This document shows, one piece after another, positions 1-64,000 of a stretch of DNA of 64,000 nucleotides (position 1 is the first letter of the stretch; each line of letters starts with the position of its first letter). The notes under the pieces are model-generated. The model ran no database searches, was not told the origin of the DNA, and saw nothing but the letters and a program-made list of their open reading frames with translations. A program made the translations under genes and the position numbers. The stretch covers positions 4,607,501-4,671,500 of the forward strand of contig NZ_CP029008.1 in NCBI RefSeq assembly GCF_024585165.1. The letters run 5' to 3'. This DNA is from Bradyrhizobium sp. WBOS07 (lineage in GTDB: Bacteria > Pseudomonadota > Alphaproteobacteria > Rhizobiales > Xanthobacteraceae).

Positions 1-515
1 CCCTTGAGATCGTCGACGGTCTTGATCTCCTTGCGGAACCAGCCGCCCATCTGCGCACCGGTCGAGCCTGTCGGCACGCCGACGGCATTGTACTCCTTGA
101 GGAGGTCGTTGAGCATGTCCTGACCGCCGTTCCACAGCAGCCAGGAAATGTGCTGGCGCGTGTTGAGGCCGAACGGCAGCGACGTGCCGAAGGTGAACGC
201 CGGGTTCTTGCCCCAATAATAATACAGCGCGGTGTTGCCCATCTCGACGGTGCCGTTGGAGACGGCGTCGAGCACCTGCAGGCCAGGCACGAGCTCGCCG
301 GCAGCAAAGGGCTGGATCTGGAAACGATTGTCGGTGATCTCGGCTACGCGCTTGCAGAAATATTCGCAGCCGCCATAGAGCGTATCGAGTGATTTCGGCC
401 AGCTCGCGGCGAGCCGCCATTTCACCTCCGGCATCGATTGCGCGATAGCTGGCGCTGCGACTGCGCTTGCGGCAAGGCCCAGTCCGCCTGCCGTCAGGAA
501 TTTACGACGTTCCAT
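1..515 (-). CDS. TRAP transporter substrate-binding protein (DctP/TakP-like), 3' part cut by window edge
   Basis: Periplasmic receptor of a tripartite ATP-independent transporter for an organic acid. The start at 515 has a strong AGGAGG site just upstream. The first 26 residues form a Tat-type signal: an RRKFL twin-arginine motif, a hydrophobic Ala/Gly/Leu stretch, then an APAIAQ cleavage region. The mature part (VKWRLAASWPKSLDTLYGG, later ALYYYWGKNPAF) is typical of DctP proteins, and the tyrosine-rich stretch resembles the 2-oxoacid receptor TakP. About 171 of the usual roughly 360 residues are visible; the rest, and probably the membrane subunits, lie beyond base 1. The exact ligand is not readable from this part. 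Confidence 0.88.
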   Translation of the reverse strand, partial: MERRKFLTAGGLGLAASAVAAPAIAQSMPEVKWRLAASWPKSLDTLYGGCEYFCKRVAEITDNRFQIQPFAAGELVPGLQVLDAVSNGTVEMGNTALYYYWGKNPAFTFGTSLPFGLNTRQHISWLLWNGGQDMLNDLLKEYNAVGVPTGSTGAQMGGWFRKEIKTVDDLK

Positions 516-695
516 GCGTTTCCCTCCTGTGATGCCGAGTCCTCGACGAGGGATCGCGGTCTTGACGCCGCTTTCGTCTTCGTCGCTGGCCGACGTTTCC
601 TTATGTAGGTCCGAAATTCATTCCCGGATCGCAGGCAGCATGACCAAAGGGGAACCGCAAATCAAGCGCGCTTTGGTTGTGCCCTGGCAAGCCGG

Positions 696-2009
696 TCAAT
701 GCTGCGCTGCGAATGCAGTTTCCATGGCCTTGCGCGTCTTCACCGTTTCGTTGCCTGCATCGAATTCGACATCGCTCCAGCGCACCACCGCGCCATGGGC
801 GACGTCATGTTTCAGCTTCACGCGATGGGCGAGTCCGATCGGCAAGGCGCCGGCCCTCAGGCTCGCAGCCGCCGGTACCAGCTTGCCCCACACCGTATAG
901 CCCCCCTCGCCGTCGAGCATCTCGCCCGCGCGCAAATTCCGCTTGGCGACCGCCGCGACGTCGCCGCGGAAGCCGCTGGCCTGGCCGGTCGGCTCACCCC
1001 GCAGCGCGGCCGACAGCACCGAGATGTTCAGCTCGAGCCCGATCAGATGATAGGGCTTGTACATCGCAGCAAAGCGTCCGCTGGCGTCGGTCTTAAGGCC
1101 GTATTGCCGGAAGCAGTCGGCGGCATAATCGCTCGGAGCCTCCAGCACGACATAGACACCCCAGCGCAGGTCGCGGAACACCGGCCGGCCGTCGCGCTCG
1201 AGCGAGGAGACGACCTCGACCACGCCAGGTCGCTCCAGAACGCCGCCGCGCGAGCGCGGCCGCATGATGTGCGGCAGATCGTCGACGCCGCAGGGCGGAA
1301 ACAGCAGGCCGTCCGTGGGCACGTCGAGCGCGCAGGCATTGGCGATCGCGGCCATCTCGATCGCCGATTTGGTGCCGTCGAGAAACGAGTTGAACATCTG
1401 CGGGTTCATGCCGGCCGACTGCGCCTCGCCTGCGGTCAGGCCGTAATGCTGCCAAACGCCGTCAGGCGTCACGTCGTGGTAGGCCGGCAGGTATTTCGTG
1501 CCTTTGCCGGCGGCGACGACGCGGAAGCCGGTGGCGCGGGCCCAGTCGACCATCTCGGCAGTGAGCGCCGGCTGGTCGCCATAGGCGAGTGAATAGACCA
1601 CACCCGCCTTGCGCGCTTCCTCGGCGAGCAGGGGGCCCGCCAGCACGTCGGCCTCGACATTCACCATCACGACATGCTTGCCCGCGGCGATCGCGGCGCG
1701 CGCATGCTTGATGCCGGCCGCGGGATTGCCGGTCGCCTCCACCACCACGTCCATCGCACCGCCGGCAATGGCGCGCGCGCCGTCATCGGTGAACATGGTC
1801 GCGGCGATCCGCTCCGCGTCCCAGCCGACAGTGCGGCAGGCCTCGCGCGCGCGCTCGCGGTCGATGTCGACGATGACGGGCACCTCCAGCCCGGGCGTGT
1901 GCGGCACCTGCGCCAGAAACATCGAGCCGAATTTGCCCGCACCGATCAATGCGACCCGGACGGGCTTGCCGGCGGAGGCGCGGGCCTGGAGGAGGCGGAA
2001 GAGGTTCAT
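696..2009 (-). CDS. NAD(P)-binding oxidoreductase with C-terminal SAF domain (homoserine dehydrogenase-like)
   Basis: A 437-residue cytoplasmic protein. Residues 19-28 form a Rossmann dinucleotide site (VALIGAGKFG) followed by a homoserine-dehydrogenase-like fold (VVVEATGNP, GKHVVMVNVEAD). The C-terminal part from about residue 350 (VAKRNLRAGEMLDGEGGYTVWGK) has the SAF pattern seen in sialic-acid synthases and altronate dehydratases. Proteins of this kind are usually annotated as SAF-domain or Gfo/Idh/MocA-like oxidoreductases of unknown substrate. It lies on the same strand as the TRAP receptor gene, 180 bp upstream of it, so a shared role in uptake and oxidation of one compound is possible but only inferred. 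Confidence 0.8.
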   Translation of the reverse strand: MNLFRLLQARASAGKPVRVALIGAGKFGSMFLAQVPHTPGLEVPVIVDIDRERAREACRTVGWDAERIAATMFTDDGARAIAGGAMDVVVEATGNPAAGIKHARAAIAAGKHVVMVNVEADVLAGPLLAEEARKAGVVYSLAYGDQPALTAEMVDWARATGFRVVAAGKGTKYLPAYHDVTPDGVWQHYGLTAGEAQSAGMNPQMFNSFLDGTKSAIEMAAIANACALDVPTDGLLFPPCGVDDLPHIMRPRSRGGVLERPGVVEVVSSLERDGRPVFRDLRWGVYVVLEAPSDYAADCFRQYGLKTDASGRFAAMYKPYHLIGLELNISVLSAALRGEPTGQASGFRGDVAAVAKRNLRAGEMLDGEGGYTVWGKLVPAAASLRAGALPIGLAHRVKLKHDVAHGAVVRWSDVEFDAGNETVKTRKAMETAFAAQH

Positions 2010-2030
2010 GGGAATGTCCTGCTAAACTAT

Positions 2031-2173
2031 CGTGTCCCGGACGCGGTGCAGCGTGAAACGCTGCTCCGCAGAGCCGGGACCCAGGAAGACTACAGGGAAA
2101 CTAACCGGTGTGGCATGGGCCCCGGCTCTGCAGCGCGTCGTCAAGAGACGCTGCGCTGCGTCCGGGGCACGAG
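2031..2173. repeat. Long inverted repeat, family C (copy 1)
   Basis: Imperfect inverted repeat filling the gap between the oxidoreductase start and the dioxygenase stop. The outer arms read CGTGTCCCGGACGC and GCGTCCGGGGCACGAG; inner arms (GCAGAGCCGGGACC, GGCCCCGGCTCTGC) form a second stem. A sister copy lies at 59865-60008. No gene is seen inside. Confidence 0.75.
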
Positions 2174-2181
2174 ACCTCAGA

Positions 2182-2982
2182 CTACTCCGCCGCCTGCCGC
2201 GGTGCACGGGCGAGCCGCAGCAGCGCGTCGTCGTCCACCGCCTTGATCGGGGTAAAGTCGCGATGGGCGATATAGTCCGGCCGCGTCGGGGTCCGGATGT
2301 AGTTGGAGACCGCGTTCAGCGTCAGATACACGATCTTGCGCGGATAGGGCGTGATGTTGCCGGCGGAGCCGTGCACGAGATTGCCGTGGAACATCAGCAT
2401 GCCGCCGGGCTTGCCGGTCGGCGCGACGATGCCGCCCTGCTCGACGAGGCGCGTCACCGTCGCCTCGTCCAGCGTCCACAGCGGATAGGAGGTGGTGGCG
2501 AGGTCGTGCGAGGCCTCGAGATCGCCGGCGTTCTGGCTGCGCGGCACCAGCATCAGGGGGCCGTTGATCGGCATCACCTCGTCGAGGAAGATCGCGATGT
2601 TCATCGCCCGCGGCTCCGGCATGCCGTCGTCGCGCTTCCAGGTGCCGTAATCCTGGTGCCACTGCCAGACGTCGCCGGTGAAGGCTGATTTCGCGTTGAT
2701 CTTGAACTGGTGCATGTAGACGGGCTCGCCGAACAATTGTTCGACCGGCTCGATCATGCGCGGATGCGCCCCGAGGATGCCGAACGCCTCGTTGTAGAGA
2801 TGCGCGGCAAAGGCCGTGCGCGGCGCGCCGCTCTTCTCGCGCCAGACCTCCGGCCGGTTGGCATCGTAGATGCCGACCGCCTCGCGCGCCAACAGATCGA
2901 CCTCCTCTTGGGTAAACAGCTCGGGCAGGAACAGCCAGCCCTCGCGGTGGAAGAACTCCAATTGCTCCTGAGACAGTCTCAT
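2182..2982 (-). CDS. Phytanoyl-CoA dioxygenase (PhyH) family protein
   Basis: Non-haem Fe(II)/2-oxoglutarate dioxygenase of 266 residues. The metal site is visible as H109-x-D111 (WQWHQDYGTW) and the distal H204 in LVHGSAGN, with R215 placed to bind 2-oxoglutarate. The start at 2982 follows AAGGAGG at good spacing; upstream in-frame codons lie in a repeat and are rejected. The family hydroxylates varied small molecules (phytanoyl-CoA, ectoine, chlorinated or phosphonate compounds), so the substrate cannot be named. The GntR gene lies immediately upstream on the same strand. Confidence 0.88.
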   Translation of the reverse strand: MRLSQEQLEFFHREGWLFLPELFTQEEVDLLAREAVGIYDANRPEVWREKSGAPRTAFAAHLYNEAFGILGAHPRMIEPVEQLFGEPVYMHQFKINAKSAFTGDVWQWHQDYGTWKRDDGMPEPRAMNIAIFLDEVMPINGPLMLVPRSQNAGDLEASHDLATTSYPLWTLDEATVTRLVEQGGIVAPTGKPGGMLMFHGNLVHGSAGNITPYPRKIVYLTLNAVSNYIRTPTRPDYIAHRDFTPIKAVDDDALLRLARAPRQAAE

Positions 2983-3021
2983 GGGTCGTCCTCCTTGGCT
3001 TGTTATTTGTTGTCTCTCTCT

Positions 3022-3109
3022 CGTCATGGCCGGGCTTGACCCGGCCATCCACGTCTTGGCGTCACGTTCAAAAGAACGTGGATGCCCGGCTCAAGACCGG
3101 GCATGACGG
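3022..3109. repeat. Intergenic inverted repeat, family D (copy 1)
   Basis: Hairpin with outer arms CGTCATGGCCGGGCTTGA and TCAAGACCGGGCATGACGG, and an inner ACGTTC / GAACGT stem. It lies between the GntR gene stop and the dioxygenase start. Related arms occur near 50.9-51.0 kb. Confidence 0.7.
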
Positions 3110-3119
3110 AGCGGTGCCA

Positions 3120-3797
3120 CTACGCCGCCGCCTCGTCGCTCGCCCTCAACCTCTCCTCGGTCATCCGCCCCGCCGTTTGCGCATGCGCCAGCGCGGCGCG
3201 TTCGGCCGCGCTCGCATCGCCTGCGAGAATATGCCCGGCGATGCCGGCGTGCTCGGCCCAGGCGCTGCCGCGATAGTCGAGCTCCGACAGCACCGTCGCC
3301 ATCGAGCGGCGCATATGCGGCCATTGCGGCGCGATCGTCGCCTCGATCACGGGATTGCCGGCGAGCTGATAGATCGCGCGGTGAAAATCGACGTCGAGCA
3401 CGATGAGTTCGGCCAGGGGCGTCGCGCTGTCGATGCGGCCTCCGGCGGCCAGCGCCGCTTCCAACCGCGCGCGGCCGGCCGCGTCGGATCCCGCGCGTCG
3501 TGCCGCGAGCCGGGCCGCCAGCGCATCGATCGCGCCGCGCACCTCGTAGAGCTGGCGGATGCGTGCAGGGTCGAGCTGGGTGACCTCGAAGCCGCGCTTG
3601 CCGCTCTCGGCGACGAGGCCCTGCCGGTGCAAGAGATGCAGCGCGTGCGACACCGGCTGGCGCGACACGCCGAGCTTGTCGGCGAGCTCGTTCTGGCGGA
3701 TCCGTCGGCCGGGCTCGAGCGTCCCGTCGGAGATCGCCTCCAGGATGCGCGCATAGACTTGGTCGATCAGGTTCGGGAGCGGGTCGAGAGGGATCAC
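3120..3797 (-). CDS. GntR-family transcriptional regulator, FadR/FCD subfamily
   Basis: DNA-binding repressor or activator of 225 residues. An N-terminal winged helix-turn-helix (LIDQVYARILEAI, then QNELADKLGVSRQPVSHAL) is followed by an all-helical FCD effector domain. The GTG at 3797 is preferred: GGAG lies 8 nt upstream and the protein then begins directly before the winged helix. A TTG at 3818 in the same frame is the alternative. A perfect 20-bp palindrome lies about 25 bp before the GTG (see 3823-3842), which suggests autoregulation. The dioxygenase gene downstream is the obvious candidate target. Confidence 0.87.
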   Translation of the reverse strand: MIPLDPLPNLIDQVYARILEAISDGTLEPGRRIRQNELADKLGVSRQPVSHALHLLHRQGLVAESGKRGFEVTQLDPARIRQLYEVRGAIDALAARLAARRAGSDAAGRARLEAALAAGGRIDSATPLAELIVLDVDFHRAIYQLAGNPVIEATIAPQWPHMRRSMATVLSELDYRGSAWAEHAGIAGHILAGDASAAERAALAHAQTAGRMTEERLRASDEAAA

Positions 3798-3822
3798 GCC
3801 GGCAGCTCCGAAAGGCAAAAGG

Positions 3823-3842
3823 GAATACGGAATTCCGTATTC
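3823..3842. promoter_or_regulatory. Perfect 20-bp palindrome, likely GntR (FCD) operator
   Basis: GAATACGG-AATT-CCGTATTC is exactly self-complementary over 20 bases. AT-rich ends with a central GGAATTCC are common in FCD-type GntR operators. It lies directly upstream of the regulator gene, where a bound repressor would block transcription. Confidence 0.75.
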
Positions 3843-3981
3843 GAAGGTATGCTCCGACAGGTGGGCCCGTCAAGCGGTATCGGAGGGTGACGCAACGCCC
3901 TGTCGGGCACTGGCTAAGCCTTTGATATCTCTAGGCCCGTCTACTGTGCATGGGGTTGTTTTCGCGAAATCGCGTTCGGCC

Positions 3982-4839
3982 TCAGCCCTCCAGCACCTCG
4001 ACCCCCAGCGCAGCGAGCCGCTCCGCATCAGCCAGGGCCTCGATCCCGGCAATACGGTCGTTCTTGAATGTCACGCGCACCGCGATGCGCAGCTGCCCGC
4101 CGAGGATGACGGCAACGCCGATCTCGCCGTCGACCAGCGCGGTCCGCGCCGCCTTGGCACGGCCTTTATAGAGCTGCGCGACCGCATCCGCGCCGCGGAT
4201 CTCAGCCAGCGTGCCGAGCCGCATCGCGGCCTCGTCGGCGCGGAAGACGACGTCGGGATCGAGCACGGCCAGCAGCCCTTCGAAATCGCCCTCGCGCGAT
4301 GCCTTGAGGAAGGCATCGACGATTGTGCGCTGGCGTGACAGGTCGGTCTCGGGCACCGGCGCGCCCTGCACGCGCCGCCGCGCCCGGCTCGCGAGCTGCC
4401 GCGACGCCTCGACCGAACGGCCCACGATCGGCGCGATCTCCTCGAACGGCACGGCGAACATGTCGTGCAGCACGAAGGCGAGCCGCTCCGCAGGCTGCAG
4501 CGTTTCCAGCACCACGAGCAGCGCCGCGCCGACGGAGTCGGCCATCTCGGCCTCGCGCAGCGGCGTCTCGTCGGCCGTCTCCGGCACATGCGGGCCCATC
4601 GGCTCTTCCTTGCGCGATTTCCGTGCGCGCAGCATGTCGAGGCAGATGCGCGCGACCACGGTGGTCAGCCAGCCGCGCAGATTCGCGATATCGGACATGT
4701 CGTAGCGGCTGACCCGCAGCCAGGCCTCCTGCACGGCATCGTCGACCTCGGCGCGGGAGCCCAGCATCCGGTAGGCGACCGCGCGCAAATGGTCCCTGCT
4801 GGCCTCGAACTGTTCAGTGAGAAGATTTTGCTCGGTCAT
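3982..4839 (-). CDS. ECF sigma factor of the ECF41 type with fused SnoaL-like domain
   Basis: Alternative RNA polymerase sigma factor of 285 residues. Region 2 covers about residues 10-75 (AVAYRMLGSRAEVDDAVQEAW, WLTTVVARICLDMLRAR). Region 4 covers about 110-165 (LAFVLHDMFAVPFEEIAPIVGRS). A SnoaL-like domain of about 105 residues follows (FLKASREGDFEGLLAVLDPDVVF). In ECF41 this C-terminal domain replaces a separate anti-sigma factor. The divergent neighbour is an AhpD-like protein, the usual ECF41 partner. The family's C-terminal NPDKL-type motif is here only ADAERL, so control by the domain may differ. Confidence 0.87.
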   Translation of the reverse strand: MTEQNLLTEQFEASRDHLRAVAYRMLGSRAEVDDAVQEAWLRVSRYDMSDIANLRGWLTTVVARICLDMLRARKSRKEEPMGPHVPETADETPLREAEMADSVGAALLVVLETLQPAERLAFVLHDMFAVPFEEIAPIVGRSVEASRQLASRARRRVQGAPVPETDLSRQRTIVDAFLKASREGDFEGLLAVLDPDVVFRADEAAMRLGTLAEIRGADAVAQLYKGRAKAARTALVDGEIGVAVILGGQLRIAVRVTFKNDRIAGIEALADAERLAALGVEVLEG

Positions 4840-4840
4840 C

Positions 4841-4867
4841 GGTCACATTCCCTCGTCGCGATCCGTC
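4841..4867 (+). promoter_or_regulatory. ECF41-type promoter for the AhpD-like gene
   Basis: GGTCACA (4841-4847), 16 bases, then CGTC (4864-4867). The reported ECF41 target promoter is TGTCACA about 16 bp from CGTC, so only the first base differs. It points towards the AhpD-like gene and lies just before the sigma factor start, as expected for this sigma group's single conserved target. Confidence 0.65.
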
Positions 4868-4935
4868 ATGCCCATGACGAAGCCGATCCGGCCGGTGTGA
4901 CCGGAACCTTCGAAATTCGAGCGATGGAGACGAAC

Positions 4936-5394
4936 ATGATGCACGCCCGCATGAATCACCCCGTCATGGTCCTGCCCGAGGCCATGAACCTCCTGCAGTC
5001 CCTCGGCAGCCTGACCAAGCAGGGCCTGCCGGAAAAGCTTCTGGAACTGGTGCACCTGCGCGCCAGCCAGATCAACGGTTGCAGCGTCTGTGTCGACATG
5101 CATCCCAAGATCGCCCGCAAGCTGGGTGAGACCGACGAGCGCCTGTTCGCCGTGTCTGCCTGGCGCGAGGCGCCCTATTTCACCGACGCCGAGCGCGCCG
5201 CGCTGGCGCTGACCGAGGCCGTCACCCGTCTCGCCGATCGCGAGGATCCGGTGCCGGATGCGGTCTGGAGCGAGGCCGACAAGCATTACGACGAACGCGA
5301 GCTCGCCACGCTGATCCTGTCGATCGCAACCATCAACGTCTGGAACCGGCTGAACGCAACGGTCAAGATGCCGGTTGGCGGGTGGAAAGCGTGA
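4936..5394 (+). CDS. Carboxymuconolactone decarboxylase / AhpD-like family protein
   Basis: Small alpha-helical protein of 152 residues with the AhpD core motif C49-S-V-C52-x3-H56 (QINGCSVCVDMHPK), the redox-active cysteine pair of alkylhydroperoxidase-like proteins. The start at 4936 has GGAGA 6 bases upstream; an ATG at 4924 is possible but has no such site. The gene is divergent from an ECF41-type sigma factor and carries a matching promoter. That arrangement is conserved for ECF41 systems and suggests a sigma-controlled oxidative or electrophile response. The actual substrate is unknown. Confidence 0.85.
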   Translation: MMHARMNHPVMVLPEAMNLLQSLGSLTKQGLPEKLLELVHLRASQINGCSVCVDMHPKIARKLGETDERLFAVSAWREAPYFTDAERAALALTEAVTRLADREDPVPDAVWSEADKHYDERELATLILSIATINVWNRLNATVKMPVGGWKA

Positions 5395-5400
5395 ATTGCC

Positions 5401-5430
5401 GCGCCCTCTTCCCCGGTGGGGAGAGGGCGC
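5401..5430. terminator. Strong hairpin between convergent genes
   Basis: GCGCCCTCT and AGAGGGCGC arms enclose an inner CCCC-GGT-GGGG stem. It sits between the stop of the AhpD-like gene and the stop of the convergent hydrolase gene, so it could end transcription from both sides. No T-run follows. Confidence 0.6.
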
Positions 5431-6243
5431 CTACTCCGCCAAGAACCGGTTCACCACGTCGCCGAACTCCAGCGGCGCCTGCTCGAACATCCAATGGCCG
5501 GCGTTCGGAATCACCACCGTCTCAGCTCCCGCGATATGCGCGGCCAGTACGCGCCACAACACCGACAGGCTCCCTGTCGTGGCGCCGCCGCCGATCAGCA
5601 GCGTCGGCGTCCGGATCGCCTGCGCGTCTGCGAGCGTGTAGGGCCGACGCTGCTCGTTGATCTGGCCGAGCAAGGTCAGCGCGTTGTCGCGCAGCTGCTG
5701 CTTCGCCGCCGCCGGCACCCGCCGCCAGGCGCCGTCGCCTTCAATGCCCTCGTAGAAATTCTGCAGCGCGCCCTCGATGTCGCCGGCGCGGATCATCTCG
5801 ACCGAGCGCGCGGTGCGCGCCGCCAGCGGCGGATGCGCAGGCGTGCCTTCGGGCACCAGCAGGCTGGCGTCGAGATCGCCACCGGGCTCGGCCAGCACCA
5901 GCTTTCGCAGCAGATCCGGCCGCGCCTGCGCCACGCGGAACGCGATGTGGCCGCCGCGCGAGTGGCCCATCAAATCGACCGGCCCGGGCTTCACCTGCTC
6001 GATGAAGGCGATGGTGTCCGAAACGTGCTGCGCCATCTTGTAGTCGTCGCCGACGGCGTCCCAATGCTCGGGGAAGAAATGCCGCAGGCTGACCGCGATC
6101 ACGCGACGGGTCTTCGACAGCGGACCGAGCACCGCATACCAGGTGCGGAAATCTCCGAGCGTGCCGTGCACGCAGACCAGCGGCGGGCCGCTTCCGACCT
6201 CAAGATAGGCCATGTCGTAATCGTTGACGCGGAATGTCTGCAT
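5431..6243 (-). CDS. Alpha/beta hydrolase (tandem paralogue 2)
   Basis: Hydrolase of 270 residues. The oxyanion region is VCVHGTLGDFRTW (about 23-35) and the nucleophile elbow is GHSRGGH with Ser95. The catalytic histidine is likely in NAGHWMFEQ near residue 250. It is closely similar to the neighbouring hydrolase at 6246-7064, starting 2 bp after that gene's stop, so the two form an operon born by duplication. Ester, lactone or C-C bond hydrolysis are all possible; no substrate is evident. Confidence 0.86.
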   Translation of the reverse strand: MQTFRVNDYDMAYLEVGSGPPLVCVHGTLGDFRTWYAVLGPLSKTRRVIAVSLRHFFPEHWDAVGDDYKMAQHVSDTIAFIEQVKPGPVDLMGHSRGGHIAFRVAQARPDLLRKLVLAEPGGDLDASLLVPEGTPAHPPLAARTARSVEMIRAGDIEGALQNFYEGIEGDGAWRRVPAAAKQQLRDNALTLLGQINEQRRPYTLADAQAIRTPTLLIGGGATTGSLSVLWRVLAAHIAGAETVVIPNAGHWMFEQAPLEFGDVVNRFLAE

Positions 6244-6245
6244 GA

Positions 6246-7064
6246 TCAGCTCGCCAGAAAATCCAGCACCACTTCGGAATATCTCTGCGGCGCCTGCTCG
6301 AACATCGGATGTGTCGCGTTCGGGATGACCGCCGTCTTGGAATAGGGCACATGCGCGGCCAGCGCACGCAGCACTTTCGGCAGCAGGCCCTTGGTCCGCG
6401 CGCCCAGGACGAACAGCGTCGGCATCTTGATGGACTCCGCATCCGCCTTCGAGAACGGCGGACGATTGTCGCGGACCTGCCCGATCAATGTATAGGCGTT
6501 GTCGCGAAGGTTCTGCTTCACCATCGCCGGCAGCCGCGGCCACGTGCCGGCGCCTTCCAGCGTGTCGACGAAGACGGCGAGCCCGCCGTCGACATCGCCC
6601 GCTGCGATCTTCTCGGCCGAGGCCGTGAAGCGCGCCAGCAGCGGCGAGGGGCCGCCGACGTAATCGGGATCGAGGCTGGCATCGAGCTCGCCGCCGGGCT
6701 CCGCCAGGACGAGCCGTCGCAGCAGATCGGGGCGCTGCTGCGCGACGCGAAAGCAGATGTGCCCGCCGCGGGAATGGCCCATCAGGTCGACGGGACCAAG
6801 GTCGAGCTTCTCGATGAAGGCGATGACGTCCTGGACATGCTGGGCGATCGAATAGGTGTCACTGAGGCCGTCCCAGCGGTCGGGAAAGAAATGCCGCAGG
6901 CTGACCGCGATGGCCCGGCGCTGCTGCGTCAGCGGTCCGAGCACGCAGCCCCAGACCCGGAAGTCGTTGAGCGAGCCGTGCACGCAGACCAGCGGCGGCC
7001 GGCCCTTGTCGTCCCCCACGTCGAGATAGGGCATGTCGTAACCGTTGACGTGGAGGCTTTGCAT
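6246..7064 (-). CDS. Alpha/beta hydrolase (tandem paralogue 1)
   Basis: Hydrolase of 272 residues, first gene of the pair. HGSLNDFRVWG forms the oxyanion region, GHSRGGH holds Ser98, and NATHPMFEQ near the C-terminus replaces the NAGHWMFEQ of its sister. The ATG at 7064 aligns with the sister start (MQSLHVNGYDM versus MQTFRVNDYDM). An upstream in-frame TTG at 7136 is not preferred. The ribosome site is weak. The divergent neighbour is the DNA methyltransferase-like gene at 7202. Confidence 0.86.
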   Translation of the reverse strand: MQSLHVNGYDMPYLDVGDDKGRPPLVCVHGSLNDFRVWGCVLGPLTQQRRAIAVSLRHFFPDRWDGLSDTYSIAQHVQDVIAFIEKLDLGPVDLMGHSRGGHICFRVAQQRPDLLRRLVLAEPGGELDASLDPDYVGGPSPLLARFTASAEKIAAGDVDGGLAVFVDTLEGAGTWPRLPAMVKQNLRDNAYTLIGQVRDNRPPFSKADAESIKMPTLFVLGARTKGLLPKVLRALAAHVPYSKTAVIPNATHPMFEQAPQRYSEVVLDFLAS

Positions 7065-7201
7065 GCGGGACTCGCGAGGCAGGCGGAACTCCTGTGCAAG
7101 ATTCCCGGAAACCGGGTGGATCGCAACTATTTCCAAGCCTAGATTTGGGCCGAGATCACGATGGGGGCATGCGACGAGGACGCAAGCTCAGGAATCAAGC
7201 C

Positions 7202-7744
7202 ATGACCGACCAGCATTTCGCCCTGTTCGACACCCGGATCGGCCTTTGCGCCATCGCCTGGGGCCCGCGCGGCATCAACGGCACGCAATTGCCGATGGGT
7301 GGCGAAGAGAAGATCCGCACCCGTATCAGCCAGCGCCACGCCGAGGCCACGGAGACCGAGCCGACCGCGGAGGTGCAGCAGGCGATCGACCGCATCACAA
7401 GACTGCTCGCGGGCGAGCCGGATGACCTCACCGACATTGCCCTCGATCTCGACGGAGTGCCCGAGTTCAACCGCGGCGTCTATGAGATCGCCCGCGCGAT
7501 TCCGCCGGGCAAGACCATCACCTATGGCGATATCGCCAAGCAGCTCGGCGGCGTTCAGCTGTCGCGCGATGTCGGCCAGGCGCTCGGCCGCAATCCGTGC
7601 CCGATCGTGGTGCCCTGCCATCGCGTGCTCGCCGCCGGCAACAAGCCCGGAGGCTTCTCGGCCAATGGCGGCGTGGTGACCAAGCTGAAGATGCTCGAGA
7701 TCGAAGGCGCGCTGGTGAACCACACGCCGAGTTTGTTTGATTGA
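7202..7744 (+). CDS. ogt: Methylated-DNA--[protein]-cysteine S-methyltransferase
   Basis: Suicide DNA-repair protein of 180 residues that moves an alkyl group from O6-alkylguanine to its own cysteine. The active site PCHRV is at residues 138-142 with Cys139, preceded by the DNA-binding helix-turn-helix region (ITYGDIAKQLGG, VGQALGRNPCPIVVPCH) and followed by GGFSANGG. The N-terminal domain is short, as in Ogt-type proteins. The ATG at 7202 is chosen because upstream sequence in the frame is not family-like. Confidence 0.93.
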   Translation: MTDQHFALFDTRIGLCAIAWGPRGINGTQLPMGGEEKIRTRISQRHAEATETEPTAEVQQAIDRITRLLAGEPDDLTDIALDLDGVPEFNRGVYEIARAIPPGKTITYGDIAKQLGGVQLSRDVGQALGRNPCPIVVPCHRVLAAGNKPGGFSANGGVVTKLKMLEIEGALVNHTPSLFD

Positions 7745-7761
7745 GACGGCTTGCACTGACT

Positions 7762-7855
7762 TCGTAGGGTGGGCAAAGCGGAGCGTGCCCACCGAACCTA
7801 TCGTCACATGGACAGGTGGTGGGCACGGCGCTTCGCGCCTTTGCCCACTCTACGA
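7762..7855. repeat. Inverted repeat family A, copy 1
   Basis: Outer arms TCGTAGGGTGGGCAAAG and CTTTGCCCAC-TCTACGA, with inner GTGCCCACC / GGTGGGCAC arms. It lies between the converging ogt and acyl-CoA ligase genes. Other copies: 19357-19456 (same subtype), and 16607-16723 and 17987-18077 (variant B with GGGTTAG / CTAACCC stems). Confidence 0.85.
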
Positions 7856-7864
7856 GATCGCGGG

Positions 7865-9409
7865 CTAAATCTTCGCTGCCGCCTTCGGCCAATATCGATC
7901 GCGCAGATGCCGCTTCACCAGCTTGCCGGTCGGCGTGCGCGGCAGCTCGGGCTCGAAATCGATCGTGCGCGGGCACTTGATGGCGGAGAGGCGGCTCTTG
8001 CAATAGGCGATCAAATCGGCCTCGAGCGCCTTGCCGGCGCGGCTCATGTCGTGCGGCTGCACCACCGCCTTCACCTCTTCGCCCATTTCTTCGTTCGGCA
8101 CGCCGAACACCGCGACGTCGGCGACCTCAGGATGCGTGATCAGAACGTCCTCGGTCTCCTGCGGGTAGATGTTCACGCCGCCCGAGATGATCATGTAGGA
8201 CTTGCGGTCGGTGAGATAGAGGAAGCCGTCCTTGTCGAGGTAGCCGACATCGCCGAGCGTCGACCAGCCCTTCGCGTTATAGGCTTTCTTCGTCTTCTCG
8301 GGATCGTTGTGATAGGTGAATGCGGGTGCGTCGGCGAAATAGACCGTGCCGATCTCGCCCACCGGCTGCTCCTCGTCGTTCTCGTCGAGGATCTTGACCT
8401 TGCCGACCACGGCGCGGCCGACGCTGCCGCGGTGCTCCAGCCATTGCTGCGAGCTGCAGACGGTGACGCCGTTGCCCTCCGATCCCGCGTAATACTCGAT
8501 CAGGATCGGTCCCCACCATTCGATCATCTTTGCCTTGACGTCGACCGGGCAGGGCGCGGCGGCGTGAATGGCGCCTTTGAGCGTCGAGACGTCGTATTTG
8601 GTGCGGACCTCCTCCGGCAGCTTCAGCATGCGCACGAACATGGTCGGCACCAGCTGCGACTGGGTGACCTTGTACTTCTCGACCAGCTTCAGGAACTCTT
8701 CGGCGTCGAAGTGCTCCATGATGATGGAGGTGCCGCCGAGCACGATCGCCATCATGTTGAAGCGCAAGGGGGCGGCGTGATAGAGCGGCGCAGGCGACAG
8801 ATAGATGCTGTCAGTGTTCATGCCGCACATGTCGGCGCAGAGTACGCGCAGAAGCGGGTTCGGCTCGTCGATCGCTTTACCTTCGAAGGCCTTCTTGACG
8901 CCCTTGGGCCGGCCGGTGGTGCCGGATGAATACAGCATGTCGTAGCCGGCGACCTCGTCTGCGATCGGCGTCGTCGGCTGCGCGGCGGCCTCCTTGTCGT
9001 AGGAACGGAAGCCGGGCAGCGGCTCGTCCATCATGTAGAAGATCGGCTCGCCGGCGGCGCCCTTGATCAGGCCCTCGATCTGGTCGGCGCATTTCGGGGT
9101 GGTGATCACGACCTTGGCGCCGCAATCGGCGATGATGTAGTCGATCTCGTCCTGCTTCAAATAGCGGCTGATCGCGGTGTAGTAGAGCCCGCTGCGCTGC
9201 GCGGCCCAGCACAGCTCCATGAAGGCGAGACGGTTCTCCATTAGCAGCGCGATGTGGTCGCCGGCCTTCAGCCCGAGCGAGCGGAACAGCTGCGCGCCCT
9301 GGTTCGAGAGCTCGTCGAGCTCGCGATAGGTGATTGCCTTGCCGGTCCCGGCCATCTGATAGGCGATCTTGTCGGGCGTGGTGCGGGCGTGGACGGAGGG
9401 GTGGGTCAT
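7865..9409 (-). CDS. Acyl-CoA synthetase (AMP-binding, ANL superfamily)
   Basis: Adenylate-forming ligase of 514 residues that activates a carboxylic acid to its CoA thioester. The phosphate loop YSSGTTGRPKG lies at 160-170. YAGSEG and the hinge LTDRKSYMIISGGVNIYPQE follow, and the C-terminal catalytic lysine is in TPTGKLVKR. The start at 9409 is the first ATG; an upstream TTG at 9430 is less likely. It is followed on the same strand from upstream by a thiolase, suggesting joint use in acyl degradation. Chain length or aromatic preference cannot be read. Confidence 0.9.
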   Translation of the reverse strand: MTHPSVHARTTPDKIAYQMAGTGKAITYRELDELSNQGAQLFRSLGLKAGDHIALLMENRLAFMELCWAAQRSGLYYTAISRYLKQDEIDYIIADCGAKVVITTPKCADQIEGLIKGAAGEPIFYMMDEPLPGFRSYDKEAAAQPTTPIADEVAGYDMLYSSGTTGRPKGVKKAFEGKAIDEPNPLLRVLCADMCGMNTDSIYLSPAPLYHAAPLRFNMMAIVLGGTSIIMEHFDAEEFLKLVEKYKVTQSQLVPTMFVRMLKLPEEVRTKYDVSTLKGAIHAAAPCPVDVKAKMIEWWGPILIEYYAGSEGNGVTVCSSQQWLEHRGSVGRAVVGKVKILDENDEEQPVGEIGTVYFADAPAFTYHNDPEKTKKAYNAKGWSTLGDVGYLDKDGFLYLTDRKSYMIISGGVNIYPQETEDVLITHPEVADVAVFGVPNEEMGEEVKAVVQPHDMSRAGKALEADLIAYCKSRLSAIKCPRTIDFEPELPRTPTGKLVKRHLRDRYWPKAAAKI

Positions 9410-9437
9410 TTGGTGCAGGTCCCGAGGCAAACGAGAT

Positions 9438-9560
9438 GTCGTCCCCGCGAACGCGGGGACCCATAGTCACTGCAGTGAGTCGCTGAAACAGAATGTCGCC
9501 CCGGCTCGCCATAACCACAGCCTCCTGTGGTTATGGGTCCCGGCGTTCGCCGGGACGACA
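9438..9560. repeat. Inverted repeat with nested stems, family D-like (copy 2)
   Basis: Outer arms GTCGTCCCCGCGAACGCGGGGACC and GGTCCCGGCGTTCGCCGGGACGAC (imperfect), plus an inner CATAACCACAG-CCT-CTGTGGTTATG stem. It fills the gap between the thiolase stop and the ligase start. No gene is seen. Confidence 0.7.
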
Positions 9561-9584
9561 CCGTTTGTGTGGCGACGTCTCAGC

Positions 9585-10757
9585 CTACAGCCGCTCCACG
9601 ATCGTCACATTGGCCATGCCGCCGCCTTCGCACATGGTCTGCAGGCCGTAGCGCTTGCCGCGCTGATGCAGGGCGTGCACCAGCGTCGTCATCAGCTTGG
9701 TGCCGGAGCCGCCGAGGGGATGGCCGAGCGCGATGGCGCCGCCGTTGACGTTGAGACGCTCGGGATCGGCGCCGGTGGTCTTCAGCCACGCGGTCGGCAC
9801 CGAGGCGAAGGCCTCGTTGACCTCGAACAGGTCGATGTCGCCGATCTTCATGCCGGCCTTCTCCAGCGCGCGCTTGGTCGCGTGCAAAGGCGCGTCCAGC
9901 ATGATGACGGGATCGCCGCCCATCATGGTCATGTGGTGGACGCGCGCGATCGGCTTGACGCCGAGCTGCTTCAGGCCGCGCTCGTTCATCACCATGACGC
10001 CGGAGGCGCCATCGCAGATCTGGCTGGCGCTGGCGGCGCTGAGCTTGCCGTTCTCGGCGATCAGCTTGACGCCCTTGATGCCGTCGAGCGTGACGTCGAA
10101 GCGGATGCCTTCGTCGATATGGTGGGTGTCCTTGGAGCCGTCGGCGCGGGTGATCTCGAGCGGCACGATCTCTTTCTTGAAGTGGCCGGCCTGCGTCGCC
10201 GCGATCGCGCGTTGATGGCTGTCGTAGGAAAATTGGTCGAGCTCATCCTTGGAGAGGCCGTATCGCTCGGCCATCATCTCCGCGCCGGTGAACTGGCTGA
10301 AGACGATGTTCGGATACTTCTTCTCGATGCCCGGGCTCTTGTAATTGCCAAAGCCGTTCTTGGCCGGAAGCTGCGAGGACAGGCCCATCGGCACGCGCGT
10401 CATCGATTCCACGCCGGCGGCGATCACGACGTCCATGGCGCCCGACATCACCGCCTGCGCGGCGAAGTGCAGCGCCTGCTGCGAGGAGCCGCACTGGCGG
10501 TCGATCGAGGTGCCCGGCACGCTCTCCGGCAGCTTCGAGGCCATCACCGCGTTGCGCGCGACGTTGTTGGACTGCTCGCCGACCTGCATGACGCAGCCCA
10601 TGATCACGTCCTCGACCAGGGCAGGATCGACCTTGGTGCGATCGACCAGCTCGTCCAGCACCTTCGCGGCGAGATCGGCCGGATGCCAGCCGGCGAGACG
10701 GCCCCCCTTGCGCCCGCCGGCGGTACGCGCAGCGGCGACGATGTAAGCCTCGGCCAT
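9585..10757 (-). CDS. Acetyl-CoA acyltransferase (thiolase)
   Basis: Thiolase of 390 residues for the final carbon-carbon cleavage of beta-oxidation, or the reverse condensation. The acylated cysteine is Cys89 in DRQCGSSQQA. The second active-site segments are GHPLGGSG with His346 and MCEGGGMAN with Cys376. All catalytic residues are intact. It is divergent from the TetR gene, and the roughly 150-bp gap between them holds an imperfect palindrome, so TetR control of this gene is likely. Confidence 0.93.
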   Translation of the reverse strand: MAEAYIVAAARTAGGRKGGRLAGWHPADLAAKVLDELVDRTKVDPALVEDVIMGCVMQVGEQSNNVARNAVMASKLPESVPGTSIDRQCGSSQQALHFAAQAVMSGAMDVVIAAGVESMTRVPMGLSSQLPAKNGFGNYKSPGIEKKYPNIVFSQFTGAEMMAERYGLSKDELDQFSYDSHQRAIAATQAGHFKKEIVPLEITRADGSKDTHHIDEGIRFDVTLDGIKGVKLIAENGKLSAASASQICDGASGVMVMNERGLKQLGVKPIARVHHMTMMGGDPVIMLDAPLHATKRALEKAGMKIGDIDLFEVNEAFASVPTAWLKTTGADPERLNVNGGAIALGHPLGGSGTKLMTTLVHALHQRGKRYGLQTMCEGGGMANVTIVERL

Positions 10758-10827
10758 GTCGGTTTCTCCCTGAATTCTTGATTGGAGTTGGGTGTCGGGG
10801 GCGGATTTAAGGGACGGGAGATCGTTT

Positions 10828-10847
10828 AGTCAATCGATCAATTAACT
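10828..10847. promoter_or_regulatory. Candidate TetR operator between thiolase and TetR genes
   Basis: AGTCAATCGATCAATTAACT matches its own reverse complement at 16 of 20 positions. It is placed centrally in the divergent promoter region, where a TetR dimer could repress both genes. Size and symmetry fit TetR sites; the assignment is an inference from position. Confidence 0.5.
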
Positions 10848-10911
10848 CTTGTGATGAGGCGCTGCTTGGGCTTATCTGCGCCCCGCTTCGAGCGGTGAAC
10901 AGGGATCTTCC

Positions 10912-11571
10912 GTGGCTACCAGCGTACCGAACCGGCTCCCGAGCGGGAAGAATTCCACGGCGGAGAAATTGCTCGTGGCCGCGAGCGAGCTGATGATCGA
11001 ACGCTCCTCAATCGAGATCTCGCTGTCCGACATCGCGCAGAAGTCGGGCGCCAACGCCGCGCTGGTCAAATATCATTTCGGCAACAAGGACGGCCTGCTG
11101 CTGGCGCTGCTGGCGCGCGATGCAGCGACCGAGATGTCCAACCTCGAATATCTGCTGGCGCAACCGATCACGTCGACGGCGAAGCTGAAGCTGCATATCG
11201 CCGGCATCATCCGCGCCTATCACCGGTTTCCCTATATGAACCGGCTGATCCATTATCTTCTGCACGAAACCAGTGCCGACTCTGCCGACGAAGTCTCGCA
11301 ATTCTTCGTCGCGCCGCTGCTGGATTTCCACCGCCGCCTGCTCGCGGAGGGCGTCAGCCGCGGCGAATTCCGCGCCACCGATCCGGTGCTGTTCTACACC
11401 AGCCTGATCGGCGCCTGCGATCACCTGTTCTTCGGCCGGCACGCGATGTCCCGCGCGACCGGCGTCGGTCCGGTCACCGACGACGTCTGCCGGCAGTACA
11501 TCAAGCACATGGAAACGTTGATCTGTGGCGGCATCCTCACGCAAGCCGGGGAAGCCGTTGCAGCCGGATGA
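10912..11571 (+). CDS. TetR-family transcriptional regulator
   Basis: Regulator of 219 residues. The N-terminal helix-turn-helix is ISLSDIAQKSGANAALVKYHFGNK, with the Y-H-F-G-N-K signature of TetR proteins at about residues 52-60. The rest is a helical ligand-binding domain. GTG start with AGGGA upstream. Its position between the thiolase (divergent) and the SDR/hydratase genes (downstream) suggests it controls the acyl-CoA catabolic block in response to an acyl-CoA. Confidence 0.9.
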   Translation: MATSVPNRLPSGKNSTAEKLLVAASELMIERSSIEISLSDIAQKSGANAALVKYHFGNKDGLLLALLARDAATEMSNLEYLLAQPITSTAKLKLHIAGIIRAYHRFPYMNRLIHYLLHETSADSADEVSQFFVAPLLDFHRRLLAEGVSRGEFRATDPVLFYTSLIGACDHLFFGRHAMSRATGVGPVTDDVCRQYIKHMETLICGGILTQAGEAVAAG

Positions 11572-11626
11572 TCCGGCTGAACCTCTCAAAGTCTAGAGAA
11601 GAAACGTCCAAGGAAAGGTACAAGCG

Positions 11627-12385
11627 ATGCAGTTGAAAGACGTAGCCGTTCTCATCACCGGCGGCGGTTCGGGCCTGGGCGAAGCCACCGCCCGCGCCAT
11701 GGCGGCCAGGGGCGCCAAGATCGGCGTGATCGACCAGAACAAGGACAACGCCGAGAAGGTCGCTGCTGAAGTGAAGGGCATTGCGCTGCATGCCGACGTC
11801 ACCAGCGAAGAGCAGATCAAGGCGGCAATCGCGAAAGCCGAGGCCGCACATGGTGTCGCCCGCGTGCTGATGAACTGCGCCGGCATCGGCGGCTCGCAGC
11901 GCATCGTCGGCCGCGACGGCGTCTATCCGCTCGAGAAGTTCGCGCGCATCATCAACGTCAATCTGATCGGCACCTTCAACTGCCTGCGTCTGTTCGCCGA
12001 GCGCCTCGTCACGATCGAGCCGGTCGGCGAAGAGCGGGGCGTCATCATCAATACGGCGTCGGTCGCGGCTTACGAAGGCCAGATCGGCCAGATCGCCTAT
12101 TCGGCCTCGAAGGGCGGCGTTGTCGGCCTGACCTTGCCGGCCGCGCGCGATCTCGCCAGCCAGAAGATCCGCGTCAACACCATCGCGCCCGGCCTGTTCT
12201 TCACGCCGCTGCTGATGGGCCTGAACGAAGAAGCCCGCAAGAGCCTGGGTGCCCAGGTGCCGCATCCCTCGCGTCTCGGCGATGCCGCCGAATACGGCTC
12301 GCTCGCGGTGCACATCGTCGAGAACCCGATGCTGAACGGCGAGACCATCCGTCTCGATGGCGCCATCCGCATGGCGCCGCGGTAG
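11627..12385 (+). CDS. Short-chain dehydrogenase, 3-hydroxyacyl-CoA dehydrogenase type 2-like
   Basis: NAD-dependent SDR of 252 residues. TGGGSGLG (11-18) binds the cofactor; the catalytic residues are Ser145, Tyr158 and Lys162 (AYSASKGG). NCAGI and the long NTASVAAYEGQIGQ segment closely resemble type-II 3-hydroxyacyl-CoA dehydrogenase (HSD17B10). That activity would supply the third beta-oxidation step next to the hydratase at 12593 and the thiolase at 9585. Confidence 0.9.
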   Translation: MQLKDVAVLITGGGSGLGEATARAMAARGAKIGVIDQNKDNAEKVAAEVKGIALHADVTSEEQIKAAIAKAEAAHGVARVLMNCAGIGGSQRIVGRDGVYPLEKFARIINVNLIGTFNCLRLFAERLVTIEPVGEERGVIINTASVAAYEGQIGQIAYSASKGGVVGLTLPAARDLASQKIRVNTIAPGLFFTPLLMGLNEEARKSLGAQVPHPSRLGDAAEYGSLAVHIVENPMLNGETIRLDGAIRMAPR

Positions 12386-12398
12386 GCTGTCTGTTTCT

Positions 12399-12558
12399 TA
12401 CCCTCCCCTGGAGGGGGAGGGTCGATCGCGCGTAGCGCGAGCGGGGTGGGGTGATCTCTCCACTCGGGCAGTCTCGACGCGGAGAGACCGTCACCCCACC
12501 CCGTCTCACATAGCGCTGCGCGCAATGTGAGCCGACCCTCCCCCTCCAGGGGAGGGTA
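12399..12558. repeat. Long inverted repeat, family E
   Basis: Outer arms TACCCTCCCCTGGAGGGGGA and TCCCCCTCCAGGGGAGGGTA, then GGGTCG-type, GGGGTGGGGTGA / TCACCCCACCCC and CTCTCC / GGAGAG stems, giving one long branched hairpin. It sits between the SDR and the enoyl-CoA hydratase genes, which it may separate as transcription or processing units. Confidence 0.8.
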
Positions 12559-12592
12559 GAAGTCCGGCTCACGACTGATGCACGAGGCCCCC

Positions 12593-13399
12593 ATGTCCCA
12601 ACCGCTGCTGATCGAGCATGACGACGGCGTCGACCGGGTGACGCTCAATCGTCCTGAACACCTCAACGCGCTCGATCCTGCGCTGATCGACGCGCTCAAC
12701 GACTATTTCCAGGGCCTCCAACGAAATCGCGACACCCGCGTGGTGGTGCTGAGGGGAGCCGGCAAGAATTTCTGCGCGGGCCTCGATCTCAAGGCGGCGA
12801 TGGCGCGCCGTGCCGGGCAGCAGGAGCCGCCGGGCGTCACGGAATCGCTGGATTCGCAACGCCGCATCGCCGACATCGTGATGCTGATGCGGCGTTGTCC
12901 GCAGCCGATCCTGGCGCTGGTGCAGGGCGCGGCCGCCGGCGGCGGCTTTGCGCTGGCACTCGCCTCCGACATCCGCATCGCGACGAAATCGGCGCGGATG
13001 AATTGCGCCTTCATCAAGCTCGGCCTCGGCGGCTGCGACATCGGCACCAGCTACTTCCTGCCGCGCCTCGTCGGCGTCTCCGTCGCATCGGAACTGGTCC
13101 TCACCGGGCGCTTCATCGGAGCCGAGCGGGCGCTTGCGGTCGGCCTGGTCTCGGAGGTCGTGGACGAGGACAAGCTCGACGAAGCGGCCGAGCCCTATGT
13201 CGAGGCGATGATGACGGCTTCGCCGGTGGGGCTGCGCCTGTCCAAGGAATGCCTCAACATGAGCGTCGATGCCGGATCGCTGGAGGCGGCGATCGCGATG
13301 GAGGATCGCAACCAGGTCCTGTGCAGCCGCTCTGAAGAATTTTCGGAAGGCATCAGGGCCTTCCTTGAGAAGCGAAAGCCTGTCTATATCAAGCGCTGA
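12593..13399 (+). CDS. Enoyl-CoA hydratase/isomerase (crotonase) family protein
   Basis: Crotonase-fold enzyme of 268 residues. The oxyanion hole is formed by KNFCAGLDLK and AAAGGGFALALASDIRIA. The ATG at 12593 follows GAGG at 5 bases; an ATG at 12578 lacks a ribosome site. The gene is followed 43 bp later by the feruloyl-CoA synthase-like gene, a pairing known from phenylpropanoid side-chain degradation. A general beta-oxidation hydratase is the alternative. Confidence 0.9.
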   Translation: MSQPLLIEHDDGVDRVTLNRPEHLNALDPALIDALNDYFQGLQRNRDTRVVVLRGAGKNFCAGLDLKAAMARRAGQQEPPGVTESLDSQRRIADIVMLMRRCPQPILALVQGAAAGGGFALALASDIRIATKSARMNCAFIKLGLGGCDIGTSYFLPRLVGVSVASELVLTGRFIGAERALAVGLVSEVVDEDKLDEAAEPYVEAMMTASPVGLRLSKECLNMSVDAGSLEAAIAMEDRNQVLCSRSEEFSEGIRAFLEKRKPVYIKR

Positions 13400-13442
13400 G
13401 CCACCAAGATCCGTAAAGGACAATAATTCCGGGAGACGCAAA

Positions 13443-15314
13443 ATGAGTGGAAGCGCGGCGGCTGTGATGACGAAGCCCGCCTTTCGCAAGGTCGAATGGC
13501 TCAAGCGCGACATCGACGTCGAGCGCCGCGCCGACGGCACGGTGGTGCTGAAGTCGCGCATTCCGCTGCAAGCTTACGAGACGCACATTCCGGCGTCGCT
13601 GGCGAAGTGGGCGAAGGAAGCGCCCGAGCGTATTTGGCTGGCGCAGCGCGGCGGCCCGAACCGCGAATGGCGCAAGGTGTCCTATGGCGAAGCCAAGCGT
13701 ACCGTGGATGCGCTGACGCAAGGTCTGCTCAATCTCCGGCTCGACGGGCGGCCAGTCGCGATCCTCTCCGGCAATTCGATCGAGCATGCGCTGATGACGC
13801 AGGCCGCGATGCAGGCACGCTCACCCGCGGCGCCGGTGTCGCCGGCCTACTCGCTGATGAGCCACGATCACGTCAAGCTGAAGTACCTGTTCGACCTGAT
13901 CAAGCCGGCCGTGCTGATGGTCCAGGACGGTCCGACCTTCGAGAAGGCGCTGAAGGCGCTCGATCTCTCCGGCGTCACCGTGGTGCACGTCGCGAGGCCC
14001 TGCGACGGCATCACGAGCGTCAGCTTTGCCGAGTTGGCGGCCACGCCGGTGACGAAGGATGTCGCGGATTCGATCGCAAGAATCACGCCGCAGACCGTCG
14101 GTAAGTTGCTGTTCACGTCGGGCTCGACCGGCATGCCGAAGGCCGTCATCAACACGCAAGAGATGATGTGCGCCAATGCCGCGATGATGATGCAGGTGCG
14201 GCCGCGCTCGCCTGACGGCCCGATCGCGACCATGCTGGACTGGATGCCCTGGAATCACACCATGGGCGGCAATGCGGCGTTTCATCCGATCCTGGTCGAT
14301 GGCGGCACGCTCTATATCGACGACGGCCGGCCGATGCCGGGCCAGTTCGAGGAGACGCTGCGGAACCTGCGCGAGATCTCGCCGACCTATTACGCCAACG
14401 TGCCGGCCGGTTATGCCGCGCTCGCTGCCGCCATGGAGAAGGACGACGCGCTTTGCCGCTCGTTCTTCAAGAACCTGTCGATCATGGCCTATGGCGGCGC
14501 GCGGCTGCCCGACGATCTCTACGATCGCATGCAGGCCCTCGCCGTGAAGACCACCGGCGAGCGCATCGTGTTCTATACCGGCTGGGGTTCGACCGAGACC
14601 GCGCCGACCTCAACCGGCACCTATTGGGACACCGAGCGCGTCGGCCTGATCGGCCTGCCGTTCCCGGGGGTCGAGTTGAAGATGGTGCCGTGCGGCTCGA
14701 AATACGAGCTGCGCCTGCGCGGCGTCAACGTCACCCCGGGTTATTTCGGCCAGCCGGAGCTGACCAAGAAGATGTTCGACGAGGAAGGGTTTTACTGCAT
14801 CGGCGATGCCGGCGTGTTCGTCGACGATGCCGATCCGGTAAAGGGCATCATCTTCGCGGGCCGCGTGGTCGAGGACTTCAAGCTCACCACCGGCACATTC
14901 GTGCATGTCGGCTCGCTCCGCACCGATGCGATCGCAGCCGCAACGCCTGTGGTGCATGACGCGCTGGTCGCGGGGCAGGATCGCGCCTTCATCGGCCTGC
15001 TGGCCTGGCCGAACCTGCATGCCTGCCGCCAGCTCGTCGGCAATCCTGATCTCAGCTTTGCCGACGCGGTGAAGCATCCCGAGGTGGTTGCCTGCTTCCG
15101 CCGCGGCCTGGAAGCTCATAATAAGGAATGCGAGGGCGCCAGCAGCCGCATCATCGCGCGCGCGATGCTGATGGTCGAGCCGCCCTCGATCGACGGCAAT
15201 GAGCTCACCGACAAGGGCTACATCAACCAGCGCGCCGGCCTCGAGCGCCGCGCCGTGCTGGTCGAGCGGCTCTATGCGGACAGGCCGGATGGCGACGTGA
15301 TCGTGCTGCGATGA
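13443..15314 (+). CDS. Feruloyl-CoA synthase-like AMP-binding ligase
   Basis: ANL-superfamily ligase of 623 residues, longer than typical acyl-CoA synthetases and within the feruloyl-CoA synthase family range. The phosphate loop is LLFTSGSTGMPKA (222-234). MPWNHTMGGN and GWGSTETAP are characteristic for that family. FCIGDAG-like FYCIGDAG and the late NELTDKGYINQRA segment complete the ligase. GGGAG lies upstream of the ATG. Likely role: CoA activation of a hydroxycinnamate or related aromatic acid for degradation by the hydratase and dehydrogenases around it; the true substrate is unproven. Confidence 0.87.
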   Translation: MSGSAAAVMTKPAFRKVEWLKRDIDVERRADGTVVLKSRIPLQAYETHIPASLAKWAKEAPERIWLAQRGGPNREWRKVSYGEAKRTVDALTQGLLNLRLDGRPVAILSGNSIEHALMTQAAMQARSPAAPVSPAYSLMSHDHVKLKYLFDLIKPAVLMVQDGPTFEKALKALDLSGVTVVHVARPCDGITSVSFAELAATPVTKDVADSIARITPQTVGKLLFTSGSTGMPKAVINTQEMMCANAAMMMQVRPRSPDGPIATMLDWMPWNHTMGGNAAFHPILVDGGTLYIDDGRPMPGQFEETLRNLREISPTYYANVPAGYAALAAAMEKDDALCRSFFKNLSIMAYGGARLPDDLYDRMQALAVKTTGERIVFYTGWGSTETAPTSTGTYWDTERVGLIGLPFPGVELKMVPCGSKYELRLRGVNVTPGYFGQPELTKKMFDEEGFYCIGDAGVFVDDADPVKGIIFAGRVVEDFKLTTGTFVHVGSLRTDAIAAATPVVHDALVAGQDRAFIGLLAWPNLHACRQLVGNPDLSFADAVKHPEVVACFRRGLEAHNKECEGASSRIIARAMLMVEPPSIDGNELTDKGYINQRAGLERRAVLVERLYADRPDGDVIVLR

Positions 15315-15333
15315 GTGCGCAAGTCTCTCACCT

Positions 15334-15432
15334 CGTCATTCCGGGATGGCCCGAAGGGCCAGGCCCGGAATCCATAACCCCGGCTGGTGGTTATGGATTC
15401 CGGGCTCGCGCTACGCGCGCCCCGGAATGACG
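15334..15432. repeat. Intergenic inverted repeat, family F (copy 1)
   Basis: Arms CGTCATTCCGGG and CCCGGAATGACG with an inner CGGAATCCATAACC / GGTTATGGATTCCG stem. It lies between the ligase stop and the first acyl-CoA dehydrogenase. Shorter relatives are at 38110-38148 and 39415-39457. Confidence 0.8.
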
Positions 15433-15469
15433 GCTCCAATGAACGACGAATAAACAAGGATAGCCCGCC

Positions 15470-16597
15470 ATGAACTTCGACTTCTCCGACGATCAGAAGC
15501 AGCTCCGCGACCAGGCGCGCAAATTCCTCGCCGAGAAATGCTCGCCCAAGGCGGTGCGCGTGGTGCTCGACGGCAAGGCGCCTTACGACAAGGAGCTGTG
15601 GAAGGGCCTCGCCGAGATGGGCTTTCTTGGTGTCGCTATTCCCGAGGAGTTCGGCGGAGCGGGCGCCGGTCATCTCGAGCTCTGCGTGATCGCGGAGGAG
15701 ATGGGGCGGGCCAACGCACCGGTGCCGTTCTCCTCGACCGTGTATCTTGCCGCCGAAGCGCTGCTGATAGCCGGCAGCGACGCGCAGAAGAAGAGATGGC
15801 TGCCGGCGATCGCCTCGGGCGAAGCCATCGGCACGCTGGCGCTGTTCGAGGGCAAGGGCAATCCGGCGCCGAAGAATGTCAAGCTCACGGCTGCGAACGG
15901 CGTGCTCAACGGGGTCAAGAAGCCGGTCGCCGACGGCGCCATCGCCGACTTCGCGGTGGTCGCCGCGCGCACCGGATCGAGCGGCCGCGACAACGACATC
16001 TCGCTGTTCCTGGTCGATCTCAAGGCGGGCGGCGTCGAGGTCAAGAACCTCACCAATCTCGATCCGACCCGCGGGCAGGCCGAGATGACCTTCAAGGACT
16101 GCAAGGCGGAGCCGCTCGGCGCGGCCGGGGAAGGCTGGAGCATCCTCACAGAGGTGCTCGACCGCGCCGCGGTGCTGTGTGCGTTCGAGCAGGTCGGCGG
16201 CGCCGATCGCGCGTTGGAGATGGGCCGCGACTACGCGCTCGACCGCATCGCCTTCGGCCGTCAGATCGGCTCGTTCCAGGCCGTCAAGCACATGCTCGCC
16301 GACATGTACGTCTCGGCGACGCTGGCGCGCTCCAACAGCTATTACGGCGCCTGGGCGCTCTCGACCAATGCCGCTGAGCTGTCGGAAGCTGCGGCCGCCG
16401 CGCGCATCAGCGCGACGCAGGCGTTCCAGCACTGCGCCAAGAACAACATCCAGGTTCACGGCGGCATGGGCTTCACCTGGGAGTTCGACTGCCACATGTA
16501 CTACCGCCGCGCCAACGCCATGGCGCTGGGGCTCGGCAGCATGTCCTATTGGGAGGACCAGTTGATCGATCGCATGCGCAAGAAGAACGCGGCGTAA
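15470..16597 (+). CDS. Acyl-CoA dehydrogenase (375 aa)
   Basis: FAD-dependent acyl-CoA dehydrogenase. It has the N-terminal helical domain (FSDDQKQLRDQARKFLAEK), a central beta domain and a C-terminal helical domain with FGRQIGSFQAVKH and VHGGMGFTWE. It is shorter than the two 414-residue relatives downstream and lacks their GGTDEI segment. Long and short subunits encoded side by side resemble the heteromeric dehydrogenases of steroid-degrading actinobacteria, so it could be the partner subunit of one of them; this is an inference. Confidence 0.88.
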   Translation: MNFDFSDDQKQLRDQARKFLAEKCSPKAVRVVLDGKAPYDKELWKGLAEMGFLGVAIPEEFGGAGAGHLELCVIAEEMGRANAPVPFSSTVYLAAEALLIAGSDAQKKRWLPAIASGEAIGTLALFEGKGNPAPKNVKLTAANGVLNGVKKPVADGAIADFAVVAARTGSSGRDNDISLFLVDLKAGGVEVKNLTNLDPTRGQAEMTFKDCKAEPLGAAGEGWSILTEVLDRAAVLCAFEQVGGADRALEMGRDYALDRIAFGRQIGSFQAVKHMLADMYVSATLARSNSYYGAWALSTNAAELSEAAAAARISATQAFQHCAKNNIQVHGGMGFTWEFDCHMYYRRANAMALGLGSMSYWEDQLIDRMRKKNAA

Positions 16598-16606
16598 GCA
16601 CAGATG

Positions 16607-16723
16607 CGTAGGGTGGGTTAGCTCTGCGGATGCGCGCAGCGCGATCCGTAGGGCGTAACCCACCATCGATCGGCGCGTTGGACGAAATTGGTGGGTTACG
16701 CCTTCGGCTAACCCACCCTACGA
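16607..16723. repeat. Inverted repeat family B, copy 1
   Basis: Outer arms CGTAGGGTGGGTTAG and CTAACCCACCCTACG, with inner GTAACCCACC / GGTGGGTTAC arms. The right arm ends about 15 bases before the next gene start, so the hairpin abuts that gene's ribosome site. Same outer ends as family A, but the stem is GGGTTAG instead of GGGCAAAG. Confidence 0.87.
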
Positions 16724-16738
16724 AGACAGAGAAGCACC

Positions 16739-17983
16739 ATGAACTTCGACGACACCCCGCAGGAAGCCGAATTTCGCGCCACCGCCCGCGCCTGGATCGC
16801 GGCGAACGCGCCCAAGCAATACGAGGAAGAGCTGCGCAAATCCTCGCTCGGCCGCACCGTGCTCAAGAACGCCAATATCCTGGACGTCGCAAAGGCCTGG
16901 CAGAAGAAGAAGGCCGATGCCGGCTGGGCCTGCCTGCACTGGCCGAAGGAATATGGCGGCCGCGGATCCTCGCCGATCGAACGCGTGATCTGGTCGCAGG
17001 AAGAGGGGCCGTTCGGCCAGCTCTCCCGCATGTTCATCATCGGCCACGGCATGTGCGGGCCGACCATGATGGCGTTCGCGCGCGAGGAGCATAAGCGCAC
17101 CTATCTGCCGCCGCTCGCCTCCGGCGAGAAGGTCTGGTGCCAGCTGTTCTCCGAGCCCGCCGGCGGCTCCGACGTCGCAGGGCTCCGGACGCGTGCGGAG
17201 AAGGACGGTGACGACTGGATCGTCAACGGCCAGAAGATCTGGACCTCGGGCGCGCATTATTCCGACTACGGCATCCTCTTGACGCGCACCGATCCGACCG
17301 TGCCCAAGCACAAGGGCCTCACCATGTTCTTCCTGGACATGAAGAGTCCTGGTGTCGAGGTGCGGCCGATCAAGCAGGCGAGCGGGGCCTCCGACTTCAA
17401 CGAGGTCTATTTCACCAATGTCCGTATCCCCGGCCACCAGCGCCTCGGCGAGGTCGGCGACGGCTGGAACGTCTCGCTGACCACGCTGATGAACGAGCGC
17501 AGCGCGATCGGCGCGGCGGTCTCGACCGGATTCCCGGAATTGTTCGAATATTGCTCCAGCCTGATGCTCGATGACGGTCCTGCGATCGAGGATCGCGCGG
17601 TGCGCTCGAAGCTGGCGAACTGGGCGGTGAAGGCGAGCGGGCTGAAATACACCAGCATGCGCGCGATCTCGGCGCTGTCGAAGGGCGAGCGGCCGGGGCC
17701 GGAAAACTCCATCGGCAAGCTGGTGGCGGGCTCGATGATCCAGGACGTCGCGACCTACGCACTGGACCTGCAGGGTGCGAGCGGCGTGATTAGCGGCGAG
17801 GATGCGGAGCTGGCGGGCCGTTTTCAGGCCATGCTGCTGCGTGCGCCAGGAACGCGCGTCGAGGGCGGCACCGACGAGATCATGCGCAACATCATCGCCG
17901 AGCGGGTGCTGGGCCTGCCCGGCGACATCCGTGTCGACAAGGACGTGCCGTTCAACAAGATCCCGACCAAGGGAAGAGGCTAG
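16739..17983 (+). CDS. Acyl-CoA dehydrogenase (414 aa), tandem paralogue 1
   Basis: Full-length acyl-CoA dehydrogenase. GRGSSPIERVIWSQEE is in the N-terminal domain, FSEPAGGSDVAGLRTRAE with WIVNGQKIWTSGAH in the flavin/substrate region, and EGGTDEIMRNIIAERVLG near the C-terminus. It is very similar to the next gene along the whole length. It probably oxidises an acyl-CoA to the enoyl-CoA as part of the surrounding pathway. A family B repeat precedes it and another follows. Confidence 0.92.
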   Translation: MNFDDTPQEAEFRATARAWIAANAPKQYEEELRKSSLGRTVLKNANILDVAKAWQKKKADAGWACLHWPKEYGGRGSSPIERVIWSQEEGPFGQLSRMFIIGHGMCGPTMMAFAREEHKRTYLPPLASGEKVWCQLFSEPAGGSDVAGLRTRAEKDGDDWIVNGQKIWTSGAHYSDYGILLTRTDPTVPKHKGLTMFFLDMKSPGVEVRPIKQASGASDFNEVYFTNVRIPGHQRLGEVGDGWNVSLTTLMNERSAIGAAVSTGFPELFEYCSSLMLDDGPAIEDRAVRSKLANWAVKASGLKYTSMRAISALSKGERPGPENSIGKLVAGSMIQDVATYALDLQGASGVISGEDAELAGRFQAMLLRAPGTRVEGGTDEIMRNIIAERVLGLPGDIRVDKDVPFNKIPTKGRG

Positions 17984-17986
17984 AAC

Positions 17987-18077
17987 CGTAGGGTGGGTTA
18001 GCCGAAGGCGTAACCCACCTCTTTCGTCTCGGCGTCAGCAGAAGTGGTGGGTTACGCTTCGCTAACCCACCCTACGA
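17987..18077. repeat. Inverted repeat family B, copy 2
   Basis: Arms CGTAGGGTGGGTTAGCCGAAGG and CGAAGCG-type outer ends with GTAACCCACC / GGTGGGTTAC stems, ending CCCACCCTACGA. It separates the two duplicated dehydrogenase genes and again ends about 15 bases before the start codon. Confidence 0.87.
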
Positions 18078-18092
18078 AGATAGAGGTCCGCC

Positions 18093-19337
18093 ATGAATTT
18101 CGACGACACGCCGCAGGAAGCCGCATTCCGCGAGACCGCGCGCAAATGGATCGACGCCAACGCGCCGAAGGAGCTGCATGCCGAGCTGTCAAAATCTTCG
18201 CTCGGCCGTATCCGCCTCGCCAATCGCGACATCGTCGAGGTCGGCAAGGCCTGGCAGAAGAAGAAGTTCGAGGGCAATTGGGCCTGCCTGCACTGGCCTA
18301 GGGAATATGGCGGGCGTGGCGCGACGCCGATCGAGAAAGTGATCTGGCAGCAGGAGGAGGGCGTCTACGGCAAGCTGACGCAGCCGTTCCAGATCGGCGA
18401 GGGCATGTGCGGCCCGACCGTGATGGCGTTCGGCAGCGAGGACGCGAAGCGCCGGTATCTGCCGAAGCTCGCCTCGGGCGAGGAGATCTGGTGCCAGCTG
18501 TTTTCCGAACCGTCCGCCGGCTCGGACGTCGCGGGGCTTCGCACCCGCGCGGAGAAGAAGGGCGATAGCTGGGTCGTCAACGGCCAGAAGATCTGGACCT
18601 CGGGCGCGCATTACTCCGATTACGGCCTTTTGATCGCGCGCACCGATCCGAACGTGCCCAAGCACAAGGGCCTCACCATGTTCTTCCTGGACATGAAGAG
18701 CCCCGGCGTCGAGGTGCGTCCGATCAAGCAGGCCAACGGCATGCAGGAGTTCAACGAGGTCTATTTCACCGACGTGGTGATCCCCGACAGCCAGCGTCTC
18801 GGCGCCGTCGGCGATGGCTGGAGCGTGTCGCTGACCACGCTGATGAACGAGCGCATGTCGATCGGCGCGCGGCTTGCGACCGGCGTGCCTGAGATGTTCG
18901 AGTTCTGCTCAAACCTCATGCTCGAGGATGGCCCGGCGATCGACGATCCCGCCGTGCGCTCGAAGCTGGCGAGCTGGGCGGCGAAGTCGAACGGGCTGAA
19001 GTTCACGAGCTACCGCACCATCTCGGCGCTGTCGAAGGGCGAGCGGCCGGGTCCGGAGAACTCGATCGGCAAGCTCGTCTCCGGCATGATGCTGCAGGAC
19101 ATCGCGACCTACGCCATGGACCTGCAGGGCGCGGCCGGCGTGCTCACCGGCAACGACGAGGAGACGGTGCAAGGCCAGTTCCAGCAGATGCTGCTGTCCT
19201 CGCCCTCGATGCGCATCGCCGGCGGCACCGACGAGATCCTGCGCAACATCATCGCCGAGCGCGTGCTGGGCCTGCCCGGCGACATCCGCGTCGACAAGGA
19301 CGTGCCGTACAACAAGATCCCGACCAAGGGACGGTGA
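18093..19337 (+). CDS. Acyl-CoA dehydrogenase (414 aa), tandem paralogue 2
   Basis: Same length and domain order as its neighbour, with matching blocks such as FNEVYF, the CQLFSEPSAGSDVAGLRTR region, WVVNGQKIWTSGAH and GGTDEILRNIIAERVLG. Differences are spread along the protein (for example ELHAELSKSSLGR versus QYEEELRKSSLGR), so the duplication is old enough for functional divergence. Substrate is unknown. Confidence 0.92.
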   Translation: MNFDDTPQEAAFRETARKWIDANAPKELHAELSKSSLGRIRLANRDIVEVGKAWQKKKFEGNWACLHWPREYGGRGATPIEKVIWQQEEGVYGKLTQPFQIGEGMCGPTVMAFGSEDAKRRYLPKLASGEEIWCQLFSEPSAGSDVAGLRTRAEKKGDSWVVNGQKIWTSGAHYSDYGLLIARTDPNVPKHKGLTMFFLDMKSPGVEVRPIKQANGMQEFNEVYFTDVVIPDSQRLGAVGDGWSVSLTTLMNERMSIGARLATGVPEMFEFCSNLMLEDGPAIDDPAVRSKLASWAAKSNGLKFTSYRTISALSKGERPGPENSIGKLVSGMMLQDIATYAMDLQGAAGVLTGNDEETVQGQFQQMLLSSPSMRIAGGTDEILRNIIAERVLGLPGDIRVDKDVPYNKIPTKGR

Positions 19338-19356
19338 TCCAGTCCATGGCTGTGTC

Positions 19357-19456
19357 TCGTAGGGTGGGCAAAGCGAAGCGTGCCCACCATATGCAGATGC
19401 GCCGGGGAAAGTCTGTCGGTGGGCACGGCGCGACGCGCCTTTGCCCCCCCCTACGA
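19357..19456. repeat. Inverted repeat family A, copy 2
   Basis: Outer arms TCGTAGGGTGGGCAAAGCG and CGCCTTTGCCCCCCCCTACGA, inner CGTGCCCACC / GGTGGGCACG. It lies between the last dehydrogenase and the nitroreductase, ending about 20 bases before the latter's start. Confidence 0.85.
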
Positions 19457-19477
19457 AGCAAGCATCGCGAGCTGACC

Positions 19478-20179
19478 ATGGACGCAAAAGTGAGCCAGAC
19501 CCAAAACCGTATCGATGTGCTCGAAGAGCTCCTCAACGAGCGCTACTCCGTCCGCGCCTTCCTGCCCAAGCAGGTCGACCGCGCCACGATCGAGCATGTG
19601 CTGGCCACCGCGCAGCGCACCGCGTCCTGGTGCAACAGCCAGCCCTGGCAGGTCGTCATCGCCAGCGGCGCGGCCAAGGAGCGCTTTCGCGAGGCGATCT
19701 ACAAGGAGGCCTCAGGCGGTCTCGGCGACGATTACGACTTCACCCCGCCGCGCGAATATGTCGGCGTCTACCTCGAACGCCGCCGCGAAAGCGGCTTTCA
19801 GCTCTACAACACGCTCGGCATCGCCCGCGGCGACAAGATGGCCTACGCCAGGCAGGCGCTGGAGAACTACAATTTCTTCGGCGCGCCGCATGTCGCGATC
19901 ATCCACACCAACGAGCCGCTCGGCATTTACGGTGCGATCGATTGCGGCGCCTATGTCTCGAACTTCATGCTGGCTGCGCAGGCGCTCGGGCTCGGCACCA
20001 TTCCGCAGGCCGCGCTGGCGCGGCACTCCGGATTGATCCGTCGCCACTTCAACCTGCCTGACGACCGCCGCGTCGTCTGCGGCATCTCGTTCGGCTATGC
20101 CGACCATGCGCACAAGGTCAACAGCTACCGCACCTCGCGGGCGAGCGTGGCGGAGACCGTCACTTTCGTGGAGGAGTGA
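19478..20179 (+). CDS. Nitroreductase-family flavoprotein
   Basis: FMN-dependent oxidoreductase of 233 residues. The N-terminal FMN-phosphate motif is RYSVRAFLPKQVDRATIE, followed by TASWCNSQPWQ. The C-terminal part has LGLGTIPQAAL and the GISFGYAD pattern. Members reduce nitroaromatics, quinones or enones, or act as dehydrogenases. The ATG at 19478 is chosen since the upstream in-frame stretch runs through the repeat. It is the last gene of the catabolic block; its role there is unknown. Confidence 0.9.
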   Translation: MDAKVSQTQNRIDVLEELLNERYSVRAFLPKQVDRATIEHVLATAQRTASWCNSQPWQVVIASGAAKERFREAIYKEASGGLGDDYDFTPPREYVGVYLERRRESGFQLYNTLGIARGDKMAYARQALENYNFFGAPHVAIIHTNEPLGIYGAIDCGAYVSNFMLAAQALGLGTIPQAALARHSGLIRRHFNLPDDRRVVCGISFGYADHAHKVNSYRTSRASVAETVTFVEE

Positions 20180-20213
20180 TCGGCGCGGGCGGCGTCGTTC
20201 GCGCACGCATGCA

Positions 20214-20239
20214 AAGGCGGCCGCAGAAGCGGCCGCCTT
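20214..20239. terminator. Hairpin terminator between nitroreductase and ecfG
   Basis: AAGGCGGCCGC-AGAA-GCGGCCGCCTT, an 11-bp perfect stem between two converging genes. It starts with A and ends with T residues, so it can work in both directions, although the T-run is short. Confidence 0.75.
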
Positions 20240-20269
20240 CATCTTGTCCGGTTCGATTGACGCCGGCCG

Positions 20270-20818
20270 TCAGCCGCCGCTGCCGCCGATCACGGCCCGC
20301 ACGGTCTCATCCGGCCCGAAATCCTCGGCGCCGTCGACGTAGAGCAGCGCGGCGAGCTTCGAGCGGGCCCGGTTAACGCGGCTCTTGATCGTGCCGACGG
20401 CACAGCCGCAGATCGAAGCCGCATCCTCGTAGGAGAAGCCGGAGGCGCCGACCAGGATCAAAGCTTCACGCTGGTCCTGTGGAAGCTTGTCCAGCGCCGT
20501 GCGGAATTCCTCGAACTCGAGATGCGCGTTCTGCGACGGCTGTGTCTTCAGCGTCTTGGCGTAATTGCCCTCGGCATCCTCGACCTCGCGCCGCCGCTTG
20601 CGATAGTCCGAGCGGAACAGGTTGCGCAGGATCGTGAACAGCCACGCCGGCAGGTTGGAGCCGGGCTGGAACGAGTCGATGTTGGCGAGCGCGCGGAGCA
20701 GCGTCTCCTGCACCAGGTCGTCGGCGCGGTCGGCATTGCCGCTGAGCGAGATGGCAAAGGCGCGCAGGCTGGGTACGGCCGCCAGGATGTCGTTACGCAG
20801 GGAGTCCGTGAGAGGCAT
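20270..20818 (-). CDS. ecfG: General stress ECF sigma factor EcfG
   Basis: ECF15-type sigma factor of 182 residues that directs RNA polymerase to general stress promoters. Region 2 contains GNADRADDLVQETLLRALANIDSF and WLFTILRNLFRSDYRKRRRE. Region 4 contains LPQDQREALILVGASGFSYEDAASICGCAVGTIKSRVNRAR. It overlaps the nepR stop by one base (TAATG), so the sigma factor and its anti-sigma factor are translationally coupled. Position next to nepR and phyR makes the assignment firm. Confidence 0.96.
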   Translation of the reverse strand: MPLTDSLRNDILAAVPSLRAFAISLSGNADRADDLVQETLLRALANIDSFQPGSNLPAWLFTILRNLFRSDYRKRRREVEDAEGNYAKTLKTQPSQNAHLEFEEFRTALDKLPQDQREALILVGASGFSYEDAASICGCAVGTIKSRVNRARSKLAALLYVDGAEDFGPDETVRAVIGGSGG

Positions 20819-21051
20819 TAATCCCTCCCATTGGTGTTGTCGTTAGATCCCCCGTCATTTTCCACTTGGGGTGTGGCTCCCTGGGCATCAAGCTTCTTGA
20901 TCAGTTCTGCGAACCGATCCGGAACCCCCTGCCGCACCACGTCGTCGTACATGGCACGCAGCTGATGCCCGATCCGGGATTGAATCTCCGGAGTGAGCCC
21001 TCCCTTGCCGGGGGTCGTGCTTCTGGTTGCTTGAGACTTGAGATCTTTCAT
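20818..21051 (-). CDS. nepR: Anti-sigma factor NepR
   Basis: A 77-residue protein that binds EcfG in unstressed cells and is titrated away by phosphorylated PhyR. The conserved core is IQSRIGHQLRAMYDDVVRQGVPDRFAELIKKLD, which forms the two sigma-binding helices. The ATG at 21051 is preferred; a longer reading would run through the promoter region and has no family similarity. It is first in the nepR-ecfG operon and divergent from phyR. Confidence 0.94.
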   Translation of the reverse strand: MKDLKSQATRSTTPGKGGLTPEIQSRIGHQLRAMYDDVVRQGVPDRFAELIKKLDAQGATPQVENDGGSNDNTNGRD

Positions 21052-21152
21052 GACCTGTTCCACGTTTCCCCGAGTTAAGTTACTGTAAAATCGAGAAGTT
21101 TTCTCAACCGGGAGCCGTTCCCTGGATAGGCACAATTCCAGGTTCGAGAAAA

Positions 21153-21192
21153 AGTTCCGCCTCAAGCGGAACTTTTCTTAGGCTGAGGCGTA
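21153..21192 (+). promoter_or_regulatory. EcfG-type promoter of phyR within a divergent inverted repeat
   Basis: On the plus strand GGAAC (21168-21172), 16 bases and CGTA (21189-21192) match the EcfG consensus GGAAC-N16/17-CGTT except for the last base, giving a start site some 50 bases before phyR. The -35 box is one arm of the perfect repeat AAAGTTCCGC-CTCAA-GCGGAACTTT. The other arm places a second GGAAC facing nepR, but no CGTT-like -10 follows it at the right distance. Confidence 0.65.
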
Positions 21193-21258
21193 GACAGCCA
21201 GCAGGGGAACCCGGGCCCCCCGCGTTGCCAGGTTGGCCCGAAGATGAATGGAGTGGGG

Positions 21259-22065
21259 ATGTCCCGTTCACAGCTCGTTGCCGAACACTTGCCCTTGTTG
21301 CGCCGGTACGCGCGCGCCCTGACGGGCAGCCAGGCATCCGGCGACGCCTATGTCGCAGCCATGTTGGAAGCCATGCTCGGAGATCCCAGCGTGCTCGACG
21401 AGAGCCATGGCCCCCGCGTCGGGCTGTTTCGGCTATTCACCCAGATCTGGAATTCGGTCTCCGTCAACGATGATTCGGAGGTGGCGACCCTGCCGATGCC
21501 GCCTGAGCGACGGCTGTCGAACATCACGCCGCTGCCGCGGCAGGCCTTCCTGCTGCTCTCCCTGGAGGGATTCTCGGAGGAGGAGGTCGCCTTCATCCTC
21601 GGCACCGACGTCGCCGAGACGCGGCGGCTGGCGGACACCGCCGGACGCGAGATGGCGGCCGAGATCGCGACCGACGTGCTCATCATCGAGGACGAGACCT
21701 TCATCGCCATGGACCTCGAGAGCCTGGTGAAGAATCTCGGCCACAACGTTGTCGGCGTCGCGCGCACCCATGCCGATGCGGTGGCGCTGGCCAAGAACAA
21801 GCGGCCCGGCCTCATCCTCGCCGACATCCAGCTTGCCGACGGCTCCTCGGGCCTCGATGCCGTCAACGAATTGCTGCGCACCTTCGAGGTGCCGGTGGTG
21901 TTCATCACCGCCTATCCGGAGCGCTTCCTCACCGGTGAGCGGCCCGAGCCGGCGTTCCTGATCTCGAAACCGTTCCAGCCCGCGATGGTGTCGGCGGTGG
22001 CGAGCCAGGCCCTGTTCTTCCAGCGCAACTCGCGCAACCGCACGCCGAAGGCGCCTGCGGCGTAA
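21259..22065 (+). CDS. phyR: Stress response regulator PhyR (sigma-like domain plus receiver)
   Basis: Anti-anti-sigma factor of 268 residues. Residues 1-135 mimic an ECF sigma factor (ARALTGSQASGDAYV; region-4-like LPRQAFLLLSLEGFSEEEVAFILG). Residues 140-255 form a receiver domain with acidic pocket E144/D145, phosphorylated Asp189 in LILADIQ, and the conserved Lys in SKPFQP. On phosphorylation by an HWE-type kinase it binds NepR and frees EcfG. The ATG at 21259 has GGAG upstream; one at 21244 is in frame but without such a site. No kinase gene is next to it here. Confidence 0.96.
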   Translation: MSRSQLVAEHLPLLRRYARALTGSQASGDAYVAAMLEAMLGDPSVLDESHGPRVGLFRLFTQIWNSVSVNDDSEVATLPMPPERRLSNITPLPRQAFLLLSLEGFSEEEVAFILGTDVAETRRLADTAGREMAAEIATDVLIIEDETFIAMDLESLVKNLGHNVVGVARTHADAVALAKNKRPGLILADIQLADGSSGLDAVNELLRTFEVPVVFITAYPERFLTGERPEPAFLISKPFQPAMVSAVASQALFFQRNSRNRTPKAPAA

Positions 22066-22092
22066 GGCAGGCGACCTTCGCGAAACGATCTG

Positions 22093-22123
22093 AACCGGCG
22101 TGTCGCAAGGCACGTCGGTTTTT
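22093..22123 (+). terminator. Rho-independent terminator of phyR
   Basis: AACCGGCGTG - 8-base loop - CACGTCGGTT, a 10-bp stem with one G-U pair, followed by a run of T. It begins 27 bases after the phyR stop. Confidence 0.88.
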
Positions 22124-22201
22124 CGTGCCGGTCGCCCGCTCTTGACGCGCATCGGTGACGCCGCTCATAGCTGATGCATGATCCTCGTCGGAGATGTGCC
22201 C

Positions 22202-22831
22202 ATGGACCAGCAACTGCTCGATCGCCTCGCCATTCGCGACCTCGTCGAGAACTGGGCGGTGTGGCGCGATGCCGGCGATTGGGAGCGTTTTGCCACGGTC
22301 TGGCATGAGGAGGGCTGGATGTCCGCCACCTGGTTTCAGGGACCGGCGCGGGAGTTCATGCGCGTCAGCCGGGAGGGGTTCGCCAGAGGCGTTCGCATCC
22401 TGCATTTCCTCGGCGGCACCAGCATCGATCTTTCCGGCGCGCGGGCGATCGCCCAGACCAAGATGACGATCTCGCAGCGCGCCCTGGTGCACGACGTGCT
22501 CTGCGACGTCGTCTGCACCGGACGCTTCTACGATTTCCTGGAGAAGCGGCAAGACCCATCAGGAATTGGAAGATGGGGCATCGTCCGGCGCCAGCCGATC
22601 TACGAGAAGGACCGCATCGATCCGGTCGATCCTGCCGCGACGCTCCGCCTCGACCAGGAAGCGCTGGCCGCGCTGCCCGAAGGCTATCGCCATCTCGCCT
22701 ACATGCAGGAGCTGATCGGCTACAAGGTCAAGCGCGACATGCCGGGCCTGACCGGGCCCGAGGTCGAGAAGCTCTATGGCGAGGGGCGGGACTGGCTGGC
22801 GGGGAAGGCCGCACAAGTCCAGCCAAAGTGA
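22202..22831 (+). CDS. SnoaL-like / NTF2-fold protein of unknown function
   Basis: A 209-residue protein with the start of a SnoaL-like domain: LLDRLAIRDLVENWAVWRDAGDWERFATVWHEEGW is the typical first helix pair and strand. Aromatic-ring hydroxylation subunits, ketosteroid isomerases and many hypotheticals share this fold. The C-terminal third (GYRHLAYMQELIGYKVKRDMPGLTG) is longer than a minimal NTF2 domain. The ATG at 22202 has GGAGA 8 bases upstream. It stands alone between terminators and its substrate is unknown. Confidence 0.78.
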   Translation: MDQQLLDRLAIRDLVENWAVWRDAGDWERFATVWHEEGWMSATWFQGPAREFMRVSREGFARGVRILHFLGGTSIDLSGARAIAQTKMTISQRALVHDVLCDVVCTGRFYDFLEKRQDPSGIGRWGIVRRQPIYEKDRIDPVDPAATLRLDQEALAALPEGYRHLAYMQELIGYKVKRDMPGLTGPEVEKLYGEGRDWLAGKAAQVQPK

Positions 22832-22863
22832 GCTGCAGACAAAGCAAGTGAGCTGCAGACAAA
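22826..22863. repeat. Short direct repeat over the SnoaL-like gene stop codon
   Basis: AAGTGAGCTGCAGACAAA occurs at 22826-22843 and again at 22846-22863, period 20 bp. The first copy contains the TGA stop (22829-22831) of the preceding gene. It looks like a local slippage duplication. Confidence 0.8.
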
Positions 22864-23038
22864 AGTAAGGCGCGACTGGCATCACCACAGTCGCGCCCTA
22901 CGTCGCCGGCTTATGGGGCAGGGGGGAATAGCCGGCTGCTGAGACGACTCCTGTCCATGCAAGACGTTCCAAGCCTTGCGAAATAATTTCCGCGCGCCGC
23001 TGCATTTGCCGGACACGGTTAAGTGATCGCAGCTGCCA

Positions 23039-23064
23039 AGAACCCCCGGTCCTCCGCTCGCGTT
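23039..23064 (+). promoter_or_regulatory. Near-consensus EcfG promoter before the small secreted protein
   Basis: AGAAC (23039-23043), 17 bases, CGTT (23061-23064). It differs from GGAAC-N17-CGTT only in the first base, and predicts a start site about 30 bases before the gene at 23102. Confidence 0.5.
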
Positions 23065-23101
23065 GTTCCCGCGATCGCCATGGGGCGAGGGACCGACAGC
23101 C

Positions 23102-23524
23102 ATGTCACAGATTCATAAGGTTTTTTTAGGCGCAATCGCGATGGCCGCGACGCTCGGCGCGGTGCAATTGGCCTCCGGCCACGATCTGGCCGACCGCTGG
23201 CAGGCGGTCGCCGATCTGCCCAGCCACAGCCTGAGCCACGCCCCAGCTCACAACGTCAATCGCGCCGGCAAGGCCGACCGTATTGCCGAGCTCAAGCCGG
23301 CCGCGGTTCCCACCCGCACCGTCTCGATGCGGCTGAACGACCTCGCCGCCACGTCGGTGCTGCTGCGGGTGCCTGCCGCGATCGAGACCGGTAACGCCAA
23401 GCCGCCGGCACTGCTCCAGAACCAGAAGAAGGTGCGCACCAAGCCGACGATCGCCTGTGAGCCGATGGTCAGCTCGCTGACCGAGGTCGCAAAGCTGCTC
23501 CAGCCCGGTCGTTGCGTGACCTGA
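23102..23524 (+). CDS. Small secreted protein, conserved hypothetical
   Basis: A 140-residue protein with an N-terminal signal peptide (VFLGAIAMAATLGAVQLASG). The mature part has no recognised domain; it contains basic stretches and two cysteines near the C-terminus (IACEPM, GRCVT) that could form a disulfide. GAGGGA precedes the ATG. A likely stress-sigma promoter upstream and a clear terminator downstream make it an independent unit. Function is unknown. Confidence 0.75.
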   Translation: MSQIHKVFLGAIAMAATLGAVQLASGHDLADRWQAVADLPSHSLSHAPAHNVNRAGKADRIAELKPAAVPTRTVSMRLNDLAATSVLLRVPAAIETGNAKPPALLQNQKKVRTKPTIACEPMVSSLTEVAKLLQPGRCVT

Positions 23525-23544
23525 TCCGCTGCGCGACCAGACAG

Positions 23545-23573
23545 ATCGTCCTCCCGCCGGGAGGGCGATTTTT
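23545..23573 (+). terminator. Rho-independent terminator
   Basis: ATCGTCCTCCC-GCC-GGGAGGGCGAT followed by TTTTT. It lies about 20 bases after the small secreted protein gene and before htpG. Confidence 0.9.
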
Positions 23574-23647
23574 CACGTCCACTTGATCCCCCCTCGCCTC
23601 GCGTTATATCCCGGGTTTCTTCCTTTTCGTTTTGACCGGGTAAACGC

Positions 23648-25525
23648 ATGACGACGTCAGACACGGCTGTGCATACGCAGCCCTTCCAGGCCGAGGTTTC
23701 CGAGCTGCTGCACCTCATGGTGCACTCCGTCTATTCCGAGACCGACATCTTCCTGCGCGAGCTCGTCTCCAACGCCTCCGACGCCTGCGACAAGCTCCGC
23801 TACGAGGCGATAGCCAGTCCGGCGTTGCTGGGCGAGGGCGACGCGCTCAAGATCCGCATCGCCCCGAACAAGCAGGCGAATACGCTCGTGATCGCCGACA
23901 ACGGCATCGGCATGGAGCGGCAGGAGCTGATCGATCATCTCGGCACCATCGCCCGCTCCGGCACCAAGGCGTTCGTGTCCAAGCTGAAGGAGGCCAAGGA
24001 CGGTCTCGGCCTGATCGGCCAGTTCGGTGTCGGCTTCTATTCCGCCTTCATGGTCGCCGAGAAGATCGTCGTGATCAGCCGCCGCGCCGGCGAGAGCGAT
24101 GTCTGGACCTGGACGTCCTCCGGCGGCTCGGGCTTCGAGATCTCCCGCGCCAGCGACGAGGAGGCGGCGCGCGTGACGCGGGGCACCGAGATCGTCCTGC
24201 ACCTGAAGGACGATGCCAGGAAATATCTCGAGGCCTTCGAGATCGAGCGCATCGTTCATGCCTATTCCGACAACATCCTGTTCCCGATCGAGCTCGTGCC
24301 GGAAGAAGGCGAGCCGCGCCAGATCAACTCGGCGAGCGCGCTGTGGCAGCGCTCGAAGTCCGAGCTGACGCCGGAGGACTACAAGAAGGCCTATCAGCAG
24401 ATCGCATCCGCCTTCGACGATCCCGCGATGACGCTGCATTATCGTGCCGAGGGGCGCTATTCCTACGCCGTGCTGCTGTTTGCGCCCTCGGCCAAGCCGT
24501 TCGACCTGTTCGAGCCGAACCGCAAGGGCCGCGTGAAGCTTTACGTCCGCCGGGTCTTCATCACCGATGATGCCGATCTGTTGCCGGGCTATTTGCGTTT
24601 CATTCGCGGCGTCGTCGACAGCGAGGATCTCCCGCTCAACATCTCCCGCGAGATGCTGCAGAACAATCCGCAGCTGGCGCAGATCCGCAAGGCGGTGGCG
24701 ACCCGGGTCGTGTCGGAGCTCGAAAGCCTCGCCGACAAGGATCCGGACAATTTTGCCAAGATCTGGGACGGGTTCGGTGCGGTCCTCAAGGAAGGCATCT
24801 ACGAGGATTTCGAGCGGCGCGAAAAGCTGCTGGCCCTGTCGCGCTTCACCACGACGTCGGGCGAGAAACGTTCGCTGAAGCAGGTCATCGCCGATTTCAA
24901 GCCCAACCAGACCGAGATCTATTATCTCGTCGGCGACAGCATCGAGCGGCTGAAGTCCAATCCGCGGCTTGAGGCGGCAACCGCGCGCGGCATCGAGGTG
25001 CTGCTGCTGTCCGATCCCGTCGACGCCTTCTGGACCTCGATGCCGTCGGAGTTCGAGGGCAAGCCGCTGAAGTCGCTGAGCCAGGGCGATCTCAATCTCG
25101 ACCTGATCCCGCGCGTCGATGAGGCGGACGAGGCGAAGAAGGAGGAGCCGGCCGCGGATGAGGCCGCCACCGTCGCCGTGATCAAGGCCGCGCTCGGCGA
25201 GCGCGTCAGCGACGTCAAGGCCTCGACGCGCCTCACCAGCTCGGCCTCCTGCCTCGTTGCCGACAGCCAGGGCCCGAGCCGCGAGCTCGAGCGCATCCTG
25301 TCGCAGCAGAACCGGGGCCTGCGCACCAAGCCGATCCTCGAGATCAATCTGCGTCATCCGCTGGTGACGGCGATCACCAAGGCGCAAGCCGGCTCGAAAA
25401 CCGTCGACGATCTCAGCCTGCTCCTGCTCGAGCAGGCGCAGATCCTGGACGGCGAATTGCCGGAAGACCCGGCGGCGTTTGCGACAAGGCTGAACCGGCT
25501 GGTGTTGCAGGGGCTGGGCGGCTAG
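23648..25525 (+). CDS. htpG: Molecular chaperone HtpG (bacterial Hsp90)
   Basis: ATP-dependent cytosolic chaperone of 625 residues, normal family length. The GHKL ATPase domain shows [15 protein letters not shown] (Glu38, Asn42), [18 protein letters not shown] and [14 protein letters not shown]. The middle domain contains [11 protein letters not shown] and SREMLQNNP, followed by a C-terminal dimerisation domain. It stands alone, downstream of a terminator. No heat-shock (CIRCE or sigma-32) element was recognised in the 70 bases before it. Confidence 0.97.
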
Positions 25526-25632
25526 CGCTGCCTGGCAGCATCGTTCCGGCTGGGCTTGACCGCCACCACCTCTCCAGTGCGCATCGCTTTTGGCGTTGCG
25601 CGGTCCACTCACCTTGACGTCATCAGGCCCGC

Positions 25633-25658
25633 GGAACAGTCGCGGACGACGAGATGTT
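25633..25658 (+). promoter_or_regulatory. Possible EcfG promoter before the first DUF3551 gene
   Basis: GGAAC (25633-25637), 17 bases, TGTT (25655-25658). The -35 box is exact and the -10 box has three of four consensus bases. It lies 40-65 bases before the start at 25699. Confidence 0.4.
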
Positions 25659-25698
25659 GTGTCATATGAAGCGACGCCACGAAATCGAGGATAGCCCC

Positions 25699-25974
25699 AT
25701 GCGCCTGCCATTCCTCATTCTCACCGCGATCTTCACGTTGCTGGGCGCAGCGGATGCCAGCGCGCAGAGATACGATCCGGCCTATCCCTTCTGCATGCAC
25801 CGCTACGTCGGCGGCCCCGGTGGCGGAGGCGGTGACTATTTCGACTGCTCGTTTACCTCGATGGAGCAGTGCCGCGCCACGGCGTCGGGCCTTGCCGCGA
25901 CCTGCGACCCCAATCCCTATTATGCCTACAACGAGCCGCCGCCGCCGCGCCGGCGCCACAAGAGGCCGCAATAG
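25699..25974 (+). CDS. DUF3551 family secreted protein (tandem copy 1)
   Basis: A 91-residue protein with signal peptide (LPFLILTAIFTLLGAADASAQ). The DUF3551 core is YPFCMHRYVGG, YFDCSFTSMEQCRATASGLAATCDPNPYY, with four conserved cysteines that probably form disulfides, and a basic proline-rich tail. GAGGATA precedes the ATG. These proteins are frequent in Bradyrhizobium and have no known function. A second copy follows. Confidence 0.82.
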   Translation: MRLPFLILTAIFTLLGAADASAQRYDPAYPFCMHRYVGGPGGGGGDYFDCSFTSMEQCRATASGLAATCDPNPYYAYNEPPPPRRRHKRPQ

Positions 25975-26005
25975 ATCGTCGGTGTGCCGTGCAGGAGAGC
26001 CCTTC

Positions 26006-26269
26006 TTGCTTCTCTGGTCGTACCCGATCATGGCCATCGCGGCGTTGCTCGCGGCCACCCCCTCGCAGGCGCAGACCTACGATCCGCGCTATCCTGTCTG
26101 CATGCACGTCTATGCCGGTCGCGGCGGCCTGAACTGGTATGATTGCTCTTTCACATCGATGCCGCAGTGCCGCGCCACGGCCTCGGGCCGCGCTGCGACC
26201 TGCGATCTCAATCCGTACTATCAGCCCAAAGCACCTCCGCAGCGCCCGCGTCACAAGCGCAGCGGCTAG
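26006..26269 (+). CDS. DUF3551 family secreted protein (tandem copy 2)
   Basis: An 87-residue paralogue: YPVCMHVYAGRGG, WYDCSFTSMPQCRATASGRAATCDLNPYY, then a proline-rich basic tail. A TTG at 26006 is preferred as start: GGAGAG lies 6 bases upstream and it gives a complete signal peptide (LLWSYPIMAIAALLAATPSQAQ). Starting at the first ATG (26030) would leave only a short hydrophobic stretch. It begins 31 bp after copy 1 and is probably co-transcribed. Confidence 0.78.
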   Translation: MLLWSYPIMAIAALLAATPSQAQTYDPRYPVCMHVYAGRGGLNWYDCSFTSMPQCRATASGRAATCDLNPYYQPKAPPQRPRHKRSG

Positions 26270-26460
26270 CGGCGATTAGCCCGCCATCTTGCACCGGCCA
26301 TCGGCCTGCGCTGACGGCATGCCGCCGAAAGCGTCGGCCTGGTAAAGGATGGCTAGCGTTAATCGCCTCCTAACCGGGTTTACCTTGTCTTTTAACGCCT
26401 GGGTCAGGGCGCACGGGCTAGACTGCCGGAAACCGCAGACCGCCCGAAAGAGTGAACAAT

Positions 26461-28266
26461 ATGACCACCGGCGTCATCGAGCAGCCGAAAGTCGCGCGCG
26501 CACCGTCGGCTTCCAGGATCTGGCTGAAGGCGATCGAGCTCACCGCGCGGATCGAGACGCTGCCGGGGCGCCTTTTCGCCGACGTCATCGACGATTGGGC
26601 ACAGCGCCAGCCCGACCGCGTTGCGCTGCTCACGGACGATGCAAGTCTCGATTATGCCGGCCTGTCGAAACGCATCAACCGTTACGCGCGCTGGACGCGC
26701 TCGGTCGGAGTGGCCAAGGGCGATGTCGTCGCCTTGATCATGCCGAACGGCATCGACTATCTCGCAGCGTGGCTCGGTATCAGCCGGGTCGGTGGCGTGG
26801 TCGCGCTTCTCAACACCAAGCTGGTCGGCCCCTCGCTCGCGCATTGCATCGACGTCGCCAAACCCTCCCACATCATCGTGGCGCATGAGCTAAAGGAGAT
26901 GCTGGAGGGAGCCGCGCCGCATCTGAAAAGTCAGGCCAAGGTGTGGACGCATGGGGACGCCCGCGGCGAACGCGCCATCGACGTCGCGCTTGCGGCGCTG
27001 GACGACGCGCCGCTGTCGCCGGAGGAGCACGGCGAGGTCACCATCGACGACCGCGCGCTGCTGATCTACACCTCGGGCACGACAGGCCTGCCGAAGGCCG
27101 CGAGCATCAGCCATCGCCGCATTCTCAATTGGGGTTTCTGGTTCGCCGGCCTCACCGGCGCGAGCCCGCAAGACCGGCTCTATGATTGCCTGCCGCTGTT
27201 CCACTCGGTCGGCGGCATCGTCGCGCCGTGCAGCATGCTCGCCGCCGGCGGCTCGGTGGTGATCGCCGAGAAATTCTCGGCGTCGCATTTCTGGTCGGAC
27301 ATCGTCCGGCACGACTGCACGTTGTTTCAATATATCGGCGAGCTCTGCCGTTACCTGCTCAGGGCTCCGCCCTCGGAATACGAGAACCGCCATCGTCTCC
27401 GCCTCGTTTGCGGCAACGGCCTGCGCGGCGACATCTGGGAGGACTTTCAGGCGCGTTTCGCCATTCCCCGTATCCTCGAATTCTACGCGGCGACGGAAGG
27501 CAATTTCTCGCTGTTCAACGTCGAGGGGCAGCCGGGCGCGATCGGCCGCATCCCGCCGCTGCTGGCGCATCGCTTCCCTGCCAATCTCGTCAGGCTCGAT
27601 CCGGACAACGGCGCGCCGCTGCGCGATGAAAAGGGCTTCTGCATCGCCTGCGCCCGCGGCGAGGCCGGCGAAGCCATCGGCCGCATCGGCACCGCCGACG
27701 AGGGCGGGGGTCGCTTCGAGGGCTACACCGACGCCGGCGAAACCGAGAGGAAGATCCTGCGCGATGTGTTTGCCAAAGGCGATGCCTGGTTTCGCACCGG
27801 CGATCTGATGCGGATCGACGACAAGGGGTTCTTCCATTTCGTCGATCGGATCGGCGACACGTTCCGCTGGAAGGGCGAGAACGTCGCGACCTCCGAAGTG
27901 AACGAGGTGATGCGCGATTTCACCGGCGTGGTCGATGCCACCACCTACGGCGTCAGCATCCCCGGCGCCGATGGCCGCGCCGGCATGAGCGCGATCGTGG
28001 TCAACGAAGGCTTTGACATTGCGGCGCTGCCCGCACATCTGTCGCAGCGCCTGCCGGCCTATGCCCGTCCGGTCTTCATCCGCATCTCCCGCGAGATCGA
28101 TGCGACCGAGACGTTCAAGCAGAAGAAGGGCGATCTGTTGCGGGAAGGCTTCGATCCCGCCGCGATCCCCGATCCGTTGTTCATGGCGGACTCGAAATCC
28201 GGAGCTTATGTCCCGCTGGATGCCGAGGCTTATGCGGCAATCCTGGGCGGCTCGATCAGGCTGTGA
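26461..28266 (+). CDS. Long-chain acyl-CoA synthetase / FATP-like AMP-binding protein
   Basis: ANL ligase of 601 residues, similar in layout to fatty-acid transport proteins (very-long-chain acyl-CoA synthetases). The phosphate loop is LLIYTSGTTGLPKAA. EFYAATEGN and FRTGDLMRIDDKGFFHFVDRIGDTFRWKGENVATSEV follow; the last is the FATP/VLACS signature. A GTG at 26452 is in frame, but the ATG at 26461 has better spacing to GAAAGAG. It probably activates a long-chain or bulky acid, perhaps for the ACP cassette downstream, from which it is separated by 140 bp. Confidence 0.9.
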   Translation: MTTGVIEQPKVARAPSASRIWLKAIELTARIETLPGRLFADVIDDWAQRQPDRVALLTDDASLDYAGLSKRINRYARWTRSVGVAKGDVVALIMPNGIDYLAAWLGISRVGGVVALLNTKLVGPSLAHCIDVAKPSHIIVAHELKEMLEGAAPHLKSQAKVWTHGDARGERAIDVALAALDDAPLSPEEHGEVTIDDRALLIYTSGTTGLPKAASISHRRILNWGFWFAGLTGASPQDRLYDCLPLFHSVGGIVAPCSMLAAGGSVVIAEKFSASHFWSDIVRHDCTLFQYIGELCRYLLRAPPSEYENRHRLRLVCGNGLRGDIWEDFQARFAIPRILEFYAATEGNFSLFNVEGQPGAIGRIPPLLAHRFPANLVRLDPDNGAPLRDEKGFCIACARGEAGEAIGRIGTADEGGGRFEGYTDAGETERKILRDVFAKGDAWFRTGDLMRIDDKGFFHFVDRIGDTFRWKGENVATSEVNEVMRDFTGVVDATTYGVSIPGADGRAGMSAIVVNEGFDIAALPAHLSQRLPAYARPVFIRISREIDATETFKQKKGDLLREGFDPAAIPDPLFMADSKSGAYVPLDAEAYAAILGGSIRL

Positions 28267-28406
28267 CTCCGCCAAAATCGGCAGATAGGTCCAATTTTAT
28301 CTGAATTGTCCAAGAAGACATTTACTTCTCTCGGGTAAACAGGCGGCCATGGGGAGGCGGCCAGCACGAGCCGCCGCAACACCAACGATAACAAAGCGAG
28401 CCAGCC

Positions 28407-28652
28407 ATGTCGGTAAGGTCAAAGGTCATCGAGGCGATCCGGCAGATCGCCAAGGAGCAGAACGTCACGCTTCCGGAGCTGTCGGACGATCTGTCGCTGC
28501 ACGAGACGGGCTTCGACTCGCTCGCCTTCGCCATCCTGGTGGCGCGTCTCGAGGACGACACCGGCGTCGACCCCTTCACCATTTCCGAGGACGCAGCATT
28601 CCCCGCCACCGTGGGCGATTTCGTGCGGGCCTACGAAAATGTCCCCGCGTGA
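28407..28652 (+). CDS. Acyl carrier protein
   Basis: An 81-residue carrier protein; the phosphopantetheine attachment site is Ser38 in ETGFDSLAFAI. It is acidic and helical, distinct in sequence from the housekeeping AcpP. The stop overlaps the next gene by 14 bp, so it is translationally tied to an adenylate-forming enzyme and a reductase. This suggests a dedicated carrier on which an activated acyl group is held and reduced. Confidence 0.9.
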   Translation: MSVRSKVIEAIRQIAKEQNVTLPELSDDLSLHETGFDSLAFAILVARLEDDTGVDPFTISEDAAFPATVGDFVRAYENVPA

Positions 28653-30021
28653 GATCTTTGCGCTCCGCGACTATCTCAGCGCGGAGTTGAAAGGCCGCAC
28701 GATCTCCGACGCGCATGATGTCGTGTCGTTGACCGATATCCTGTCGCAGACGGTCCTGGGCGGCCGCCTGCGCGAATTGTCGGGCCGCTCCGTGCTGCTC
28801 AAGCTGCCCGACCAGCTCCGGTCGGGCCTTGCCATGATCGAGCTCGACGGCATCGCGAGCCGCATGTTGCTGTGCCCGCCCGATCTCAACCCGGCGCATC
28901 TCGATGCACTGATCGAGGATGCCGGGATCGATGCCGTCGTCACCGACGACGCCGGTCGTTGGGCCGATTCCGGCGTGTCGCTCGTCGTGATCGCGCAATT
29001 GCCGCTTCAAGCGGCCGCGCCGGCCAAGACCGCGCGCGCCACGGAATGGCTGATGCTGACCTCGGGCACCTCAGGCGTGCCGAAAATCGTCAGTCACACG
29101 CTGGAAGCGCTCACCGGCGCCATCGTCGCCGAGGGTCCCGCGCGCGGACCTGCGCCGGTATGGGCGACGTTCTACGACATCCGCCGCTATGGCGGCCTGC
29201 AGATCTTCCTTCGCGCCGTCCTGTCCGGCGGCTCGATGGTGCTGTCGGACCCGCATGAAGCGCTCGGCGATCACGTCGCGCGGCTGAAGGGGCGTGGCGT
29301 CTCGCACATCTCCGGCACGCCGTCGCACTGGCGCAAGCTCCTGATGAGCGGTTCGGCCACGAAATTCGCCCCGGCTTACGTCCGCCTCTCCGGCGAAATC
29401 GCCGACCAGGCGGTGCTGGACGGGTTGAAGGCGGCATTCCCCAATTCTTCGGTCGGTCACGCCTATGCCTCGACCGAGGCCGGCGTCGGCTTCGCCGTGA
29501 ATGACGGGCTGGAAGGCTTTCCGGCCGACTATCTCGGCAATCGCAACGGCGTCGAGATGAAGGTGGTCGACGGTTCGCTGCGGATTCGTTCGACGCGCAC
29601 CGCGCACGCCTATGTCGGTCGCAGCGCCGCGGCGCTCACCGATGACGACGGCTTTGTCGACAGCGGCGACATCGTCGAGCTGCGCGGCGATCGCTATTAT
29701 TTCGTCGGCCGTCGCGGCGGCATCATCAATATCGGCGGGTTGAAAGTCCACCCCGAGGAGATCGAGGCGGTGATCAACCGTCATCCCGACGTGCGGATGT
29801 CGCGGGCGAAATCGCGCAAGAGCCCAATCACCGGCGGCATCGTCGTCGCCGACGTGGTCCTGGCCGACGGCGCCGATCAGGCGCGCGCGAAAGAGATCCG
29901 CGACCAGATCCTGGCTCAGTGCCGTGCGCAACTCGCCTCGCACAAGGTGCCGGCGGTGATCCGCTTCGTCGAGGCGCTCGACGTCACCCCGGCCGGCAAA
30001 TTGGCGCGCACCGATGCATAA
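28639..30021 (+). CDS. Adenylate-forming enzyme (AMP-binding), probably loads the adjacent ACP
   Basis: A 460-residue member of the ANL superfamily, shorter than CoA ligases. The phosphate loop is LMLTSGTSGVPK (138-149). YASTEAG, DSGDIVELRGDRYYFVGRRGGIINIGGLKVHPEE and the terminal lysine in TPAGKLART are present. The N-terminal subdomain is reduced. It overlaps the ACP gene by 14 bp and the SDR by 8 bp, pointing to an acyl- or aryl-ACP ligase rather than a CoA ligase. The acid is unknown. Confidence 0.86.
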   Translation: MSPREIFALRDYLSAELKGRTISDAHDVVSLTDILSQTVLGGRLRELSGRSVLLKLPDQLRSGLAMIELDGIASRMLLCPPDLNPAHLDALIEDAGIDAVVTDDAGRWADSGVSLVVIAQLPLQAAAPAKTARATEWLMLTSGTSGVPKIVSHTLEALTGAIVAEGPARGPAPVWATFYDIRRYGGLQIFLRAVLSGGSMVLSDPHEALGDHVARLKGRGVSHISGTPSHWRKLLMSGSATKFAPAYVRLSGEIADQAVLDGLKAAFPNSSVGHAYASTEAGVGFAVNDGLEGFPADYLGNRNGVEMKVVDGSLRIRSTRTAHAYVGRSAAALTDDDGFVDSGDIVELRGDRYYFVGRRGGIINIGGLKVHPEEIEAVINRHPDVRMSRAKSRKSPITGGIVVADVVLADGADQARAKEIRDQILAQCRAQLASHKVPAVIRFVEALDVTPAGKLARTDA

Positions 30022-30736
30022 CGTTCTCGTCACCGGCGGCAGCCGCGGCATTGGTCTGGCGATCGGCAGTCGCCTGGTCGGTGCCGGCTACAACGTGATC
30101 GCAGTAGCACGGCGCCAGAGCGAGGAGCTCGAGGGCGCAATCGCAAAATCCGAGGGACGCCTGCATTTCCGCGCCTGCGACCTTGCCGTGATCGACGCGA
30201 TCCCGGCCTTCGCAAAGCTCGTGCGCGACGAGTTCGGCCCGGTCTACGGCCTCGTCAACAATGCCGGCCTCGGTACCGAAGGCCTGCTCGCCACCATGCA
30301 CAATTCCGAGATCGAAGCGCTGGTGCAGCTCAACGTGCTGTCGCCGATCATCCTCACCAAGTATGTGGCGCGGCAGATGATGGCGGACGGCGCCGGCCGC
30401 ATCATCAACATCTCCTCGATCATCGCGACGACCGGCTATAACGGCCTGTCCGTCTACGGTGCGACCAAGGCGGCTGCCACCGGCTTCACCCGCTCGCTGG
30501 CGCGCGAGGTCGGCAAGGTCGGCATCACCGTGAATGCGATCGCGCCGGGCTTCATCGATACCGAGCTCACCCACAACCTCTCCGACGAGGGGCGCAAGCG
30601 CATCGCCGGACGCAGCGCGCTGCGCCGGCTGCCGGAGACAGACGACGTCGCGCGCATGGTGGAATATCTGCTGGGGGACGGCGGCCGCAACGTCACCGGC
30701 ACCGTGTTCACCGTCGATGCGGGCAACACGGCATGA
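30014..30736 (+). CDS. SDR oxidoreductase, FabG-like (3-oxoacyl-ACP reductase type)
   Basis: A 240-residue classical SDR: TGGSRGIG cofactor site (7-14), NNAG motif, catalytic Ser134/Ser135, Tyr148 and Lys152 (YGATK), and PGFIDTELT. It resembles FabG in size and motifs. Third gene of the ACP / ligase / reductase operon with overlapping frames, so its substrate is likely an ACP-bound 3-oxo or 3-hydroxy acyl group. Confidence 0.9.
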   Translation: MHNVLVTGGSRGIGLAIGSRLVGAGYNVIAVARRQSEELEGAIAKSEGRLHFRACDLAVIDAIPAFAKLVRDEFGPVYGLVNNAGLGTEGLLATMHNSEIEALVQLNVLSPIILTKYVARQMMADGAGRIINISSIIATTGYNGLSVYGATKAAATGFTRSLAREVGKVGITVNAIAPGFIDTELTHNLSDEGRKRIAGRSALRRLPETDDVARMVEYLLGDGGRNVTGTVFTVDAGNTA

Positions 30737-30738
30737 GC

Positions 30739-30763
30739 GGAACTCGGCCGGCATGATTGCGTT
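30739..30763 (+). promoter_or_regulatory. Exact EcfG promoter before a 67-residue gene
   Basis: GGAAC (30739-30743), 16 bases, CGTT (30760-30763): a perfect match to the stress-sigma consensus, beginning three bases after the SDR stop. The start site would lie near 30770, giving a leader of about 90 bases for the gene at 30863. Confidence 0.65.
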
Positions 30764-30862
30764 GATCGGGCGCAATGACATTCAGCCCGAATTGGTCGTA
30801 ATATGCCCCGTAATCGGTTGGGTTACGTCAATCGATCTGCCCTAATCGACGAGGAGCAGTCC

Positions 30863-31066
30863 ATGGCCATGCCAAACACGGCCGCTTCAATCCGGGGTCG
30901 GACGCAGCAAGCCCAGCCGGACGTTGTCCATTGTCCACCGATGGCGCATCAGAATTCCGGCGATCACGGCTATGAGATGTACCCGCAGCAATTCGTTCGT
31001 CTGGTCGGCTGCCATGACGCGTCGCTCGACACCTCGCGCAAGCGTCAGGACGAGAAGCTGCACTAG
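30863..31066 (+). CDS. Small protein of unknown function
   Basis: A 67-residue protein with a very good ribosome site (GAGGAG, 6 bases before the ATG). It is hydrophilic, with no signal peptide or membrane segment, and has the recognisable block NSGDHGYEMYPQQFVRLVGCHDASLDTSRK. No family was recognised. An exact EcfG promoter lies upstream, which supports the gene being real and stress-induced. Confidence 0.6.
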   Translation: MAMPNTAASIRGRTQQAQPDVVHCPPMAHQNSGDHGYEMYPQQFVRLVGCHDASLDTSRKRQDEKLH

Positions 31067-31102
31067 AAGACCGCTGCGCACATCCGGATCATGCTCTAGC
31101 CG

Positions 31103-31501
31103 TCACGTCCCGTGCTTCGGCGCGATCTTCGGCAGGTCAATTCGTTCGTGTGAGAATTCGGGCGGCCCTTCGGTGAGGCGGCGGATGCGGCGCTCGCGCT
31201 CGTCCTCCGGCAACGCGGGATCGAGCAGCGTTTCGATCTCGTGGACTGCGATTTCCTCGATCCTGATCGCCTCTGACGTGATCGGGTGCTCCGGTGGGAG
31301 CACCGGCGGCGCGATCTTCAGGCCCAGCTCGATCAGCTTGCAGATGGCATCCGAGCGGGTCAGGCGGTGCGCTTCAGCCCAGGCATCGACGGCTTCCGTC
31401 AATCTCTCGGGCATCTTGACCGCGCTGATCGGGTCGACGCCGGTGCGTCGGCGGACCGGAGAGGTGGAGTCCCTATTGCCGAAGTCGGACACCTCGATCA
31501 T
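31103..31501 (-). CDS. Ribbon-helix-helix-like small protein
   Basis: About 132 residues. The segment DPISAVKMPERLTEAVDAWAEAH, then LTRSDAICKLIELGLK, has the strand-helix-turn-helix pattern of ribbon-helix-helix DNA-binding domains. The C-terminal half is charged and helical (EDERERRIRRLTEGPPEFSHERIDL). The ATG at 31501 is chosen; a GTG at 31540 would add 13 residues. A DNA-binding or antitoxin-like role is possible, but no toxin gene is adjacent. Confidence 0.65.
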   Translation of the reverse strand: MIEVSDFGNRDSTSPVRRRTGVDPISAVKMPERLTEAVDAWAEAHRLTRSDAICKLIELGLKIAPPVLPPEHPITSEAIRIEEIAVHEIETLLDPALPEDERERRIRRLTEGPPEFSHERIDLPKIAPKHGT

Positions 31502-31712
31502 CCCATGCAAGGCCGTGGAGCTGAACGAGGATAGCCGCACTCCCCGGCGGGTCGTTTGATGCCGATCAATGACCCCCGCAGCATTGCCCAGCGGGCCGGC
31601 GTCTTGTTGTTCCGGCCCATTTCAGCCAATGATCGAAACGGGTCGCCCGCCTGCGAACCCGGATCGATCCTGTCACGTATTTGTTGCGCATTCCAACCAT
31701 CCGGCATCCCCG

Positions 31713-32858
31713 ATGACCCCAGGCGAATCCTTCTATGGCGGCATTCCGGTCTTCCGCGGCTTCACCAGCCTGATGGACCCTGCGCTCTATGCGCCGCTTC
31801 CGGACGATTGGAGCATCGGCGTTGCCGATATCGTCGATTCCACCAAGGCGATCGCGGCGCGGCGCTACAAGGCGGTCAACATGGCCGGTGCGGCGGTGAT
31901 CGCGGCGGTGACGAACGCCTTGGAGGGACGCGAATTCCCCTTCGTGTTCGGCGGCGACGGCGCGAGCTTTGCGGTTGCGCCCGGCGATCTCGATGCGGCG
32001 CGCGAGGCGCTCGCCGCGACCGCCACCTGGGTGCGGGAGGACCTCGACCTGAGGATGCGGGTCGCGCTGGTGCCGGTAAGCGCCATCCGCGCGCAGGGCC
32101 TCGACGTGCGTGTCGCGCGCTTCGGTCCGTCGGCGAACCTGTCCTATGCGATGTTCTCCGGCGGCGGCCTCGCCTTTGCCGACGCGGCGATGAAGCGTGG
32201 CGAGTTTGCGGTCGCCGAGGCCCCGCCGGGCACGCAGCCCGACCTGTCCGGACTGTCCTGCCGCTTCGAGATGATGCCGGCCTCGCGCGGGCTGATCCTG
32301 TCGGTGCTGGTGATGCCGGCGCGCGGCGCCGATCCGCATGCCTTCCGCAAGGTGATCGAGGACGTCATCCATCTCGTCGAGCGCAGCCCGGACGGCGCCC
32401 GTCCGGTGCCGCCGCAGGGACCGCCGCTGAAATGGCCGCCGCAGGGGGTGGACTACGAAGCCCGCACCAGGCGCGGCGGCCCGCTGCTGGCCCGCCGAGC
32501 CAGCGTGCTGGCCTATACGCTCTTCGCCTATCTGATCATGCGCTTCGACATCAAGGTCGGCGGCTTCGTGCCCGGCCTCTACAAGCGGCAGGTCGTCGAG
32601 AACTCGGACTTCAGGAAGTATGACGACGGCCTGCGCATGATTCTCGACTGCACCCCGCAGCTCGAGCGCGCGCTGAGCGATCGCCTTGCGGCCGCAGCGC
32701 GCGAGGGCATCGTGCGCTACGGCCTGCATCAGCAGGACGCCGCCATGATGACCTGCTTCGCGCCCTCGGCGCTGCGGAGCGATCACGTCCACTTCATCGA
32801 CGGCGCCCGGGGCGGCTATGCCTCGGCAGCGACGGCGCTGAAGGCGATGACGGCGTAG
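31713..32858 (+). CDS. DUF3095 family protein (nucleotide-cyclase-like)
   Basis: A 381-residue protein of the DUF3095 family, described as adenylate/guanylate-cyclase-like. The N-terminal part has VADIVDSTKAIAARRYKAVNMAGAAVIAAV and FVFGGDGASFAV, which resemble the two metal-binding aspartate strands and the GGD-type loop of class III cyclases. The C-terminal half has no known domain. Whether it makes a cyclic nucleotide is untested. It is divergent from the ribbon-helix-helix gene and convergent with the MATE gene. Confidence 0.78.
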   Translation: MTPGESFYGGIPVFRGFTSLMDPALYAPLPDDWSIGVADIVDSTKAIAARRYKAVNMAGAAVIAAVTNALEGREFPFVFGGDGASFAVAPGDLDAAREALAATATWVREDLDLRMRVALVPVSAIRAQGLDVRVARFGPSANLSYAMFSGGGLAFADAAMKRGEFAVAEAPPGTQPDLSGLSCRFEMMPASRGLILSVLVMPARGADPHAFRKVIEDVIHLVERSPDGARPVPPQGPPLKWPPQGVDYEARTRRGGPLLARRASVLAYTLFAYLIMRFDIKVGGFVPGLYKRQVVENSDFRKYDDGLRMILDCTPQLERALSDRLAAAAREGIVRYGLHQQDAAMMTCFAPSALRSDHVHFIDGARGGYASAATALKAMTA

Positions 32859-32943
32859 CCGATTCCCGTGTCCCGGACCCGCTGCGGCCCGTAGTGACGC
32901 CGCGCCGAGCGGCTGCAATCACATTCCTGCGCTTTTGCTGCGC

Positions 32944-34329
32944 TCATTTGCCCCAGCGCACAAACGCGACCGAGGCCGCCGTCGACAGGCCGAACACGAC
33001 CATGGCCCCGCCGACCAGCGCGAACAAGGTCCAGGCCGGCGCCTGCGCAATCATGAGGCCGATGCCGCCGATCGCGACGATCAGAAGTCGTGCGGTGGAG
33101 GCGAGCACCGGTCCGCCGACGCGGGCCGCGCCTTGTGACGAGAAGTAGAGCGACACGCCTATGCCGAAGAACACGAAGGCCGGACCGGCCCAGTGGAAAT
33201 AGCTGTGCGCCGCGGCAGTGACGCCGGGGTCTTGCGTAAAGAGCGCGACCCAGAGCGCGGGATCGAGCGCGACGACGAGCCCGATCAGGCCGACCGTGAG
33301 TCCGGAGGCCGCCGCCGCGGTCCAGGCGACATGCCGCGCCCGCTTCAAATGTCCGGCGCCTATCGCCAGCCCGACCATCGGCACCGAGGCGATGCCGAAG
33401 GCGAAGGTGATCGGGATCAGCAGGAATTCCAACCGCGAGCCGATGCCGTAACCGGCCAGCACCTCGGTGCCGAAGGTCGCCAGGATCTTGGTGAAGATCA
33501 GGATCGTGAGCACGGTCTGGAGCGGCGACAGGCAGGCCACCGCGCCGACCTTGAGAATGTCCAGGAACATCGCGCGCTCGAAACGGAAGGCGCGGAAGTC
33601 GAGCTGCAGCCGGCTGTGCCCGGACCACAGATACCAGAGCAGGAAGACCGCCGCGCAGCTGAACGCGATCAACTGGCCGCTGGCGACACCCGGCATGCCG
33701 AATTGCGTCACGCCGAACAGGCCGAGACCCAGCGTGCCCCCGAGCACGACCTGGAGCACGCTCGCGCCGATCAGCGTCATCGAGGGCAGGCGCATGTCGC
33801 CGGTGCCGCGGATCACCGAGGCCAGCGTGTTGACGAGCCAGATCGCGACCGCGCCGGAGAACAGCACCTGCGAATAGCCGCTGGCTTCCTCCAGGACGCG
33901 GTCGCGGCCGCCGAGCAGGGTGAAGAACCAGCGGCCGAAGCCGAGCATCATCACCGTGAAGAACAGCCCGCCGCAGAGGCCGATGATGGCCGCATGCAGC
34001 GCCAGCGTCGCGGCGCGGTCACGATCGCCGGCGCCGAGGGCGCGGCTGATCGCGGACGATACCCCGCCGCCCATCGCGCCCGCGCTCATCATCTGCGTCA
34101 GCATCGCGAACGGAAACACCAGCGCGATCGCGGCGAGCGGGATGGTGCCCAGCCGGCCGATATACGAGGTCTCGGCGATCGCGACCAGCGTGCTGCCGAC
34201 CATCGCGATCATGTTGGGGACCGCGAGGCGGAGCAGCGTCGGCAGGATCGGCGCCGTCAGCAGGCTCGTAATGGAGGAGGCGACCGGTCCCCGCGGCGGG
34301 ACGGCGTCTACGGGGGCGTCGATCGTCAT
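32944..34329 (-). CDS. MATE family efflux transporter
   Basis: Inner-membrane multidrug or toxin exporter of 461 residues with about 12 membrane segments in two homologous halves. N-terminal LLRLAVPNMIAMVGSTLVAIAETSYIG and PFAMLTQMMSAGAMGGGVSSAISRALG are typical MATE sequences. Exchange is with Na+ or H+; the drug is unknown. Start at 34329; a GTG at 34335 would add two residues. Confidence 0.92.
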   Translation of the reverse strand: MTIDAPVDAVPPRGPVASSITSLLTAPILPTLLRLAVPNMIAMVGSTLVAIAETSYIGRLGTIPLAAIALVFPFAMLTQMMSAGAMGGGVSSAISRALGAGDRDRAATLALHAAIIGLCGGLFFTVMMLGFGRWFFTLLGGRDRVLEEASGYSQVLFSGAVAIWLVNTLASVIRGTGDMRLPSMTLIGASVLQVVLGGTLGLGLFGVTQFGMPGVASGQLIAFSCAAVFLLWYLWSGHSRLQLDFRAFRFERAMFLDILKVGAVACLSPLQTVLTILIFTKILATFGTEVLAGYGIGSRLEFLLIPITFAFGIASVPMVGLAIGAGHLKRARHVAWTAAAASGLTVGLIGLVVALDPALWVALFTQDPGVTAAAHSYFHWAGPAFVFFGIGVSLYFSSQGAARVGGPVLASTARLLIVAIGGIGLMIAQAPAWTLFALVGGAMVVFGLSTAASVAFVRWGK

Positions 34330-34411
34330 GTTCACCGGGCGGACATTTTAAATGATGATCGACATATTATAGGGCCGGGAGCAGGCGGCCCAGCCCTCGC
34401 TCACGCAGGGC

Positions 34412-34939
34412 TCACCACGGCAGGCCGCATAGGTCGATGGTGCCCAGCGTCGGGGCGCGGACGATGTTGAAGACGTAGGGCGCCATGTGGGTGAAGCGGA
34501 TCCGCCCCTCCGGCTGTTCGCAATAGACCTCACCCTTGAGGGGCAGCCAGCTCCGGGTCTCGTAGAACGAGACATTGTGGGGCTCGCAGAACAGCAGCGC
34601 GAAGCGAACGGCCTCGTTGGCGCGCATGGTGTGGACCGCCGCGTCGATCGCCACGGTCGCATAGCCGCGGCCGCGCCGGTCCTCGCGGGTGCAGACCCCG
34701 CCGATGCCGCCGATATGGACCTTCTGCCCATTCCAGGTGACGGTGCGGAAGTAGATGCCGACATGGCAGACCAGGCCGTCCTCGGGGGTCTCGATCAGGA
34801 CGCGCAGATCGGCATTGGCCCATTTGACCTGAGCCCAGGGCTTGTCCGCGATCGTATGTGGTCCCCAAACCGCCTGATGCAATGGCTCCGCAATCGGCCA
34901 CGAGGCGTCGCCGTTCAGAATGTCGATCTCAATGCTCAT
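34412..34939 (-). CDS. GNAT family N-acetyltransferase
   Basis: A 175-residue acetyltransferase. The acetyl-CoA loop is GGVCTREDRRGRGYATVAI (the R/Q-x-x-G-x-G/A pattern as RRGRGY), followed by VRFALLFCEPHNVSFYETRSW. Acetyl acceptor unknown. The ATG at 34939 is preferred over an upstream codon at 34978. Confidence 0.87.
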   Translation of the reverse strand: MSIEIDILNGDASWPIAEPLHQAVWGPHTIADKPWAQVKWANADLRVLIETPEDGLVCHVGIYFRTVTWNGQKVHIGGIGGVCTREDRRGRGYATVAIDAAVHTMRANEAVRFALLFCEPHNVSFYETRSWLPLKGEVYCEQPEGRIRFTHMAPYVFNIVRAPTLGTIDLCGLPW

Positions 34940-35047
34940 GGAGTCCGTTTTGCATCGCAGTTCGGTGATCGGCCTCACAGACGGAGGGCGCCAATTTGCT
35001 CAGATAGCACTAAATGGTATGGTATCGCGACAAAACTGGAAACCGAG

Positions 35048-36778
35048 ATGCGCCGGCTGGGGCTGATCGCTATGGCACTCGCGTTTTGCTTGGCGGGCGA
35101 AAGCGCGCGCGCCGAGAAACGCGTGGCATTGGTTTTCGGCAATTCTGGCTATCAGAACGTCACCGCGCTGACCAATCCCGCGAACGACGCGGCCGCCATG
35201 GCCGAGATGTTCCGCAAGGCTTCCTTTGACGTCATCGATTCGCGTCGCGACCTCAAATACATGGAGATGCGCCGGGCGCTGCGCGACTTCACCGAGAAGG
35301 CGCGCGGGGCCGACATTGCCGTCATCTATTTCGCCGGCCATGGCCTCGAGGTCGACGGCACCAATTACGCGGTCCCGGTGGACGCGGTGCTGGAGCGCGA
35401 TTCCGACGTCGATGACGAGGCGGTGTCGCTCAATCGCATCCTGCTTGCGGTCGAGCCGGCCGCGAAGCTGCGCCTTGTCATTCTGGATGCCTGCCGCGAC
35501 AATCCCTTTGCGAAGAAGATGAAGCGCACGATTGCGTCGCGCTCGCTCGGGCGAGGGCTGATAGGCGTAGAAGCCAACAGGCCCAATACGTTCATTGCCT
35601 TTGCCGCCAAGGAGGGAGCAACGGCGTCGGACGGTGACGGCCGCAACAGCCCGTTCACCACGGCGCTGGTCAAGCATCTGACCATCCCCGGCCTCGACAT
35701 CCGCAAGGCCTTCGGTTTCGTCCGCGATGACGTGATGAGCGCCACGGCAAGCCAGCAGGAGCCCTATACGACCAATTCGCTCGGCGGCAATGACGTCTCT
35801 CTGGTTCCGGCGCCTGCGGTCCCGGCACTGCCCGCCCGCCCGGCGGATACGGATGTCCGCGCCGATTATGAGCTGGCCGAACGTGTCGGGACGGTCGAGG
35901 GGTGGGATTCCTTTATCGCCGCGCATCCGTCCGGCTTTTACGCCAATCTCGCGAAGGCGCAGCGCAACAAGCTCACGGCGGAGACCGAGCGCGCGGCTGC
36001 CGCCGAGAAGGCGCGCCAAGCCGCGGATGAGCGTGCACGGCTCGCGGTCGAGGGTGCCAAAGCGGCGGATCAGGCGAAGGCCGAAGCCGAGGTGAAGGCA
36101 ACCGAGCAAGCCCGGATAGCGGCCGAGAAGAAGAAGCAGGTAGAGGAGGCCAAGCTGGCCGCCGAGCAGAACCGGCTGGCCGAACAGGCCAAAGCTGCGG
36201 AGATTAAAAAAGCCGCCGAGTTGCAACGGGAGGCCGAAGCAGAGGCGAAGAAGGCGAGCGCCGCCAAGCTCGCCGCCACGAACGAGGCGCCGCAGCAGCC
36301 GGATACACCCACGCCTGGATCGGCCCAGCCCACCGGCCGGATCGCGATGGTCACGCCTACACCGGAACCGCAGGCGAGTCGCGCGATTCCCTCCGATCTT
36401 CCTCGCCTGCTCCAGGCCGAGCTCAAGCGGGTCGGCTGCAAGACCGGCGAAGTCGGCAATGAGTGGAACGACCAGGCCCGCCGGGCCCTCTCGCTATTCA
36501 ACCAGAAGGCCGGTACGAAGCTCGACACCAGACTTGCGAGTCTGGATGCGCTGGATGCGGTGCAGGCCAAGGCCGGCCGGGTCTGCCCGCTCGAATGCGA
36601 CCGGGGCTTCCGCGCCAGCGGAGAGGTCTGCGTCAAAATCACCTGCGAGGCGGGCTACGTCCTGAGCGCGGGCGGCAGTTGCGTCAAACGTCCCGAAGCG
36701 ACGCGCGAGCGGCGCTCACCTTCCTCCGCATCCCGCGGCAAGTGCTTCGTCTATCAGGGGACGTCGTTCTGCGAATAG
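35048..36778 (+). CDS. Secreted caspase-like protein (peptidase C14) with coiled coil
   Basis: A 576-residue protein. Residues 1-22 form a signal peptide (LGLIAMALAFCLAGESARA). The caspase p20-like domain spans about 24-260 with catalytic His98 (YFAGHGLEV) and Cys149 (LDACRDNPF). Residues about 300-420 are an Ala/Glu/Lys-rich coiled coil. The C-terminal part has six or more cysteines (CPLECDRGF, CVKITCEAGYV, SCVKR). Such metacaspase relatives are common in Bradyrhizobium; natural substrates are unknown. The export signal would place the protease outside the cytoplasm. Confidence 0.87.
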   Translation: MRRLGLIAMALAFCLAGESARAEKRVALVFGNSGYQNVTALTNPANDAAAMAEMFRKASFDVIDSRRDLKYMEMRRALRDFTEKARGADIAVIYFAGHGLEVDGTNYAVPVDAVLERDSDVDDEAVSLNRILLAVEPAAKLRLVILDACRDNPFAKKMKRTIASRSLGRGLIGVEANRPNTFIAFAAKEGATASDGDGRNSPFTTALVKHLTIPGLDIRKAFGFVRDDVMSATASQQEPYTTNSLGGNDVSLVPAPAVPALPARPADTDVRADYELAERVGTVEGWDSFIAAHPSGFYANLAKAQRNKLTAETERAAAAEKARQAADERARLAVEGAKAADQAKAEAEVKATEQARIAAEKKKQVEEAKLAAEQNRLAEQAKAAEIKKAAELQREAEAEAKKASAAKLAATNEAPQQPDTPTPGSAQPTGRIAMVTPTPEPQASRAIPSDLPRLLQAELKRVGCKTGEVGNEWNDQARRALSLFNQKAGTKLDTRLASLDALDAVQAKAGRVCPLECDRGFRASGEVCVKITCEAGYVLSAGGSCVKRPEATRERRSPSSASRGKCFVYQGTSFCE

Positions 36779-36799
36779 TCCCGCTGCCCGACGCCGCGC

Positions 36800-37303
36800 T
36801 CAATAACCTTCGCACGCGGTTCGCGTGATGGTCGGCTTGGCGCAGTAGGACAGGCCGGAGCCATTGTAGAAAGTGTACTGCCGCTTGCCCGGTTTCAGCC
36901 TCTGATCGATCGTCATGGTGCAGCGGCTGCCGACGACCTTCAAGTTGATGATGATGTAATTGTTGGGATACTCACGGATGGCGCGCAAGGTGTGCCGGCC
37001 GGCAACGCGCAGTGCGGCCGTCCCCTCGGGCGCTTCCGTTGGCTTTGCGCCCAGCTTCGCGTTGTAGACGACCCGCCCTTCGATATTGCTGGTCATGTCG
37101 AGCTGGGCGCTGCGGTCGGTCGAAAGGGTGCCGCTCCCTTCGCCGCGGATCGGGAAGTTTTGGATCGGTGGATTTTGGCAAGTCGCCAGACCCTCAAAGC
37201 TGAATTTGGCCCGGAGGACGGTGCCGGCGGCCCTGCCGTCGGTCGGCGTCAAGACGAGCAACATCGCGACGGCAGCGAGTGCAGAAGAAACTGTCTTCAT
37301 CAT
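36800..37303 (-). CDS. Secreted protein, hypothetical
   Basis: A 167-residue protein with a signal peptide (KTVSSALAAVAMLLVLTPTDGRA). The mature part is beta-rich with four cysteines (LATCQNPP, SRCTMTID, LSYCAKP, RTACEGY) likely to form two disulfides. No family was recognised. It converges with the caspase-like gene (stops 22 bp apart), so the two are separate units. Confidence 0.7.
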   Translation of the reverse strand: MMKTVSSALAAVAMLLVLTPTDGRAAGTVLRAKFSFEGLATCQNPPIQNFPIRGEGSGTLSTDRSAQLDMTSNIEGRVVYNAKLGAKPTEAPEGTAALRVAGRHTLRAIREYPNNYIIINLKVVGSRCTMTIDQRLKPGKRQYTFYNGSGLSYCAKPTITRTACEGY

Positions 37304-37442
37304 TTCCGGCCCCATAAATGTTTCATTGGCAAAGATATTTTCGGAACGAACCGCCTGATTTAATTCGATGCGTCGATTTTATGCAATCCGGCCAAGCTGC
37401 GGCATCACGCGCTTTCGCAAATTGGCGGTATTTAACGGCCAC

Positions 37443-37468
37443 GGAACCTTCTATAAGGGGTGACCGTT
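37443..37468 (+). promoter_or_regulatory. Exact EcfG promoter of superoxide dismutase
   Basis: GGAAC (37443-37447), 17 bases, CGTT (37465-37468), identical to the general-stress consensus. The start site would be near 37475, 30 bases before the sod ATG at 37505. Confidence 0.75.
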
Positions 37469-37504
37469 AGAACCCGTTCTCCACCCAGTTGCGGACAAGA
37501 AGCC

Positions 37505-38101
37505 ATGACCTTTACGCTGCCCCCACTCCCTTACGCCTATGACGCCCTCGGCCAGTACATGTCGAAGGAGACGCTGGAATTCCACCACGACAAGCATCAT
37601 CAGGCCTACGTCACCAACGGCAACAACGCGCTCAAGGGGACCGAATGGGAAGGCAAGTCCCTTGAGGAGATCGTCAAGGGCTCGTTCGGCAAGAACCCCG
37701 CGGTGTTCAACAACGCCGGCCAGCACTACAACCACATCCACTTCTGGAGCTGGATGAAGCCCAATGGCGGCGGCACCAAGCTGCCGGGCAAGCTCGAGAA
37801 GAAGATCAACGAGGATCTCGGCGGCTTCGAGAAGTTCAAGACAGACTTCCAGGCGGCCGGCGTCGGCCAGTTCGGCTCCGGCTGGTGCTGGCTCCAGGTC
37901 AAGAACGGCAAGCTCGAGATCTCCAAGACCCCGAACGGCGAGAATCCGCTGGTGCACGGCGCCACCCCGATCCTCGGCTGCGACGTCTGGGAGCATTCCT
38001 ACTACATCGACTATCGCAACCGCCGCCCCGATTATCTCAAGGCGTTCGTCGAGAACCTCGTGAACTGGGAATACGTGGAGTCCCTGTTCGAGAAGGCGTG
38101 A
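37505..38101 (+). CDS. sodB: Superoxide dismutase (Fe/Mn family)
   Basis: Cytosolic enzyme of 198 residues converting superoxide to oxygen and peroxide. Metal ligands are His27 (LEFHHDKHH), His77 (YNHIHFW), Asp160 and His164 (CDVWEHSYYIDYRN). The family hallmark is complete. Gly/Gln at the second-shell positions (GQFGSGWCWL) leave Fe versus Mn undecided, so the symbol is provisional. The ATG at 37505 lies 30 bases behind a perfect stress-sigma promoter. A hairpin repeat and a terminator follow. Confidence 0.95.
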   Translation: MTFTLPPLPYAYDALGQYMSKETLEFHHDKHHQAYVTNGNNALKGTEWEGKSLEEIVKGSFGKNPAVFNNAGQHYNHIHFWSWMKPNGGGTKLPGKLEKKINEDLGGFEKFKTDFQAAGVGQFGSGWCWLQVKNGKLEISKTPNGENPLVHGATPILGCDVWEHSYYIDYRNRRPDYLKAFVENLVNWEYVESLFEKA

Positions 38102-38109
38102 GCTTTCAC

Positions 38110-38148
38110 CTCGTCATTCCGGGTTCGGCTTCGCCGCCCCGGAATGAC
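38110..38148. repeat. Intergenic hairpin, family F (copy 2)
   Basis: TCGTCATTCCGGG...CCCCGGAATGACAG with a GGCTTCGCC inner turn. It directly follows the sod stop and could protect the mRNA end. Confidence 0.75.
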
Positions 38149-38155
38149 AGAAAAC

Positions 38156-38183
38156 AAGGCGGTCGCTTATGCGGCCGCCTTTT
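38156..38183 (+). terminator. Rho-independent terminator after sod
   Basis: AAGGCGGTCGC-TTAT-GCGGCCGCCTT followed by TTT; an 11-bp stem with one G-U pair. Confidence 0.88.
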
Positions 38184-38297
38184 TGCTGTGCGGAATTGCC
38201 CTGCGCGGTACGCGCATGGGTCTGTCATCGTACCGTTTGCATCGCCCGGGCACCGCCCTTAATCAGGACGGGCATCGCCCTCGAGCCAACAAGCCCG

Positions 38298-38909
38298 TTG
38301 TCAGAACCTTCCCCGAAAACCCCAGCGCCGGCCGAGGATGCGGAGTCCGAGCCGCGGCCCGGGCGGGTGCGCAAGCCGATCGGCTGGTCGACCATCATCA
38401 TCGCCGTTCTGGTCGCGGTCAGCGCAGCGCTGGTCTGGCGGCGTGACGGCACCGACGGCGTTCTCGACATCCTGACCCACGATCTCTCGCTGTTCTCAGG
38501 CATCCTGCCGCGCGTGCTCGCCGGCTGCCTGCTCGGGGCCTTCATCTCCGAGATCCTGCCGCATGAAAAAGTCTCGCGCTCGCTGGGGCCGAAATCCGGC
38601 CTGATGGGCCTTCTGATCGGCACCGCCTTCGGCGCGATCCTGCCGGGCGGGCCGTTTACCGCCTATCCCGTGGCGAGCGCGTTGCTCGCGGTCGGAGCCG
38701 ATTTCGGCGCCACCATCGCCATGGTCGTGAGCTGGACCTTGATCGGCTACGGCCGGGCGGTGGCCTGGGAAATCCCGATCATGGGCACCGACTTCACATT
38801 GTGGCGGATCGTGATCTCGCTGCCTTTGCCGGTGCTCGCCGGTGCGCTCGGACGCTTCGTCTATGTCCGGCTCTATCCGAAGCGCGCCAGCGACGAGGAC
38901 GCGGCATGA
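38298..38909 (+). CDS. Permease half-protein 1 (DUF318-like)
   Basis: A membrane protein of about 203 residues with four to five membrane segments, and the motif GAILPGGPFTAYPVASALL in the middle. It resembles one half of the DUF318 (YraQ-like) permeases; the second half is encoded by the next gene, whose start overlaps the stop (ATGA). The start is uncertain: no ATG or GTG lies in the right place, the reading frame runs back into the sod terminator, and the TTG at 38298 is the best codon seen. Transported substrate unknown. Confidence 0.75.
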   Translation: MSEPSPKTPAPAEDAESEPRPGRVRKPIGWSTIIIAVLVAVSAALVWRRDGTDGVLDILTHDLSLFSGILPRVLAGCLLGAFISEILPHEKVSRSLGPKSGLMGLLIGTAFGAILPGGPFTAYPVASALLAVGADFGATIAMVVSWTLIGYGRAVAWEIPIMGTDFTLWRIVISLPLPVLAGALGRFVYVRLYPKRASDEDAA

Positions 38910-39406
38910 GCGCCGCGCTCCTGATCGACATCCTGCTGTGGGGTTCGGTGCTCGGCGTCGGGCTGATCGCCTTTCGCCGCGGCCCCGCGGTGTTCAAGGC
39001 CTCGCTGCGCGAAGGCTCGATGGACTTCATCAACATCGTGCCGCGGATCGCGCTCGGGGTGATCGGCTCCGGCTACATCGCTGCGATCATCCCGCAGGAG
39101 GTGATCACCGGCTGGCTCGGGCCGGACAGCGGCTGGCTCGGCGTTGCGACCGCCGTGGTCGCCGGCGCGGCGACGCCGGGCGGCCCCGTGGTCGGCTTCT
39201 CCATCGGCTCCGTGGCGCTGAAGTCGGGCGGCGGGATGCCGCAGGTGGTGGCTTATGTCGTGGCCTGGGCGCTGTTTGCCTTCCAGCGGGTGATCTTGTG
39301 GGAAATTCCGTTCATGCCCGCCCGCTTCGTCTGGTTCCGCTGCGCCGTCTCGGTGCCGTTCCCCTTCGTGGCCGCTGCCATCGCGATGGTGATCGGCAAG
39401 CCCTGA
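38906..39406 (+). CDS. Permease half-protein 2 (DUF318-like)
   Basis: A 166-residue membrane protein with about four membrane segments and the matching motif GAATPGGPVVGFSIGSVAL. Overlap with the previous gene by four bases (ATGA) indicates translational coupling and a heteromeric complex. The two halves share the P-G-G-P loop, as expected for a transporter with internal pseudo-symmetry split into two chains. Confidence 0.82.
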   Translation: MSAALLIDILLWGSVLGVGLIAFRRGPAVFKASLREGSMDFINIVPRIALGVIGSGYIAAIIPQEVITGWLGPDSGWLGVATAVVAGAATPGGPVVGFSIGSVALKSGGGMPQVVAYVVAWALFAFQRVILWEIPFMPARFVWFRCAVSVPFPFVAAAIAMVIGKP

Positions 39407-39414
39407 GCTAGCAC

Positions 39415-39457
39415 TGTCATTCCGGGTTCGAGGCTTTGCATCGCCCCGGTACGACGG
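39415..39457. repeat. Degenerate intergenic hairpin, family F (copy 3)
   Basis: TGTCATTCCGGGTTCG...CGCCCCGGTACGACG: one arm has changed (GGTACGAC instead of GGAATGAC), so the stem is weakened. It lies just before the Zur-type site. Confidence 0.6.
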
Positions 39458-39477
39458 CCGGGTCATGGACAGGAGTA

Positions 39478-39494
39478 ATGTTATAATATAACAT
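39478..39494. promoter_or_regulatory. Zur box overlapping the -10 region of the zinc operon
   Basis: ATGTTATA-A-TATAACAT is a perfect 17-base palindrome that matches the TGTTATA-TATAACA Zur site of alphaproteobacteria. A TATAAT -10 box (39482-39487) lies within it, so zinc-loaded Zur would block RNA polymerase. It precedes the His-rich protein and znuCBA. Confidence 0.87.
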
Positions 39495-39500
39495 GCTTAG

Positions 39501-39743
39501 ATGGTTCCCGCCGCCTCCCGCGCCCATCATCCCGACCATGCCCACGGGCACTCCCATGCGCACGGGCAGGGGCACGAGCACGGGCATGGGCACGACCACA
39601 CCCACACCCACGATGCCGCCTCGCCGCATCCTGCCCAGGCGGCGCCCTGGTCGATCCTGCGGATGACCATGGCCGCGCGCCTTGCGGCGGCGCTCGCCGT
39701 CTGTGTCGTGCTCTGGGGCGTGGTCCTGCTGGCGATGAGATGA
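39501..39743 (+). CDS. Small His-rich membrane protein heading the zinc operon
   Basis: An 80-residue protein. Residues 9-42 are rich in histidine (alternating His with Gly, Asp, Ala), able to bind zinc; residues 56-79 form one membrane segment (AARLAAALAVCVVLWGVVLLAM). It overlaps znuC by four bases. It could pass zinc to or from the transporter, or buffer it. The ATG lies only 5-7 bases after the expected transcription start and no ribosome site is visible, so translation may be leaderless. Confidence 0.7.
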   Translation: MVPAASRAHHPDHAHGHSHAHGQGHEHGHGHDHTHTHDAASPHPAQAAPWSILRMTMAARLAAALAVCVVLWGVVLLAMR

Positions 39744-40501
39744 CGATGGCCGCGCTGCACTTTCACAACGTCACGCTCGGCTATGACCGGCATCCCGCCG
39801 TCCACCATCTGAGCGGCGAGGTCGGGCGGGGTGCGCTGGTCGCCGTGATCGGTCCGAATGGCGCGGGCAAGTCGACGCTGCTGCGCGGCATTGTCGGCAT
39901 CCTCAAGCCGCTCGACGGCAGCATCCATCTCGGCGGGCTCGACGCCAGGGACATCGCCTATCTGCCACAGAGCGCGGAGATCGACCGCAGCTTCCCGATC
40001 TCGGTGTTCGACTTCGTCGGCACCGGGTTGTGGCGCGATGCCGGCCTGTTCGGCGGCATCGGCAAGGCCGCGCGCGGAAAGATTCTGCGCGCCATCGCGT
40101 CCGTGGGCCTCAACGGCTTCGAGAATCGCCCGATCGGCACGCTCTCCGGCGGCCAGATGCAGCGCGTGCTGTTCGCGCGCGTGCTGCTCCAGGACGCCAG
40201 CCTGATCGTGCTGGACGAGCCTTTCAACGCCATCGATGCCAAGACCACGGCCGACCTGCTCGCGCTGGTCAAGCAATGGCACCATGAGGGCCGCACCGTG
40301 CTCGCCGCGCTGCACGACATGGAGATGGTGCGCAACCATTTCAGCGAGACGCTGGTGCTGGCGCGTGGCCCGGTGGCGTGGGGACCGACGGCCGAGGTGC
40401 TGACGCCGGAAAACCTGCTGGTCGCGATGCGGATGTGCGAGGCCTTCGACGACAGTGCCGCGGCCTGCGCTGCCGATGATATCGGCTCGCGGGCGGCCTG
40501 A
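39740..40501 (+). CDS. znuC: Zinc/manganese ABC transporter ATP-binding protein
   Basis: A 253-residue ATPase energising zinc uptake at the cytoplasmic face. Walker A GPNGAGKST (38-46), Q-loop YLPQSAEIDRSFP, signature LSGGQMQR, Walker B LIVLDEPF and the switch histidine in ALHDMEMV are present. It is followed by permease and binding-protein genes and lies under a Zur-type site, so zinc is the likely metal. The order also fits aztABC systems. Confidence 0.92.
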   Translation: MTMAALHFHNVTLGYDRHPAVHHLSGEVGRGALVAVIGPNGAGKSTLLRGIVGILKPLDGSIHLGGLDARDIAYLPQSAEIDRSFPISVFDFVGTGLWRDAGLFGGIGKAARGKILRAIASVGLNGFENRPIGTLSGGQMQRVLFARVLLQDASLIVLDEPFNAIDAKTTADLLALVKQWHHEGRTVLAALHDMEMVRNHFSETLVLARGPVAWGPTAEVLTPENLLVAMRMCEAFDDSAAACAADDIGSRAA

Positions 40502-40507
40502 TATCCG

Positions 40508-41377
40508 ATGCTCTATGACGCGCTGATCGGCCCGTTCACCGAATTCGAGTTCATGCGGCGCGCGCTCGCTGCCGTGATCGCGCTGGCGCTGGCCGGCGCG
40601 CCGATCGGCGTGTTCCTGATGCTGCGGCGGATGAGCCTCGTCGGCGACGCCATGGCTCATGCGATCCTGCCGGGCGCCGCAATCGGCTTCCTGCTCTCCG
40701 GTCTCAATCTGTTCGCGATGACCGCCGGCGGCCTGATCGCAGGTTTTGCGGTCGCGATCCTCGCCGGCTTGGTCGCGCGTTCGACCGGGCTGAAGGAGGA
40801 CGCCTCGCTCGCCACCTTCTATCTGGCCTCGCTGGCGCTCGGCGTCACCATCGTCTCGATCAAGGGCACCAATATCGACCTGCTGCACGTGCTGTTCGGC
40901 AACATCCTCGCGATGGACGACCAGACATTGCTGGTGGTGGCCTTCAATGCCACCGTGACGCTGCTCGTGCTCGCCGTAATCTATCGTCCGCTGGTGATCG
41001 AGAGCGTCGATCCCTTGTTCCTGCGCACGGTCAGTCGCGCCGGGGGACCTGCGCATCTCGCCTTCCTCGCCCTGGTCGTGATCAATCTCGTCAATGGTTT
41101 CCAGGCGCTCGGCACGCTGCTTGCGGTCGGCCTGATGATTCTGCCGGCCGGCATCGCGCGGTTCTGGTCGCGCGATCTCACCGCGATGATCTGCATCGCC
41201 GTCGTCGCTGCCACGGCTTCCGGCTATGCCGGCCTCGTGCTGTCGTTCCAGACCCGGGTGCCCTCAGGCCCCGCGATCATTCTGGTGGCGACGGTGATCT
41301 ACGTGATCTCGGTTCTGTTCGGCCGCGTCGGCGGCGTGGTCCGGCAATTGTTTCCCGGCCGGCATCTGGAAGCATGA
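40508..41377 (+). CDS. znuB: Zinc ABC transporter permease
   Basis: A 289-residue inner-membrane protein of the ABC-3 family with eight or nine hydrophobic segments. MLRRMSLVGDAMAHAILPGAAIGFLL is the conserved N-terminal region of ZnuB/MntB permeases. It starts 6 bp after znuC and overlaps the start of the binding protein gene by four bases. Confidence 0.92.
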   Translation: MLYDALIGPFTEFEFMRRALAAVIALALAGAPIGVFLMLRRMSLVGDAMAHAILPGAAIGFLLSGLNLFAMTAGGLIAGFAVAILAGLVARSTGLKEDASLATFYLASLALGVTIVSIKGTNIDLLHVLFGNILAMDDQTLLVVAFNATVTLLVLAVIYRPLVIESVDPLFLRTVSRAGGPAHLAFLALVVINLVNGFQALGTLLAVGLMILPAGIARFWSRDLTAMICIAVVAATASGYAGLVLSFQTRVPSGPAIILVATVIYVISVLFGRVGGVVRQLFPGRHLEA

Positions 41378-42243
41378 CGATGCGGTTCATCCTGTTCTGT
41401 GCGCTGTTGTTGATCGCCTCGCCAGGTCAGGCCGCGGAGCGGCTGAACGTCGTCGCGAGCTTCTCGATCCTCGCCGATTTCGTCCGTAACGTCGGCGGTG
41501 ACAGGATCAATTTGACCACGCTGGTCGGCGCCGACGGCGATGTCCACGTCTACACCCCGCCGCCCGCCGATGCGAAGCGCGTCGCGGAGGCGAAGCTCGT
41601 CATCGTCAACGGGCTCGGGCTGGAGGGCTGGCTGCCGCGTCTCGTGCAGTCGTCCGGCAGCAAGGCGCAGGTCGTCACCGCCAGCGCCGGGATCGCCCCG
41701 CTCAAGCTGGGCTCGGCGCCCGATCCACATGCCTGGCAGTCGGTCCCCAACGCCAAGGTCTACGTGACTGATATCGCCAACGCGCTGGCCGCCGCCGATC
41801 CTGACGCAGCCGACTTCTTTCGCGCCCAGGCCAAGGCCTATCTGGAAAAGCTCGAAACGCTGGACCGCGAGGTCCGCGAGGCCGTGGCTAAAATCCCGAC
41901 CGCGCGGCGCAAGGTGATCTCCACCCATGATGCCTTCGGCTATTTCGCCGCCGAGTACGGTATCCGGTTCGTCGCCCCCTTGGGCGTCTCCACCGAAACC
42001 GAGCCCAGCGCCCGGGACATCGCGACCATCATCGGTCAGATCAAGGCGCAGAAAATCCCGGCCGTTTTTCTGGAGAATATCAGCGATGACCGGCTGATCC
42101 GGCGGATCGCGGCAGAGACCGGGGCAAAGGTCGGCGGGACCCTGATTTCAGACGGTTTGACCGGCGAAAAGGGGCCTGCACCCACTTACATTGACATGGT
42201 CAGGCACAATATAAAGGCCCTGACCAGCGCGCTTGACCATTAG
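41374..42243 (+). CDS. znuA: Zinc ABC transporter substrate-binding protein (ZnuA/AztC-like)
   Basis: A 289-residue periplasmic binding protein with signal peptide (RFILFCALLLIASPGQAA). Metal ligands typical of cluster A-I proteins are His58 (DGDVHVY), His119 (PDPHAWQ), His185 (STHDAFGYF) and Asp260 (LISDGLTG). The long His-rich loop of ZnuA is absent, which is more like AztC. Co-encoded with ATPase and permease in one overlapping operon. Confidence 0.9.
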   Translation: MTMRFILFCALLLIASPGQAAERLNVVASFSILADFVRNVGGDRINLTTLVGADGDVHVYTPPPADAKRVAEAKLVIVNGLGLEGWLPRLVQSSGSKAQVVTASAGIAPLKLGSAPDPHAWQSVPNAKVYVTDIANALAAADPDAADFFRAQAKAYLEKLETLDREVREAVAKIPTARRKVISTHDAFGYFAAEYGIRFVAPLGVSTETEPSARDIATIIGQIKAQKIPAVFLENISDDRLIRRIAAETGAKVGGTLISDGLTGEKGPAPTYIDMVRHNIKALTSALDH

Positions 42244-42297
42244 GGCAGGGGCCACCCCGCCTCGCGTCGCGCGAAAAAGCCCGAAGCCGGAGTTGTT

Positions 42298-43338
42298 ATG
42301 TCTGAAGCGACCTCCCAAAAAATTCCCGTGACCGTCCTGACCGGCTATCTCGGTGCCGGCAAGACCACGCTGCTGAACCGCATCCTGTCGGAAAACCACG
42401 GCAAGAAATACGCCGTCATCGTCAACGAATTCGGCGAGATCGGCATCGACAACGACCTCATCATCGGCGCCGATGAGGAAGTGTTCGAGATGAACAACGG
42501 CTGCATCTGCTGCACCGTGCGCGGCGACCTCGTTCGCATCATGGACGGCCTGATGAAGCGCAAGGGCAAGTTCGACGCCATCATCGTCGAGACCACCGGC
42601 CTTGCCGATCCCGCGCCCGTCGCCCAGACCTTCTTCGTCGATGAGGACGTGCAGAAGAACGCGCGTCTCGATGCCGTGGTGACCGTCGCCGACGCCAAAT
42701 GGCTGTCCGACCGGCTCAAGGACGCGCCCGAGGCCAAGAACCAGATCGCCTTTGCCGACGTCATCGTCCTGAACAAGACCGACCTCGTCAGCAAGGGCGA
42801 GCTCGACGAGGTCGAGGCCCGCATCCGCGCCATCAACCCCTATGCGAAGCTGCATCGCACCGAGCGCTGCTCGGTGGCGCTGGCCGACGTGCTCGACCGC
42901 GGCGCGTTCGATCTCGACCGCATCCTCGACATCGAGCCGGATTTCCTGGAGGCCGACGATCATGACCACGACCATGATCACCACCATCATCACGGCCACG
43001 ATCATCATCATGATCCCGGCCTGAAGCACTACCACGACGAGGACATGCAGTCGCTGTCGCTCAAGACCGACAAGCCGCTCGATCCCAATATGTTCATGCC
43101 CTGGCTGCAGAACCTGGTGCAGGTCGAGGGCGGCAAGATCCTGCGCTCCAAGGGCATCCTCGCCTTCCACGACGACGACGACCGCTACGTCTTCCAGGGC
43201 GTCCACATGATGCTGGAGGGCAACCACCAGCGGAAGTGGAAGGAAGGCGAGCCGCGCGAGAGCCGCCTCGTCTTCATCGGCCGCGAATTGCCGGAAGAGG
43301 CCATTCGCAAGGGTTTCGAGAGCTGCATCGTCTCGTGA
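42298..43338 (+). CDS. CobW/COG0523-family GTPase, putative zinc metallochaperone
   Basis: A 346-residue G3E GTPase. The P-loop is TGYLGAGKTT (15-24), the metal-binding C-x-C-C motif is NNGCICCT (Cys69, Cys71, Cys72), the Walker B-like ETTGLADP and the base-binding NKTDLV are present. A His/Asp-rich loop lies at about 220-248. Location behind a Zur-controlled znu operon fits the zinc-chaperone (ZigA/ZNG1-like) branch. A WD40 protein gene overlaps its stop by one base, suggesting a partner. Confidence 0.9.
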   Translation: MSEATSQKIPVTVLTGYLGAGKTTLLNRILSENHGKKYAVIVNEFGEIGIDNDLIIGADEEVFEMNNGCICCTVRGDLVRIMDGLMKRKGKFDAIIVETTGLADPAPVAQTFFVDEDVQKNARLDAVVTVADAKWLSDRLKDAPEAKNQIAFADVIVLNKTDLVSKGELDEVEARIRAINPYAKLHRTERCSVALADVLDRGAFDLDRILDIEPDFLEADDHDHDHDHHHHHGHDHHHDPGLKHYHDEDMQSLSLKTDKPLDPNMFMPWLQNLVQVEGGKILRSKGILAFHDDDDRYVFQGVHMMLEGNHQRKWKEGEPRESRLVFIGRELPEEAIRKGFESCIVS

Positions 43339-44357
43339 TGAAAGAGTTCACGCCGCCTTCCGATTCCGCCTCGATCGTCTCCGTCACCGACCGCGTCAAG
43401 CCCGTTGCGCTCGGCATGGCCGTGACCTCGGCGCATTTCCTCGGGGATCGTGCCGCCTTCGTCGGCGGCGAGGAGAATGTCGCCTTGGTCGATGCCAAGG
43501 GTGAGATCGCCAAGGTCGCCGTGCACAGCGGCGGCATTCTCTCCACCGCCTTCGACGGCAAGCGCCTCGTCATGGGCGGCGACGACGGCAAGGTCGTCTC
43601 GCTCGACGCCAAGGGCGAGGTGACGCTGCTCGCCACCGACCCGAAGCGGCGCTGGATCGACGCGGTGGCGCTGCACACCGACGGCGCCTTCGCCTGGTCG
43701 GCCGGCAAGACCGCCACCGTCAAGAGCGGCAAGGCCGAGGAGAAATCGCTCGACGTGCCCTCGACCGTCGGCGGCCTCGCCTTCGCGCCGAAAGGCCTGC
43801 GGCTCGCGATCGCGCATTACAACGGCGTGACGCTGTGGTTTCCCAACATGGAAGGATCGGCCGAATTCCTGCCCTGGGCCGGCTCGCATCACGCCGTCAC
43901 CTTCAGCCCCGACAACAAGTTTCTGGTCACTGCGATGCACGAGCCGGCGCTGCATGGCTGGCGGCTCGCCGACAACAGGCACATGCGTATGTCCGGTTAT
44001 CCCGGCCGCGTCCGCTCGATGTCCTGGAGCGCGGGCGGCAAGGGGCTCGCAACCTCGGGCGCCGACACCGTCATCATCTGGCCGTTCGGCAGCAAGGACG
44101 GTCCGATGGGCAAGGAGCCCGCGATGCTGGCACCGCTGCAGGCGCGCGTCTCGGTCGTCGCCTGTCATCCCAGGAACGACATCCTCGCCGCCGGCTATAG
44201 CGACGGCACCGTGCTGATGGTGCGCCTCGATGACGGCGCCGAGATCCTGGTCCGCCGCAACGGCACGCCGCCGGTCGCCGCGATCGCCTGGAACGCCAAG
44301 GGTACGCTGCTGGCGTTCGCCGACGAAAATGGGGATGGCGGCCTGCTGGAGCTTTAA
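43338..44357 (+). CDS. WD40-repeat protein coupled to the CobW GTPase
   Basis: A 339-residue protein with at least six WD-like repeats (for example HHAVTFSPDNKFLVTAMHE, SMSWSAGGKGLATSGADTVIIWPFG, VVACHPRNDILAAGYSDGTVLMV, AAIAWNAKGTLLAFADENG), enough for a beta-propeller. It has no signal peptide, so it is cytoplasmic, unlike the periplasmic AztD zinc chaperone propeller. TGATG overlap with the GTPase gene implies coupled synthesis and probably a physical complex in zinc delivery. Confidence 0.88.
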   Translation: MKEFTPPSDSASIVSVTDRVKPVALGMAVTSAHFLGDRAAFVGGEENVALVDAKGEIAKVAVHSGGILSTAFDGKRLVMGGDDGKVVSLDAKGEVTLLATDPKRRWIDAVALHTDGAFAWSAGKTATVKSGKAEEKSLDVPSTVGGLAFAPKGLRLAIAHYNGVTLWFPNMEGSAEFLPWAGSHHAVTFSPDNKFLVTAMHEPALHGWRLADNRHMRMSGYPGRVRSMSWSAGGKGLATSGADTVIIWPFGSKDGPMGKEPAMLAPLQARVSVVACHPRNDILAAGYSDGTVLMVRLDDGAEILVRRNGTPPVAAIAWNAKGTLLAFADENGDGGLLEL

Positions 44358-44449
44358 CCAGCGCCAGTGTGCGACGGTGCTCTGGTCTTCTAGGTTGATA
44401 ATCAGAAAGAAGCCTTTGACCGTTGAACAAACGTAGAACAAGATGAGGT

Positions 44450-47400
44450 GTGCCTGAGGAAACGTACCAACCAGCCAAAATCGCAGCCCCGGCGGCAACG
44501 GGTGGGGCGGGGCCTCAGTTTGAGGTCAGGGTCGGTGCATTCTACGTTTTGGCGCTTCTATCAGGCGGAGAGCCTCGCGGCCTGCCGGGTGCCACCGTCC
44601 GCAGCGTTGCGTTTCAGCAACGAGTTGCGAAACACCCTCTCGACGATGTGGTGATCAAAGCGGCCAGCCGGGACGGCTCCCCGGCCACATTGGAGATCCA
44701 GGTCAAGCGCAGCCTGACCTTCACCGCCGCCGATACTGAATTTCTGGACGTCGTTGGACAAATCTGGGAAGCGGCGCAGAAGCCGGACTTCGCGATCAGC
44801 CGATACGAACTCGCAGCGGCGGTCGCGCGAACGACAACGCGTATCGAGCAGGCCTGCCAGGAAGTGTTGCATTGGGCTCGCCAACTTCCCGATGGCGCGA
44901 CTTTCGCCGCGCGTATCAACCGCCCAAGCTTCGCATCGGACGCGATGCGCAGCTTCGTCGACGTCTTTCGCACGAACCTCAGGTTGGCCGGCGGGCGGAC
45001 GGACGACGAGACGGTTTGGAGGCTACTTCGTCGCTTCCAGATTCTGGTTTTTGATTTTGAGTCAGTGGGCTCGGACTACGAACATCGCGCGCGAGAGAAT
45101 TTGCGTTGGATCCTCGGCCCGGACCAAGCCGACCGTGCCAATGGCCTCTGGCAGGTTCTCATCGATCTTGTTGGCGCAAGCGCTCGTGCGGCCGGCGCCA
45201 TGGATCGAGCTACGGTTGTCACGACACTTGAGCAGCAGCATGGCGTCCGCTTCACAGTGCATCCCTATGTGCGTCCTGTCTATGAGCGCCTGACGGAAGC
45301 AGCCGAGCTGGCGCTCGATGAGATCGACGAGACCGTTGGGGGTGTGCGCCTTGGGCGAAACCAGTTGATCGACAAGGCGGAAAACCTCCTCCAACAACGT
45401 CCGATTGTGCTGATCCAGGGGCCTCCCGGTGTCGGCAAATCCGGGGTCATGAAGCACCTTGCCGCGCGTCTGCAAGCTGAAGGCTGCGTCCTGGCTCTCC
45501 GCCGCGGCCGGATTATCTCGGGCGGCTGGTCAGTGATGGCTCACACGATCGGTTGGGCCGGCTCTCAAGCGGAACTGTTCAATGAGCTTGGAGCGGGTGG
45601 CGGAGCGACCCTGTTCATCGACAACATCGACCAGATCGACGATCCAGGCGAATGGGCCACAGTCATCGACCTGCTATCGCAAGCCACTCGCAGCCAGGGC
45701 TGGCGCATCGTCGCGACCTGCGGTGTGGAAAGTGACGACTGGAAGACGAAACTTCCCACGCGCGTTAGAGCGGCGGGCATCGGCAGCTTGGTGATCGGAG
45801 CTTTGTCGAATGAGGAAAAGGCCGAACTCTCCTCGCAGAACAAGGCGCTGGCTCTGATTTTGGCAGACGGCCATCCGGCTAAGGGAATTGCTGAAAATCT
45901 CTTCTATCTGTCGCGCCTGGTCGAACTCGGTGTCGGACAGGACGCCGGCATTGCAACCGAACTTGATCTCGCGCGCCTGTGGTGGCGCTATGGTGGCGGT
46001 CGATCCGAGGACGATCGGCGATTTGCGCGCCTGAAACTGTTACGTACGATCGGCGCTCAGGCGATTTCGGCCCCCTCGCAGGCAACGTTCAATGTCGACA
46101 ATCTCGATTCTAGGACCGTTGTTGAACTATTGCGGCTCGAAACCTTGCGCGAGGAGATCCGTGGCGCAAGCGTAACGTTCCGACACGATGTGCTGCGTGA
46201 CTGGACGGTTGGATTTCAGATCCACGAAGACGCCAACCTGTTAGCGGCGCAGCCGATGGAGCGGCCGTTGCCAATCTGGTTGGGCCGCGGGCTGGAGATC
46301 GCGGCGCGATTGGCGTTGGCCGATGATCCTTCAGGGCAACGCTGGCTGGCACTTCTTGCCATTGCCGAACGCGAAGGCCGCCATGGGAGCTGGAAGCGGC
46401 CCATACTGCTGGCACTTCCGCGCTCTGAAAACTCCCTGACACTATTTGTTGCTCTGACAGCCGTCTTGTTGGAATCGGGCGGGCGCTGGCTGCGCGAAAT
46501 TATTCGGCTCGTGATCGCCGTCGAGTCTGAGCCTCTCGCTTCCTTGATCGCAAGGGTACGGCCGGATATCGCTCTGCCAGCGTTCGGCGGTGGTGACTTC
46601 ATCGCGCCGAAAGGTTCGAGTTGGTTTCCGCTCGTGATCTGGCTGACGATTTCGACCAAGTCTCTGCCGACCGAATTAATTCCAGATGCCGTCAAGATAT
46701 TTCAGGCGTGGCTAATGACCACGCATGGCCACAATTATCCACTGAACACGCAGATTGTCGGGATTCTTTTTGATTGGCTTGCCCTCGTCGAGTCTCATGT
46801 GACGCACCGCGTCTACCGAGACATCAGCGAGGTTCCGCCGAGCCTGAATATCGATCATCTGGAAGACGTGCGTAACGACATTCGGATGATCGCGTTCAGT
46901 TTCGCGAACTTGAATCCGTCTGCGGCAGCCCGGTACCTAGCCGGCATCAATTCAGAAACGATCGCCTATCACGATCAGCAGACACTTCTCAAATCGCCTG
47001 GAACGTTGCCGGGAGCAGCCCCTGGGCCATTCGCAGATTTTGCGCTAGCGACGCTGATCGAGAAAGATGATCCGGATCGCTACTATACGCGTCGCCGCGA
47101 CTACGGTCCGTTTGAAGTCCATGAGCATGTCTTTTTGGATATCCCAACCGATGGCGGACCATTCCTCTCGGTTCTAAATGCTTCCCGCGATGACGGCTTG
47201 CGGCTTATTCGCGGGCTTGTCGAGCACGCGACGCAATGGCGCCGGGAGCAATACCAAGAACAGGGAACGCCGTTTCCGCAGATAAAGATCGCATTTCCCG
47301 GCAATGAAATGACGTTCGAAGGCGATCTCATGGTCTATCGCTGGACACGGGCCACCGGTCCTTCGCTGATCGCCGCCACGGCATTAAGGGCACTTGAAGC

Positions 47401-49660
47401 TTGGGGGCACCTCCAGATTGAGGCGGGATGCCCTTTCAATGATGTCCTGCACGACGTTCTTGGTCCAGACGGCTCAAGTCTTGCGTTTCTTGCCGTCGCG
47501 ATTGACCTTGCGCTGTCGCATTGGCAGGTCGTCGCCGATGCAGCTTGGCCCTTGGCTGCCGATCCTCGACTGATCCAGTTCGATGAGGACCGCTTTAGGC
47601 ACGATATCAGCGGCGTCAATCGTCGGCCACGCGCGGGAGGACAGCAGATCCAGACCACTCTTCGCGTGGATCTCGACGCCCAGCGGTCGCGACGAACGCG
47701 CCTATTCGACATAATCGGGCGATACGCCTTCCGCGGGGACGCCACCACTCTCACGCAGCTACGGGCCGCCTTTGAAAAAGTCCGCGACGAACTCGACAAT
47801 CAACCCCATGACGATCAAAATCGGGTCGCGGAGCTCCATGCAACGGTTACGCGCGCCCTCCGCATGCTGGATGTGGCAAATTGGGAGGCCGTGACCACGA
47901 CTTTGCAGGACGGTACTCAGGTCCAAGCCTATCAATTCAAGGAAATTCCCGAGGAGCAACAAGCGAGAGAGAACCAAGCCTCCCAAGCAAGCGCTAACCT
48001 TCAGCGCATGAGTATCCGGCTGCGGATACAGTCCGCTCTTGTTGAGCCCGACCAGTCGACACCGGCCCTTTTGCAAGAAGCACTCGCCTGGGCAATAGCG
48101 CAGCCCGCGCAAATCCAACTGCAGCCGGACGGCGAGGACGACAATTACGATACGGAATGGAACCGCCGCGCGGTTGTAATGACAGCGGCGCTCGTTGCCC
48201 GCGACTACGAGGCGGAAGACCGCGACAAGGTTCTAATTTGGGCTCGTCCGATTTTACTGACGGCATCGGTGCAGAACGACCGTGAATATTTCGGCAACGA
48301 TCAGATCGAACACAACACGTCGGCTTCTGCCGCCCTTGGGATTGTCGCTCTGTTTCTTCGAGATCAGGATAAGACGACACGTGACATGCTCCTAGAGCTA
48401 TCAGGCTATGAGCACCCCGCGGTACTCGAAGCGTTAGGGCAGAATCTATTGCATTTGGGCGAAGCGAACGACCGAATTCCGCGGTCCATCATCCGCATAG
48501 TTATGGTCGCTGCGGTCCATCTCCGCCGGGCCCTGAGTGTTGAGGAGCAGAAGGCTAATGACCGCCTTCACCGCGAGGCAATTGATGCTGCGATCGCTGT
48601 CGAACAGAATTGGCTTGACGGAGGAGGTACGGAGCCGCCGTGGCCCGAGCTGGCGTCATGGCCCTCGAGGTCGCGTCGGGGCAGTCGCTTGGGCGACGAT
48701 GGACGTATTGATGATGACGATGACGGCGAACGGCCGAGGCACTATGTCCACGAACAAGCGATCGCCAAGCTTGCGCATCATCTCATCCGCTTCACGATCA
48801 AGGATGTTCCGGTCTGGGTTAAGCACCTAGCTGTCCATTTGATGGCGTGGACCGACGAGGCGAATGGTCCGCATGGCGAGGACGTGCGCGCGCCCGACCA
48901 TCGTCCGAACACTTGGAATATCGCTTTTTTCGATTTTGTCGGAGTGTTGAGCGTTGCGTTATCGCATTCGGAAGTAGTCGATCTATTCTTGAAACGCATC
49001 ATAGGGTTTAACGACGATGCCTTTCATGACGCCATGGCCTCATTCCTTCGCGGTTACGACCGGGCGACGGTGGCGACGGATACTAAAACCCCAGAGAATC
49101 CGGCTGATGTTCGCAAATTGCTTGCCGACCGCATCAAGCGCACCTGGAACTATCGGCGTCTAGGACGCGAGAAGGGCTTTACGAGCGAAACTCATGCTGG
49201 CGATGCTTTGACTGCCATGTTCTACCAGCCTTCGCGTTGGGCTGGCAGCGACCGTCCGACAATTCCTAACAATTGGCATGACCTGCCGACAACCATGCCA
49301 ACGCTCACGAATATTGTTGTAGGTGCGCCAACGTCGGGCTATATCGCGGCTCTATTTCTAAACCTGATCGAATCGTCGCGTGACAAAGCACTCATTCCGT
49401 TTGTCGTTCGGGCACTGACGGCTTGGTGCTCTGCCTATGGCGTAGACCGAAATTTCTGGGCGGAGAGGAACATCGGCAGCCGCGTGTGCGCCTGGTGCGA
49501 TGAGGCTCTAACCAAAGATGCAACGGCGCGCGCCACGTTGACCGAACGAGCCGACGATCTTTTCCGTTGCCTCGATATCCTTGTTCAGTCAGGCGTAGCG
49601 CAAGCACGGATCATCGAAGACAAGCTCGTCGGCCCTGAGGAAGGCCGCAAGGTCGGCTAA
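44450..49660 (+). CDS. Large STAND-like P-loop NTPase with N-terminal restriction-nuclease-like domain (candidate anti-phage protein)
   Basis: A single 1,736-residue protein. Residues about 20-130 begin GPQFEVRVGAFYVLALL and carry a PD-(D/E)xK-type pattern: Asp65/Asp66 (PLDDVVI) and E82-x-Q84-V-K86 (LEIQVKRS), as in Cap4/Mrr-like DNA nucleases. A NTPase follows: Walker A GPPGVGKS (324-331), Walker B LFIDNID (388-394), and GHPAKGI further on. The remaining roughly 1,100 residues are helical, without known catalytic motifs, and could sense a phage protein. The layout effector - NTPase - long sensor is that of Avs (AVAST) proteins. Codon use is visibly more AT-rich than in neighbours, suggesting transfer. 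GTG start; GAGG is very close to it. Confidence 0.82.
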   Translation: MPEETYQPAKIAAPAATGGAGPQFEVRVGAFYVLALLSGGEPRGLPGATVRSVAFQQRVAKHPLDDVVIKAASRDGSPATLEIQVKRSLTFTAADTEFLDVVGQIWEAAQKPDFAISRYELAAAVARTTTRIEQACQEVLHWARQLPDGATFAARINRPSFASDAMRSFVDVFRTNLRLAGGRTDDETVWRLLRRFQILVFDFESVGSDYEHRARENLRWILGPDQADRANGLWQVLIDLVGASARAAGAMDRATVVTTLEQQHGVRFTVHPYVRPVYERLTEAAELALDEIDETVGGVRLGRNQLIDKAENLLQQRPIVLIQGPPGVGKSGVMKHLAARLQAEGCVLALRRGRIISGGWSVMAHTIGWAGSQAELFNELGAGGGATLFIDNIDQIDDPGEWATVIDLLSQATRSQGWRIVATCGVESDDWKTKLPTRVRAAGIGSLVIGALSNEEKAELSSQNKALALILADGHPAKGIAENLFYLSRLVELGVGQDAGIATELDLARLWWRYGGGRSEDDRRFARLKLLRTIGAQAISAPSQATFNVDNLDSRTVVELLRLETLREEIRGASVTFRHDVLRDWTVGFQIHEDANLLAAQPMERPLPIWLGRGLEIAARLALADDPSGQRWLALLAIAEREGRHGSWKRPILLALPRSENSLTLFVALTAVLLESGGRWLREIIRLVIAVESEPLASLIARVRPDIALPAFGGGDFIAPKGSSWFPLVIWLTISTKSLPTELIPDAVKIFQAWLMTTHGHNYPLNTQIVGILFDWLALVESHVTHRVYRDISEVPPSLNIDHLEDVRNDIRMIAFSFANLNPSAAARYLAGINSETIAYHDQQTLLKSPGTLPGAAPGPFADFALATLIEKDDPDRYYTRRRDYGPFEVHEHVFLDIPTDGGPFLSVLNASRDDGLRLIRGLVEHATQWRREQYQEQGTPFPQIKIAFPGNEMTFEGDLMVYRWTRATGPSLIAATALRALEAWGHLQIEAGCPFNDVLHDVLGPDGSSLAFLAVAIDLALSHWQVVADAAWPLAADPRLIQFDEDRFRHDISGVNRRPRAGGQQIQTTLRVDLDAQRSRRTRLFDIIGRYAFRGDATTLTQLRAAFEKVRDELDNQPHDDQNRVAELHATVTRALRMLDVANWEAVTTTLQDGTQVQAYQFKEIPEEQQARENQASQASANLQRMSIRLRIQSALVEPDQSTPALLQEALAWAIAQPAQIQLQPDGEDDNYDTEWNRRAVVMTAALVARDYEAEDRDKVLIWARPILLTASVQNDREYFGNDQIEHNTSASAALGIVALFLRDQDKTTRDMLLELSGYEHPAVLEALGQNLLHLGEANDRIPRSIIRIVMVAAVHLRRALSVEEQKANDRLHREAIDAAIAVEQNWLDGGGTEPPWPELASWPSRSRRGSRLGDDGRIDDDDDGERPRHYVHEQAIAKLAHHLIRFTIKDVPVWVKHLAVHLMAWTDEANGPHGEDVRAPDHRPNTWNIAFFDFVGVLSVALSHSEVVDLFLKRIIGFNDDAFHDAMASFLRGYDRATVATDTKTPENPADVRKLLADRIKRTWNYRRLGREKGFTSETHAGDALTAMFYQPSRWAGSDRPTIPNNWHDLPTTMPTLTNIVVGAPTSGYIAALFLNLIESSRDKALIPFVVRALTAWCSAYGVDRNFWAERNIGSRVCAWCDEALTKDATARATLTERADDLFRCLDILVQSGVAQARIIEDKLVGPEEGRKVG

Positions 49661-49707
49661 GTGGGTGCCGCACGATCAATCGTCATCTTCCGAACGTATA
49701 GCGGGCC

Positions 49708-50424
49708 ATGCGTTTTCTCACCACCTTCCAGATTGCCGATTTCGCCGACACGCTGGTCAGCCTGATCACCGCCTTCGTGCTGGGCACGCTGATCGGCGCC
49801 GAGCGGCAATACCGCCAGCGCACCGCGGGCCTGCGGACCAATGTGCTGGTCGCGGTGGGGGCTGCCGCCTTCGTCGATCTCGCCATGCAGCTCGACAATG
49901 CAGAGGGCGCGGTGCGGGTGATCGCCTATGTCGTCTCGGGCATCGGCTTCCTGGGCGCCGGCGTCATCATGAAGCAGGGCATGGACGTGCGCGGGCTCAA
50001 CACCGCCGCGACGCTGTGGGCCTCGGCCGCGGTCGGGTCCTGCGCCGGTGCCGACATGATCGCGCAGGCGGCCGCGCTGACGGTGTTCGTCATTGCCGGC
50101 AACACCATGCTGCGTCCGCTGGTCAACGCCATCAACCGCATCCCGCTGAACGAGAAGGCACTGGAGGCGAGCTATTATTTCAAGCTCGCGGTCGCGGCCG
50201 ACGCCTTGCCTGATATGCGCGACCGCCTCGTCGAAAAGCTCGAGGGTGCGAAATATCCGGTGGCGAGTCTCGAGGTCGTCGAGATCGGCGAGGACATGCT
50301 GGAGATTGTCGCCAAGCTGGTCGCGAGCGCGATCGACCCGAACGAGCTGAACGCCGTGGCGACCGATCTGCAGCATCTGCCCGGCGTGCGCCATGCCACC
50401 TGGGAAGCCAGCACGACCGAGTAA
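49708..50424 (+). CDS. MgtC/SapB family membrane protein
   Basis: A 238-residue protein. The N-terminal 140 residues hold about four membrane segments with MgtC hallmarks: AFVLGTLIGAERQYRQRTAGLRTNVLVAVGAAAFV and SGIGFLGAGVIMKQG, LNTAATLWASAAVG. A cytoplasmic ACT-like C-terminal domain follows. In pathogens MgtC aids growth in low magnesium and dampens the F-ATPase; in soil bacteria its role is less clear. It begins 47 bp after the large NTPase gene. Confidence 0.92.
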   Translation: MRFLTTFQIADFADTLVSLITAFVLGTLIGAERQYRQRTAGLRTNVLVAVGAAAFVDLAMQLDNAEGAVRVIAYVVSGIGFLGAGVIMKQGMDVRGLNTAATLWASAAVGSCAGADMIAQAAALTVFVIAGNTMLRPLVNAINRIPLNEKALEASYYFKLAVAADALPDMRDRLVEKLEGAKYPVASLEVVEIGEDMLEIVAKLVASAIDPNELNAVATDLQHLPGVRHATWEASTTE

Positions 50425-50472
50425 GCGCGTCGTTTTGGCGCGCAAACGGGCCGTTCCGGTCCTGCCGGGGAT

Positions 50473-50497
50473 GGAACCCTGGTCAGGCGATTTCGTT
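50473..50497 (+). promoter_or_regulatory. Exact EcfG promoter before a small membrane protein
   Basis: GGAAC (50473-50477), 16 bases, CGTT (50494-50497). The predicted start site near 50504 lies about 20 bases before the ATG at 50526 and rules out an in-frame TTG at 50496 as the start codon. Confidence 0.75.
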
Positions 50498-50525
50498 GAT
50501 CCCGTGGATAAAGGCGGTGATCGAT

Positions 50526-50864
50526 ATGCCCGGCCAACATGACAAGCGCAGCCTGAAGCTCGACCTGACAATCGCTGTCTCGCTGTTCGCGGCGGGACTC
50601 GTGGTCGCGGTGATGTCGCTCGCCCAAATCCACGCCGAGAACCGGATGCAGATAGCGCAGGCGACGCAGCCGCTTCAGGGAACTCCGTCCGACGAGCAGA
50701 GCAAGGTGCCGGCGGAGGCCAAGCCCGGCGGCGACCGGCCGACCACGCCGGCGCCCGAGCCCGCGCGGCCGGATCCCCAGACGCAAGGCGCGGCGGGCGC
50801 GGCCAAGCCAGCATTGCCGCCGGCACCTGCCGAGAAAATCGCGCCGCCACTGGAGAGGAAGTAG
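50526..50864 (+). CDS. Small single-pass membrane protein with Pro/Ala-rich tail
   Basis: A 112-residue protein: a short basic N-terminus (PGQHDKRSLKLD), one membrane segment (LTIAVSLFAAGLVVAVMSLA), then about 70 residues rich in Pro, Ala, Lys and Glu, probably extended in the periplasm. No family was recognised. The exact stress-sigma promoter upstream suggests a general stress role at the envelope. Confidence 0.72.
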   Translation: MPGQHDKRSLKLDLTIAVSLFAAGLVVAVMSLAQIHAENRMQIAQATQPLQGTPSDEQSKVPAEAKPGGDRPTTPAPEPARPDPQTQGAAGAAKPALPPAPAEKIAPPLERK

Positions 50865-50898
50865 GGCGGTCACCGCTCGCTCCCAGCCACACACTCAG

Positions 50899-51000
50899 TG
50901 TCGTCCGCGAAGGCGGACGATCCAGTCATCACCAGCATCTCGGTTTAATCACGACTGCCGCGGCGTACTGGATGCCCCGGTCAAGCCGGGCATGACAGTC
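50899..51000. repeat. Intergenic inverted repeat, family D (copy 3)
   Basis: TGTCGTCCGCG-AAGG-CGGACGATCCAGT on the left, and ACTGGATGCCCCGGTCAAGCCGGGCATGACA on the right. The CCCGG-TCAAG-CCGGGCATGAC part is shared with 3022-3109. Convergent gene gap. Confidence 0.65.
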
Positions 51001-51027
51001 GTGGGCGAGGCGGGACGCGTCGGGCCC

Positions 51028-52470
51028 TCACCGCACCAGGACGTTCTTGAACTGCCAGGGATCGCTGGTGTCGATGTCCTCCGGGAACAGTCCCGGGCGG
51101 TCCGTCAGCGGCGTCCAGTCGGTGTAGAAACCCTTCACCGGGCCGAGATAGGGCAGCTGGATCTCCAGGAGACGGTCGAAATCCATCTCGTCGGCCTCGA
51201 CGATGCCCTCATTCGGATTCTCCAGCGCCCACACCATGCCGCCGAGCACGGCGGAGGTCACTTGCAGCGCGGTGGCGTTCTGGTAGGGCGCGAGCTCGCG
51301 GGTCTCCTCGATGGAGAGCTGCGAGCCGTACCAATACGCATTCTTGTCGTGGCCGAACAGCAGCACGCCGAGCTCGTCGATGCCGTCGACGATCTCGTCC
51401 TCTTCGAGGATGTGGTGCTTCTCCTGCATCTTGCCGGCACGGCCGAACAGCTCATGCAGCGACAGCACGGCGTCGTCGGCCGGATGATAGGCGTAGTGGC
51501 AGGTCGGCCGGTAGATCGCCGTGCCTGAGGCATCACGCACCGTGAAGTAATCGGCGATCGAGATCGACTCGTTGTGGGTGACGAGGAAGCCGTATTGCGC
51601 GCCGCGGGTCGGGCACCAGGTGCGCACGCGCGTATTGGCGCCCGGCTGCATCAGGTAGATGGCGGCGCCGCAGCCGGCTTCGTGGCCATGCGCATTCTCG
51701 GGCATCCATTTCTCGTGGGTGCCCCAGCCGAGCTCCGACGGCTGCATGCCCTCCGAGAGAAAACCTTCCACCGACCAGGTGTTGACGAAGACGTCGGGCT
51801 CCTTCGGCTTCTTGGAGCGCTGGGTGTCGCGCTCGGCGATGTGGATACCCTTGATGCCGGCCTGCCGCATCAGATCCGCCCATTCGGCCTTGGTCTTCGG
51901 CTTGGGGGCATTGAGCTTCAGATCCGCGGCGACGTTGAGCAGCGCCTGCTTGACGAAGAAGGAGACCATGCCGGGATTGGCGCCGCAGCAGGAGACGGCC
52001 GTGGTCGAGCCCTTAGGCCGCGCCTTCTTGGCCGCCAGCGTCACTTCGCGAAGGGCGTAGTTGGAGCGCGCCTCCGGCCCCTTCGACGAATCGAAATAGA
52101 AGCCGAGCCAGGGTTCGTTCACGGTATCGATGTAGAGCGCGCCGAGCTCGTTGCAGAGCTCCATGATGTCGGTCGAGCCGGTGTCGACCGAGAGATTGAC
52201 GCAAAAGCCCTGGCCGCCGCCTTCGGTGAGCAGCGGAGACAGCAATTCGCGATAATTGTCCTTGGTCACGGCCTTCTGGATGAAGCGGACATTGTGCTTC
52301 TCGCAATGCGCCTTGCGGCCCTCGTCCTTGGGATCGATCACGGTGACGCGCGACTTGTCGTAATCGAGATGCCGCTCGATCAGCGGCAGGGTGCCTTTGC
52401 CGATGGAGCCGAAGCCGACCATGACGATGGGACCGGTGATCTTCGCGTAGATCTGCGAGGGAGGGCTCAT
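51028..52470 (-). CDS. hss: Homospermidine synthase
   Basis: NAD-dependent enzyme of 480 residues joining two putrescines (or putrescine and spermidine) to sym-homospermidine, the main rhizobial polyamine. The NAD fold is IVMVGFGSIGKGTLPLIERH near the N-terminus. VNLSVDTGSTDIMELC, YIDTVNEPWLGFY and CCGANPGMVS are typical of the saccharopine-dehydrogenase-like Hss family. The ATG at 52470 has GGAGA upstream. The ornithine decarboxylase that makes putrescine is encoded 1.3 kb away on the same strand. Confidence 0.94.
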   Translation of the reverse strand: MSPPSQIYAKITGPIVMVGFGSIGKGTLPLIERHLDYDKSRVTVIDPKDEGRKAHCEKHNVRFIQKAVTKDNYRELLSPLLTEGGGQGFCVNLSVDTGSTDIMELCNELGALYIDTVNEPWLGFYFDSSKGPEARSNYALREVTLAAKKARPKGSTTAVSCCGANPGMVSFFVKQALLNVAADLKLNAPKPKTKAEWADLMRQAGIKGIHIAERDTQRSKKPKEPDVFVNTWSVEGFLSEGMQPSELGWGTHEKWMPENAHGHEAGCGAAIYLMQPGANTRVRTWCPTRGAQYGFLVTHNESISIADYFTVRDASGTAIYRPTCHYAYHPADDAVLSLHELFGRAGKMQEKHHILEEDEIVDGIDELGVLLFGHDKNAYWYGSQLSIEETRELAPYQNATALQVTSAVLGGMVWALENPNEGIVEADEMDFDRLLEIQLPYLGPVKGFYTDWTPLTDRPGLFPEDIDTSDPWQFKNVLVR

Positions 52471-52534
52471 GGGACGGTTTCTCCGGAACGTGCTGGCAGG
52501 CAAGGGCTGGGTGGATCAGGCGCTGCGGCGCTTG

Positions 52535-52924
52535 TCAGATGCTGCGGCGCTTGGCGGTGACTTCGATCTCGACCTTCATCTCGGGCTTGGCGAGGGCGCT
52601 GACGACCAGCAAGGTCGCGGCCGGCCTGATCTCGCCGAGAACCGCGCCGCAGACGGCGAAGTGGTCGTCGATGTAGCTGGGGTCGGTGACGTAGTAGGTC
52701 GCACGGACGATATCGGCCATCTCGAAGCCACCCTCCTTCAGGGCGGCTTCGATGGTCTTGAAGCAGTTGCGTGACTGGCTCGTGACGTCGGCCGGCATCG
52801 TCATCGTGCTGTAGTCATAGCCGGTGGTTCCCGCGACGAAGGCGAAATCGCCGTCGATCACGGCGCGGCTGTAGCCGACGGTCTTCTCGAGCGGAGAGCC
52901 GGTGGAGATCAGGCGACGGGGCAT
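52535..52924 (-). CDS. RidA family protein (YjgF/YER057c/UK114)
   Basis: A 129-residue protein of the RidA superfamily, which hydrolyses reactive enamines/imines released by PLP enzymes. The N-terminal KTVGYSRAVIDGDFAFVAGTTGYDY and the C-terminal RPAATLLVVSALAKPEMKVEIEVTA (with Arg and Glu placed as in active RidA) are seen. Its position between the PLP-dependent decarboxylase and homospermidine synthase could mean damage control for that pathway, but many RidA paralogues exist. Confidence 0.88.
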   Translation of the reverse strand: MPRRLISTGSPLEKTVGYSRAVIDGDFAFVAGTTGYDYSTMTMPADVTSQSRNCFKTIEAALKEGGFEMADIVRATYYVTDPSYIDDHFAVCGAVLGEIRPAATLLVVSALAKPEMKVEIEVTAKRRSI

Positions 52925-53069
52925 GGTTTGGGGCCTCGACTGAAGGATGTTTCGCGGGGTTAAAGGGCGTTTCCGGCGCCTGCGCAACCCCAAAGCAACG
53001 GGCGTGGCGCAGGCGCGGCCGGGCATTGCCGCTCAGCGCGGCTTGGGTCGTCGCGATGACAGCGATCCC

Positions 53070-53657
53070 TCAGGCCGCGCGCGCCACAGGTGCGCGAACC
53101 GACCTCCGTTTGGGCAGGGCCGCGCCGGTCGGGACGATCATCCCCCCGGCGCCGTCCAGCGCACCGTCGGCGAACTCGATCGCCAGCAGGCGGTCGCGCT
53201 CGAACGGTCCGGGCAGCGCAAGCTCGGCCGTCTTGTCCGCCGAGAAGCCGAAGCGGGCGTAATAGGCGGCATCGCCGAGCAGGATCACGGCTGCATGCCC
53301 GCGCGCCCGGGCGGCGGCCAGCGCCTGATGCATCAGCGCGGCGCCGATCCCGAGCTCGCGGCAGGCAGGATCGACCGCGAGCGGTCCGAGGACCAGCGCG
53401 GGCCTGCCTCCGGCGCTGACGTGCCACAGCCGCACGGTTCCCACGAGCCTGCCCTCGCGCATAGCCGACAAGGCGAGGCCTGCGGCAGGCGCGCGTCCGT
53501 CGCGCAGGCGCTGGCAGGTGCGGCCATGGCGGTCCTCGCCAAAGCAGGCATCGAGCAGCGCTTCGCGCATCGCAACGTCTCCAGCACGCTCCGCGCGGAT
53601 CACGAACGGAGCGGCTTTCGAGGTGAGGGCGATCTGTGGCTTCCGAAAAGCAGTCAT
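53070..53657 (-). CDS. GNAT family N-acetyltransferase
   Basis: A 195-residue protein related to the YhbS-type acetyltransferases. VLGPLAVDPACRELGIGAALMHQAL contains the acetyl-CoA binding loop, and VILLGDAAYYARFGF is the typical following strand and helix. It lies between polyamine genes, so a polyamine or amino acid acceptor is possible, but nothing in the sequence proves it. Confidence 0.87.
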   Translation of the reverse strand: MTAFRKPQIALTSKAAPFVIRAERAGDVAMREALLDACFGEDRHGRTCQRLRDGRAPAAGLALSAMREGRLVGTVRLWHVSAGGRPALVLGPLAVDPACRELGIGAALMHQALAAARARGHAAVILLGDAAYYARFGFSADKTAELALPGPFERDRLLAIEFADGALDGAGGMIVPTGAALPKRRSVRAPVARAA

Positions 53658-53790
53658 GGCGCGTCAGTCCCCGTTTGAACGGACGTGCGAGCAGCACGCC
53701 GGTCCAAGACGTCGTCAGAATCGAAATGTCAGGGAGGGAGCCGGCAAGCCGGCTCCCGGGTTCGTCAGGCCTCTCGAACAGAGAGGCGGA

Positions 53791-54933
53791 TCAGATGTGG
53801 TACGTCTTCAGCGGCGGGATGCCGTTGAAGGCCACCGACGAGTAGGTCGACGTATAGGCCCCGGTGCCCTCGATCAGAACCTTGTCGCCGATCTCGAGCG
53901 TGACCGGGAGCGGATAGGGGTTCTTCTCGTACAGCACGTCGGCGCTGTCGCAGGTCGGCCCCGCCAGCACGCACGGTGTCATGTCCGCGCCGTCGTGACG
54001 GGTGCGGATGGCGTAACGGATCGACTCGTCCATGGTCTCGGCGAGACCGCCGAACTTGCCGATGTCCAGGTACACCCAGCGCACCTCGTCCTCGTCGCTC
54101 TTCTTCGAGATGAGCACGACCTCGGACTCGATGATGCCGGCATTGCCCACCATGCCGCGGCCCGGCTCGATGATGGTCTCCGGGATCTGGTTGCCGAAGT
54201 GCTTGCGCAGCGCGCGGAAGATCGAGCGGCCGTAGGTCACCACCGGCGGCACGTCCTTCAGGTACTTGGTCGGGAACCCGCCGCCCATGTTGACCATGGT
54301 CAGGTTGATGCCGCGCTCGGCGCAGTCGCGGAACACCTGCGAGGCCATCGCCAGCGCACGGTCCCACGCCTTCACCTTGCGCTGCTGCGAGCCGACATGG
54401 AAGGAGATGCCGCACGGCTCCAGCCGGAGGCGCTTGGCGAGGTCGAGCACCTCGACCGCCATCTCCGGGTCGCAGCCGAACTTGCGCGACAGCGGCCACT
54501 CGGCGCCGGCGCAGTCATAGAGGATGCGGCAAAACACCTTCGCGCCGGGGGCGGCACGGGCGACCTTCTCGACCTCGGCGGCGCAATCGACCGCGAACAG
54601 CCGGATGCCGAGCGCGAAGGCGCGCGCGATGTCGCGCTCCTTCTTGATCGTGTTGCCGAAGGAGATGCGGTCGGGCGTCGCACCCGCAGCCAGCGCCATC
54701 TCGACCTCCGCGACAGTCGCGGTGTCGAAGCAGGAGCCCATCGAGGCGAGCAGCGACAGCACTTCCGGCGCCGGGTTCGCCTTGACGGCATAGAACACGC
54801 GGCTGTCGGGCAGCGCCTTGGCGAAGCTCTGGTAATTGTCGCGCACGACCTCAAGGTCGACGACGAGGCACGGCTCGGTGTCGAGGCCATCCTTGCGGCG
54901 GTTGCGCAGGAATTCCTGGATACGTTCGGTCAT
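53791..54933 (-). CDS. Ornithine decarboxylase (type III fold, PLP)
   Basis: A 380-residue alanine-racemase-fold decarboxylase, eukaryotic ODC type. PLP lysine is Lys51 (FYAVKANPAP). The phosphate-binding glycines are in MVNMGGGFP and EPGRGMVGNAG; the catalytic cysteine from the partner subunit is Cys328 (GPTCDSADVLYE). It makes putrescine for homospermidine synthase. A lysine side activity is known in the family. The ATG at 54933 has a GGGAGAG-type site. A leader of about 600 nt without other clear genes precedes it. Confidence 0.93.
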   Translation of the reverse strand: MTERIQEFLRNRRKDGLDTEPCLVVDLEVVRDNYQSFAKALPDSRVFYAVKANPAPEVLSLLASMGSCFDTATVAEVEMALAAGATPDRISFGNTIKKERDIARAFALGIRLFAVDCAAEVEKVARAAPGAKVFCRILYDCAGAEWPLSRKFGCDPEMAVEVLDLAKRLRLEPCGISFHVGSQQRKVKAWDRALAMASQVFRDCAERGINLTMVNMGGGFPTKYLKDVPPVVTYGRSIFRALRKHFGNQIPETIIEPGRGMVGNAGIIESEVVLISKKSDEDEVRWVYLDIGKFGGLAETMDESIRYAIRTRHDGADMTPCVLAGPTCDSADVLYEKNPYPLPVTLEIGDKVLIEGTGAYTSTYSSVAFNGIPPLKTYHI

Positions 54934-55530
54934 GGCACTCTCCCAAACGGCCCAGCGACGGGCCCGTTCAAAACATGACGCCGGATAAGAGTGCTCTGGC
55001 CGGATCGCGCGATGGAGGCGCGACGAAGCCAAAAGACTCAAACCAGACTGTGCTGCCGTGGATTGGTTGGGAGTGTTCCCGCCCGCACACCTGGCAATGA
55101 AGGACAAGCCTTTTCAGTAGCCCGCGCCGGCGTTGGACTGCCGGTAGAGACCAAAAAAGCCCGATCCGTCGTTGCTTTAAGTCGCGTCCCCCGTTGAGAG
55201 CGGGGTGCGCCGGTTCGCCTCCGGCTGCCAGTCACGGTTGCAAAGAGCGAAGTCACCTTCGACATGGCATCCCTTTGAGAGAGATGCTGGGCACTCCGGG
55301 TTTGCTTTGTCGTCCAACCTGCAAGTCTTGCGACCTCGGCCTTCCGACTTCCACACTTCCGAAGAGCCCCTCGGCTTCTTCACCCCTTGGCGGCTGTCCG
55401 GCCTCTTGTCCGGATACCTACCGACTGACACACGACCACAGGCACGTGCGAAATTGGGCAAGTCCGCACATAAGTGTTTTGACTCGGCTTCGCAAGAATT
55501 TTTTTAGGCTGCGAACAGAATTGCCTAACA
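54934..55530 (-). ncRNA. Long structured leader of ornithine decarboxylase, candidate speF RNA motif
   Basis: No ordinary gene is seen in this 690-bp gap. In alphaproteobacteria an RNA element named speF is known upstream of ornithine decarboxylase genes; position and strand fit. Reading on the minus strand there are a CCCCG-CTCTCAA-CGGGG hairpin (55189-55205), a U-run (minus-strand GGGCTTTTTTGG, near 55151-55161), and a short reading frame. A sigma-70-like TTGCGA / TATGTG pair lies near 55470-55495. Membership in the motif was judged from context, not by alignment. Confidence 0.5.
55038..55265 (-). CDS. Possible upstream open reading frame in the ornithine decarboxylase leader
   Basis: A 75-codon frame starting MSKVTSLFATVTGS with AAGGGATG just before the ATG at 55265. 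It covers the hairpin and the U-run of the leader, so ribosome movement on it could influence transcription of the decarboxylase gene. The product is basic and low in complexity and matches no family. It may not be made as a stable protein. Confidence 0.3.
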   Translation of the reverse strand: MSKVTSLFATVTGSRRRTGAPRSQRGTRLKATTDRAFLVSTGSPTPARATEKACPSLPGVRAGTLPTNPRQHSLV

Positions 55531-55622
55531 TCTGCTTGCGCAGTGTTGCGCGAGCGACGCGGAAGATGAACGCGCGTTAAGTTTTCCGTGGCAGCGCGCG
55601 CGTCTCTCTCGCGCGAGACGCC

Positions 55623-55877
55623 TCAGCCGCGCTTCGTGAAGGGCTCGATGCGCTGAGCCGCGCGGATGAAGGCCGTCATCACGAGCACGCCGAGTGCGAA
55701 CAGCACGGCCTGCAGGATGTGTGCGCCCTGGTCGCCGAGCCCGAACAGGATCGCGAGCGCCCAGCCGCCGGCGAACGCCGCGCCGAACACTTCGGCGCCG
55801 ATCAGGATGGCGGCGCTGATGACGGTGATGACGCTGGGCCAGACGATCTGACGGGAAGACGAGGAAGGCGCGTTCAT
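55623..55877 (-). CDS. Small membrane protein, hypothetical
   Basis: An 84-residue protein with two membrane segments (VWPSVITVISAAILIGAEVFGAAFAGGWALAILF split by a short turn, then ILQAVLFALGVLVMTAFI). The C-terminal tail is basic. No family was recognised. The ATG at 55877 is preferred because upstream sequence in frame is not hydrophobic. The ribosome site is weak. Confidence 0.65.
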   Translation of the reverse strand: MNAPSSSSRQIVWPSVITVISAAILIGAEVFGAAFAGGWALAILFGLGDQGAHILQAVLFALGVLVMTAFIRAAQRIEPFTKRG

Positions 55878-56017
55878 GAGCTTAAGGGGTCCGTGGTCCA
55901 TCGAGGGCCGCAATCTCCTCGAAAAGGCGGCCGGGAGCAAGGCCAAATGGCCCAAAAAAGCCCCATCGCGTGCTATAGCTGGCCGCAACAATCGAGCCAT
56001 GAAAACCGGGACTTGCG

Positions 56018-58099
56018 ATGTCAGAACCCCGCCAAATTACGGACTCCGAGACCAATCCGCTGCTGAAGGCCTGGGTGACGCCGTTTGCGACCCCGCCCTT
56101 CGACCAGATCAGGACGGAGCACTTCCTGCCCGCGTTCGAGCAGGCCTTCGCCGACCACTCCGCCGAGATCGCGGCGATCACCAACGATCCGGCCGCGCCC
56201 GACTTCGCCAACACCATCACGGCGCTGGAGCGCTCGGGCAAGCTGCTGAGCAAGGTCGCGGCGGTGTTCTACGACCTCGTTTCGGCGCATTCCAATCCGG
56301 CCATCCTGGAGATCGACAAGGAGGTCTCCTTGCGGATGGCGCGGCACTGGAATCCGATCATGATGAATGCCGTGCTGTTTGGTCGCATCGCCCAGCTGCA
56401 TGAGAACCGCGCCAATCTCGGCCTTTCGCCCGAGCAGCTCCGCCTGCTGGAGCGCACCTACACCCGCTTCCACCGCGCCGGCGCCGGCCTGTCCGAGGAG
56501 GCCAAGACGCGGATGGCCGAGATCAACGAGAGGCTCGCCCAGCTCGGCACCGGCTTCAGCCATCATCTGCTCGGCGACGAGCAGGACTGGGTCATGGAGC
56601 TTGGCGAGGCCGACCGCCAGGGCCTGCCGGAGAGCTTCGTCGCCGCCGCCAAGGCTGCGGCGGAAGAGCGCGGCATGGACGGCAAGGCCATCGTCACGCT
56701 GTCGCGTTCCTCGGTCGAGCAGTTCCTGAAGAGCTCGGCCCGGCGCGACCTGCGCGAGAAGGTCTACAAGGCCTTCATCGCCCGCGGCGACAACGGCAAC
56801 GCCAACGACAACAACGCAACCATCGTCGAGATCCTGAAGCTGCGCGAGGAGAGCGCGAACCTCCTGGGCTATCCGACCTATGCCGCCTACCGGCTCGAGG
56901 ATTCCATGGCCAAGACGCCCGACGCGGTGCGGGGCCTCTTGGAGCGGGTCTGGAAGCCGGCGCGCGCCCGGGCGCTTGCCGACCGCGACGAGATGCAGGC
57001 GCTGATCACGGCGGAGGGCGGCAATTTCAAGCTCGCCCCCTGGGACTGGCGCTTCTATGCCGAGAAACTGCGCCTTCAGCGCGCCAATTTCGACGATTCC
57101 GCGATCAAGCCGTACCTCGCGCTCCACCACATGATCGAAGCCGCCTTCGACTGCGCCACGCGCCTGTTCGGCGTCACCTTCGAGGAGCGCAAGGACGTTC
57201 CGGTCTGGCACCCCGACGTCCGGGTCTGGGAGATGAAGGACAGGGACGGCAAGCACAAGGCACTGTTCTACGGCGACTACTTCGCCCGGCCGTCGAAGCG
57301 CTCCGGCGCCTGGATGACCTCGCTGCGCGACCAGCAGAAGCTCGACGGCGAAGTCGCGCCGCTGGTTCTCAACATCTGCAATTTCGCCAAGGGCGCCGAT
57401 GGCGAGCCCTCGCTGCTGTCGCCCGACGATGCCCGCACCCTGTTCCACGAGTTCGGCCACGGCCTGCACGGCATGCTCTCCAACGTGACCTATCCGTCGC
57501 TGTCGGGCACCTCCGTGTTCACCGATTTCGTCGAGCTGCCGTCGCAGCTCTACGAGCACTGGCAGGAGCGGCCCGAGGTGCTGCAGAAATTCGCCCGCCA
57601 CTACCAGACCGGCGAGCCGCTGCCGGACGACCTGCTCCAGCGCTTCCTTGCCGCGCGCAAATTCAACCAGGGCTTCGCCACGGTCGAGTTCGTCTCCTCG
57701 GCGCTGATCGACCTCGAATTCCACACCCAGCCGGCCGCGGCCGCGCAGGATGTCCGTGCCTTCGAGCGACGCGAGCTGGAGAAGATCGGCATGCCCGAGG
57801 AGATCGCGCTGCGTCACCGTCCCACGCAGTTCGGCCACATCTTCACCGGCGATCATTACGCCGCCGGCTATTACAGCTACATGTGGTCCGAGGTGATGGA
57901 CGCCGACGCCTTTGGCGCATTCGAGGAGGCCGGGGACATCTTCGATCCCGCCGTGGCAAAGCGCCTGCACGACGACATCTACGCCTCGGGCGGATCGCTC
58001 GATCCGGAAGCCGCCTATGAGGCCTTCCGCGGCCGCCCGCCGGAACCCGACGCGCTGCTGCGCCGGCGCGGCCTGCTCGACAACGCCAAGGCTGCCTGA
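56018..58099 (+). CDS. dcp: M3 family metallopeptidase, peptidyl-dipeptidase Dcp-like
   Basis: A 693-residue zinc peptidase degrading short peptides in the cytoplasm. The zinc motif is H477-E-F-G-H481 (FHEFGHGLHGMLS), with the third ligand Glu further on. The start NPLLKAWVTPFATPPFDQIRTEHFLPAF is characteristic of Dcp rather than of oligoendopeptidase F. The DUF1007 gene overlaps its stop by one base (TGATG), which links it unexpectedly to metal transport genes. Confidence 0.92.
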   Translation: MSEPRQITDSETNPLLKAWVTPFATPPFDQIRTEHFLPAFEQAFADHSAEIAAITNDPAAPDFANTITALERSGKLLSKVAAVFYDLVSAHSNPAILEIDKEVSLRMARHWNPIMMNAVLFGRIAQLHENRANLGLSPEQLRLLERTYTRFHRAGAGLSEEAKTRMAEINERLAQLGTGFSHHLLGDEQDWVMELGEADRQGLPESFVAAAKAAAEERGMDGKAIVTLSRSSVEQFLKSSARRDLREKVYKAFIARGDNGNANDNNATIVEILKLREESANLLGYPTYAAYRLEDSMAKTPDAVRGLLERVWKPARARALADRDEMQALITAEGGNFKLAPWDWRFYAEKLRLQRANFDDSAIKPYLALHHMIEAAFDCATRLFGVTFEERKDVPVWHPDVRVWEMKDRDGKHKALFYGDYFARPSKRSGAWMTSLRDQQKLDGEVAPLVLNICNFAKGADGEPSLLSPDDARTLFHEFGHGLHGMLSNVTYPSLSGTSVFTDFVELPSQLYEHWQERPEVLQKFARHYQTGEPLPDDLLQRFLAARKFNQGFATVEFVSSALIDLEFHTQPAAAAQDVRAFERRELEKIGMPEEIALRHRPTQFGHIFTGDHYAAGYYSYMWSEVMDADAFGAFEEAGDIFDPAVAKRLHDDIYASGGSLDPEAAYEAFRGRPPEPDALLRRRGLLDNAKAA

Positions 58100-58743
58100 T
58101 GAGAACGACGATGCGCCGTCTGTCTGGACTGCTGCTGGCCGCTGGCCTCTCGCTCGCCGCCGGCGCGGCGAGCGCGCATCCGCATGTCTGGATCACCGCG
58201 ACCAGCGAGCTGCTCTATGCTGCGGACGGCACCATCACCGGCGTCCGCCACGCCTGGACCTTCGACGACATGTTCTCGACCTATGCGGTGCAGGGGCTCG
58301 AGAGCAAGACCAAGGGCGCCTATACGCGCGAGGAGCTGGGGCCGTTGGCGCAGACCAATGTGGAGTCGCTGAAGGAATATGCCTACTTCACCTTCGCGCG
58401 AGCGGACGGCAAGAAGGAGCGATTCCAGGAGCCGGTCGACTATTACCTCGACTACAAGGATACGGTCCTGACCCTGCACTTCACGCTGCCGCTGAAGAAC
58501 CCGGTCAAGCCCAAGCAGCTGGTGCTCGAAGTGTACGACCGTTCCTTCTTCATCGACTTCAAGATGGCCAAGGACCACCCGGTCAAGCTGGTCGGCGCGC
58601 CCGCCGGCTGCCAGATGAAGCTTGACCGGCCGGGCGACGGCACCGCGACCGCGCAGAAGCTCAACGAGCAGACCTTCATGAACGGCGAGAACACCAATTT
58701 CGGCATGATGTTCGCCAACAAGATCACGGTGGATTGCCCTTGA
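58099..58743 (+). CDS. DUF1007 periplasmic protein
   Basis: A 214-residue exported protein with signal peptide (LLLAAGLSLAAGAASAHPHVW). The mature N-terminus HPHVWI and VRHAWTFDDMF are family hallmarks; the first histidines may bind metal. DUF1007 proteins are regularly encoded with NicO/RcnA-type nickel/cobalt transporters, as here, and are thought to serve as their periplasmic partner. Translationally coupled on both sides. Confidence 0.88.
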   Translation: MRTTMRRLSGLLLAAGLSLAAGAASAHPHVWITATSELLYAADGTITGVRHAWTFDDMFSTYAVQGLESKTKGAYTREELGPLAQTNVESLKEYAYFTFARADGKKERFQEPVDYYLDYKDTVLTLHFTLPLKNPVKPKQLVLEVYDRSFFIDFKMAKDHPVKLVGAPAGCQMKLDRPGDGTATAQKLNEQTFMNGENTNFGMMFANKITVDCP

Positions 58744-59858
58744 AGCCGCCACTCCCTCCGCTTGCCCGCTGGCTGTTCGCCGGCGCCGCCGTCCTGCTGG
58801 CGATCAGCGTGGCCGATGCCGCGCTCCACGACGTCCTCGCGCAGAATCCGTTCGGTGCGCCGCGTCCGGCGCAGGCGGCCCAGCCCGAAGCCAGCGGCAT
58901 CATCGGCTGGCTGCTGGCCAAGCAGTCGGAATTCTATCGGCAGATGTCGTCCACGATCCGCGCCGCGAAGTCCGACGGCTCGGCGGTGTGGACGCTGCTC
59001 TTCATCTCGTTCGCCTACGGCATCTTCCACGCCGCCGGTCCCGGCCACGGCAAGGCGGTGATCGCGTCCTATCTCGTCGCCAACCGCGAGACCGCACGGC
59101 GCGGCATCGCGCTGTCGTTCGCCTCGGCGCTGATGCAGTCGCTGGTGGCGATCCTCATCGTCGGCATCTCGGCCCGGGTCCTGAATGCGACCGCCAAGAC
59201 CATGTGCAAGGCGGAAGGGGTGATCGAAATCGCGAGCTACGCCCTGATCGCGCTGTTCGGGCTGCGCCTGGTCTGGCTCAAGGGTCGCACCTTCATCCGG
59301 GCGCTGCAGGCGGCCCAGCCGGTGCCGGCGATCGCCGGCGTGCCGCACCATCATGATCATCACCATCATCATGATGCCCACGATCATCACGATCACGGTC
59401 ACGATCATCACCACGATCACGGCCATGCGCACGCCCATGCCCATCACGGTCATGACCATGTCCATGACGAGCATTGCGGCCATTCCCACGGCCCCACGCC
59501 GAGCGAGCTCTCCGGCCCCGGCGGCTGGCAGCGTGGATTTGCCGCGATCCTCACTGTCGGCATCCGTCCCTGCTCCGGCGCCATCCTGGTGCTGGTGTTC
59601 GCGCTCGCCCAGGGCCTGTTCTGGGCCGGTATCGCCGCGACCTTCCTGATGGGGCTCGGCACCGCGATCACGGTCGCGGCCATCGCGGTCGTCGCCGTCT
59701 CCGCCAAGGACATCGCCGCGCGCCTCAGCGCCGGGCGCGACGGCGGCGGCGCACTGTTCATGCGCGGCATCGAATTCGCGGCGGCCGGCGTCGTGCTGCT
59801 GTTCGGCGCGGGCCTGCTGTTCGGCTACATCGCCGCCGAGCGGACGATGTGTTTCTAG
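58740..59858 (+). CDS. Nickel/cobalt transporter, NicO/RcnA-like, with His-rich loop
   Basis: A 372-residue inner-membrane protein. The conserved HAAGPGHGKAVIASYLV is the NicO signature, repeated later as IRPCSGAILVLVFAL. Between the halves lies a cytoplasmic loop (about residues 200-245) with more than 25 histidines. Around six membrane segments. TTG at 58740 overlaps the previous stop (TTGA); a TTG two codons earlier is the alternative. Export of Ni2+/Co2+ is likely; transport of zinc or another metal cannot be excluded. Confidence 0.88.
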   Translation: MKPPLPPLARWLFAGAAVLLAISVADAALHDVLAQNPFGAPRPAQAAQPEASGIIGWLLAKQSEFYRQMSSTIRAAKSDGSAVWTLLFISFAYGIFHAAGPGHGKAVIASYLVANRETARRGIALSFASALMQSLVAILIVGISARVLNATAKTMCKAEGVIEIASYALIALFGLRLVWLKGRTFIRALQAAQPVPAIAGVPHHHDHHHHHDAHDHHDHGHDHHHDHGHAHAHAHHGHDHVHDEHCGHSHGPTPSELSGPGGWQRGFAAILTVGIRPCSGAILVLVFALAQGLFWAGIAATFLMGLGTAITVAAIAVVAVSAKDIAARLSAGRDGGGALFMRGIEFAAAGVVLLFGAGLLFGYIAAERTMCF

Positions 59859-59864
59859 GCTGAG

Positions 59865-60008
59865 CTCTCGTGCCCCGGACGCAGCGCAGCGCGTAGCGAT
59901 GCGCTGCAGAGCCGGGGCCCATCCCTCCCTACGGCAGGACGCGGCCTTCTAGGTCCCGGCTCTGCGCAGCAACGCCAAGAGCGTTGCAGCGCGTCCGGGA
60001 CACGAGAG
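59865..60008. repeat. Long inverted repeat, family C (copy 2)
   Basis: Arms CTCTCGTGCCCCGGACGC and GCGTCCGGGACACGAGAG with inner CTGCAGAGCCGGGGCC and GGTCCCGGCTCTGC arms. Same design as 2031-2173. It lies between the NicO and thioesterase genes; no gene inside. Confidence 0.8.
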
Positions 60009-60080
60009 CGGCGCCTTTGCGAACTCCCTTCGATCCGCTATTGAGTTCGCCAAACCAACAAGAACATCTCGGGAGTCTCC

Positions 60081-60557
60081 ATGTCGCGGGAAAATTTCTG
60101 GTTCTTCCATCCGTTCCGGGTGCGCTATTCCGAGATTGATGGCCAAGGCGTCGTCTTCAACGCGCATTACCTGACCTATTTCGACACCGCCATCACCGAA
60201 TATTTCCGCGCGCTCGGTTTCGACCAATATGCCGACGCTCAGGCGAGCGGCATCGATTTCCACGTCGTCAAGTCCGTCATCGAATACAAGGCGCCGGTCC
60301 GCTTCGACTGGGAGCTGGATGTCGGCGTGCGCGTGGCGCGGATCGGCAATTCCAGTCTCGTCTTCGAGCTTGCCATCTTCCTGAAGGGCGGCACGGAGGC
60401 GCTGGTGACCGGCGAGATCGTCTGGGTCTACACCAACCAGGAGACCCACCGTCCCGTCACGATCCCGGCATCCATGCGGGCGCTGATTGCGACGCGGGAG
60501 CGGCATCTGGCGGCGAGAGACCTCACACCGGCAGGAACCGCTTCAGGGCCGGCATGA
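60081..60557 (+). CDS. Acyl-CoA thioesterase, 4HBT hotdog family (YbgC-like)
   Basis: A 158-residue hotdog-fold protein. RVRYSEIDGQGVVFNAHYLTYFDTA is the 4HBT active-site region with Asp20 and the helix HYLTYFD; the family hydrolyses acyl-CoA esters such as 4-hydroxybenzoyl-CoA or short acyl-CoAs. GGGAG lies upstream. The last 35 bases overlap the convergent MAPEG gene. Confidence 0.9.
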   Translation: MSRENFWFFHPFRVRYSEIDGQGVVFNAHYLTYFDTAITEYFRALGFDQYADAQASGIDFHVVKSVIEYKAPVRFDWELDVGVRVARIGNSSLVFELAIFLKGGTEALVTGEIVWVYTNQETHRPVTIPASMRALIATRERHLAARDLTPAGTASGPA

Positions 60558-60921
60558 AGAAGATCCCGAGATTGATCGCAAAGCCGACGGTCCAGAGGAT
60601 CGAGCGCAGCGTCGGTCGGTTGCCGAGATAGGTCAGCACATAGGCGAGGCGGACGATGAGGAAGAGGGCTGCGAGTTCGTCGACGAGGCGTTGCGGCGAC
60701 TCTCGGTATTCGGCGAGCAGCACCGCGATGGCGAAGAAAGGGAAGGTCTCGATGCCGTTCTGGTGCGCGCCGAGCGCGCGCTGCGAGAGAGGGTCCTCGT
60801 AGAAGGCAGGGTCGCGCGGCCGGGAATTGTCGAAGCGGCGAAACCTGATCCATTTGACCGCGGCGATCGTAGATAGATAGAGCAGCAGCGCTCCAAAGAC
60901 GCACCATTCCGCGAGTGTCAT
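60523..60921 (-). CDS. MAPEG family membrane protein
   Basis: A 132-residue protein with four membrane segments in MAPEG order: LAEWCVFGALLLYLSTIAAVKW, then the conserved RALGAHQNGIETFPFFAIAVLLAE with the Gln-Asn-Gly and Glu residues used for glutathione or lipid contact, and LIVRLAYVLTYLGN. The family includes microsomal glutathione transferases. The ATG at 60921 follows GAGGAACG. Its 3' end overlaps the thioesterase gene by 35 bp tail to tail. Confidence 0.9.
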   Translation of the reverse strand: MTLAEWCVFGALLLYLSTIAAVKWIRFRRFDNSRPRDPAFYEDPLSQRALGAHQNGIETFPFFAIAVLLAEYRESPQRLVDELAALFLIVRLAYVLTYLGNRPTLRSILWTVGFAINLGIFFMPALKRFLPV

Positions 60922-61003
60922 CGTCGTTCCTCGGCCTGGGTGCGACCCTAACGAAATCGGCCTCATCTTGACAAGTTCGAACCAAAGCGCGACCCACACA
61001 GCC

Positions 61004-62041
61004 ATGACCAGCGTCGTCCCCATCGAGACCGGAAGACCAGCCGCTCAATCCGCCTTGCCGCGCGTCGGCGTGCTGCTGGTCAATCTCGGCACGCCTGATA
61101 CCGCCGATGCGCCGGGCGTGCGGGTTTACCTCAAGGAATTCCTCAGTGACGCCCGCGTCATCGAGGACCAGGGCCTGATCTGGAAGGCCGTGCTGAACGG
61201 CATCATCCTGCGCAGCCGCCCCCGCACCAAGGCGCTCGACTACCAGAAGATCTGGAACACCGAGAAGAACGAGTCGCCGCTGAAGACCATCACGCGGTCG
61301 CAAGCCGACAAGTTGGCGGCCTCGCTGTCCGACTACGCCCACGTCGTGGTGGACTGGGCGATGCGCTACGGCAATCCGTCCATCAAGTCAGGCATCGACG
61401 CGCTGATCGCGAGAGGCTGCGAGCGCATCCTGGCGGTGCCCCTGTATCCGCAATACTCCGCCTCGACCTCGGCGACCGTCTGCGACGAAGTGTTCCGCGT
61501 GCTCGCACAGCTGCGCAACCAGCCGACGCTGCGGGTGACGCCGCCTTATTATGAGGACGCGGCCTATATCGAGGCGCTCGCGAGCTCGATCGAGACCCAT
61601 CTGGCGAGCCTGCCGTTCAAGCCAGAGCTGATCGTGGCCTCCTTCCACGGCATGCCGAAATCCTATGTAGAGAAGGGCGACCCCTATCAGCAGCACTGCA
61701 TCGCCACCACCGAGGCGCTGCGCCGCCGGCTCGGCATGGACGAGACGAAGCTGCTGCTGACCTTCCAGTCGCGCTTCGGCAATGCCGAGTGGCTACAGCC
61801 CTATACCGACAAGACCATGGAGCGGCTCGCCAAGGAAGGCGTGCGCCGCATCGCGGTGGTGACGCCGGGCTTTTCCGCCGACTGCCTGGAGACGCTGGAG
61901 GAGATCGCGCAGGAGAACGCCGAGATATTCAAGCACAATGGCGGCGAGCAGTTTTCGGCGATTCCCTGCCTCAACGACAGCCAGCCCGGCATGGACGTGA
62001 TCCGCAGCCTGGTGCTGCGCGAGCTCCAGGGCTGGATATGA
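61004..62041 (+). CDS. hemH: Ferrochelatase
   Basis: A 345-residue enzyme inserting Fe2+ into protoporphyrin IX, last step of haem synthesis. Motifs: GVLLVNLGTPD at the N-terminus, VPLYPQYSASTS, the iron-site His in VASFHGMP, TFQSRFGNAEWLQPYT and VVTPGFSADCLETLEE. The ATG at 61004 is chosen; a TTG at 60968 would add 12 residues. No Irr or RirA site was recognised upstream. Confidence 0.96.
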   Translation: MTSVVPIETGRPAAQSALPRVGVLLVNLGTPDTADAPGVRVYLKEFLSDARVIEDQGLIWKAVLNGIILRSRPRTKALDYQKIWNTEKNESPLKTITRSQADKLAASLSDYAHVVVDWAMRYGNPSIKSGIDALIARGCERILAVPLYPQYSASTSATVCDEVFRVLAQLRNQPTLRVTPPYYEDAAYIEALASSIETHLASLPFKPELIVASFHGMPKSYVEKGDPYQQHCIATTEALRRRLGMDETKLLLTFQSRFGNAEWLQPYTDKTMERLAKEGVRRIAVVTPGFSADCLETLEEIAQENAEIFKHNGGEQFSAIPCLNDSQPGMDVIRSLVLRELQGWI

Positions 62042-62256
62042 CAGGCGCCTGCACCGCAATATCAACCCTTGCCGCTAGGTTCGCTTCCGCCTCCTTCAGG
62101 AGCCTTCCTCCAAACTACATAATCGCCGCCATTCCCCTCCGTCCGTCTTGTGCAGATTGCACTGATGCGAACGTTACGCGCGACCGCTGAACCGGTATGG
62201 TCGTGTTCCCGACCAATGACAGCGCGGGAAAGGCCTTTTCCTGCCTTGGAGGAAAT

Positions 62257-63261
62257 ATGAGCGGTTTCGATATCTTCGCGATTGTTCTGGTCCTGCTCGT
62301 CATCGTCACGCTGGTGGCCGGCGTGAAGACGGTGCCGCAGGGCTATGACTGGACCATCGAGCGGTTCGGCAAATACACGCAGACCCTGAGCCCCGGCCTC
62401 AATCTGATCGTGCCCTATTTCGATCGTGTCGGGCGCAAGATCAACATGATGGAGCAGGTGATCGACATTCCCGAGCAGGAGGTGATCACCAAGGACAACG
62501 CCACCGTGACGGTGGACGGTGTTGCCTTCTACCAGGTGTTCGACGCCGCGAAAGCCAGCTACGAGGTCTCCAACCTGACCCAAGCCATCACCGTCCTGAC
62601 CATGACCAACATCCGCTCGGTGATGGGCTCGATGGACCTCGACCAGGTGCTGTCGCATCGTGACGAGATCAACGAGCGCCTGCTCCGCGTTGTCGATGCC
62701 GCGGTGTCGCCCTGGGGCGTCAAGGTCAACCGCATCGAGATCAAGGATATCGTGCCGCCCGCCGACCTCGTCGAGGCCATGGGCCGGCAGATGAAGGCCG
62801 AGCGCGTCAAGCGCGCCGACATCCTGGCGGCCGAAGGCCAGCGCCAGTCCGAGATCCTGCGCGCCGAGGGCGCCAAGCAGGGCCAGATCCTGCAGGCCGA
62901 AGGCCGCAAGGAAGCCGCGTTCCGCGACGCCGAGGCACGCGAACGTTCGGCGGAGGCGGAAGCGAAGGCCACGCAGATGGTGAGCGAAGCCATTGCCAAG
63001 GGCGACGTCGCCGCGTTGAACTATTTCATCGCCGACAAATATATCAAGGCGTTCGGACAGTTTGCGGAGGCGCCGAACCAGAAGATCATCATGCTGCCGA
63101 TCGAGGCCACGAGCATGCTCGGTTCGCTCGCCGGCATCGGCGAGATCGCCAAGGCGACGTTCGGTGAGAGCGCGGCCTCCGGGTCCGCCGCCGCTCGCCG
63201 CCCCGGCTCGGTGCCCCCGACCGGGAGCACGCCGCCGGCGGTGCCGCCGCGGCAGGGATAG
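62257..63261 (+). CDS. SPFH/Band 7 (stomatin-like, QmcA-type) membrane protein
   Basis: A 334-residue protein: an N-terminal membrane anchor (FDIFAIVLVLLVIVTLVAGV), an SPFH domain (VPQGYDWTIERFGKYTQTLSPGLNLIVP, later IPEQEVITKDNATVTVDGVAFYQV), a coiled coil with repeated AEG/Q units (about 195-245), and a Pro-rich tail. Such proteins scaffold membrane microdomains. GGAGG precedes the ATG. The NfeD partner gene follows 53 bp later, the usual pairing. Confidence 0.93.
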   Translation: MSGFDIFAIVLVLLVIVTLVAGVKTVPQGYDWTIERFGKYTQTLSPGLNLIVPYFDRVGRKINMMEQVIDIPEQEVITKDNATVTVDGVAFYQVFDAAKASYEVSNLTQAITVLTMTNIRSVMGSMDLDQVLSHRDEINERLLRVVDAAVSPWGVKVNRIEIKDIVPPADLVEAMGRQMKAERVKRADILAAEGQRQSEILRAEGAKQGQILQAEGRKEAAFRDAEARERSAEAEAKATQMVSEAIAKGDVAALNYFIADKYIKAFGQFAEAPNQKIIMLPIEATSMLGSLAGIGEIAKATFGESAASGSAAARRPGSVPPTGSTPPAVPPRQG

Positions 63262-63314
63262 TCACCGGCTCATGGCCCTTCGCCAGGCCTGCGCCAATGA
63301 TGGAAGGTCGCGTC

Positions 63315-63758
63315 ATGACCGACATGTTCGTATCGCTCGGCACCTGGAACTGGCTGATCTTCGGCTTCATCCTGATGGCGCTGGAGGTGTTGGCGCCGGG
63401 CATATTCCTGCTCTGGCTTGGGCTCGCCGCCCTGCTGGTGGGGTTGATCTCGTTCGCCGTGCCCACGTCCTGGCAGCTGCAGCTGGTGATGTTCGCTTTG
63501 TTCGCCGCGGCCGCCGTGCCGGTGTGGCGCCGCCTGGCCCGGCCGAAGCCGGATGCGAGCGCCAGCCCCTTCCTCAACAAGCGCGCCGAGGCCTTACTCG
63601 GGCGTGAGTTCACGCTGGAGAAGCCGATCATCGACGGCAGCGGCACCATGCGCATCGGCGACACCGTGTGGCGCGTGGCAGGCCCCGACACGCCCGCGGG
63701 AACGCGGGTGAAGGTGGTGCAGGTGGATGGTGCCAACCTGACGGTCGCCGCGGCGTAG
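63315..63758 (+). CDS. NfeD-like membrane protein
   Basis: A 147-residue protein with three membrane segments (NWLIFGFILMALEVLAPGIFLLWLG and following) and a C-terminal OB-fold domain (GREFTLEKPIIDGSGTMRIGDTVWRVAGPD, GTRVKVVQVDGANLTV). It is the short NfeD type that works with SPFH proteins. The ATG at 63315 has GGAAGG 7 bases upstream and is preferred over 63297. Confidence 0.92.
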   Translation: MTDMFVSLGTWNWLIFGFILMALEVLAPGIFLLWLGLAALLVGLISFAVPTSWQLQLVMFALFAAAAVPVWRRLARPKPDASASPFLNKRAEALLGREFTLEKPIIDGSGTMRIGDTVWRVAGPDTPAGTRVKVVQVDGANLTVAAA

Positions 63759-63790
63759 CCTCGCTTACCCTCCAAGGGGGGTAAGCGAGG
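63759..63790. terminator. Hairpin between convergent nfeD and HxlR-like genes
   Basis: CCTCGCTTACCC - TCCAAGGG - GGGTAAGCGAGG: a perfect 12-bp stem just after the nfeD stop and just before the regulator stop. No T-run. Confidence 0.7.
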
Positions 63791-63792
63791 CA

Positions 63793-64000
63793 CTACCTCT
63801 TCCACCGCTCCGCAAAGCGGTGCAGCGGCATGACCATCTCGCAGAGGTCCCGTCCCAGCGCCGTCAGTCCATAACCTCCGCCTTCGCCAAGCTCGACGAA
63901 TCCCGCCTCGCGCAGCTCCGTCAGCCGTGCCTGCAGCACCGTCGGCGAGGCCTCGTCGCAGGCGGTGCGCAATGCGCGGGAGGTGAGGGGCCCGCCGCGC
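63793..64000 (-). CDS. HxlR-like winged-helix regulator, 5' part cut by window edge
   Basis: The last 68 codons of a frame running off the window. Translated, it reads SPTVLQARLTELREAGFVELGEGGGYGLTALGRDL and ends FAERWKR. The S-P-x-V-L-x-x-R-L-x-E-L-x-E-A-G pattern is the recognition helix and wing of HxlR-type regulators, followed by the L-T-x-L-G-x-x-L segment. Effector and targets are unknown. Confidence 0.72.
   Translation of the reverse strand, partial: RGGPLTSRALRTACDEASPTVLQARLTELREAGFVELGEGGGYGLTALGRDLCEMVMPLHRFAERWKR

Follow-up and report, generated by a model that had tools for sequence, protein, structure and literature searches.

A lone nuclease–STAND NTPase gene in Bradyrhizobium, probably encoding a phage-protein receptor of the Avs class beside Avs4

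The gene and its insertion site

The window analysed here is a 64,000-nucleotide stretch of the Bradyrhizobium sp. WBOS07 genome. It carries a long receptor gene between two housekeeping genes, and the site comprises the following features:

43338..44357, plus strand: left neighbour, a WD40 beta-propeller gene, with a match in each of the 60 genomes sampled from the genus
44358..49677, no strand assigned: inserted unit of 5,320 bp; the flank homology of gene-less relatives ends at 44357 and restarts at 49678
44407..44449, plus strand: leader stretch common to two close copies, L002 and L006
44450..49660, plus strand: whole gene of the nuclease–STAND NTPase–solenoid receptor, 1,736 aa, GTG start
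49708..50424, plus strand: right neighbour, an MgtC/SapB family gene

The 1,736-residue frame opens with GTG and contains no internal stop, in agreement with the intact frame reported in the preliminary description of this DNA. The start is supported by full-length homologues, as P0002 (1,737 aa) and the L006 copy begin at the same place. P0001, apparently the same protein, has 1,670 aa and aligns over 96% of the window protein; to judge from this length its start lies about 66 residues further in, so that the first part of the nuclease would be missing, and it was probably annotated from an internal start. The genome itself (one 6.73-Mb contig) gave a single match to the receptor gene, and the closest foreign protein among the matches listed, from B. 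guangdongense, is 90% identical.

The composition of the gene was compared with that of the 51 other script-called window ORFs of at least 150 aa. Its GC content is 0.587, against 0.657 +/- 0.025 in the other ORFs, and its GC3 is 0.640, against 0.853 +/- 0.041; the latter is about 5 SD low and the lowest among the 52 window ORFs. The codon use is therefore more AT-rich than that of the flanks, as had been noted by inspection. Regional dN/dS values of 0.08-0.28 indicate purifying selection along the whole gene, and this measure gave no sign of positive selection.

Besides the receptor gene, the inserted unit has 92 bp of leader and 17 bp of tail, and nothing else. It begins right behind the final base of the WD40 stop codon (44357). 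No transposase or integrase was found within its 5,320 bp, and a promoter scan of the leader found no sigma-70-like promoter. The WD40 gene was matched over most of its length in 59 of the 60 sampled genomes, the remaining match being partial and at a contig end. Thirty of these WD40 loci were surveyed, and 29 were left once the window's own was set aside. The receptor gene was seen at none of the 29: in 24 the right flank lies on the same short locus and the gene is missing, one retains just the distal portion of that flank, and in four the flank is absent from the stretch examined. One gene-less site (L060) comes from a genome, G028, in which another contig holds a close copy of the receptor. 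The six close-copy loci (L002-L006 and L009) are 73-84% identical to the window at the DNA level, and share with it the gene, at most 43 bp upstream and at most 12 bp downstream, and no more.

Relatives of any kind were found in at least 24 of 265 Bradyrhizobium genomes, a lower bound because the best two candidates were scored per genome, and one that includes a true Avs4 (G246) and some weak matches. Seven of the 24, the window's genome included, carry a relative at 74% identity or more; one of these seven copies (G006) is broken by one TAG and split frames, and a further genome, G094, holds a 33-residue remnant of the receptor. Rather than being conserved at this site, the gene is patchily distributed among genomes, and because of this distribution and the gene-less sites its horizontal acquisition, proposed at the outset, is supported.

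Three further observations were made in the course of this survey. In L009 (Bradyrhizobium altum) and G006:C59, a broken copy (one TAG, split frames) adjoins a relative of a DSR2 gene, and intact copies occur elsewhere. In L092 the relative is present as two ORFs on the same strand, at 765-3428 and 3618-6101 (888 and 828 aa), representing either a split gene or a broken copy. Within the window, an ORF at 34487-36778, about 8 kb upstream and among housekeeping genes, contains a stretch that appears by eye to be caspase-like (peptidase C14-like).

Nuclease head and NTPase core

Avs/AVAST proteins join an effector nuclease, a STAND NTPase and a long C-terminal sensor that binds a phage protein. 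The corresponding parts and motifs of the window protein are as follows:

44483..45250, plus strand: N-terminal effector, a PD-(D/E)xK nuclease of Cap4/LmuA fold in the predicted structure, residues 12-267
44642..44707, plus strand: predicted active site, residues 65-86 (D65, D66, E82, Q84, K86), from the alignment and from model strands 67-72 and 78-86
45272..46249, plus strand: STAND/NACHT NTPase and winged-helix part, residues 275-600
45419..45442, plus strand: Walker A, residues 324-331 (GPPGVGKS), K330 in 73 of 73 alignment rows
45611..45631, plus strand: Walker B, residues 388-394 (LFIDNID), D391 and D394 in 73 of 73 rows
46184..46189, plus strand: HD pair, residues 579-580, H in 73 and D in 72 of 73 rows
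46367..49657, plus strand: C-terminal sensor, residues 640-1736, a helical solenoid of Avs4 type
47330..47509, plus strand: residues 961-1020, the 60-residue stretch of the sensor with the highest conservation in the 73-row alignment

In the structural model the N-terminal part (residues ~16-266) takes the PD-(D/E)xK nuclease fold of the Cap4/LmuA subtype, as had been anticipated from a D65/D66...E82-x-Q-V-K86 pattern. This pattern is conserved across the 73-row alignment, with D65 and D66 kept in 72 rows (one gap), E82 in 70 (D in the other three), and Q84 and K86 in all 73. The catalytic D and E-x-Q-x-K are presumably the catalytic motif of Cap4/LmuA-type nucleases, and it is by fold and motif that the head would be assigned to this class. 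An N-terminal enzymatic effector, as found in the AVAST/Avs class, is accordingly predicted by the fold and the conserved motif. Cap4 of CBASS and LmuA of Lamassu (6wan, 6vm5, 9hr5) differ in arrangement, as the window nuclease is instead fused to a STAND receptor.

Residues 1-267 have no match in Pfam or PADLOC, and searches of PDB sequences at E 10, with the single sequence and with a profile, returned no Cap4, LmuA or other nuclease. The PDB rows that were returned, four by sequence (SAM-AMP lyases and a designed protein) and two designed proteins by profile, were rejected as chance matches, with E values of 0.39 or worse. The PADLOC model DUF626_VIII touches 11 of 24 family members, and does so on the nuclease part in the three members inspected.

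Two relatives depart from this arrangement of the head. In a distant relative from the genus (L086:1415-6730), E-x-Q-x-K is degenerate though the nuclease region aligns, and the effector of this protein is possibly inactive or changed. On plasmid pAt of Agrobacterium tumefaciens Ach5 (L094:5962-7644), a 560-aa protein without a STAND part has an N-terminal part that is 42% identical to window nuclease residues 23-238, and two trypsin-like protease genes lie just upstream of its gene. The latter arrangement recalls the nuclease–protease pairs described in the available text of PMC12799240, where the nuclease is of the MBL type.

The central STAND NTPase is present with both Walker motifs, whose positions in the preliminary description (324-331 and 388-394) are upheld by their conservation in the 73-row alignment. 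Pfam STAND models score under their cut-offs (nSTAND3, PF20720.3, 25.6 bits against a gathering cut-off of 27.2), and PF20720.4 is listed in the precomputed annotation of P0001 and many close homologues. The HD pair is one that we take to be comparable to the MHD motif of NLRs.

The sensor and its kinship with Avs4

The sensor (about 1,097 residues) has no match in Pfam, and in that respect the earlier statement that the C-terminal part resembles nothing recognisable holds; it does not hold for structure, as the sensor fold of Avs4 was found there. A Foldseek search with the model gave 2.0e-16 for Avs4 and 4.0e-10 for Avs3. In the VIA-align lists, rows for mammalian NLRs and for importin or HEAT-repeat proteins are numerous; for the sensor the Avs4 row is far ahead of all others, and it was this row alone that was used for the fold call. 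Superposition of Avs4 on the first model gave an rmsd of 16.5, which shows that in this model the domains are either arranged differently or placed with uncertainty.

The kinship is also detectable by profile. When PDB sequences were searched with a profile of 24 family members, Avs4 (8dgf) ranked first with a whole-sequence E of 9.5e-7, the match being made up of three collinear stretches that are each weak alone. Profile-profile comparison of 39 family members with 31 Avs4 proteins gave a Prob of 98.5 and an E of 1.5e-15 over columns 289-1299 against 165-1173, that is, residues ~268-1280 of the window protein against ~153-1164 of Avs4. By region, the E values were 8.9e-11 for the NTPase, 5.3e-8 for the sensor alone and 1.3e-7 for residues 860-1060, against 0.16 to 0.97 in controls comprising one reversed and eight column-shuffled sensors. 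For residues 1300-1736 the profile comparison gave an E of 0.37, and the likeness there is by fold only. The sensor from residue ~1061 onward is the most diverged part of the 73-row alignment, and identity between the window protein and Avs4 is about 11-18%. Like members of the AVAST/Avs class, the protein thus has at its C-terminus a long sensor with homology to an Avs sensor, and its NTPase is homologous to that of Avs4.

Direct scores against named models are far lower. The NCBIfam Avs4 model NF041815 gives the window protein 33.4 bits against a cut-off of 1,500, and the PADLOC Avs4 model matches 18 of 24 family members, the window protein not among them. Its best PADLOC match is the candidate PDC-M54A (PDLC04700; 46.7 bits, 1.5e-13), which matches 21 of the 24 members and covers residues 127-588 of 1,736, none of them in the sensor. 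The M in this name presumably denotes a multi-gene system, whereas the window gene stands alone.

The head separates the two groups. Profile-profile comparison found no homology between the nuclease and the Avs4 head (E 0.49), and a profile of the latter (Avs4 residues 1-150) has no match in the window protein. The Avs4 head is, we assume, Mrr-type. Among the best 120 of 470 relatives of the window protein, a Cap4-type head (E < 1e-5) was found in 114 and the Avs4 head in none; among the best 120 of 417 relatives of L020, a Bradyrhizobium sister protein, the counts were 119 and none; and among the best 120 of 1,641 relatives of an Avs4, the Avs4 head was found in 118 and the Cap4-type head in none, all of these counts being samples of the near part of each family. 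A tree of 45 rows, built from the NTPase and first sensor part with the nuclease left out, placed 15 rows with the Avs4 head opposite 30 others with a branch support of 100. Rows without the Avs4 head were all labelled Cap4-type in this tree, including L089, whose head match is non-significant (E 0.02); L089, L085, L086 and L082 are long branches of unsure placement. A true Avs4 with the Avs4 head also exists in the genus (L090, 1,802 bits in PADLOC), so both types coexist there. An Avs4 profile found no match at 1e-10 in 289 genomes of the class, a search in which the positive control was silent too, and seven matches at 1e-5, one of them above the cut-off, in 398 genomes of the phylum.

Among characterised systems, Avs4 (AVAST type 4; EcAvs4, PDB 8dgf; NF041815, PDLC02169) is therefore the one that the sensor fold resembles, although the window protein has a Cap4/LmuA-fold head, is about 160 residues longer and lies on the other side of the tree. 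The terminase sensor Avs3 (PDB 8dgc), with a solved chain of about 2,000 residues, is a weaker fold match than Avs4, and Avs5 (SIR2-STAND; 9jap, 9nc9) is unlike the window protein in having a Sir2-type effector and a different sensor. The proposal of a new subtype is supported, albeit for a different reason from the one first given: it is the nuclease head and the score below the cut-off that set the protein apart, and not an unfamiliar C-terminus. No publication naming the clade was found among titles, abstract openings and the available text of PMC12931631, PMC12799240, PMC13245274 and PMC12724215, and it may already be included in the phylogenies of Gao 2022 and Bechon 2024.

The descent of the sensor was examined by comparing close copies. 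Synonymous divergence between the window gene and L002 is 0.34-0.72 in 13 of 14 intervals along the gene and 1.19 in the other, and between the window gene and L006 the values are 0.47-0.83 as far as residue 992 and rise to 1.26-2.33 beyond it. Identity between L002 and L006 is 98% over residues 125-248 and 69-78% past residue 992. In a tree of residues 1-640, L002 groups with L006 (0.998), and in a tree of residues 1061-1736 the window groups with L002 (1.000) and L006 with L003/L004 (0.999). The maximum chi-square method was applied to third codon positions of five triples, with two contrasts each and 2,000 permutations. Breaks were placed after residues 901 and 936 in window/L002/L006 (0 and 0 permutations as high), after 1132 and 70 in L006/L002/L005 (0 and 3) and after 812 and 502 in L006/L002/L003 (0 and 0); without L006, the numbers of permutations as high were 175 and 67 for window/L002/L005 and 832 and 311 for window/L002/L003. 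As every triple with L006 has a break and those without it have little or none, recombination within the gene is demonstrated for one copy, L006. Its break estimates lie mostly at residues 502-1132, not at one sharp point, and the conserved patch at 961-1020 falls inside their range. Swapping of the distal sensor as a general habit of the family would be an extension from this one copy.

Surroundings of the relatives and interpretation

Neighbouring genes of the relatives were scanned for defence families using 12 ORFs picked by eye at 8 of 12 loci, ten being submitted to PADLOC and ten to Pfam, a selection that carries no background rate. PADLOC matched six of its ten ORFs and gave no match for four. 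DSR2 (E 9.8e-144) and AbiEi (5.8e-100) lie beside the L003 copy, and L004 carries the same ORFs; at L009 there are a HamB-like helicase, a PDC-S73 match and an ORF related to the DSR2 one; and two neighbour ORFs at L002 have weaker matches. Pfam identified HipA at L002 (with a relative in L006), a sub-threshold NACHT in a 1,370-aa ORF at L006 and, next to the L010 copy, a VapE-like primase. No neighbour that might be a partner gene was common to all loci compared. The presence of known defence families beside some of the relatives is support for a defence role, not proof of it. Two distant hosts also have large, mutually related ORFs close to the receptor gene (L006:2386-6498 and L008:8343-13139), the first being that with the sub-threshold NACHT; these possibly encode another receptor.

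Among 72,556 plasmid records, 24 carry relatives; in nine the match extends across 80% or more of the protein, and some have the nuclease part alone. Eleven of these 24 plasmids are typed conjugative. None was found in 50,697 phage records, and a pattern-limited scan of viral contigs gave one match of 25% identity. The HK97-type portal (PF04860) had no match in the receptor's own genome, and matched in four control genomes. Such portals occur in 8 of 24 genomes of the genus with a relative and in 57 of 241 without, and from these rates there is no visible self-exclusion from portal sensing.

These observations favour, with good confidence, a single-gene, nuclease-armed receptor for a phage protein, belonging to the AVAST (Avs) class and to a large clade beside Avs4 that has a Cap4/LmuA-type nuclease. 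An Avs-like, stand-alone system had been suggested from the first, and the fold, the profile comparison, the gene-less sites and the patchy distribution bear this out. The available text of PMC12724215 gives the terminase as the target of Avs1-3 and the portal as that of Avs4. Since the sensor of the window protein folds like the Avs4 one, the phage portal is the first candidate for the ligand; with identity to Avs4 as low as it is the ligand may have changed, and we put the portal at slightly under an even chance. At rest the NTPase would keep the receptor inactive. By analogy with the Avs proteins treated in the available text of PMC12724215 and PMC12931631, during infection the solenoid would bind a phage-made protein, the portal being the best guess, and ATP binding would then lead to oligomerisation that brings the N-terminal nucleases together; these may cut phage and host DNA, so that infection is halted.

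Several other readings were weighed against this one. A receptor of the same class could sense a different phage protein (the large terminase, or an early or structural protein) through a changed distal sensor. This is a real though lesser possibility, consistent with the divergence of the sensor past ~1061, the lack of a sequence match to Avs4 after residue 1300, the different descent of the distal sensor in one close copy (L006) and the report, in the available text of PMC12931631, that Avs5 is triggered mainly by a protein that is neither terminase nor portal; Avs4-like fold remains the argument for the portal. It is unlikely that the protein is an already named member, Avs4 itself or PDC-M54A. 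The PADLOC matches of these two models to most family members point that way, but the window protein falls far short of the NF041815 cut-off while a true Avs4 of the genus, L090, scores highly, none of the 240 listed family proteins has the Avs4 head, and PDC-M54A covers only part of the protein in loci that have no common neighbour. Plain Avs4 is rejected on the cut-off, the head domain and the tree.

A STAND nuclease directed against plasmids or other mobile DNA, or acting in a stress response rather than against phage, would fit the relatives on plasmid records and their absence from the phage records; kinship with Avs4, the known defence families beside some relatives and the VapE-like primase beside one copy argue against it, and we consider it rather improbable. 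The idea of a housekeeping gene that is conserved in the genus but unusual in composition can be dismissed almost completely, because in spite of the housekeeping flanks the gene has an anomalous GC3, is missing from most of the surveyed sites and is patchily present; it is by the last two of these that the reading is ruled out.

A broader reading of the favoured Avs-class receptor is that it represents a large unnamed Avs type, sister to Avs4 and spread across Pseudomonadota, in which an Avs4-type solenoid and a Cap4-type nuclease form a stable pairing, the whole travels as a bare single gene, and specificity is renewed by swaps of the distal sensor as in NLR-type receptors. The chances of this combined reading are evenly balanced, because the evidence for swapping comes from one copy.

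The finding adds a clade beside Avs4 that has no name in the defence models tried, the partial matches of the window protein being far from family level; of the source names given for the relatives listed, none is a defence name, and most of these relatives are without a name. Avs4 and the Cap4-headed clade form a natural pair, with related sensors and different nucleases, with which it can be asked whether the sensor alone sets specificity. Similarly, L002 and L006 are alike in their first half and unlike in their second, and so a direct test could show which half of the solenoid recognises the phage protein.
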